IMG/VR virus record: IMGVR_UViG_3300008055_000095
Coordinates: 1 to 30,554 of that record
DNA from: a virus
Reading direction: 5' to 3' (one strand)
Length of the DNA stretch: 30,554 bases
Shown here: in pieces, positions 1 to 30,554 of the stretch
Position numbering within the stretch: the stretch's first letter is position 1
Layout of the letters: each line of letters opens with the position of its first letter
Program-made: the position numbers and the translations under genes
Notes under the pieces: model-generated
What the model saw: the letters and a program-made list of their open reading frames with translations, nothing else
Told to the model about the DNA's origin: nothing
Database searches by the model: none

Positions 1-19
1 TACCCACGCAATACCCCTT

Positions 20-56
20 AAGGGCTCCGGACATGTCGCTATTCCGGAGCCCTTTT
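20..56 (+). terminator. Rho-independent terminator of an upstream unit
   Basis: A perfect 12-bp stem pairs 20-31 with 43-54 around an 11-nt loop, and the right arm runs into a TTTT tract at 53-56. The stem is GC-rich. It lies just upstream of the packaging genes, so it probably ends the transcript of genes left of the window and separates them from the late module. Confidence 0.8.
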
Positions 57-129
57 CAGTGCCCCTTGCCGAACCCAACCTCAAGATGTACATCAACTGG
101 ATATTCGATGTAATTATTGGTTATGGATC

Positions 130-732
130 ATGGCGCAGCCTAAAAAAGCCACGCAAGACGTAGACGAAGAAATCCCAGAACTGGCGTATAACCCGGTTCT
201 AGCGCTGCGTGCTGCGCGCAAGCCCACCAAGAAAGAGCATGTACCGACGCAAGGGCAGCGAGAGGCCGTGGAGGAGTGCATAGGGCTAGGACTGACGCAC
301 GCGCAGATTGCCAAGGTGATGGGTATTAGCATTGGCACGCTGGTTAAATATTATAAAGACGAGCTTGATATGGGCAAGATCGCCAAGATCGCGGCTCTGT
401 CGAGGACGATGTTTAGCATTGGCACGGACCGCAACCACAAAGGTGTCGTGCCTGCGGCTATGTATTTGTTGAAGACGCAGGGCGGTGAGCAGTTCCGCGA
501 GACGCAGCGGACGGAGTTGACGGGCAAGGACGGCAAGCCCTTGGAGGTCAACACCAAGAGCAACACTGTCGATCCAAGCCTGCTCAGTCATGACCAGCGC
601 GAGGCGCTGAGAGAGATCCTCACGAGTGCCATGAAGTTGGCAGCGCCGACCAGCCCTCAAGTGGATGACGAGGGCGAGACCATTGACGGTGACTATACAG
701 ATGTGACCGACTATGAGGACGACGAGGCGTGA
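130..732 (+). CDS. terS: Terminase small subunit (TerS-like)
   Basis: This 200-aa protein probably recognises phage DNA and hands it to the large terminase. Residues about 46-80 form a helix-turn-helix-like segment (GLTHAQIAKVMGISIGTL). It is followed by a segment ending TGKDGKPLEV (131-140), a tail typical of phage small terminases. The C-terminus is strongly acidic, which is common where TerS contacts TerL. It sits directly upstream of terL and its TGA overlaps the GTG start of terL. The ribosome binding site is weak, so the exact start is uncertain; an ATG at 123 is in another frame. The assignment rests on the HTH, the TGKDG segment and position, not on an alignment. Confidence 0.8.
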   Translation: MAQPKKATQDVDEEIPELAYNPVLALRAARKPTKKEHVPTQGQREAVEECIGLGLTHAQIAKVMGISIGTLVKYYKDELDMGKIAKIAALSRTMFSIGTDRNHKGVVPAAMYLLKTQGGEQFRETQRTELTGKDGKPLEVNTKSNTVDPSLLSHDQREALREILTSAMKLAAPTSPQVDDEGETIDGDYTDVTDYEDDEA

Positions 733-2351
733 TCGAGTTTGCGGGGGCCAAGATCGATCCGCGAGCGCAGCTTGACCTGCTGGACAAGGCCGACTGCGAG
801 GACAGTCTGTATGAGTTCCTGCGCAACGCGTGGAAGTATGTCGATGCGAGTCAGTGGCGTGATGGCTGGCCCATCGAGGCGGTAGCTGAGCACTTGCAGG
901 CGGTGGTGGACGGTGACATCAAGCGGTTGATCGTGAACATCCCGCCCCGCATGGGCAAGTCTACCATCACGTCGGTTGCCTTCCCCGCATGGACATGGGC
1001 GCAGCCCAACAGGTCCCCAACGTCAGGACCGGGTGTGCAGTTCTTGATGGCGTCCTACGCCAACCAGCTTGTGCTCAGAGACTCGGTCAAGTGCCGTCGT
1101 CTGATCGAGAGTCCGTGGTATCAGAAGCACTGGGGCGAGCGGTTCAAGCTGAACTCCGACCAGAACACCAAGAGCCGCTTTAGTAACGACCAGGGCGGTG
1201 AGCGGCTGATCACGTCCGTGGGCGCGGCAGTGACGGGTGAGGGCGGGTCGATCATCGTCATCGATGACCCGAACTCAGCGTCCGAGGCGTTCTCGGAGGC
1301 GAACATCGAGAGCACGATTGAGTGGTGGGACGGGACGATGTCCACGCGTCTCAATGACGCGAAGACCGGGGCCTATGTCATCATCCAGCAGAGGTTGGCG
1401 GAGAACGACCTGACGGGCCATGTGCTGGAGAAGGACATAGGCGAGTGGACGCACCTGTGTCTGCCGATGAAGTATGAGGCCGACCGTGCGTTCGTGACCA
1501 ACATTGGATGGGAAGACCCGCGCAAGGAGGAGGGCGAGTTGCTGTGGCCCGACCGGTTCGGGACAGCCGAGGTCAAGAACCTAGAGAAGTCACTGGGTCC
1601 GTTCATGGCAGCAGGACAGCTACAGCAGCGTCCAGAGCCTGCCGGGGGCGGTGTCATTAAGCGCGAGTGGTGGCAGCTATGGGAGGAGCGGGCCTACCCG
1701 CCCATGGACTTCATCGTGGCAAGCCTCGATACGGCCTACACCATCAAGACCAACAACGACTACTCAGCCCTCACCGTCTGGGGCGTGTTCTCCAACGACG
1801 ACCGGGCAGTGGCCTCACGCTTCCTCGATGGCGAGGGGCGACCTATGTACATCGACAGGCACTATACCAGTGGCGTGACTAAGGTCATGCTGATGTACTC
1901 ATGGCAGGAGCGGCTTGAGTTCCATGACCTCGTTGAGAAGGTCGCCAAGACGTGTAAGTCATTGAAAGTAGACAAGTTATTGGTCGAGAACAAGGCGGCA
2001 GGGATCTCGGTCGCACAAGAGCTACGTCGTCTGTACGGCAACGAGGGGTTCTCAGTGCAGCTATCGGACCCTAAGAGCATGGACAAGCTGGCGCGACTTT
2101 ACTCTGTGCAGCATCTGTTTGCAGAAGGCATGGTCTACGCACCCGACAAGGAGTGGGCAGAGCAGGTCATTACGCAGGTGGGCCAGTTCCCCAAGGGCAA
2201 GCACGACGATCTTGTAGACACGGTCTCTATGAGCATACGCCACCTGCGCGACGTGGGGCTGCTGACACGCGGTGTTGAGTATTCAGAGAGCGTGGAGCAG
2301 AGTAAGGCGTACCCGCAAGCGGCCAAGGACGTGCCGCTCTACCCGGTGTGA
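729..2351 (+). CDS. terL: Terminase large subunit (ATPase and nuclease)
   Basis: This is the DNA packaging motor, 540 aa, a normal length. The ATPase half has a Walker A-like PPRMGKST (72-79) and a Walker B SIIVIDD (174-180). The RNase H-like nuclease half has the expected acidic residues: D334 in ASLDTAY, E420 in KLLVEN, and D493/D494/D497 in KHDDLVD. All key catalytic positions look intact. Translation starts at a GTG (729) that overlaps the TGA of the small subunit by 4 nt, which points to translational coupling. This is one of the most secure calls in the window. Confidence 0.96.
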   Translation: MIEFAGAKIDPRAQLDLLDKADCEDSLYEFLRNAWKYVDASQWRDGWPIEAVAEHLQAVVDGDIKRLIVNIPPRMGKSTITSVAFPAWTWAQPNRSPTSGPGVQFLMASYANQLVLRDSVKCRRLIESPWYQKHWGERFKLNSDQNTKSRFSNDQGGERLITSVGAAVTGEGGSIIVIDDPNSASEAFSEANIESTIEWWDGTMSTRLNDAKTGAYVIIQQRLAENDLTGHVLEKDIGEWTHLCLPMKYEADRAFVTNIGWEDPRKEEGELLWPDRFGTAEVKNLEKSLGPFMAAGQLQQRPEPAGGGVIKREWWQLWEERAYPPMDFIVASLDTAYTIKTNNDYSALTVWGVFSNDDRAVASRFLDGEGRPMYIDRHYTSGVTKVMLMYSWQERLEFHDLVEKVAKTCKSLKVDKLLVENKAAGISVAQELRRLYGNEGFSVQLSDPKSMDKLARLYSVQHLFAEGMVYAPDKEWAEQVITQVGQFPKGKHDDLVDTVSMSIRHLRDVGLLTRGVEYSESVEQSKAYPQAAKDVPLYPV

Positions 2352-2364
2352 TGAGGAGAGGACG

Positions 2365-2574
2365 ATGATTGACCAACGTGTTTTTGCGTCTTGCACGGTC
2401 GAAGACCTTGGCCAGAGGCAGTTTGAAGTAAAGGTTTGGGGCGAAAAACCTTTTGACAATGAGCGCACCTATACATTGAGTGCAAAGGATGATAATTCTG
2501 CCGCGCAAGAAGGTATTCGGCTGTTCGTCGAAGAAATGGAATGTCTGCGAGACGCAGAGATAAAGGACGAGTGA
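2365..2574 (+). CDS. Hypothetical 69-aa protein between terL and portal
   Basis: The frame stays open further upstream, but the ATG at 2365 follows a good ribosome binding site (GAGGAG, 2353-2358) and falls just after the terL stop, so I chose it. The product starts MIDQRVFASC and ends LRDAEIKDE. It is acidic and looks like a small beta-rich fold (TVEDLGQRQFEVKVWG) followed by a helix (SAAQEGIRLFVEEMECL). Its stop codon overlaps the portal start by 1 nt. I recognise no family. Its place suggests a small accessory protein made with the packaging apparatus. Confidence 0.7.
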   Translation: MIDQRVFASCTVEDLGQRQFEVKVWGEKPFDNERTYTLSAKDDNSAAQEGIRLFVEEMECLRDAEIKDE

Positions 2575-4922
2575 TGGATAACGATCTCGGCATTGCCCCG
2601 ATGAACCTGCGTCTCCCCGGTGAGCCTGAGCCAGCCCTCCCTGATCCCACTGAGATCATCATTGAGATGGCTGAAGATGGCGCAGACACGCCGATCATGG
2701 ACGAGCACGGCAATGTGCTAGAGATCGAGCATGGCGATGGGTCGATCTCGGTCAGCCTTGACGGCTCTCCCATTGAGTCTGCTGAGGACGACGCTGACGA
2801 CCCCGACTGGTTCGACAACCTCGTTGACCGCATCCCTGAGGCCGAGCTTAGCCGCATCTCCAGCGAGTTGCTGTCGGGCATCGAGGACGACCTGACATCG
2901 CGCAACGAGTGGATCGAGAACCGGGCGCAGGGCATCAAGCTTCTGGGCCTCAAGATCGAGGTGCCAGGCGTCCAAGGGGCGAGCGACGGAGCCCCTGTTG
3001 AGGGCATGTCCAAAGTGCGCCACCCGCTGTTGCTGGAGGCCGTGCTGCGCTTCCAAGCCAATGCGCGCAGCGAGATGCTGCCGACCGACGGTCCGATCAA
3101 GATCCGCAACGATGACAACGACGCGACGGCGCAGGAGGACCTGACGGCCACTGCACTGCAACGCGACCTCAACCATTACCTGACTTCGACGGCATCGGAA
3201 TATTATCCCGACACCGACCGGATGCTGCTGATGCTGGGCTTTGGCGGCACGTCGTTCAAGAAGGTCTATTACTGCCCGTTGCGCAACCGCCCGGTCTCCG
3301 AGAGCGTGGATGCAGACGACTTGATCGTCAACAACGCAGCGACTGACTTGGAGAACGCCAAGCGCATCACGCATCGCATCATGATGCGGCCTTCAACGGT
3401 CAAGCGTATGCAGATCTTGGGCGTGTACCGCGACGTTGAGCTTGGTACGCCCAACATGCCCAAGCAGGATGCCTTCCAGAAGGAAGAGAAAGACCAGCAG
3501 GGCGTCTCGCAGCAGTCCACCAACCCGAGTGATCGCGACCGCGAGATCTACGAGTGCTACTGCGAACTCGACATTGATGGCTTTAATCACAAGTATAAGG
3601 GCAAGATCACGGGTCTTGAGATCCCTTATCGCGTGACGATTGACGTGTCGTCGAAGGAAATCCTGTCGATTGTCCGCAACTACAGCAACGAAGTTGAAGG
3701 GCTGCCCGTTGCCAAGAAGGTGTTTGTTAAGTACACCTTCGTGCCGGGTCTGGGCTTCTACGACATCGGCCTTCTGCATATTCTGGGCAACACCACCAAC
3801 GCCATCACGGCTGCTTGGCGCGAGTTGCTGGACGCTGGCATGTACTCGAACTTCCCCGGCTTCTTGTTGGCCGACACGGGTGCACGTCAGAACACCAACA
3901 TCTTTAGAGTCCCTCCCGGCGGCGGTGCGCTGGTAAAGACAGGTGGTATGCCGATCAGCCAAGCTGTGATGCCCCTTCCTTACCAGCCACCCAGCCAGGC
4001 GCTCATGCAGCTTGTCAACGACATGGCCCAGACGGGTATGCGCGTTGGCGGCACGTCGGAGATGCAGGTCGGTGAAGGCCGTCCGGACGCCCCTGTAGGC
4101 ACGACGCTGGCGCTCATCGAGCAGGCGACGAAGGTGCTGGACTCCGTGCACAAGCGGATGCACGCGGCACAGGCGGAGGAGTTCCGGCTGCTGATGGACG
4201 TGTTCCGTGAGAACCCGGAGAGCTTCTGGCAGCGCAACTTCAAGCCGACCATCCCATGGGATCAGGAGCGGTTCTTGTACGCGCTTGAGAACTACGACCT
4301 GACGCCACAGGCTGACCCGAACACAGCAAGCCATGGGCAGCGCATGATGAAGGTGGCGGCCTTGAAGCAGCTTCAGGCGCAGAACCCGTCCATGTACGAC
4401 CCCATCGCCATCGACACGGTTGCGTTGCAGACGCTTGGCTGGTCTAACCCTGCACAGTTCTTGGCACCGGCCAACGCCCAGCAGAAGCCGCCTCCAGAGC
4501 TTCTCCAAGCCCAGTCTAAGATGATGGCTGAGCAGAAGGAGGCGGACGCTCAGATGATTACCGCGCAGGCGCGGGCGGCTGAGACGCAGGCCAAGATCCA
4601 GATGGGTGCGTTCGCGCCTAAGCAGGATGGCGGCTTGCAAGGCCAAGGCCAGATCGACCCGATCAAGCTGATGGAGCTTCAGACGCGCAACCTTGAGCTT
4701 GAGCAGGATCGTCGGAACATGCTGCTGGAGTCTGAGAACCGCAAGCGTGACCGCGAGAGCCGTGAGCGCATCGAGGCGATGAAGTTTGCCGAAGAGATGG
4801 CTCGCAACCCAGAAGAGCTTCCTATCGCCAATAGCATCATCAGCGAAGAGATGCTAAAGCGTCTTGAGGCTAACGAACCGCCCTTGGAAGACAGGAACAG
4901 CGGTGTGATGGGTGAAGGCTAA
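2574..4922 (+). CDS. Portal protein (head-tail connector)
   Basis: The portal forms the dodecameric ring through which DNA is packaged and released. I place the start at 2574, overlapping the previous stop, with AAGGAC at 2563-2568 as ribosome binding site. An in-frame ATG at 2541 would add 11 residues inside the previous gene. The 782-aa product has an acidic N-terminus, a long mixed core, and a segment (GTSEMQVGEGRPDAP, then TTLALIEQATKVLDS) of the kind seen in portals of podovirus-like phages, followed by long helices. The last 150 residues are rich in Gln, Glu and Arg and predict as coiled coil, as in portal barrel regions. Position after terL supports the call. I did not see a motif that fixes the subfamily. 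Confidence 0.87.
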   Translation: MDNDLGIAPMNLRLPGEPEPALPDPTEIIIEMAEDGADTPIMDEHGNVLEIEHGDGSISVSLDGSPIESAEDDADDPDWFDNLVDRIPEAELSRISSELLSGIEDDLTSRNEWIENRAQGIKLLGLKIEVPGVQGASDGAPVEGMSKVRHPLLLEAVLRFQANARSEMLPTDGPIKIRNDDNDATAQEDLTATALQRDLNHYLTSTASEYYPDTDRMLLMLGFGGTSFKKVYYCPLRNRPVSESVDADDLIVNNAATDLENAKRITHRIMMRPSTVKRMQILGVYRDVELGTPNMPKQDAFQKEEKDQQGVSQQSTNPSDRDREIYECYCELDIDGFNHKYKGKITGLEIPYRVTIDVSSKEILSIVRNYSNEVEGLPVAKKVFVKYTFVPGLGFYDIGLLHILGNTTNAITAAWRELLDAGMYSNFPGFLLADTGARQNTNIFRVPPGGGALVKTGGMPISQAVMPLPYQPPSQALMQLVNDMAQTGMRVGGTSEMQVGEGRPDAPVGTTLALIEQATKVLDSVHKRMHAAQAEEFRLLMDVFRENPESFWQRNFKPTIPWDQERFLYALENYDLTPQADPNTASHGQRMMKVAALKQLQAQNPSMYDPIAIDTVALQTLGWSNPAQFLAPANAQQKPPPELLQAQSKMMAEQKEADAQMITAQARAAETQAKIQMGAFAPKQDGGLQGQGQIDPIKLMELQTRNLELEQDRRNMLLESENRKRDRESRERIEAMKFAEEMARNPEELPIANSIISEEMLKRLEANEPPLEDRNSGVMGEG

Positions 4923-4927
4923 GCGCG

Positions 4928-6160
4928 ATGAGCGAGATCGACAAAATTCTGCAAATTTTGGCTGAACATTACGGCAGCGATGATTATGTGCAGGACGCCC
5001 GCGATCTCTTTTCAAAGCGACAGAGCTTTGCAGAAGGGGGCTCACCTGATGACGACATTGTTGTCACGGGCCAACGCAATTTTAATGAATTTAGACCTCT
5101 AAACTTAGCAAACCTCTTTGAGGGCGGGGGCGGTTTTGCCCAGTCGTATTTTAATCCGTTTTTTGGCCCTTCGATAGACGACGCTGACCCTAATCTAAGC
5201 GAAGAACCTCCGGTTGAAGATGACGAAATTGTCGTTACTGCGCCAAAGACAACGGAACCTCCTTTTCCGTCAAGGTCGTTGTCAGTATCTTGGAGTCAAT
5301 CGGTCAGCGAACCAGAGCCTTCGGTTAGCGAAGAACCTCCGGTTGAAGATGACGAAATTGTCGTTACTGCACCAAAGACAACGGAACCTCCTTTTCCGTC
5401 TAGGTCGTTATCAGTATCTTGGAGTCAATCGGTCAGCGAACCAGAGCCTTCGTTTAGCGAAATTGAAGACATTGTCGTTACTGCACCAAAGACAACGGAA
5501 CCTCCTTTTCCGTCTAAGTCATTGTCAGTATCTTGGAGTCAATCGGTTAGCGAACCAGAGCCTTCGTTTAGCGAAATTGAAGACATTGTCGTTACTGCAC
5601 CAAAGACAACGGAACCTCCTTTTCCGTCAAGGTCGTTGTCAGTATCTTGGAGTCAATTTTCGTTTGAACCGACAGATCTGCCTCCAGAATCAACGACACC
5701 GCCTCCGACAACACAGCCTCCAACAACGTTTTCACTTCCGCCAACAACGCTGCCACCAGGCACACTTGGTTCGGTTCCAACAACTGCGCCTCCACGCACA
5801 GTTAGTGTAGTGTCAACACCGGCACTTACTTGGAACCCAAGCGCATTTCCTCCTAGCACAGGCTTTATGTTCCCTGCGGAATACACGCCGTTGCAGCAGT
5901 TTAATCTGCCGAACTATGCAAACGTCTATGACGTGTTGTTCCAAGGTCAGGGCGCAGATAGCGCACTGGGTCAGTCCATGTTGACGCCACCTGACCAGAT
6001 GGGGCGCTTAGACGCTGCAATGGCGGTTGCTCAGCAAGCTCAACCTTCCGCTCAACAACCTGCGCCTCAAGCAAATACAGGGGCTGGTAAAGCGCGTGGA
6101 GGTAGTGTAAACGACACCATTGACGGTATTATCGCATACCTTCAAAGCATTCGCCGGTAA
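4928..6160 (+). CDS. Repeat protein with five TonB-box-like motifs
   Basis: This 410-aa protein has four parts. Residues 1-40 form a short helical head. Residues 41-50 read DDDIVVTGQR, which matches the TonB box common at the N-terminus of TonB-dependent receptors. Residues 91-243 are four tandem repeats (43, 43, 38 and about 29 aa), each carrying (D/E)IVVTAPK and ending in a Ser/Trp-rich stretch. Residues about 245-310 are Pro/Thr-rich and probably extended. The C-terminus ends GKARGGSVND and a helix. No signal peptide or membrane segment is visible. Base composition looks more AT-rich than in the portal gene. It follows the portal by 5 nt, so it is probably made with virion proteins. No family is known to me; a role in TonB-assisted entry is inference. 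Confidence 0.75.
   Translation: MSEIDKILQILAEHYGSDDYVQDARDLFSKRQSFAEGGSPDDDIVVTGQRNFNEFRPLNLANLFEGGGGFAQSYFNPFFGPSIDDADPNLSEEPPVEDDEIVVTAPKTTEPPFPSRSLSVSWSQSVSEPEPSVSEEPPVEDDEIVVTAPKTTEPPFPSRSLSVSWSQSVSEPEPSFSEIEDIVVTAPKTTEPPFPSKSLSVSWSQSVSEPEPSFSEIEDIVVTAPKTTEPPFPSRSLSVSWSQFSFEPTDLPPESTTPPPTTQPPTTFSLPPTTLPPGTLGSVPTTAPPRTVSVVSTPALTWNPSAFPPSTGFMFPAEYTPLQQFNLPNYANVYDVLFQGQGADSALGQSMLTPPDQMGRLDAAMAVAQQAQPSAQQPAPQANTGAGKARGGSVNDTIDGIIAYLQSIRR
5198..5656 (+). repeat. Four tandem coding repeats (129, 129, 114, ~87 nt)
   Basis: Near-identical direct repeats start at 5198, 5327, 5456 and 5570. Units 1 and 2 differ at only a few bases. Units 3 and 4 share a variant beginning (AGCGAAATTGAAGACATTG) that lacks 15 nt, and unit 4 is cut short at its 3' end. 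All unit lengths are multiples of three, so the frame is kept. The high nucleotide identity, including synonymous sites, points to recent duplication or ongoing recombination. Confidence 0.93.
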
Positions 6161-6182
6161 CTCGGTAAGATTGGAGAAACCA

Positions 6183-7418
6183 ATGTCTGAAATGTCTCGC
6201 GCTGCCCGTCGCGCTATGAGGGCCAAAATTCACCGTATTACTCAGGCCACTTCGGACAAGGTTGATGCCTCCGATTACGGTCCTGAAGAAGTTCTTAACG
6301 CTGACGTTAAAACCGGTATGCGTCCAATCTCGCGTCGCGCCTATAAAAAGGGCGGCAAGGTTGTTGCTGTTACCGGCAAAGACGCCAAGCAGAATGCAGG
6401 TAAGAAGCCGCGCAATGGCTCTAAGCACCTTACCATCGACGGTCTTGTTAACCGCAATTACAAAGACGCCAATGAAGCCCGTGAAGGCATCAAGCATGTT
6501 GGCGCTCTGAAGCGTGGTGGCCGCGCAGGTAAAGCTGCTGGTGGCACTCCTGATGCTGGCGTCCCTAAGGATCGCTTCAGCTTCTCGCCTTCGTCAAAGG
6601 GCAAGGTTGCTGAGACCATGGGCTTCAAGAAGGGTGGACGCACCGGTAAGGATAACGGTGGCGGCCTCACTCGTCTGCCGACGACACCCACCGCAGAACG
6701 CGATTCGATGAACGCTCGCCAGCTTGAATTGCTTGGCAAAGCGGCTGCTGCTGATGCCGCCAAGCGGATTATTCCTGGTCGCACAAGCTCCCTTCCGGAA
6801 GCCGCTAAGCCCGCGTCAAAGCCCCGCAAGCATGGCGGCAAGGCTTGGGAAGGCTCTGCCAAGGACGAGTCTCAGGATAAGAAGCTGGCCAAGAAGTATG
6901 GCATGTCGATGGAAGCTTGGGAAAAGTCTTCCAAGGACAAGAAACACGACAAGCAGCATTCCATGAAGGGTCTCAAGACCGGTGGCATGGCGCTTGACGG
7001 TGAGCTTCAAGGCACGCGCCCCAAGGGCGGTCGCATTGCCAAGCGCGATGGCGGCAGCCTTGCTGGCCTTGAAATGAACAAGGGCGGTCGTGCTAAGCGC
7101 AAGGGCAACGGCAAGACCGACATCAACATTGTGATTTCGACGGGGAAAGGTGGTCAGCCAATGACGCCTGGAATGGGTGCCAACCCCTCAGGCATTCCTG
7201 TTCCAATCCCGCCGATGGGTGCAGGTGCGGGTCCGGCTATGCCTCCCGCAATGCCATCTCCGCAGGCCGCAGCAGGCGCACTCGGTGGCGGCGCACCTGT
7301 GCCGTTGGCTCGCAAAGCCGGTGGCCGCACCTATCGTTCTTACAAAGACATGGACGCAGGCGCTGGCAGCGGCTTGGGTCGTTTGGAAAAGACAGAAATT
7401 CAAAAACACAAACGTTAA
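6183..7418 (+). CDS. Basic Lys/Gly-rich protein with GG motifs
   Basis: A 411-aa, very basic protein. The ATG at 6183 (MSEMSRAARR) follows GGAGA at 6173-6177; an in-frame ATG at 6120 would lie inside the previous gene. The chain is low in hydrophobic residues and is punctuated by Gly-Gly motifs flanked by Lys/Arg (KKGGKVV, KRGGRAGK, KKGGRTGKD, KHGGKAW, KTGGMALDG, NKGGRAKRK, RKAGGRTY). A Pro/Ala/Met/Gly-rich stretch (about residues 320-385) precedes the C-terminus. Such a protein could bind DNA or a negatively charged virion surface. I know no functional assignment. It lies between portal and capsid-assembly genes and is followed at once by a terminator. Confidence 0.75.
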   Translation: MSEMSRAARRAMRAKIHRITQATSDKVDASDYGPEEVLNADVKTGMRPISRRAYKKGGKVVAVTGKDAKQNAGKKPRNGSKHLTIDGLVNRNYKDANEAREGIKHVGALKRGGRAGKAAGGTPDAGVPKDRFSFSPSSKGKVAETMGFKKGGRTGKDNGGGLTRLPTTPTAERDSMNARQLELLGKAAAADAAKRIIPGRTSSLPEAAKPASKPRKHGGKAWEGSAKDESQDKKLAKKYGMSMEAWEKSSKDKKHDKQHSMKGLKTGGMALDGELQGTRPKGGRIAKRDGGSLAGLEMNKGGRAKRKGNGKTDINIVISTGKGGQPMTPGMGANPSGIPVPIPPMGAGAGPAMPPAMPSPQAAAGALGGGAPVPLARKAGGRTYRSYKDMDAGAGSGLGRLEKTEIQKHKR

Positions 7419-7423
7419 TATCT

Positions 7424-7465
7424 TTAGGGGCGGTGGTTGGAAGTCTCACCGCCCCTAATCTATTT
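7424..7465 (+). terminator. Probable intrinsic terminator after the basic GG protein
   Basis: A perfect 12-bp stem pairs 7424-7435 with 7447-7458 around an 11-nt loop, starting 6 nt after the stop codon. The following bases (TCTATTTTATCTT) are T-rich but interrupted, so termination may be partial. Confidence 0.65.
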
Positions 7466-7484
7466 TATCTTATGAGTTATATTT

Positions 7485-7685
7485 ATGCTTACCTATAATA
7501 ATCAGTTTCAACTTGAGCTTATGAAGCTCGTTGATGAGCGCATTGCGCATATTACCGACAATGTAATGCTGGGCATGTCCGTGGTTGATTACGCGGAATA
7601 TAAGTACCAGATAGGTAGGATCGAAGGGCTTCGATCCATTATCGAACTTTCCGAAGAAGTTAATACTATCCTTTCAAAACGTTAA
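7485..7685 (+). CDS. Small hypothetical protein upstream of GroES-like gene
   Basis: A 66-aa, largely helical protein beginning MLTYNNQFQLELMKLVDERI, with a central KYQIGRIEGLRSIIELSEEV. The pattern Gly-x-Ile-x-Gly-Leu followed by an acidic helix is one I associate with small proteins near head-assembly genes in many phages; no function is known to me. The ribosome binding site is weak (GAG at 7474-7476). It lies between a terminator and the co-chaperonin gene, 17 nt ahead of the latter. Confidence 0.65.
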   Translation: MLTYNNQFQLELMKLVDERIAHITDNVMLGMSVVDYAEYKYQIGRIEGLRSIIELSEEVNTILSKR

Positions 7686-7702
7686 TATATGGAGATTGAT
7701 TA

Positions 7703-8095
7703 ATGCCACATATGAATATGACCCATGATACAGATCCTAAGCAGACTTTGATCGATGCCCTTGGCGACATCAGCCAGTACAAGGTGTTTCACAACGAAAT
7801 CGTGGTCGCTGTTTATGTTCGTCCGGAAAAGACTGCGAGCGGGATTTATCTTCCTGACGCGCACCGCGAAGAAGACAAGGTCCAGGGCAAAGTTGGGCTT
7901 GTTGTAAAGATGGGCCCGGAAGCTTTTGAAGACCCCAACGGCAATTGGTTCCGCGATATGGACGTAAAACTGCACGATTGGGTTGTTTTCCGCCCATCTG
8001 ATGGCTGGAGCCAGACGGTGAACGGCGTTTTGTGCCGTGCTCTTAAGGACACCAACGTTCGCGGCAGCATCCCACATCCAGATATGGTTTGGTAA
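7703..8095 (+). CDS. GroES-like co-chaperonin
   Basis: A 130-aa protein with the Cpn10/GroES pattern. A beta strand (EIVVAVYV, 32-39) leads into a mobile-loop equivalent, PEKTASGIYLPD (41-52), where Ile48-Tyr49-Leu50 replaces the GroEL-binding Ile-Val-Leu of bacterial GroES. Then come KVQGKVGLVVKMGP (59-72) and DVKLHDWVVF (87-96), matching the RGEVLAVG and DVKVGDIVIF strands of GroES. An N-terminal extension of about 25 residues and the C-terminal tail GSIPHPDMVW are additions. By analogy with T4 gp31 it would cap host GroEL so that capsid protein can fold. It sits beside scaffold and capsid genes, as expected. The start follows GGAG at 7691-7694. Confidence 0.85.
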   Translation: MPHMNMTHDTDPKQTLIDALGDISQYKVFHNEIVVAVYVRPEKTASGIYLPDAHREEDKVQGKVGLVVKMGPEAFEDPNGNWFRDMDVKLHDWVVFRPSDGWSQTVNGVLCRALKDTNVRGSIPHPDMVW

Positions 8096-8106
8096 GGAGA
8101 TATTTT

Positions 8107-9000
8107 ATGAATGAAGATGATGATACCGTAGATATTGAGATCGAAAACGTCGAGAAAACCGATGATGCTGACGATATTGTCGTAGAAAACGTCGATACCG
8201 ACGAGCCTGAGGTCAAAAACGACATTGATAAATCGCTTGAGGACCTCAAGGCACAGCTAGAACGTGAGCGTCAGGCCCGTCTTGACGCTGAACGTCGGGC
8301 TCATGAGACTGAAAGCTCGCTATATCAGGCCAAGAATGAGACCAAGAGCAGCAATCTGCACTTGGTCACCAACGCAATTGAGACCGTCAAACAGACAAAT
8401 GACGTTCTGAAGGCCAATTATCGCGAAGCAATGTCTGTTGGCGACTATGATGCGGCTGCCGACATTCAAGCAAACATGGTCGAGAACGCTGCAAAGCTCC
8501 AACAGCTTGAGCAAGGACGCAAAGCACTTGAAAAGACGCCAGATTACGAGGTTCCAGACCCGTATATGCCGTCTGATCCGGTCGAAGCGCTTGCTTCACA
8601 GCTTTCTCCGCGCTCGGCAGCTTGGGTTCGTGCCCATCCGGAGTACGCAACCGACACCAAGCTGTATCAAAAGATGCTTGCCGCCCATAATTTGGCTGTA
8701 ACGGACGATATTGAGGCTGATAGCGACGAATATTTTGAGGCAATTGAGACCACGCTGCGTATTCGCAACGCTCCCAAGCCTTATACCGACGATGCGTCGT
8801 CGCAAGCGGCAAAACCGACCCAACGTCGGTCTTCTCCGCCTGCTGCACCAGTGTCTCGAGGCGGTTCCGGCACCGGTAGCCGGGCAAATGTTGTCCGTTT
8901 GACTGCTGAAGAGCGTGAAATGGCCAGCTTGATGGGCATGACCGAGAAGGAATATGCCATTAGCAAGATGGAACTGAAGAAATCAGGCCGAATGAACTAA
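8107..9000 (+). CDS. Capsid scaffolding protein (putative)
   Basis: A 297-aa protein. I chose the ATG at 8107, preceded by AAGGAG at 8094-8099; an in-frame ATG at 8089 would overlap the previous gene. The N-terminus is very acidic (MNEDDDTVDIEIENVEKTDD), followed by a long charged coiled-coil region (about 35-140), a variable Pro/Ser-rich linker, and a basic C-terminal helix (MGMTEKEYAISKMELKKSGR). That layout, including a C-terminal coat-binding helix and position before the coat gene, is what phage scaffolds show. No protease gene is adjacent, so the scaffold may leave the shell intact. The call rests on layout and context. Confidence 0.7.
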   Translation: MNEDDDTVDIEIENVEKTDDADDIVVENVDTDEPEVKNDIDKSLEDLKAQLERERQARLDAERRAHETESSLYQAKNETKSSNLHLVTNAIETVKQTNDVLKANYREAMSVGDYDAAADIQANMVENAAKLQQLEQGRKALEKTPDYEVPDPYMPSDPVEALASQLSPRSAAWVRAHPEYATDTKLYQKMLAAHNLAVTDDIEADSDEYFEAIETTLRIRNAPKPYTDDASSQAAKPTQRRSSPPAAPVSRGGSGTGSRANVVRLTAEEREMASLMGMTEKEYAISKMELKKSGRMN

Positions 9001-9013
9001 CAGGAGATATTTT

Positions 9014-9685
9014 ATGGATATTGATACTACACCTAAGCGTCGTGGCCCTAAGCCCAGAAATCGGGACCTTGCCAAAGCCGTTGCTGATGCCGAAAACGCT
9101 CAGGAACAGGCCCAGCACGCAATTGAAGAGGTTTTTGAGCCTGCTGTTGAGGTTGTTAAGACCGAAGTTGCTCCTGTAGCGCCCACTCGCACGCCAATGA
9201 GGCCCGCTATGCGTGAAGAAGACCCTCGCGCACGCGCTGCGCGTCGTGCGGCTGAACTTCGTGACCACCTTGGCGATGAGCCGGATGGTGTTGACGAGTT
9301 CTTCATTGATCCAAACGACATTCCGGATGGTTGGGACTATGAATGGAAGGCAAAGTTTGTTCTGGGCCAAGAACAGGCCACGCACATTCTTGCTTTGCGT
9401 CGCGCAGGTTGGGAAGAAGTCCCAACTTCACGTCACCCGTCCTATATGCCGATGAATACCGATCTTGCGTATATTGAGCGCAAGGGCATGGTGCTTATGG
9501 AGCGTCCGAAAGAAATCACCGACGAGGCTCGTTCTCGCGAGCTTCGCAAGGCGCGTCTCCAGGTCCGGCATAAGGAAGAACAGCTTAATGCTGCGGGCGG
9601 CGGCCAGTTTGACCGCAACAACAAAGACCAGTCGTTGGTCAACATTCGGAAGTCCTACGAGTCTATTCCAATACCCAATGAATAA
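9014..9685 (+). CDS. Conserved phage structural or assembly protein
   Basis: A 223-aa protein. The N-terminus is basic (PKRRGPKPRNR, 7-17), somewhat like an AT-hook, followed by an Ala/Glu-rich helix. The core (103-170) reads IPDGWDYEWKAKFVLGQEQA, then AGWEEVPTSRHPSYMP and KGMVLMERPKEITDEAR. I have seen this arrangement in proteins encoded next to scaffold and coat genes of many phages, without a proven role. The start follows AGGAG at 9002-9006. Possible roles are a minor head component or a DNA-binding assembly factor. A strong terminator follows 12 nt after the stop. Confidence 0.65.
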   Translation: MDIDTTPKRRGPKPRNRDLAKAVADAENAQEQAQHAIEEVFEPAVEVVKTEVAPVAPTRTPMRPAMREEDPRARAARRAAELRDHLGDEPDGVDEFFIDPNDIPDGWDYEWKAKFVLGQEQATHILALRRAGWEEVPTSRHPSYMPMNTDLAYIERKGMVLMERPKEITDEARSRELRKARLQVRHKEEQLNAAGGGQFDRNNKDQSLVNIRKSYESIPIPNE

Positions 9686-9697
9686 AATAATCGTGAC

Positions 9698-9724
9698 AAA
9701 GGGCCGCTTTTTGCGGCCCTTTTC
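9698..9724 (+). terminator. Rho-independent terminator before the capsid genes
   Basis: A 10-bp stem (9698-9707 with 9713-9722) has a GC-rich core (GGGCCGC/GCGGCCC), a five-T loop and a TTTT run at the 3' edge. It ends the capsid-assembly transcript and is followed within 15 nt by a promoter-like sequence. Confidence 0.85.
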
Positions 9725-9734
9725 ATTTTGATGA

Positions 9735-9765
9735 TTGACAAATTACAGATTTCATGAGTTATAAG
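9735..9765 (+). promoter_or_regulatory. Candidate sigma70 promoter for the capsid genes
   Basis: A perfect TTGACA -35 hexamer lies at 9735-9740 and a TATAAG -10 hexamer (5 of 6 matches to TATAAT) at 9760-9765. The spacer is 19 nt, longer than the preferred 17. It lies directly after a terminator and about 100 nt ahead of the decoration and major capsid genes, which need high expression. Host RNA polymerase use is inferred. Confidence 0.6.
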
Positions 9766-9813
9766 CACTCATCTTTTATGCTCGGCGCTGAAAGGTAGCA
9801 GATCTCGATTGAA

Positions 9814-9830
9814 ATACGCTCGGTGCGTAT
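9814..9830 (+). other. Leader RNA hairpin upstream of the capsid operon
   Basis: ATACGC (9814-9819) pairs perfectly with GCGTAT (9825-9830) around a 5-nt loop. It lies in the untranslated leader between the candidate promoter and the AAGGAG site at 9852-9857. It might protect or insulate the mRNA 5' end. The rest of the 179-nt gap (9686-9864) holds the terminator and promoter and no gene. Confidence 0.45.
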
Positions 9831-9864
9831 CCTCCAATCGTTCCCCCACCCAAGGAGAATCGTT

Positions 9865-10458
9865 ATGGCGAATACTTTTGCGCCTTTCGGATTTAGCCAG
9901 TACAGCGGCCAGGGTTCGGCTCCGACGTATGAACAAAACGTCGGTTTTTGCGCCTACAATACCGCAGCTATGTACTTTGGCGACCCCGTTTTCCAGAATG
10001 CAAATGGCTCTATTTACCCCACAACCCCAGGCACTGGCATTCTTGCCGGTATCTTTGTCGGTTGTAAGTATCTGTCGGTTTCTCAGAAGCGCACCGTTTG
10101 GTCGAACTTCTGGGGCGCTGCTGACGTTGCTTCGACGAACACTGTCGAAGTTTATGTCGTCAACGATCCGAACGCCAAGTTCTTGGCTCAAGTTGGTGGT
10201 TCGTCTTCGACGGGTCTTACCACGGCTGACATTGGCGCTAACGTGCAGTTTGCTTACGGCAGCCCCAACACGATGAGCGGCGTTTCTGGCGCTTACATCG
10301 ACATCACCGTCACACCGACGACGACAGCCACGCTGCCGTTCAAGGTCGTTGGCCTCGACACCGCACCTCCGGGTTCAAACGGCACTGAAGCTGGCGCATA
10401 CAATTATGCAATTGTTGCGTTCAACAACGTGTCCACGAAGACCCTCACGGGCATCTAA
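9865..10458 (+). CDS. Putative capsid decoration or minor capsid protein
   Basis: A 197-aa protein. The ATG at 9865 (MANTFAPFGFSQYSGQG) follows AAGGAG at 9852-9857; an in-frame ATG at 9823 is upstream of this site and is unlikely. The chain is beta-rich and polar: a segment with FGDPVFQNANG, then GILAGIFVGCKYLS, TVEVYVVNDPNAKFLAQVG and a Ser/Thr-rich C-terminal half. The pattern of a GDPV turn, a GxFxG strand and a V-DDPN-FxxQ strand is one I associate with structural proteins encoded next to phage coat genes. It lies 14 nt before the major capsid gene, so similar expression is likely. A head decoration role is inferred. Confidence 0.6.
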   Translation: MANTFAPFGFSQYSGQGSAPTYEQNVGFCAYNTAAMYFGDPVFQNANGSIYPTTPGTGILAGIFVGCKYLSVSQKRTVWSNFWGAADVASTNTVEVYVVNDPNAKFLAQVGGSSSTGLTTADIGANVQFAYGSPNTMSGVSGAYIDITVTPTTTATLPFKVVGLDTAPPGSNGTEAGAYNYAIVAFNNVSTKTLTGI

Positions 10459-10472
10459 GGGAGTAAGGTACC

Positions 10473-11387
10473 ATGGCTGTTAATCTTTCAGCAATTAAAG
10501 ACCTTTTGCTCCCCGGACTCCGTGGGGTAGAGGGCAAGTACGAGATGATCCCATCTCAGTACGACAAGATCTTCACCAAGCATGACTCGAAGCTGGCTCT
10601 CGAGCGTACCGCTGAAATGCGTTACCTCGGCCTCGCCCAGCTTAAGACTGAAGGCGGCCAGACCTCCTTCGACAACAATGCTGGTGAGCGTTACGTCTAC
10701 AACCAGGAACACAATGAAATTGCGCTTGGCTATGCCATCACGCGTAAGGCCATTGATGACAACCTGTACAAGACGCAGTTCCACCCGTCGAACCTCGGTC
10801 TGATCGAATCCTTCCAGCAGACCAAGGAAATCTACGGCTCGAACATCCTGAACACGGCTACCACGTACAACGCCAACATTGGCGGTGACGGCGTTGCCCT
10901 GTGCTCGACGAGCCACCCGATTGACGGTGGTACGGTTGCTAACAAGCCGACGACTGACGTTGACCTTAACGAAGCTACGCTGCTGAACGGGATGATCTCG
11001 ATCCGCACGAACTTCAAGGATCAGGCTGGTCTGAAGGTGTTCGCCCGTGGCCGTAAGCTGATCGTTCCTCCGCAGCTTGAACCGGTTGCCATCCGTCTGA
11101 CGAAGACGGAACTGCGTCCGGGTACCGCTGACAACGACGTGAACGCCATCCTCTCGACCGCTGGCGGTCTGCCGGAAGGCTACATGGTCAACGACTTCTT
11201 GACCTCGGCATATGCTTGGTTCTTGCTGACCAACATCGACGGTCTGTCGTACATGGAGCGCGTCAAGTTCGAAACCGACATGCAGGTTGACTTCGTCACC
11301 GACAACCTGCTGGTTAAGGGCTACGAGCGTTACAGCTTCGGCTACTACAACTGGCGTTCGATCTACGGTTCGTTCCCGACTTCGTAA
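10473..11387 (+). CDS. Major capsid protein (HK97-fold, putative)
   Basis: A 304-aa protein. Features include an N-terminal arm, LALERTAEMRYLGLAQLKTE (41-60), ALGYAITRKAIDDNLY (84-99), a loop LCSTSHPIDGG (143-153), KLIVPPQLEPVA (195-206) and a C-terminal FETDMQVDFVTDN, GYERYSFGYYNWRSIYGS (266-300). The LCS-SHP loop, the 'KLIVPP-LE--A' strand and the late aromatic R-S-x-G-x-x-W-R motif fit coat proteins related to the Mu head subunit. The codon choice appears more optimised than in neighbours, as expected for an abundant product. It follows the scaffold block and is flanked by decoration-like genes. No N-terminal propeptide is evident. Confidence 0.85.
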   Translation: MAVNLSAIKDLLLPGLRGVEGKYEMIPSQYDKIFTKHDSKLALERTAEMRYLGLAQLKTEGGQTSFDNNAGERYVYNQEHNEIALGYAITRKAIDDNLYKTQFHPSNLGLIESFQQTKEIYGSNILNTATTYNANIGGDGVALCSTSHPIDGGTVANKPTTDVDLNEATLLNGMISIRTNFKDQAGLKVFARGRKLIVPPQLEPVAIRLTKTELRPGTADNDVNAILSTAGGLPEGYMVNDFLTSAYAWFLLTNIDGLSYMERVKFETDMQVDFVTDNLLVKGYERYSFGYYNWRSIYGSFPTS

Positions 11388-11397
11388 TAATCGGCAT

Positions 11398-11420
11398 CCC
11401 CTCTCCTTCACGGAGAGGGG
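11398..11420 (+). other. Intercistronic hairpin after the major capsid gene
   Basis: CCCCTCTCC (11398-11406) pairs perfectly with GGAGAGGGG (11412-11420) around a 5-nt loop. No T-tract follows, so it is not a standard terminator. It may protect the 3' end of capsid mRNA or reduce read-through, letting the capsid gene be expressed above the genes behind it. Confidence 0.6.
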
Positions 11421-11441
11421 TATCCATAAAGGAGACTGCAA

Positions 11442-11936
11442 ATGGCAGAAACTACTTTTACCGGACCGATTAAGGCGGGCAACGTCCTCCAGAGCGACGG
11501 CACCGGCAACCTTGCTGGTGAAGGCGGCTACAACGGCACGGCCAATGTTGGCTACGCTGTTATGGCCCAGTCACAGGTCATCACGCAGGCGACCAATGGT
11601 ACGTCGGCTGGTGTCTTCACGACTGACATCGTCATCCCGGCTGGCAGCCAGATCCTCAGCATTGACCTTCTGGTCACTGCGGTTTGGTCTGGTACTGCAA
11701 GCACTCTTGGTATCGGCACCACGGCTTCGGCCACGGCGCTGACTGCTGCGGGTGCTGTTGCTGGTGGTACTAAGGGTGTGGTTTCGGCCAACCCCGGTAC
11801 TGTCGATGCGGCTATCGCAAACTGGAAAGACGTTGGCACGACCGACATCAAGGTCTTGGTAACTTCGACCAACACGGGTACGGGCGCTGGTGTTCTCACC
11901 GTCACCTATATCCAGTCCAACAACCTCACAGCGTAA
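11442..11936 (+). CDS. Putative head decoration protein
   Basis: A 164-aa protein beginning MAETTFTGPIKAGNVLQSDG. It has no charged core and is almost all Gly, Ala, Thr, Val and Ser in alternating strand patterns (DIVIPAGSQILSIDLLVTAVW; VLTVTYIQSNNLTA at the end). The opening 'TTFTGPIKAG' and the 'IPAGSQIL' strand are features I associate with small beta-sandwich virion proteins next to coat genes. It follows the capsid gene after a hairpin and has AAGGAG at 11430-11435. A shell-stabilising role is inferred. Confidence 0.6.
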   Translation: MAETTFTGPIKAGNVLQSDGTGNLAGEGGYNGTANVGYAVMAQSQVITQATNGTSAGVFTTDIVIPAGSQILSIDLLVTAVWSGTASTLGIGTTASATALTAAGAVAGGTKGVVSANPGTVDAAIANWKDVGTTDIKVLVTSTNTGTGAGVLTVTYIQSNNLTA

Positions 11937-11948
11937 AGGAATACCGCT

Positions 11949-12236
11949 ATGAAGGGACGTAAGCATCGCGCCACAGGTGGCGTTAATGAGGCAGCCGAGG
12001 ATCTTGGCCGCAAGAACATGCGTTACACGTATCAGAGCAACGTCAATGACGAAGCCGAGAAGCGTAAGCGTGGCGGTAAGGCTTGTGGCGACGTGAAGGG
12101 CCTGGGTGCTAAGATGCACGCTGGCCGTAAGCCCCGCAAGTCGGGTGGTCGTGCAACATCGGACGCCAACCCGTTCACTTCGGCTCGCCACGGCACTGCG
12201 CCGAAGGGCCGCAAGCTCGACATGGAAATGGAATAA
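11949..12236 (+). CDS. Small basic protein with GG motifs
   Basis: A 95-aa, strongly basic protein with AAGGAAT upstream. It carries KRKRGGKACGDVK (38-50), AGRKPRKSGGRATSD (58-72) and NPFTSARHGT (74-83). It is predicted to be mostly disordered. The KRGG and KSGG motifs are like those in the 6183-7418 protein. I have seen similar short proteins near phage coat genes but know no function. It is the last gene before a terminator, so it belongs to the capsid transcript. Confidence 0.65.
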   Translation: MKGRKHRATGGVNEAAEDLGRKNMRYTYQSNVNDEAEKRKRGGKACGDVKGLGAKMHAGRKPRKSGGRATSDANPFTSARHGTAPKGRKLDMEME

Positions 12237-12263
12237 GCCTCTGGCCTATTCTTGATCAAGCGG

Positions 12264-12288
12264 ACGGGGGCTTAGCGGCCCCCGTTTT
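12264..12288 (+). terminator. Rho-independent terminator ending the capsid unit
   Basis: ACGGGGGC (12264-12271) pairs with GCCCCCGT (12278-12285) around a 6-nt loop, followed by TTTT (12285-12288). It lies 28 nt after the stop of the small basic gene and 16 nt before the next start. I see no clear promoter between, so downstream genes may depend on read-through. Confidence 0.75.
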
Positions 12289-12303
12289 GCCATGGAGGAT
12301 CGT

Positions 12304-12573
12304 ATGTCTGGTGCATGGACACGCAAAGAAGGCAAAAGCCCAAGCGGTGGATTGAACGAAAAGGGACGTGCTTCCCTTCGCGCTGAAGGTCACAATATTA
12401 AGCGCCCGGTCACTGCTGCTGAAGCTGAGCGCAGCCCTGAAGCGGCTCAACGCCGTGATAATTTTAGGACTAGAATGTGCGGAATGAAGGAAAAGCTAAC
12501 TTCAGCTAAAACCGCTCATGATCCTAACAGCAGGATCAATTTAGCCCTTAAACGATGGGACGTTAAGTGCTAA
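12304..12573 (+). CDS. Conserved small phage protein (WTRKEGK family)
   Basis: I chose the ATG at 12304 (MSGAWTRKEGKSPSGG, 89 aa) because GGAGG (12294-12298) precedes it; an in-frame ATG at 12292 overlaps that site. The protein is basic, with WTRKEGKSPSGGLNEKGRAS near the start and FRTRMCGMKEKLTSAK, DPNSRINLALKRWD at the end. This arrangement recurs in many phages and may match a Pfam family of unknown function (possibly DUF6321; from memory, unverified). It precedes another small basic gene by 1 nt. Function unknown. Confidence 0.65.
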   Translation: MSGAWTRKEGKSPSGGLNEKGRASLRAEGHNIKRPVTAAEAERSPEAAQRRDNFRTRMCGMKEKLTSAKTAHDPNSRINLALKRWDVKC

Positions 12574-12574
12574 C

Positions 12575-12739
12575 ATGGCAAAGAAAGAATTTTGGGATAA
12601 AGCCCTCCCTAAAGGGCACGAAACAAAACACCTGAGCCACAAGCAGACGCAGCAGGCAAAGGCGAGGGCTAGGGCCGCTGGTAGACCTTGGCCAAATCTG
12701 GTAGATAATGCAGCAGTTGCTCGCAACGGAAAGGATTAA
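12575..12739 (+). CDS. Small basic phage protein, 54 aa
   Basis: A 54-aa frame starting MAKKEFWDKALPKGHETKHL and ending RPWPNLVDNAAVARNGKD. Its ATG lies 1 nt after the stop of the upstream gene and its TAA lies 3 nt before the next ATG, so it fills the gap exactly. The sequence KQTQQAKARARAAGRPWPNLVDN resembles a short conserved phage protein usually reading '...QKAKAKARAKAAGRPYPNLVDN'. No strong ribosome binding site is present; translational coupling is likely. Function unknown. Confidence 0.7.
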   Translation: MAKKEFWDKALPKGHETKHLSHKQTQQAKARARAAGRPWPNLVDNAAVARNGKD

Positions 12740-12742
12740 GGC

Positions 12743-13078
12743 ATGTACCCCATTAAGGTTTCCACATCTGACGCAAGCGGAGGCGCTGTTACTAGCAACA
12801 TGGTTGCTCTCGACACTTTCTCGACCCAGTTTCAGGTAACTATTGGCTGTGCTGTTACCGGCACCGTCAATTATACCGTCCAATACACCTTGGATAATGT
12901 TTTGGTTGATGGTTATCTGCCTTCAAGCGGCACTTGGTACAATATCACGGATCTTGCTTCCAAGACTGGTACGCTTGCAGCAATTGTGGACTATCCGGTA
13001 ACTGCTGTTAAGCTTATCCAGAATAGCGGCGCTGGTTCGGTTGTAATGACAGTGCTGCAAACGGGCGCAGGCGACTAA
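12743..13078 (+). CDS. Putative small virion structural protein
   Basis: A 111-aa beta-rich protein beginning MYPIKVSTSDASGG, with FQVTIGCAVTGTVNYTVQYT (35-54), a 'W' at the centre of SGTWYNITDL, and IVDYPVTAVKLIQNSGAGS followed by VVMTVLQTGAGD. The pattern of a V-Y-T-VQYT strand, a W, and PVTAVKL-N-GAGSV-TVLQ is one I have seen in small phage virion proteins encoded between coat and neck genes. It has AAGG at 12731-12734 ahead of its start. A role in the head surface or neck is possible but unproven. Confidence 0.6.
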   Translation: MYPIKVSTSDASGGAVTSNMVALDTFSTQFQVTIGCAVTGTVNYTVQYTLDNVLVDGYLPSSGTWYNITDLASKTGTLAAIVDYPVTAVKLIQNSGAGSVVMTVLQTGAGD

Positions 13079-13090
13079 AAGGTTAATCCA

Positions 13091-13783
13091 ATGACCACAA
13101 GCGGGACCTATAACTACAACCCCTCGCTTGGCGAATTGACGCTCTATGCGTTCAATTTGTGCGGCATTCGCAATACTGCACTGCTGCAAGAGCATATGGA
13201 GTCGGCCCGCATGGCCTCCAATTTGCTCTTGGGTCGTTGGAGCAGCATGGGTGTAAACCTGTGGACCGTCGATAAAGAAAGCATCCCGCTTGTTGCTGGA
13301 CAGGCAACTTATAACCTGTCCTCAAACAACATCGTCATGCTGGACACCTACATCTCCACGACGGATGGCGCAGGTAATACCATTGACCGCTTGATCTTGC
13401 CGATCAGCCGCACGGAATATGCGTCCTATCCAAATAAGGATCAGGAAGGATTCCCGACCACTTATTGGCAGGACCGCTTACTTTCCGGAACCGTCACGCT
13501 TTGGCCCGTTCCTGATGGCACTCAAACTTCTTTGGACTTCTATCAAGTCACTCAAATTCAGGACGCCGACTTCACAAGCGGCCAGACTTTGAGCCTTCCG
13601 GTCTATTTCATGGAAGCTTTTGCCTATGGTTTGGCGCAAAGACTAGCCATAATCTGGGCTCCAGAACGCCTTCCTATGCTTAAGCCGATGGCTGACGAAG
13701 CGTATGAAATTGCAGCCGCTCAGAACGTAGAAACCGCCCAGCAGTACATCTCTCCGATGATCTCTGGCTATTTTAGGCCGTAA
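13091..13783 (+). CDS. Neck / tail accessory factor (P22 gp4-like)
   Basis: A 230-aa protein likely to bind the portal and seal the packaged head. It opens with GELTLYAFNLCGIRNT, then helices with LLLGRWSSMGVNLWT (46-60), the strand pattern VAGQATYNL (68-76), ISRTEYASYPNKDQEGFPTTYW, and VTLWPVPDG. These landmarks (helical N-terminus, 'lWt', 'Y-L', 'dY', 'G-P--y', 'l-lwPvPdg') fit phage neck proteins related to P22 gp4. Length is slightly above the typical 160-220 aa. It lies upstream of the zinc-ribbon gene and 10 kb away from its partner nozzle, an unusual split caused by the adhesin island. Confidence 0.78.
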   Translation: MTTSGTYNYNPSLGELTLYAFNLCGIRNTALLQEHMESARMASNLLLGRWSSMGVNLWTVDKESIPLVAGQATYNLSSNNIVMLDTYISTTDGAGNTIDRLILPISRTEYASYPNKDQEGFPTTYWQDRLLSGTVTLWPVPDGTQTSLDFYQVTQIQDADFTSGQTLSLPVYFMEAFAYGLAQRLAIIWAPERLPMLKPMADEAYEIAAAQNVETAQQYISPMISGYFRP

Positions 13784-13785
13784 CG

Positions 13786-14520
13786 ATGGCGTATGCGTCG
13801 CAAGCAGGTAGGGCAAGGACAAGCGTAAGCAATCCGCAGGCTCACGCTATTTGTGACCGCTGCGGGTTTCGTTACAACCATGTCGATTTGCAGTGGCAAT
13901 ATGATTGGCGTGGCGCGACGATGCAAAACATCCGCATCCTCGTCTGCAATTCTTGTTACGACACGCCTCAAGAGCAGCTACGCGCTATTGTGGTGCCAGC
14001 CGATCCGACACCAATTGTTCAGGCTCGTGTGCAAGACTTTGTGCAGGCTGAGACCAATTACCAGACGATTACGCAACCCGCGACTATCGATCCAATTACC
14101 GGCATTCCGATCCCTGGTACCACGACATTGTCCGCTCAAAACGGTCAAAACCTGCTGACGCAGCCTATTGGTATTCCAGCAGACCTTGATCAGTCTGCCG
14201 TGATGCCGTTGGACGGTAAGACGCATTACCGCGTCAAGCTTTTGCCGCTATCTGTGTCCTCGGTTGGCACAGATCAAATTAGCGTGACTTTTTCGGCAGC
14301 GCACGGTCTTTCGACGAATGATCAGATCTCTGTTGAGGGCCTGTCTAACACGGGTGCGTGCGGATTTTATAGTATTACAGTTACGACTGCGACGGCATTT
14401 ACCTATCAAACAAATACGGTTATACCCGCAGGATCACTTTTGACGAGTTCGACGCTCATGGTGACGGCCAATGTTGGTCTTCCATATGGGTTCGACCAGT
14501 TGCCGCAGACAGGGGTGTAA
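13786..14520 (+). CDS. Zinc-ribbon virion protein with FCCH-like C-terminal domain
   Basis: A 244-aa protein. Two CxxC pairs, C23/C26 (CDRCG) and C54/C57 (CNSC), can bind zinc. They enclose LQWQYDWRG and are followed by TPQEQLRAIVVPADPTPI (60-77). I recognise this as a frequent phage arrangement encoded beside neck genes; its job is unknown. A second domain (about 156-220) has VTFSAAHGLSTNDQISVEG and FYSITVTTATAFTY, a beta fold I associate with fibre and tail proteins. Stop and next start are directly adjacent, so translation is probably coupled to the collagen-like fibre gene. Confidence 0.7.
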   Translation: MAYASQAGRARTSVSNPQAHAICDRCGFRYNHVDLQWQYDWRGATMQNIRILVCNSCYDTPQEQLRAIVVPADPTPIVQARVQDFVQAETNYQTITQPATIDPITGIPIPGTTTLSAQNGQNLLTQPIGIPADLDQSAVMPLDGKTHYRVKLLPLSVSSVGTDQISVTFSAAHGLSTNDQISVEGLSNTGACGFYSITVTTATAFTYQTNTVIPAGSLLTSSTLMVTANVGLPYGFDQLPQTGV

Positions 14521-16221
14521 ATGTCTAACACTACTATCCCTCAATTACCGCTTGCCGTCTCTCTCGACGGAACCGAACAGCTTGAAATCGTTCAGGCGGG
14601 TGTTTCTCGGCGCACGACTGCTGGCGACATTGCAGGTCTTCAGGCAGGGCCAACTGGTCCGACAGGCGCTCAAGGCGGCACAGGTCCCACCGGCCCTACC
14701 GGTCCTACAGGGCCAACGGGTGTTCAAGGTACTGCTGGTAACGTAGGTCCGACAGGTCCAACGGGCATTACTGGTCCTACGGGCGCTACTGGCCCAACCG
14801 GCCCTACAGGATCGCAGGGCGCTCAGGGTATCACTGGCGCTACTGGCCCCACGGGTCCGACAGGTGCTACTGGCCCGACCGGCGCAGCTTCGACTGTTGC
14901 AGGTCCTACTGGTGCTACGGGCCCAACAGGTCCTACGGGCGCAAGCGGTGACTTGTTTGCTACCACTAGCACGACATCCCTGACCATTGGTACGGGTCTA
15001 CAGACCCTGACTGTCGGCACCGGTCTTGCCTATACGACCGGCCAGAGCGTCATCATCGCCTACAGCCCAGCTTATGAGATGATGGGCACGGTATCGTCTT
15101 ATAACAGCGTTACCGGCGTCATGGTTGTCGATGTGAACACGACTGTTGGCAGCGGCACACTCAATAGCTGGACGGTCAACATCAGCGGTGCCCCTGGCGT
15201 TGCAGGTCCGACAGGTCCTACAGGAACCGCTGGTTCTAATGGCCCCACAGGGCCGACTGGCGCACAAGGTATTGCAGGTCCGACAGGTGCTACTGGCCCT
15301 ACAGGCGCTCAAGGCGATCTTGGCCCGACAGGTCCTACCGGCCCAACAGGTTCGACAGGTGCAACAGGCCCGATTGGTCCTACCGGGCCTAATGGTCTTA
15401 CTGGTCCTACCGGCCCTACAGGCGCTACGGGTACACCCGGCGCTGGTGGCGCTCTAGGTTATTGGGGTTCGTTCTGGGATACCACTGACCAGACGGCAGC
15501 GGCAGCTAACACGGCCTATGCGGTAACTATGAATAGTGCCGATGCAGCGAATAACGGCGTTAGCGTTGTGTCTGGTAGTCGAGTTACTTTTGCGAATGCG
15601 GGCGTCTACAGCCTTACGTTCTCAATTCAGTTTGTTAACACGGACACGCAAATCCATGACGTGAACGTCTGGCTGCGCAAGAATGACAGCGGCAGCACGG
15701 GCGATGTTCCGGACAGCGATACCCGTCTCAGCATTCAGCAGCGGCATGGCGGCGTCGATGGCTACGGCCTGATGACAGTCAACTTTGTTCTAAGCCTTGC
15801 AGCCGCTGATTATATTGAGATGATCTGGGCTCCCACAAACACTCAGATTTCTATTCAATCGATTCCGGCTGGGACGACACCTGTTTCTCCAGCCATTCCG
15901 GGCGTTATTTTCACAGCCACGCAAGTCATGTACACCCAGCTTGGCCCGACTGGTCCTACGGGTTCGACTGGCGCTGTTGGTCCGACGGGTCCCACGGGCC
16001 CGACTGGTCCTACAGGTGCAGACTCCACTGTCGCTGGTCCGACTGGTCCTACGGGTCCAACTGGCACCGCTGGTTCGACGGGTCCGACTGGCCCAACTGG
16101 TACTGCTGGTACGGCTGGCCCTACAGGTCCAACTGGCACTGCTGGTGGCACAGGTCCCACTGGTCCGACAGGCGCTGCGGCGACTGGCGTCATCGGTAAA
16201 ATCATGATACTTGGCTTCTAG
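14521..16221 (+). CDS. Collagen-like tail fibre with C1q/TNF-like domain
   Basis: A 566-aa fibre. Residues 1-40 are an N-terminal attachment-type region ([20 protein letters not shown]). Three blocks of Gly-Pro-Thr/Gly-Ala-Thr triplets (43-143, 226-309, 475-555) should form collagen-like triple helices. Between them lie a beta domain (145-222) and a C1q/TNF-like jelly-roll candidate (about 311-470) with [20 protein letters not shown] and [16 protein letters not shown]-type strands ([13 protein letters not shown], 355-367). The C-terminus ends [11 protein letters not shown] trimeric host-recognition fibre is inferred. The interruption by globular domains gives alternating rods and knobs. Confidence 0.82.
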
Positions 16222-16232
16222 GAGGCTGTAAT

Positions 16233-16628
16233 ATGGCATCGCCCAATCTTGCAAACGTAACCACAATTACAGGGACGACGACGTATTTCACGCCGTCTGG
16301 CACTACTGCGGTTGTGCTTTTGCCGAATGCGGCGTCTTCCGGTCAGGTGTTCCGGATCAATCAGATTGTGGCTGCAAACGTGAATGGCACCAATGCCGTT
16401 GATGCAACGGTTTCCATTTACACAAATGGCGCTGTTGCTCAGGGGTCTGCCCCTTCTGGCGGTACTGCATATCCGATTGCCTCGACCATTTCGGTCCCGG
16501 CTGACGCTTCTTTAATCGTGGTCGATAAGACGACGGCCATCTATTTGATGGAAGGCACGTCGATCAGCGTCACTTCTGGCACGGCAAACGGGATTACTTT
16601 TAGCGTTTCCTACGAAATTATGTCGTAA
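16233..16628 (+). CDS. Putative small tail-associated structural protein
   Basis: A 131-aa protein with a strong AGGAGG site (16220-16225) that overlaps the stop of the collagen-like gene. It is rich in Thr, Ser, Ala and Val in alternating strands, with VVLLPNAASSGQVFRINQI and VDATVSIYTNGAVAQGSAPSGG, and ends ISVTSGTANGITFSVSYEIMS. The strand pattern and size resemble small beta-sandwich proteins found in phage fibre clusters. No catalytic residues are seen. It may be a tip or baseplate-like accessory of neighbouring fibres. Confidence 0.6.
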   Translation: MASPNLANVTTITGTTTYFTPSGTTAVVLLPNAASSGQVFRINQIVAANVNGTNAVDATVSIYTNGAVAQGSAPSGGTAYPIASTISVPADASLIVVDKTTAIYLMEGTSISVTSGTANGITFSVSYEIMS

Positions 16629-16640
16629 GGGTAGTAGCCT

Positions 16641-17771
16641 ATGCGCCGCTACCAAGCCAGTATCATGAGCGGCACTTACAGACCGCTTCTTACGCCGAAC
16701 GCTCCAACAAGTGTAACAGCTACGGCTGGTAGTGCGTCTGCGTCAGTGGCTTTTACTGCGCCCTCGAACACGGGCGGTGCTGCGATTACGTCTTACACGG
16801 TTATTTCTTCAGGCGGCCAGATCGCAACGGGCACATCTTCCCCGATCACAGTCTCTGGTCTCACAAACGGCACGGCTTACACGTTCACCGTTTACGCAGA
16901 AAATACCTATGGCCCGGGGGCAAGGAGCGGTCCTTCAAATTCGGTGACGCCGCAGCCATCGGTAAGTGTTGACTACCTTGTTGTCGCAGGCGGTGGTGGC
17001 GGCGCTAACGTGTTTGGTGGTGGTGGTGCAGGCGGTTTCCGTACAGGAACAGGATTTTCTGTTATACAAGGAACCACTTATACAGTCACGGTTGGCGCTG
17101 GCGGCGCTGGCGGTACCGCGTCTAGCAGTAGCCCAATAAATGGCACGGCAGGGTCAAACTCAGTATTCTCAACCATTACTTCTGCTGGTGGCGGACGCGG
17201 TGGCGCGCAAGCTGCTGGTAGTGCTGGTGGCTCTGGCGGTGGCGGCGGTGACTGGGCTGCTGGCGCGTATGCTGGCGGCGCTGGTAACACGCCAAGCACA
17301 ACTCCATCGCAGGGCTCAAACGGTGGTGCTGGTTCTGGCATAGATGGCGGCGCTGGTGGCGGTGGTGGCGCTACTTCTGCGGGCGCAAACGGCGGCGTAA
17401 ATGGCGGTAACGGCGGCGCTGGTACTGCCTCTACAATTACTGGCTCGTCCGTAACTTATGCTGGCGGTGGCGGTGGCGGGGCATTTACCGACATCCATGG
17501 CGGCACAGGCGGTTCTGGTGGCGCAGGTGGCGGTGGCGCTGGGGGCGCTAACCCGAATGGGAATGGAGCAAACGGAACTGCCAACAGAGGCGGCGGTGGT
17601 GGTGGCGGCACGCGGGCCTATGACAGTGTGGGCGGCGGTTCTGGGGGTTCTGGCGTTGTCATCATCCGTGCGCTTCAGGCGGCTGCTTCCACAACCGGGT
17701 CACCAACTGTAACAACCAGCGGAAGCTATACAATCTACACGTTCACGGCCTCTGGCTCGATCACTTACTAG
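16641..17771 (+). CDS. Fibronectin III plus glycine-rich tail adhesin
   Basis: A 376-aa protein. Residues about 18-108 form a fibronectin type III domain (APTSVTATAGSASASVAFTA, then YTVISSGG, SGLTNGTAYTFTVYAEN). The remainder opens DYLVVAGGGGGA and is dominated by runs of Gly with Ala, Ser and Asn, ending GSPTVTTSG and TFTASGSITY. Glycine-rich repeats of this kind can form polyglycine II sandwiches, as in the Salmonella phage S16 adhesin gp38, where loops bind the receptor. The Gly-rich half is paralogous to the next gene. A second in-frame ATG at 16665 (MSGTYR) is an alternative start. Confidence 0.8.
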   Translation: MRRYQASIMSGTYRPLLTPNAPTSVTATAGSASASVAFTAPSNTGGAAITSYTVISSGGQIATGTSSPITVSGLTNGTAYTFTVYAENTYGPGARSGPSNSVTPQPSVSVDYLVVAGGGGGANVFGGGGAGGFRTGTGFSVIQGTTYTVTVGAGGAGGTASSSSPINGTAGSNSVFSTITSAGGGRGGAQAAGSAGGSGGGGGDWAAGAYAGGAGNTPSTTPSQGSNGGAGSGIDGGAGGGGGATSAGANGGVNGGNGGAGTASTITGSSVTYAGGGGGGAFTDIHGGTGGSGGAGGGGAGGANPNGNGANGTANRGGGGGGGTRAYDSVGGGSGGSGVVIIRALQAAASTTGSPTVTTSGSYTIYTFTASGSITY

Positions 17772-17780
17772 GATACTGAG

Positions 17781-18626
17781 ATGCCTAACTATTCCGGCAT
17801 GTGGTCAATGGAACAGCAGTTTCAGGCGATTGGGTCTGGAAGCTGGCCTGCGCCGCCAACAATTGAATACTTGGTTATCGCAGGTGGTGGCGCTGGCGGT
17901 AGCTACAGCAATGGTGGCGGTGGCGGCGCTGGTGGCTATCGGACCGCGTCAGGCGTGGCTATTGCATTTGGCAGCGCATACACCGTAACCGTTGGTGCTG
18001 GGGGCGCAGCGGCTGGTTCAACCGTTCCGGGTGGTAATGGTAGTAACTCAGTTTTTGGTGCTATCACCGCGACAGGCGGCGGTGGCGGCGGCTCGGGTAA
18101 TAATCCTGTTGGAGGTAATAGCGGCGGCTCCGGGGGCGGCGGCGGTGGCACAGGTGGCGCTGGAACATCTGGCCAAGGCAACGCTGGCGGAAACTCTGAC
18201 TATAGCGTCGGTCCGTATGGCGGCGGTGGCGGTGGCGGCGCTGGCGCTGTTGGCGGCAATGCTGGAACCGGTTTCTCTGGCACTGGTGGCGCTGGACTTA
18301 GTTCTTCAATTACAGGAACGGCTGTAACTCGCGGTGGCGGCGGTGGCGGTTCTGGAGATACTGCTGCGGCGGGTGGCGCTGGCGGCGGTGGCGCTGGCGG
18401 AGGATTGAGCGGAGGCGCCGGGACGGCAGGCACTGCTAATACGGGAGGCGGTGGTGGCGGTGGCTATGCTGGCGGTCCTACTTATATTGCAGGAACAGGC
18501 GGATCTGGTGTTGTTATCATTAGCACCACAGCAACTGCCACATCGACTACTGGCTCGCCAACTGTTACAACGTCAGGTAATTTTAACATTTACACGTTCA
18601 CGAGCAGCGGCTCGATCACATTCTGA
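17781..18626 (+). CDS. Glycine-rich tail adhesin, paralogue of the previous gene
   Basis: A 281-aa protein. After a short N-terminus it reads EYLVIAGGGAGG and is then dominated by Gly runs, matching the Gly-rich part of the previous product in its opening, its strand (AYTVTVGAGG against TYTVTVGAGG), the GSNSVFGAIT motif and its end (GSPTVTTSG, then TFTSSGSITF). It lacks the fibronectin domain. Polyglycine II-type adhesion domain is the best structural guess. Two adhesins may broaden host range or form a mixed tip. Confidence 0.78.
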   Translation: MPNYSGMWSMEQQFQAIGSGSWPAPPTIEYLVIAGGGAGGSYSNGGGGGAGGYRTASGVAIAFGSAYTVTVGAGGAAAGSTVPGGNGSNSVFGAITATGGGGGGSGNNPVGGNSGGSGGGGGGTGGAGTSGQGNAGGNSDYSVGPYGGGGGGGAGAVGGNAGTGFSGTGGAGLSSSITGTAVTRGGGGGGSGDTAAAGGAGGGGAGGGLSGGAGTAGTANTGGGGGGGYAGGPTYIAGTGGSGVVIISTTATATSTTGSPTVTTSGNFNIYTFTSSGSITF

Positions 18627-18634
18627 GGTTAGCT

Positions 18635-18973
18635 ATGGCGCACTTTGCAAAAGTTGAAAACGACATCGTCACTCAGGTCATTGTGGCCGAGCAAGATGTA
18701 ATTGACAGTGGCCTGTTTGGAGAGGGGTGGGTACAGACCTCGTATAACACCCATGGCGGCCAGCATCCTGAAGGCCGTCCGCTACGCAAGAATTTTGCGG
18801 GGGTCGGCTATACCTACGATGCAGAACGTGACGCCTTTATTCCTCCGCAAACATTTCCTAGCTGGTCGCTGAATGAGGAAACGTGTCTTTGGGAACCGCC
18901 TGTTACATATCCCAATGACGGTAAGCGCTATGTGTGGAACGAAGAAACACTGACTTGGGTTGAAAGTCTATGA
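18635..18973 (+). CDS. Conserved phage tail-region protein, 112 aa
   Basis: A 112-aa protein starting MAHFAKVENDIVTQVIVAEQ. It contains GWVQTSYNTHGGQHPEGRPLR (residues 30-51), NFAGVGYTYDAERDAFIPPQ, FPSWSLNEETCLWEPPV and ends RYVWNEETLTWVESL. The set HFA-V, W-QTSYN, R-N-AGxGYTYD, AFI-P, PSW-L-----W-PP is a conserved phage pattern often seen by tail fibre genes; I know no proven role, but a fibre chaperone or capping role is plausible. Its TGA overlaps the ATG of the LamG fibre gene by 4 nt, so the two are probably coupled. Confidence 0.7.
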   Translation: MAHFAKVENDIVTQVIVAEQDVIDSGLFGEGWVQTSYNTHGGQHPEGRPLRKNFAGVGYTYDAERDAFIPPQTFPSWSLNEETCLWEPPVTYPNDGKRYVWNEETLTWVESL

Positions 18974-21900
18974 GCGACTATCAGGGCAACATCATTATCA
19001 AGAACCCTACGGCTCCTGCTGGGCCGTTTGAGAATGGCGCTGCTCCTGGTGTTTGGAAGCTCAGTGAAGTGCTGCCTTTTGTCCGTCAGGGCATCTGGCC
19101 GACGCAAGGCATTCAAGGGAAAGACCCGTACTTTCCCTTGAATGCCTTGCTGCTCTCAACAACGTCCCTCAGCAACGCGAACAACAACCTGTTCGTGGAC
19201 AGCAGTGGCGCGTTCAATCCGATCAGCCGCAACGGCAACACCACGCAGGGCAGCTTCACGCCTTATGGGGTTAATTGGTCGAATTACTTTGACGGGTCTG
19301 GAGACTATCTGACAATTGCGAGTAATGCTGCCTTTGGTATGGGCACCGGAGACTTCACTATAGAGTGCTGGATTAATCCCACTGCTTTCACAGGTAGTGG
19401 TAACGTGCTTGTTGATATGCGCTCCGGCACTGAGCCTTCTGTGCGGCCTGATCTTGAGTATAATAGCTCTGGTACTCTCAATTACCGCGTTAACGGTTCA
19501 ACCGTAATTAGCGGCGGCACGCTTGTAATTGGTACTTGGTCGCACGTTGTCATTTGCCGCTCGGGAACGACAACCAAAATGTTCCTTAACGGAACGCAGG
19601 TCGGTTCTAGTTACACAGACAGCAATAACTACGGCTCGTCCGCCGCCTGCCGGATTGGTGCGGACGACGACGGATCACCAAATGCTTACGTCAATGGCTA
19701 TATGTCGAATGTTCGCGTCGTCAAAGGCACCGCAGTCTACACGTCCAACTTCACAGTTCCAACAGCCAACCTTACCGCAATTAGCGGCACCAGCTTGCTA
19801 ACCTGCCAGAGCAACCGCTTCCTTGATGCAAGCACAAATAACTTCGCGGTCACTGCCAATGGCAACACCGCAGTCACCGAATTCAGCCCGTTCTCGCCCG
19901 CCTATCCCGGCATGACCGGCTACAACCAGAGCGACATTCAGTATTGGTCCGGGTATTTCGATGGGAGTGGGGATTATCTCTATTACGGAGCAAACTCCGC
20001 GTTTGCCTTTGGCACGGGAAATTTCACGGTAGAGTTTTTTGTCTATACGACAAGCACCGCCAGCCAAATGATTTACGATACCATCCAGCCCGGAATTAGC
20101 GGCGGCGGGTCAAACAGGTTTTACGTCCACACAAACACAAGCCAGCAGATTGTTGTCGGCCCCGCAACAAGTACGTTGACAACGACTGGGACAATTACTC
20201 TCGGAGCGTGGAACCATATCGCCGTCGTTCGGAATGGCTCGACGAGGACGGTGTACATCAATGGTGTGTCTGCGGGGTCAGATACTTTTAGCGGTGATCT
20301 GAGTTCTGGGTATGCCTCGGTTGGGTTTGACCGGGCATCTGGTGGCTCCATTATCCTGAATGGATACCTTTCCAATTTGCGGGCAGTTAAAGGTACAGCG
20401 GTCTATACCAGCACATTCACGCCGCCTACCGCTCCGCTCACTGCGATCAGCGGCACATCATTGTTGGTCTGCCAGTCAGCCGCATTTACGGACAATAGCA
20501 CGAACAACTTCGTCGTCACCATCAACGGCAACACCACCGTCACGGGTAACAATCCGTTTCAGGCGGGGCTGTACAGCAACTATTTTGATGGGTCGGGCGA
20601 CTATTTCACCGTTCCATACACGACGGCAAACTTCGACTGGTGGACTTCCGGCAGCGATTTCACAATTGAGTATTGGTTTTTTGCCAATAGCTTGACCGGC
20701 ATTTCATATAATGATGCTGGCATTCTTCACTCAACCGCAGTGGGCAATCGCAGCGCCACCGCTGCTACGGATTACTGGAGCTTTGGCCCTACATCAGCAG
20801 GAACAGTTACTTTTTACTACTACAATGGCGGCGGAAATGCCGTGACTAGCAGCGCCACATTTACTAATAATTCTTGGAACCATGTCGCTATGACGAAAAC
20901 CTCGTCTGGCATTACGGTATTTGTTAACGGTGTGGCGGGTACAACAACAGCCATTAGTGGCACTCCGCAGTCTAGTACTGGGGTTCCGTTGACTGTTGGT
21001 CAAGGTAACAATTCTAGCTTCAACGGCTACATTAGTAACCTGCGTATTGTGCGCGGAACGGCTATATACAGCGGCAACTTCACTGTCCCGACTTCATCCT
21101 TGACTGCGGTGACGAACACTAAGCTGCTCACCTGTCAGTCAGCACGGTTTATTGATAACAGCACCAATGCGCTGACGCTGACTATTACCGGAAACACCTC
21201 CGTCCAGCCCTTCGATCCCTTCTACACGTCCACTATCGCCAGCAACGGCGGGTCGATGTACTTTGATGGGACGGGGGATTATCTGCGTGGCGCTAATGGC
21301 CCGGCTTTCCAATTCGGAACTGGAGACTTCACGGTTGAAATGTGGGCCTACTTTATGGACCCCTCAGCAACTAATAGGCCGCTATTTGATAATGGCGCAA
21401 CCTCCAACACCGGACGGTTGCTAATTAGGCAAGGCAACGATGCTGGTACGGCAAACGTAGTTAATGCGTTCGTATCTGGCACAACAGCAAGTTCTCCAAC
21501 CATACAGTTTTATTCATGGACCCATGTGGCGGTCGTCCGGCAATCAGGTACAGTTAAGATTTATATCAACGGTGTAGGCGGTACGGGGGTTACAGCTACG
21601 GCTGATCTTAGCCAGAATGCCTGTTTGCTCGGTGCGTTTTACGATGTCTTGGCAGCAAACTTCACCGGATATATGAGTAATGTCCGTGTCACCAAAGGCA
21701 CCGCAATCTACACGGCTAACTTCACACCGCCCACTGCGCCTGTCACGCCATCAGCAAACACTAGTCTCCTCGTCAACGGCATGAACGCTGGTGCATACGA
21801 CGCAACGGCGATTAATGACATGGAGACTGTCGGCGACGCGCAGGTTAGCACGGTGCAGAGTAAATTTGGCGGGTCGTCGATGTATTTCGATGGTAGCGGC

Positions 21901-22443
21901 GACAACTTATTCATGCCCAGTGCGACCAACATGAACTTTGGCACTGGAAATTGGACCATTGAGTGCTGGGTCTACGTTTCCACGCGCACTACGAACTATC
22001 CGCTGATCTTCGGCAACAATAGAGGTAGCTTTACGACGGATGCGCTTGCTTTAACAAATAGCAATGCTGACAGTGTATCCTACAACGATAAGTTCGTAAT
22101 TGCATGGGGTAGCGGGGGCTGGTCCAGCCCATCTGCTGGAAATAGCCAGCTTTTGGTTGCTAACGTGACCAACAGCACCGGCACTTGGTATCATCTCGCC
22201 ATCGTCCGGGATAGCAGCACGTCGGTTAAGATGTTTAGAAACGGCACTCAGGTAGCTAACGCTACGGTATCTTCTGGCGCAACTTTCAACTGGGGCTACA
22301 GCGGGGCTTTCGTGGGCGGCGGCAACTGGGACGGTGCTCAAGGCTACTTCAATGGTTATATCGACGATCTCCGCATCACCCGGGGCGTCGCCCGCTACAC
22401 CACCACATTCACGCCGCCGACGCAGGCGTTCCCAATTTACTAA
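18970..22443 (+). CDS. Large tail fibre with five LamG-like lectin domains
   Basis: A 1157-aa protein, overlapping the previous stop by 4 nt. Residues 1-95 are a probable virion-attachment region (APGVWKLSEVLPFVRQGIWP). Five concanavalin-like (LamG_3 type) domains follow, starting near residues 105, 327, 537, 763 and 970, each opening with YFDG(S/T)GDx, then FGTG(D/N)(F/W)T(I/V)Exx, W(S/N/T/Y)H(V/I/L)A, a (F/Y)(L/I/V)NG(T/V) strand and GYxSNxRxxKGTAxYT. Between domains lie SLLxCQSxRFxDxSTNN linkers. Such domains often bind glycans; the fibre may read several sugars. Inside the 5' end lies a perfect 20-bp inverted repeat (19104-19150). Domain recognition is by conserved strands, not alignment. 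Confidence 0.88.
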   Translation: MSDYQGNIIIKNPTAPAGPFENGAAPGVWKLSEVLPFVRQGIWPTQGIQGKDPYFPLNALLLSTTSLSNANNNLFVDSSGAFNPISRNGNTTQGSFTPYGVNWSNYFDGSGDYLTIASNAAFGMGTGDFTIECWINPTAFTGSGNVLVDMRSGTEPSVRPDLEYNSSGTLNYRVNGSTVISGGTLVIGTWSHVVICRSGTTTKMFLNGTQVGSSYTDSNNYGSSAACRIGADDDGSPNAYVNGYMSNVRVVKGTAVYTSNFTVPTANLTAISGTSLLTCQSNRFLDASTNNFAVTANGNTAVTEFSPFSPAYPGMTGYNQSDIQYWSGYFDGSGDYLYYGANSAFAFGTGNFTVEFFVYTTSTASQMIYDTIQPGISGGGSNRFYVHTNTSQQIVVGPATSTLTTTGTITLGAWNHIAVVRNGSTRTVYINGVSAGSDTFSGDLSSGYASVGFDRASGGSIILNGYLSNLRAVKGTAVYTSTFTPPTAPLTAISGTSLLVCQSAAFTDNSTNNFVVTINGNTTVTGNNPFQAGLYSNYFDGSGDYFTVPYTTANFDWWTSGSDFTIEYWFFANSLTGISYNDAGILHSTAVGNRSATAATDYWSFGPTSAGTVTFYYYNGGGNAVTSSATFTNNSWNHVAMTKTSSGITVFVNGVAGTTTAISGTPQSSTGVPLTVGQGNNSSFNGYISNLRIVRGTAIYSGNFTVPTSSLTAVTNTKLLTCQSARFIDNSTNALTLTITGNTSVQPFDPFYTSTIASNGGSMYFDGTGDYLRGANGPAFQFGTGDFTVEMWAYFMDPSATNRPLFDNGATSNTGRLLIRQGNDAGTANVVNAFVSGTTASSPTIQFYSWTHVAVVRQSGTVKIYINGVGGTGVTATADLSQNACLLGAFYDVLAANFTGYMSNVRVTKGTAIYTANFTPPTAPVTPSANTSLLVNGMNAGAYDATAINDMETVGDAQVSTVQSKFGGSSMYFDGSGDNLFMPSATNMNFGTGNWTIECWVYVSTRTTNYPLIFGNNRGSFTTDALALTNSNADSVSYNDKFVIAWGSGGWSSPSAGNSQLLVANVTNSTGTWYHLAIVRDSSTSVKMFRNGTQVANATVSSGATFNWGYSGAFVGGGNWDGAQGYFNGYIDDLRITRGVARYTTTFTPPTQAFPIY
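19104..19150 (+). repeat. Perfect 20-bp inverted repeat, 7-nt loop, inside the LamG fibre gene
   Basis: Bases 19104-19123 are the exact reverse complement of 19131-19150, with loop ACCCGTA at 19124-19130. The arms encode QGIQGK and FPLNAL in the reading frame, about residues 46-60 of the fibre protein, just after its attachment region. No T-tract follows. A stem this long will almost never arise by chance in coding sequence. Confidence 0.95.
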
Positions 22444-22454
22444 GGAGAAAGCAT

Positions 22455-22916
22455 ATGGCCGTAACTTTAACTTGGGGCATTGCAGCCATGGAATGCTTTG
22501 CCCGTCTTGGCGAATATAATGATGTCGTTTTCAAGGTTAGCTGGACGCTGACGGCCTTGGATGACGCTACTGGCAACACTGCAACGACGCAGGGTATGCA
22601 GCCTGTTCCAATTGATCCCACAGCACCTTTCACGCCTTATGCGGATCTCACAGAGGCACAAGTCATTGCTTGGGTGCAGACCGGTCTCGGCACAGCGCTT
22701 GTTGCTCAGTATGAGGCCGATGTGACCAATCAGGTTGACCCTGAGATCATCTTCCCCGATCTGCCTTGGGCTCCTCCGCCCACTCCGGCCCCTACGCCTG
22801 AACCCACTCCTGAGCCTACTCCGGCACCGACTCCCGAGCCGACACCTGAGCCAACAGTAGCGCCCAGCATTGACAATGGCGCATCTGGAAACGATAGTCT
22901 TACGGCAAACATTTAA
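22455..22916 (+). CDS. Conserved phage protein with Pro-rich repeat tail
   Basis: A 153-aa protein with AAGGAG at 22442-22447. Residues 1-105 form a small conserved domain: MAVTLTWGIAAMEC, DVVFKVSWTLTALDD, FTPYADLTEAQVIAWVQTGLG. I have seen this pattern in structural gene clusters of cyanophages and other aquatic phages, where its role is unknown. Residues about 108-140 are a run of Pro-Thr-Pro-Glu/Ala repeats, likely an extended stalk, and the end is short and polar. It lies after the LamG fibre, so it may be a small fibre-associated protein with a flexible stalk. Confidence 0.68.
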   Translation: MAVTLTWGIAAMECFARLGEYNDVVFKVSWTLTALDDATGNTATTQGMQPVPIDPTAPFTPYADLTEAQVIAWVQTGLGTALVAQYEADVTNQVDPEIIFPDLPWAPPPTPAPTPEPTPEPTPAPTPEPTPEPTVAPSIDNGASGNDSLTANI

Positions 22917-22944
22917 GCTGTAATTCTATTGAGGATGCTATTCT

Positions 22945-24021
22945 ATGTCCGCCACGAGGCCGCGCATTTGCGTCTACGCCATCTCTAAAAACGAAGAGAT
23001 GTTCGTCGAGAGGTTCTGCAATTCATCCAAGGATGCAGACCTCATCCTCATAGCGGACACAGGTAGCACTGATCGAACGGTAGACTTAGCAGAGCAGTGC
23101 GGTGCGCAGGTTCATCATATCTGCATCACGCCTTGGCGGTTCGACGATGCTCGTAATGCCGCCTTGGCGCTGATCCCCAAAGACATCGACATTTGCGTCA
23201 GCCTCGATCTTGATGAGGAGCTTCAGCCAGGTTGGCGTGAAGAGATCGAGCGCGTCTGGACTGAAGACACGACGCGCCTGCGCTACAAGTTTGATTGGGG
23301 CGCAGGCATCGCCTTTTATTATGAAAAGATCCATGCTCGGCACGGCTACCGCTGGACGCACCCGTGCCATGAGTATCCGATTCCGTACCTGATCGATGAG
23401 AAATACGCGCAGACCGACATGCTGCTGGTGATCCATAAGCCCGATCCGACCAAGAGCCGTGGTCAGTATCTGCATCTGCTTGAGATGTCGGTTAAAGAAG
23501 ACCCAAATGACCCGCGTAACGCCTTTTACTACGCCCGCGAACTCTCTTTCCACGGTCAGTGGGAGCGCGCTATTGAGGAGTGTAACCGCTACTTGTCCCT
23601 CCCCGGAGCCAACTGGGCAAATGAGCGTTGCTACGCTTATCGCGTTATCTCTCGTTGCTATAACGAGCTTGGCGACTGGGAAAATGCGATTAAAGCTGCT
23701 CGCCAAGGTGTGATTGAAGCACCTTATACCCGTGAACCTTGGTGTGAGATTGCAAAACTTGCCTACCAGCGTCACAAATGGGCCGAATGCTATGGCGCAG
23801 CCATGTCAGCACTGGCCATTGAGCAGCGTGAATGGGTTTACACCGTCGATCCTGAGGTTTGGGGCGCTATGCCACATGACTATGCCAGCATCGCTGCATG
23901 GCATTTAGGGATGAAAGAAGAGGCTCTAAAGCATATTCGACTTGCTATTGAGCTTTCTCCGGAGGATGAAAGGCTCAAGGCTAATCTCGTCTTTATGGAA
24001 GACAATGAGGGTGAGGAATAA
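22945..24021 (+). CDS. GT2-like glycosyltransferase with TPR-like C-terminus
   Basis: A 358-aa protein. The N-terminal half has GT-A/family 2 features: RICVYAISKNEEMFVERF (7-24), ADTGSTDRTVDLA (37-49), FDDARNAAL (66-74) and the metal-binding DxD at 88-90 (SLDLDEEL). Family 2 enzymes transfer a sugar from a nucleotide-sugar donor. Residues about 170-345 form helical repeats of TPR type (PRNAFYYARELSFHGQWERA, then RCYNELGDWENAIKAA). No signal peptide or membrane segment is visible, so it should act in the cytoplasm. GAGG at 22931-22934 precedes the start. Its place among adhesins suggests it may modify a virion protein or host surface precursor. Confidence 0.85.
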   Translation: MSATRPRICVYAISKNEEMFVERFCNSSKDADLILIADTGSTDRTVDLAEQCGAQVHHICITPWRFDDARNAALALIPKDIDICVSLDLDEELQPGWREEIERVWTEDTTRLRYKFDWGAGIAFYYEKIHARHGYRWTHPCHEYPIPYLIDEKYAQTDMLLVIHKPDPTKSRGQYLHLLEMSVKEDPNDPRNAFYYARELSFHGQWERAIEECNRYLSLPGANWANERCYAYRVISRCYNELGDWENAIKAARQGVIEAPYTREPWCEIAKLAYQRHKWAECYGAAMSALAIEQREWVYTVDPEVWGAMPHDYASIAAWHLGMKEEALKHIRLAIELSPEDERLKANLVFMEDNEGEE

Positions 24022-24047
24022 CGCTATAGCGTTTGCCGACTTTTTTT
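24020..24047 (+). terminator. Weak hairpin plus T-tract after the glycosyltransferase
   Basis: AACGC (24020-24024) pairs with GCGTT (24029-24033) around TATA, and a run of seven T lies at 24041-24047. The gap between hairpin and T-run makes this a poor intrinsic terminator. It marks the end of the adhesin island. Confidence 0.3.
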
Positions 24048-24085
24048 GTTAGTCATGTCCAAGCAATCGAGGCATGTGAGCGGCT

Positions 24086-24832
24086 ATGGCAAATCCCAAC
24101 ACCAATCCTTTGACGTATGATGGTTACGTCGATCAGGTTGCAACGATGGCGGTTGTCAGTTCAACTGATCCGGCATTTGTTGAAATCCTTCCGCAGATGC
24201 TCAATTATGCTGAGCTTCGTATCCAGCGCGACTTGGACCTTTTGGCTTCGCAGACTACGTTTTCGTATCTGCTGCCAACAGGCTCTAATACCATTGATCT
24301 CGATGTAGACGATCTGCTGACTGTCCAAACAGTCAGCGTTTACGTCAATGGTGTGCCAGTTCCGCTGCTGCCAACGACCAAAGAGTTTATTCAAAACGTC
24401 TACGCGAACCCTACCGGAACGGGCACGCCAAAGTATTTCGCCATGTACGGCGGTGATTACGTCAGCGGTGGCAACGTTTACAATTATCTCATCATTGGCC
24501 CATATCCGGACGTTCAGTACAGCGTCGGCCTCACTGGTACGATCCGCACGCCATCGCTCTACAAGTTCGCTGGTACGCCAACTTCTAACACGAGCACGAC
24601 GTACATCAGCACTTACTATCCAGATCTGCTGATGATGGCGAGCATGGTGTATATCAGCGCCTATCAGCGCAACTTTGGCCGCATGAGCGACGACCCGGCG
24701 ATGGCTCAAAGCTATGAAGGGCAGTATCAGGCGCTTGTTCGCAACGCCATTACAGAAGAAAACCGTAAGAAGTTTGCTGGATCGGCGTGGTCATCTATGT
24801 CTACGCCTGCCGCAGCTACTCCTTCAAGGTAA
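24086..24832 (+). CDS. Putative tail adaptor protein
   Basis: A 248-aa protein. The N-terminus has LTYDGYVDQVATMAV (residues 8-22) and EILPQMLNYAELRIQRDLDLL (34-54), the helix expected of head-tail adaptors. Strands (TIDLDVDDLLTVQTVSVYVNG) and a late YYPDLLMMASMVYISAYQRNFG helix, then SYEGQYQALVRNAITEENRKK, fit the same fold. I recognise the overall pattern from phage adaptor proteins (possibly a Pfam SU10_adaptor-like family; from memory, unverified). It precedes the nozzle-like gene by 6 nt, a usual pairing. The ribosome binding site is weak. Confidence 0.68.
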   Translation: MANPNTNPLTYDGYVDQVATMAVVSSTDPAFVEILPQMLNYAELRIQRDLDLLASQTTFSYLLPTGSNTIDLDVDDLLTVQTVSVYVNGVPVPLLPTTKEFIQNVYANPTGTGTPKYFAMYGGDYVSGGNVYNYLIIGPYPDVQYSVGLTGTIRTPSLYKFAGTPTSNTSTTYISTYYPDLLMMASMVYISAYQRNFGRMSDDPAMAQSYEGQYQALVRNAITEENRKKFAGSAWSSMSTPAAATPSR

Positions 24833-24838
24833 TCGTAA

Positions 24839-26929
24839 ATGCCGCATTCGAGCCTTAAACTGCGCCCAGGGCTAGACCAAAACGAGACGCCAGCACTTAA
24901 CGAGGCTGGTTTCTCAACGTCTAACCTCATCCGCTTCATTTATGATCGGGTTCAAGGCGCATTGGTTCAAAAGCTTGGCGGCTGGACCAAGTTCTATCCT
25001 AATACCATTCCCGCGACTATCCGGGCTCTTTGGGCTTGGGAAGACACACAGGCCACTTCGCATCTTGCTTACGGCACTCAGTTGTTGACTACGTCTGCCA
25101 TCTTGGGCGTCATCACCAACGGTGTTAACAAGAACATTACCCCGACTTACTCTTCTAACGATGTCACAGTGGACGTGGCCACCACAAGTGGCGATAGCTA
25201 CGTTGTCATTACTGACACCGTAAATACCGGGATTACGCAGTATAATTCGGTCTTCATTGCCACCCAGATCTCCATTGGGGGGATTGTCCTTTTTGGCCAG
25301 TATGCTTGTGATCCCGACGGTTATCTTGATAACACAAGCTATACTGTTGAATCCCTTGATCTGCTTGGTAATCCGCTTCCGGCTACGTCAACATCGACGA
25401 CTGCTGTTCTCCCTTTATTTTCGGTCACGTCCGGGTCTTCAGTTGTCACTGTAACGTTCCCAAATCACGGATACACCGTAGATAGCACCTTCCCTGTGCT
25501 CCTCTCGACAACTGTTGGAGGCGCTACTTTTTACGGCAATTTCCCGGTTCAATCGGTAATTGACGCCAATACATTTACCATTAATGCCCTTAATCTGCCG
25601 ACATCTACCACAACTGGTTATCTCAACGGCAACCTTGCGCACTACATTTACAGCTATGGCGTGGGGGCTATTCCTGCCGGATCGGGCTATGGTCGGAACG
25701 AATATGGTGAAGGTGGTTACGGTACAGGCGTAACTGTGACACCCTCTACTGGTACGGATATACCTGCGACTGACTGGTCCTTGGATAACTGGGGCGAAAT
25801 TCTTCTTGCCTCTCCAATAAGCCCGTTGACCCCAGCTTATCAGCCTATTTACCAATGGGACGCTGTAGGTGGTTCCCCTACAGCAACAGTTATTACTAAT
25901 GCACCGACCGTCAATGATGGCTTTTTTGTGGCAATGCCTCAAAGGCAGATTGTTGCGTGGGGATCGACCTTTAACGGCATCCAAGACCCGCTCTTGATCC
26001 GTTGGTGCGACGTTAACAACTATAATAGCTGGATTGGTAATGTAACCAATCAAGCCGGTTCTTATCGTCTGCCTAAGGGATCGAGGATTATCGGCTGTAT
26101 CCAAGGTCCGCAGCAGGGTCTGATCTGGACCGATATTGGCCTCTGGTCGATGCAGTATATTGGGCAACCCTATATCTATTCGTTCAACGAAATTGGTTCG
26201 GGTTGCGGTATGATTGGTCGCAAAGCAGCCGCCTCGATCAACGGTGTTATTTATTGGATGGGTCCATCCCAGTTCTTCAAACTGTCCGGCAACGGTGTTG
26301 AACCCGTTCCGTGCCCGATTTGGGACGTTATTTTCCAAGATCTGGATACGACCAACACAAATAAGATCCGCGTGGCAGTCAACTCGCGATTTGGTGAGAT
26401 CACTTGGTATTACCCCACAATTAGCAGTGGCGGTGAGGTCAATGCCTACGCCAAGTACAACGTTAATCTCGGTTGCTGGGACTTTGGTTTGCTCGGGCGC
26501 TCAGCTTGGGTTGACCAATCCGTGCTTGGGCCACCAATTGGCGCGGACCCGGTGTCTAATTACATTTATCAGCACGAAACATCGACTGACGCAGACGGGC
26601 AACCGCTCTTGGCAAATTTCACAACCGGTTATTTTGCCTTGTCAGAAGGTGATCTAAAGACGTTTATTGACCAAGTCTGGCCCGACATGAAGTGGGGCTA
26701 TTACGCGGGTTCGCAGAATGCGACAGTCAATCTTTCGTTTAATGTCGTCGATTACCCTGGTGAAACACCAACGGTTTACGGGCCATATTCGCTTACCCAG
26801 CAGACCACTTTCATAACTCCGAGGTTTAGAGGGCGCTTAGTCTCAATTACAATCGGAAGCTCTGACATTGGTTCGTTCTGGCGACTTGGTAATCTGCGCT
26901 ATCGCTTCCAGCAAGACGGGAAATTCTAA
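24839..26929 (+). CDS. Tail nozzle / stabilisation protein (P22 gp10-like)
   Basis: A 696-aa protein. It opens LRPGLDQNETPALNEAGFST, NLIRFIYDRVQGALVQKLGGW (residues 29-49), matching the 'lrpGvn-t....Rf--g-p-K-gGW' start seen in gp10-like short-tail nozzles. A beta-propeller-like middle includes DWSLDNWGEILLASP, YQWD, FVAMPQRQIVAWGST, DPLLIRWCD, SYRLPKGSRIIGCIQG and YIYSFNEIGSGCGMIGRKAA, features typical of the family. An inserted domain around 195-262 (VTVTFPNHGYTVD) resembles the FCCH-like domain of the zinc-ribbon protein. It likely plugs the neck and forms the tail tube. Its stop overlaps the next start by 1 nt. Confidence 0.8.
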   Translation: MPHSSLKLRPGLDQNETPALNEAGFSTSNLIRFIYDRVQGALVQKLGGWTKFYPNTIPATIRALWAWEDTQATSHLAYGTQLLTTSAILGVITNGVNKNITPTYSSNDVTVDVATTSGDSYVVITDTVNTGITQYNSVFIATQISIGGIVLFGQYACDPDGYLDNTSYTVESLDLLGNPLPATSTSTTAVLPLFSVTSGSSVVTVTFPNHGYTVDSTFPVLLSTTVGGATFYGNFPVQSVIDANTFTINALNLPTSTTTGYLNGNLAHYIYSYGVGAIPAGSGYGRNEYGEGGYGTGVTVTPSTGTDIPATDWSLDNWGEILLASPISPLTPAYQPIYQWDAVGGSPTATVITNAPTVNDGFFVAMPQRQIVAWGSTFNGIQDPLLIRWCDVNNYNSWIGNVTNQAGSYRLPKGSRIIGCIQGPQQGLIWTDIGLWSMQYIGQPYIYSFNEIGSGCGMIGRKAAASINGVIYWMGPSQFFKLSGNGVEPVPCPIWDVIFQDLDTTNTNKIRVAVNSRFGEITWYYPTISSGGEVNAYAKYNVNLGCWDFGLLGRSAWVDQSVLGPPIGADPVSNYIYQHETSTDADGQPLLANFTTGYFALSEGDLKTFIDQVWPDMKWGYYAGSQNATVNLSFNVVDYPGETPTVYGPYSLTQQTTFITPRFRGRLVSITIGSSDIGSFWRLGNLRYRFQQDGKF

Positions 26930-27270
26930 TGACATCGCTTACCGATCTTCTGACAGCGGCTAAAAATATCGTTACGGCCATCAATGGTCTTGGGCAGACA
27001 TACCTTAATATCCAAGGTGCGCTTAGCTATACCGATCTTAGCACAACAACACTGGTTCACAGCGGTTCTGGTCGCCTTTGCAATGTCGTGGTTACGACCG
27101 CTGGGTCGGCTGTGGGATCGGTGTATGACTCAGTCAACACAACGAGCCCAAGCAATAAGATTTATGTGATCCCGAACACCGTTGGGGTCTACACAGTTAA
27201 TTTCCCTGTTAATTATGGGATTGTCATCGTCCCCGGAACCGGACAAGTTGTGTCCGTAAGCCACTCGTGA
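26929..27270 (+). CDS. Putative small structural protein after the nozzle gene
   Basis: A 113-aa protein overlapping the previous stop (TAATG). The N-terminal helix reads LTDLLTAAKNIVTAINGLGQTY, followed by strands TTTLVHSGSGRLCNVVVTTAG, VYDSVNTTSPSNKIYVIPNTVG and YGIVIVPGTGQVVSVSHS. The pattern of helix, LV-SG-GRL-NVVV, and a final GIVIVPGTGQ-VSVS strand recurs in small proteins beside phage tail genes. No enzymatic motif is seen. A tail-tip or fibre-base role is possible but unproven. Confidence 0.62.
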   Translation: MTSLTDLLTAAKNIVTAINGLGQTYLNIQGALSYTDLSTTTLVHSGSGRLCNVVVTTAGSAVGSVYDSVNTTSPSNKIYVIPNTVGVYTVNFPVNYGIVIVPGTGQVVSVSHS

Positions 27271-27277
27271 GGTCATT

Positions 27278-27877
27278 ATGCCGCTGAAGCACGGAAAAAG
27301 CCAAGCTACGATTAGTGGCAACATCAGTGAAATGATGCACGCTGGGCACCCTCAGGATCAGGCCATTGCCGCTGCCCTTGAGACTGCTCGCGAAAGCAAA
27401 GCACGGGGCGGCCTAAGCAAGGGTATGAAAAGCGTTGAGCGCGTGCATGTTGGGCCTATCCACAGCGTCGTTGCTGGGCGTACTGATCACTTGCCGATGC
27501 ACGTTCCCAGTGGGTCTTACGTCATCCCTGCGGACATCATTAGCGCCATGGGTGAAGGCAACACCATGGCTGGGTTCAAGCATATGCGCCGTATTTTTGG
27601 CGGTACGCCTTATGGTGGCGGTAAAAGCAACGCACCTTACGGTGCTACTGGTGGCCCTTATGGTGAACCTCTACCCGGCAAAGCAAGAGGCGGAGAGGTC
27701 AACACTGTGCCAATCATCGCTGCTGGCGGAGAGTATGTTTTGTCTCCTGAGCAAGTGCTTCTTGCAGGTGACGGGGATATTGATATAGGACACAAAGTCC
27801 TAGACGAGTTTGTTAAACGGATGCGGGCGGAGACCGTAAAGACGCTTAAAAAGCTTCCTGGGCCGAAAGCTGATTAA
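27278..27877 (+). CDS. GG-motif protein, likely minor virion component
   Basis: A 199-aa protein with GAGG upstream. Residues 1-38 (MPLKHGKSQATISGNISEMM, then HPQDQAIAAALETAR) form a short helix-turn-helix-like conserved phage module that precedes the GG motif KARGGLSKGMKS. The middle has RTDHLPMHVPSGSYVIPADIISAMG, and the last third has GKARGGEVNTVPIIAAGGEYVLSP and a helix (HKVLDEFVKRMRAETVKTL). The GKARGG-VN sequence matches the C-terminal end of the TonB-box protein. It lies among tail genes and ends 24 nt before the acetyltransferase. Function is unknown to me; a minor structural protein is the best guess. Confidence 0.62.
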   Translation: MPLKHGKSQATISGNISEMMHAGHPQDQAIAAALETARESKARGGLSKGMKSVERVHVGPIHSVVAGRTDHLPMHVPSGSYVIPADIISAMGEGNTMAGFKHMRRIFGGTPYGGGKSNAPYGATGGPYGEPLPGKARGGEVNTVPIIAAGGEYVLSPEQVLLAGDGDIDIGHKVLDEFVKRMRAETVKTLKKLPGPKAD

Positions 27878-27901
27878 TATATTTATAAAAAAGGATATTT
27901 T

Positions 27902-28402
27902 ATGCTAAATGAGACCGAAGAGCTTGAGATCCGCATCGCCACCCCAGACGATATGGACCAAGTTATGCAGTTGGCGTTCATGGCTGCGGAAGAAAACGGT
28001 TTTATATCTCCTAATACCGAAATGCTGGTTAACGAAGTATGGGCAGCACTTAACCAACAAAGTGGTTTATGCGCTGCAATTGGCAAACCTGGGGGCGAAA
28101 TTGAAGGTGGCGTTTTGCTCAGAATTGGCAATATGTGGTATTCGGATGCTCCCGTTCTTGAGGAACGTGTGATCTTTATCCACCCGGATTATCGCAACGC
28201 TGCTGGGGGTCGAGCGAGCAAGCTTTGCGATTTTAGTAAAAAAGTTGCTGATAGCCTTGGTATTCCTCTTTTGATTGGTGTATTGTCCAACCACAGAACT
28301 GCGGCTAAAATACGCTTGTATGAACGTCAGTTTGGGAAGCAAAGCGGTGCTTTCTTTCTCTACGGCGCTAAAACTGGCGAATTGTCTACTACGGAGCATT
28401 GA
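27902..28402 (+). CDS. GNAT-family N-acetyltransferase
   Basis: A 166-aa protein, a normal GNAT length. The N-terminus has the strand-helix opening ELEIRIATPDDMDQVMQLAF. The acetyl-CoA motif A lies at 90-111: VIFIHPDYRNAAGGRASKLC, with the beta strand, R98 and the GGRA turn where the pyrophosphate binds. A later strand LLIGVLSN (123-130) and helix RTAAKIRLYERQFG (132-145) complete the fold. GNATs move acetyl from acetyl-CoA to an amine. Substrate unknown; a host or virion protein is possible. AAGGAT at 27891-27896 forms a leader (AAGGATATTTTATG) nearly identical to those of the scaffold gene and the gene after it. Confidence 0.8.
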   Translation: MLNETEELEIRIATPDDMDQVMQLAFMAAEENGFISPNTEMLVNEVWAALNQQSGLCAAIGKPGGEIEGGVLLRIGNMWYSDAPVLEERVIFIHPDYRNAAGGRASKLCDFSKKVADSLGIPLLIGVLSNHRTAAKIRLYERQFGKQSGAFFLYGAKTGELSTTEH

Positions 28403-28404
28403 GT

Positions 28405-30554
28405 ATGGGCGGGTCGAGCACTAGCACGCAAACAGTTACTGTTCCGCCCGACGTTCTGGCCCGCTACAACGCTGTAAACACTCGCGCAGAAGAAACTGCT
28501 CAGCGTCCTTTCGTCCCTTACGGGACTGATCCTAGCGCTTTTGTTGCTCCACTTAGTCCGACCCAACAGGCTGGTATTTACGGCACTAACGTCGCTTCGA
28601 CGATGGCGCAGCCGTTCTACGGCCAAGCTGTAAATCAATTGATGGGTGCTCAGCAGGCGGCTGTTCCGTTCTATGGCTCAGCCGCTCAGCTTAATATGCA
28701 GAGCGCCCGCGCTGTTAATCCCCAGCAACTGGGTGCACAGCAAATTGGCCAGTATATGAGTCCGTATCTCGGCACGGTGCTTCAGGGAACCGCTGCGCTC
28801 CAAAACCAGATGAACCAGCAGGCGATGTCTGGCCAGTTGGGCAGCGCCATCCGTCAGGGTGCATTTGGTGGAGATCGAGCCGGTATTGCTGCCGCTAACC
28901 TTGCTCAGCAGCAGCGTTTGGCTGATGCAAAGACCTTCTCTGACATCCTTAATCAAGGCTATGGCCAAGCTCTCGGCACTGCTCAGCAGCAACAACAGCT
29001 TGGTCTAAGCGCTGAGCAGGCAAACCGTGCGGCCCTTGCACAAGCTGGTCAGCAGCAAGCAGCCCTTGGTCAAGGTCTCTATGGTATTGGTTCGGGTACA
29101 TCGCAGCAGCTTGCAGCCTTGGGTCAAGGCGCTCAGGCCGCAGGTCTTGCCGGTGCTCAAGCGCAGCTTGGCGCTGGTCAGGCTCAGCAGCAGACAGACC
29201 AAGCTGGTCGTACTGCGCTGTACAACCAGTTCCTGCAACAGCAGTCCTATCCTTTCCAAGTTGCGCAGTTCCTTGCCAACATCGCCATGGGCACAGGCTC
29301 TTTGTCCGGTTCGACCACGACAACGAACCAGCCGGGCGGCTTGTTCTCGGATCGCCGCTTGAAGGAAAACGCTCAGGTTATTGGTAAGACGTTTGACGGG
29401 CAGCCGATCTACAAGTTCAACTACAAGGGTGATGACACGACGCAAATCGGCCTCATGGCCCAGAACGTTGAAAAGCATCATCCTGAGGCGGTTGGTCTCG
29501 CTGGCGGCTACAAGACCGTCAACTACGACAAGGCAACGCATGACGCTGCCAAGCGTGGGCATTTCGCTGGTGGTGGTTATGCCAGCATGGGCGGTGGCGT
29601 GATGCCGTCCAACGCAGGTGAAGGGTTCGCTGATGGCGGCTACACGGGATACGATCCCAGCCTAATGCAGCAGATCCTTGCTAGTTATCAGCAGATGTAT
29701 GCTCCACTTGGCGGACTTGGCGCTGCTGAGGGAACAATTAGCGGTGTTGGTCGTAATATCCCAATGCAGGCCGCTGCTCAGCGCGGGCTGATGACGGCTG
29801 GTGATCTGCCGAAAACGACTTCTGGCATCGAGCAGATGAAGGCGCTTGCCGATACGGCTAGTGGGATTAAAGAATTTGCTACTGACGCCAAAGATTTTGG
29901 AAAAGACATAAAAGACTTCTTCAAAAAGAAGCCTGAAGAAGAGGACGAGGACACCGAAAAAGCCGCAAATGGCGGCTTGATGGGTTACGCTTCCGGTGGG
30001 ACTCCAATGCCCTATGAGAAGTATATGTCTGGTCCTCAGTTGGACATTCCTGGCGAAGACTCTGCTGAGAAAGCGCGGGAACTGCAAAAGGCAGCACAGC
30101 TAGGTAAGCCGCGTAGTGCCGTTGAAGATGTTAAAGACATCGCTAAAACGGCTGCCACTGTAATGGCTATGTTCTCGGACAAGCGTCTTAAGGAAAACGT
30201 CAAGCCTATTGGTAAGACTTTCGATGGCCAGACGGTCTACAGTTACAACTACAAGGGCGACAAGACGACGCAAATCGGTCTGATTGCCCAAGAAGTTGCG
30301 CGTCATCATCCGAAGGCTGTGTCGCACATCGGTAAGTATAAGACTGTCGATTACGACAAGGCTACGGGTCTTGCCGCTAAACGCGGTCATTTTGCTGTTG
30401 GCGGAGAAACTGAGGAAGAAGAGGATACGCCCGAGCTTCTCGACCTCGACGCAACATTGATGAAGGGCATCAAGCCTGACGCCTCCAAGAGCTTTCTCCA
30501 GCAGCTAATGGAAGAAAGCGAAGAGTCATCCAAGGAAGAAGCTGAGACTGAAAA
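28405..30554 (+). CDS. Large Gln/Ala-rich protein with two S74-type modules (3'-truncated)
   Basis: The frame opens at ATG 28405 (GGAG at 28393-28396) and stays open for 716 codons to the window end, so the C-terminus is missing. Residues about 50-310 are Gln/Ala/Gly-rich amphipathic helices (GAQQIGQYMSPYLGTV, then LAQQQRLADAKTF), like internal or ejection proteins. Two modules follow: SDRRLKENAQVIGKTFDGQP near residue 315 and SDKRLKENVKPIGKTFDGQT near 591, each with IGLxAQ(N/E)V and Y-KTV-YDKAT. This is the Peptidase S74 / intramolecular chaperone pattern. S315/K320 and S591/K596 match its Ser+5-Lys catalytic pair. Each is followed by a GHFAxGG motif. Such modules normally end trimeric fibres, so this placement is unusual. 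An ejection role is inferred from position and composition. Confidence 0.78.
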   Translation, partial: MGGSSTSTQTVTVPPDVLARYNAVNTRAEETAQRPFVPYGTDPSAFVAPLSPTQQAGIYGTNVASTMAQPFYGQAVNQLMGAQQAAVPFYGSAAQLNMQSARAVNPQQLGAQQIGQYMSPYLGTVLQGTAALQNQMNQQAMSGQLGSAIRQGAFGGDRAGIAAANLAQQQRLADAKTFSDILNQGYGQALGTAQQQQQLGLSAEQANRAALAQAGQQQAALGQGLYGIGSGTSQQLAALGQGAQAAGLAGAQAQLGAGQAQQQTDQAGRTALYNQFLQQQSYPFQVAQFLANIAMGTGSLSGSTTTTNQPGGLFSDRRLKENAQVIGKTFDGQPIYKFNYKGDDTTQIGLMAQNVEKHHPEAVGLAGGYKTVNYDKATHDAAKRGHFAGGGYASMGGGVMPSNAGEGFADGGYTGYDPSLMQQILASYQQMYAPLGGLGAAEGTISGVGRNIPMQAAAQRGLMTAGDLPKTTSGIEQMKALADTASGIKEFATDAKDFGKDIKDFFKKKPEEEDEDTEKAANGGLMGYASGGTPMPYEKYMSGPQLDIPGEDSAEKARELQKAAQLGKPRSAVEDVKDIAKTAATVMAMFSDKRLKENVKPIGKTFDGQTVYSYNYKGDKTTQIGLIAQEVARHHPKAVSHIGKYKTVDYDKATGLAAKRGHFAVGGETEEEEDTPELLDLDATLMKGIKPDASKSFLQQLMEESEESSKEEAETE

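Follow-up and report, generated by a model that had tools for sequence, protein, structure and literature searches.

The 30,554-base IMG/VR virus record analysed here in full (the window) encodes, directly 3' of an SU10-type portal gene, an orphan protein of 410 residues, P0001, with five motifs that resemble the TonB boxes of bacterial receptors. The motif is in excess over permuted controls and recurs in other phage proteins that are encoded next to the portal or that reach the periplasm. Tentatively, we read P0001 as an accessory protein of the virion of a podovirus-like phage, an ejection protein with TonB boxes that are pulled or anchored by the host motor. The middle of P0001, rich in Pro, Ser and Thr and probably mostly disordered, would offer two independent TonB boxes, of which one has expanded to four copies by a recent duplication. 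With DNA ejection P0001 would pass into the periplasm, where a box would add a beta-strand to the C-terminal domain of the host TonB, and the ExbB-ExbD-TonB motor would then pull or anchor the ejected material, as with group B colicins. The features on which the argument draws are the following.

2541 to 4922, + strand: SU10-type portal protein, directly upstream of P0001 (Pfam SU10_portal, E=4e-18; PHROG portal)
4928 to 6160, + strand: P0001, orphan protein of 410 residues with five TonB-box-like motifs (translation)
4928 to 5047, + strand: N-terminal segment of P0001, predicted helical (residues 3-35), ending FAEGG (low-confidence single-sequence AlphaFold model)
5048 to 5077, + strand: box 1, DDDIVVTGQR (residues 41-50), outside the tandem array (translation, codons)
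5195 to 5680, + strand: tandem array of four units, each a box with a Pro/Ser/Thr-rich linker (recently duplicated DNA)
5219 to 5248, + strand: box 2, DDEIVVTAPK (residues 98-107; translation)
5348 to 5377, + strand: box 3, DDEIVVTAPK (residues 141-150; translation)
5462 to 5491, + strand: box 4, IEDIVVTAPK (residues 179-188; translation)
5576 to 5605, + strand: box 5, IEDIVVTAPK (residues 217-226; translation)
5681 to 5830, + strand: Pro/Thr-rich stretch of P0001 (about residues 252-301; translation, composition)
6086 to 6157, + strand: C-terminal GKARGGSVNDTIDGIIAYLQSIRR of P0001, resembling the GG-x-V...AL ends of proteins in the same slot of related phages
6183 to 7418, + strand: next gene, starting MSEMSR, with many KKGG/RGG motifs, conserved in related phages (comparison with relatives)

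The five motifs that the first-pass annotation had read in P0001 are present in frame, DDDIVVTGQR at residues 41-50 and [DE]IVVTAPK with its D or E at residues 100, 143, 181 and 219, and this frame is preferred over the two alternatives by codon usage. A six-frame scan of the window for the looser pattern [DE][ILV][ILV]VT[AG] returned these five boxes and IDLLVTA near 11664, and the count of [DE]IVVT[AG] expected in composition-shuffled P0001 is about 9.5e-5. Each box has the core acidic-I-V-V-T-A/G, which continues as GQR in box 1 and as APK in boxes 2-5. The likeness to TonB boxes pointed out there goes beyond a chance pentapeptide, with acidic residues before the core and K/R at the third position after the T (T+3), the register seen in TonB receptors. 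Our reference set for these flanks was Sphingomonas. In Sphingomonas sp. RIT328 (G001), [DE]IVVT[AG] occurs 51 times and the reversed pattern once; 41 of the 51 sites are followed on their own strand, within 150 bp, by a Plug domain, and 24 of 29 Sphingomonas motifs have K/R at T+3. Since these sites precede Plug and share the K/R, the phage motif matches the receptor TonB box in both core and flanks (the [DE]IVVT[AG] core, an acidic or Pro/Ala-rich lead, K/R at T+3), box 1 having the Sphingomonas receptor form. The other 10 sites of this genome do not lie just upstream of Plug and include a Pro-rich two-box stretch in L473, so that non-receptor Sphingomonas proteins may carry TonB boxes too.

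The repetition of the box and its spacing had also been pointed out; the motifs stand, and the spacing is explained by recent DNA duplication. Boxes 2-5 are a single event, a recent tandem duplication of units of 114-129 bp (TRF span 5350-5657, 95% matches). Because the linkers were duplicated along with the boxes, neither the even spacing nor the mutual conservation of boxes 2-5 is a sign of selection, and we dropped this conservation as support for box function. Box 1 lies outside the array, uses other codons for V, V and T, continues with other residues downstream and has a receptor-like G-x-R end. The number of independent boxes is therefore two.

It is possible that the box simply forms part of a structural beta-repeat or of a beta-prone low-complexity linker, its likeness to TonB boxes being convergent and without TonB function. 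We consider this rather unlikely. A single-sequence AlphaFold model draws strands at boxes 2-5 and at the SLSVSWSQSV that follows, at low confidence (the box regions, rich in Pro, Ser and Thr, have pLDDT below 50, and the model is too poor for a fold search), and such strands of a possible beta-repeat weaken the case for TonB boxes on an ejected protein. It is also consistent with a beta-repeat that copies 2-5 arose by simple DNA duplication, and that a Chloroflexota protein has IVVTATPT repeats without the acidic residue; to our knowledge, this phylum is generally without TonB. However, the box occurs once more, as box 1, away from the repeat and in other codons, and the acidic residue before and the K/R after the core match receptor boxes; both count against a beta-repeat.

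The position of the gene places P0001 within the virion module. It starts a few bases past the stop of the portal gene, whose product has hundreds of relatives, and it is followed by the MSEMSR gene (the listed reading frame begins at a TTG at 6120; relatives begin at MSEMSR). In the relatives, the interval between portal and MSEMSR is mostly filled by one or more genes for long, variable proteins, many with a GG...AL type end, and some of these have SLT, M15 peptidase, ART-PolyVal, InPase or, weakly, ParB-like domains. Polyvalent proteins, marked by such domains, are held to be packaged and injected with the phage DNA (PMC5512222). Thus P0001 occupies the same portal-side slot in which its relatives carry domains of the polyvalent or ejected proteins described by Iyer et al. 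(2017), but unlike polyvalent proteins, which have several enzymatic domains, it has none. Indeed, Pfam, PHROGs, a phage collection (tblastn) and IMG/VR yielded neither homologues nor domains for P0001. Within this group the box was seen in P0001 only: in the 80 closest portal relatives no box was found, the five of P0001 being the only ones across 225,000 amino acids, nor does one occur in the 42 kb read of an isolate relative, Caulobacter phage RW. The box is therefore optional in this phage group, which weakens the proposal that it serves an ejected protein. Slot proteins of the relatives (L002-L081) often share a tail of the form xKKGGxVRxALMIAKGxKKR or GG...VDxAL..., whatever their middle, and the end of P0001 (6086-6157) is similar; this tail could be a packaging or portal-targeting tag.

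A search of IMG/VR phages for two boxes about 30-40 residues apart gave 19 stretches, 14 of them in-frame multi-box proteins by reading, and most of these proteins form one family, A2 (L332 type), unrelated to P0001. The 55 nonredundant A2 members together have 53 occurrences of [DET]IVVT[AG], where permuted orders average 0.18. The count of 53 includes a homologous GDIVVTG site alternating with other sequences and comes from related members, so that not all occurrences are independent. Multiple EIVVTG/EIVVTA boxes, 30-40 residues apart, are set in Pro-rich linkers, and outside the GDIVVT site 17 of 41 A2 boxes have K/R at T+3 (background 4.7%). The first-pass annotation had proposed to compare boxes with linkers among homologues; the searches found none for P0001, but in the unrelated A2 family the boxes are kept while the linkers change. 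This, together with the near absence of permuted orders, argues against a beta-repeat. The A2 gene lies immediately downstream of an SU10 portal gene in 48 of 48 cases, with a major capsid gene downstream in 37 of 37. Like P0001, A2 is thus encoded directly 3' of an SU10-type portal and has its boxes in Pro-rich linkers; unlike P0001, it belongs to a more canonical SU10 portal and capsid lineage. The A2 slot is the P0001 slot in a different lineage. Outside boxes and linkers no homology to P0001 was found, blastp against the A2 contigs matching only box and linker regions of L131 and L184, and the A2-type DYERYGFGPEAMFF end is absent from P0001. At least one box is present in 37 of the 55 members and the strict motif is missing in 18; in isolate relatives the interval between portal and scaffold usually holds only small genes, and the 362-residue slot protein of the isolate phage C72C1 has no box. 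The 18 A2 members and the C72C1 protein also count against an ejected TonB-box protein.

The motif extends further across IMG/VR phages. We scanned for [DE]IVVTAP, with [DE]VITVAP as the permuted control, and compared the make-up of the matches listed, since raw totals are not comparable. Among these matches, Pro-rich surroundings were found for 23 of 45 motif reading frames versus 2 of 24 controls, and, once homologues were collapsed, for 19 of 41 versus 2 of 18 (Fisher p=0.016). K/R at T+3 was present in 11 of 40 phage reading frames among the matches listed (background 8%, p=2.4e-4), but the comparison with the permuted control within the same matches (1 of 18) is not significant by itself (Fisher p=0.08), which again tempers the TonB reading. 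Many carriers are proteins of the tail or of lysis. L131 combines six strict boxes (six or seven in all) with a tape-measure-like C-terminal domain; L322, L555 and L556 match tape-measure proteins, L149 a tail protein with lysin activity, L095 a baseplate hub and L127 tail as well as peptidase/lysozyme families. In the endolysins L100 and L197 the box is close to the N-terminus, and L159 is lysozyme-like by reading of its sequence. Alignments of homologous endolysins with L100 never begin before query residue 4, and most begin at residue 14 or beyond it. Searches by tblastn with the L131 box array and against PHROGs with box peptides gave nothing usable. Endolysins and the baseplate hub have one N-terminal box and no repeat, a further point against a structural beta-repeat. 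That a virion-module protein with this motif might be linked to the periplasm, as first suggested, agrees with its presence in other phage proteins that are ejected into the periplasm or act there. The exceptions are a single-stranded DNA-binding protein (SSB, L172) and a head protein (L092); as neither needs TonB, both weaken the proposal. The SSB (L172:3320-4213) has EEEIVVTAPAKPAP in its C-terminal linker and is a cytoplasmic exception to the periplasmic pattern.

Perhaps this short linear motif serves to bind something other than TonB, for example a phage protein involved in assembly or packaging, or a different protein of the periplasm. The carriers are mostly virion or lysis proteins, A2 is tied to the interval between portal and capsid, and the head protein fits such a role as well. 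Yet the carriers span unrelated phages and functions, including endolysins, which are not virion proteins, so that a common host partner is more economical, and the resemblance to receptor boxes continues beyond the core. We therefore regard another partner as improbable. It is more improbable still that the boxes are decoys, several copies of which would tie up or jam TonB, either following ejection or when the cell lyses, and so starve the Ton system or exclude TonB-dependent phages or bacteriocins, since multivalency, with five boxes in P0001 and six or seven in L131, is offset by the single box of most carriers, and P0001 has no apparent signal peptide, which leaves ejection or lysis as its routes to TonB, the former delivering few copies; flooding TonB is a possible use of the boxes among several.

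An ejected protein with TonB boxes has counterparts in known systems. Group B colicins and S-type pyocins, which enter the cell from outside, have a TonB-box-like motif in a disordered region. Colicin B is no longer imported when its TonB box is deleted, and it can bring single-stranded DNA in with it (PMC8546555). P0001 has the motif in common with these bacteriocins but is encoded in a phage head module. To call it a colicin would be wrong, since Pfam and PHROG searches found neither a receptor-binding nor a toxic domain, although it may work like one. Nor is it a TonB-dependent receptor: such receptors combine a plug and a barrel with one box, whereas P0001 has five boxes, is phage-encoded and matches neither domain in Pfam, and no Plug was found within the window. 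Entry of the phages T1 and phi80 is linked to the Ton system (PMC11658791), but there the known TonB box is that of the host receptor FhuA, whereas the boxes of P0001 are encoded by the phage. In the open-access literature searched, with most subscription papers outside its scope, we found no description of a phage-encoded TonB box. The reading with which the analysis began is partly borne out, in the likeness and the recurrence of the motif; the repeat spacing lends it no support, and the close portal relatives without a box speak against it.

A wider proposal, which we consider doubtful, is that several phage lineages have independently put TonB boxes on proteins that reach the periplasm, namely portal-adjacent ejection proteins, tape-measure proteins, tail lysozymes and endolysins, and that phage material in the envelope is thereby pulled, anchored or gated by the Ton motor, in what would be the phage equivalent of colicin import. 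If true, phages would bring their own handle for the Ton motor, whereas T1 and phi80 depend on TonB through a host receptor. It would also provide, for TonB-rich bacteria, a concrete and testable route for energy-dependent steps of phage entry and lysis, as well as a sequence signature with which to find further cases.

In cellular genomes, a tandem scan of contigs returned mostly low-complexity proteins and unrelated pairs of IVVT, such as IVVTGNTVIDA and IVVTAHRREN in a protein that recurs, the only TonB-box-like cases being L473 from Sphingomonas and L431 from Chitinophagaceae. The latter (L431:861-2810) is a BlaR1-like membrane protein of 649 residues with five (E)(I/V)VVTGYPTK repeats, a cellular case of multiple TonB-box-like motifs. 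Elsewhere in the window, the head module includes a gene for a GroES-like co-chaperonin (7703-8095). Proteins with collagen-like GPTGPTG, Gly-rich or laminin-G-like repeats follow one another at 14521-22443 and are probably tail fibres. A protein at 28399-30552 has several GG motifs and two copies of the endosialidase intramolecular chaperone domain (Peptidase_S74), one at about residues 315-380 and one at about 590-655, and a beta-1,4-glycosyltransferase-like gene lies at 22945-24021 (PHROG E=5e-106).
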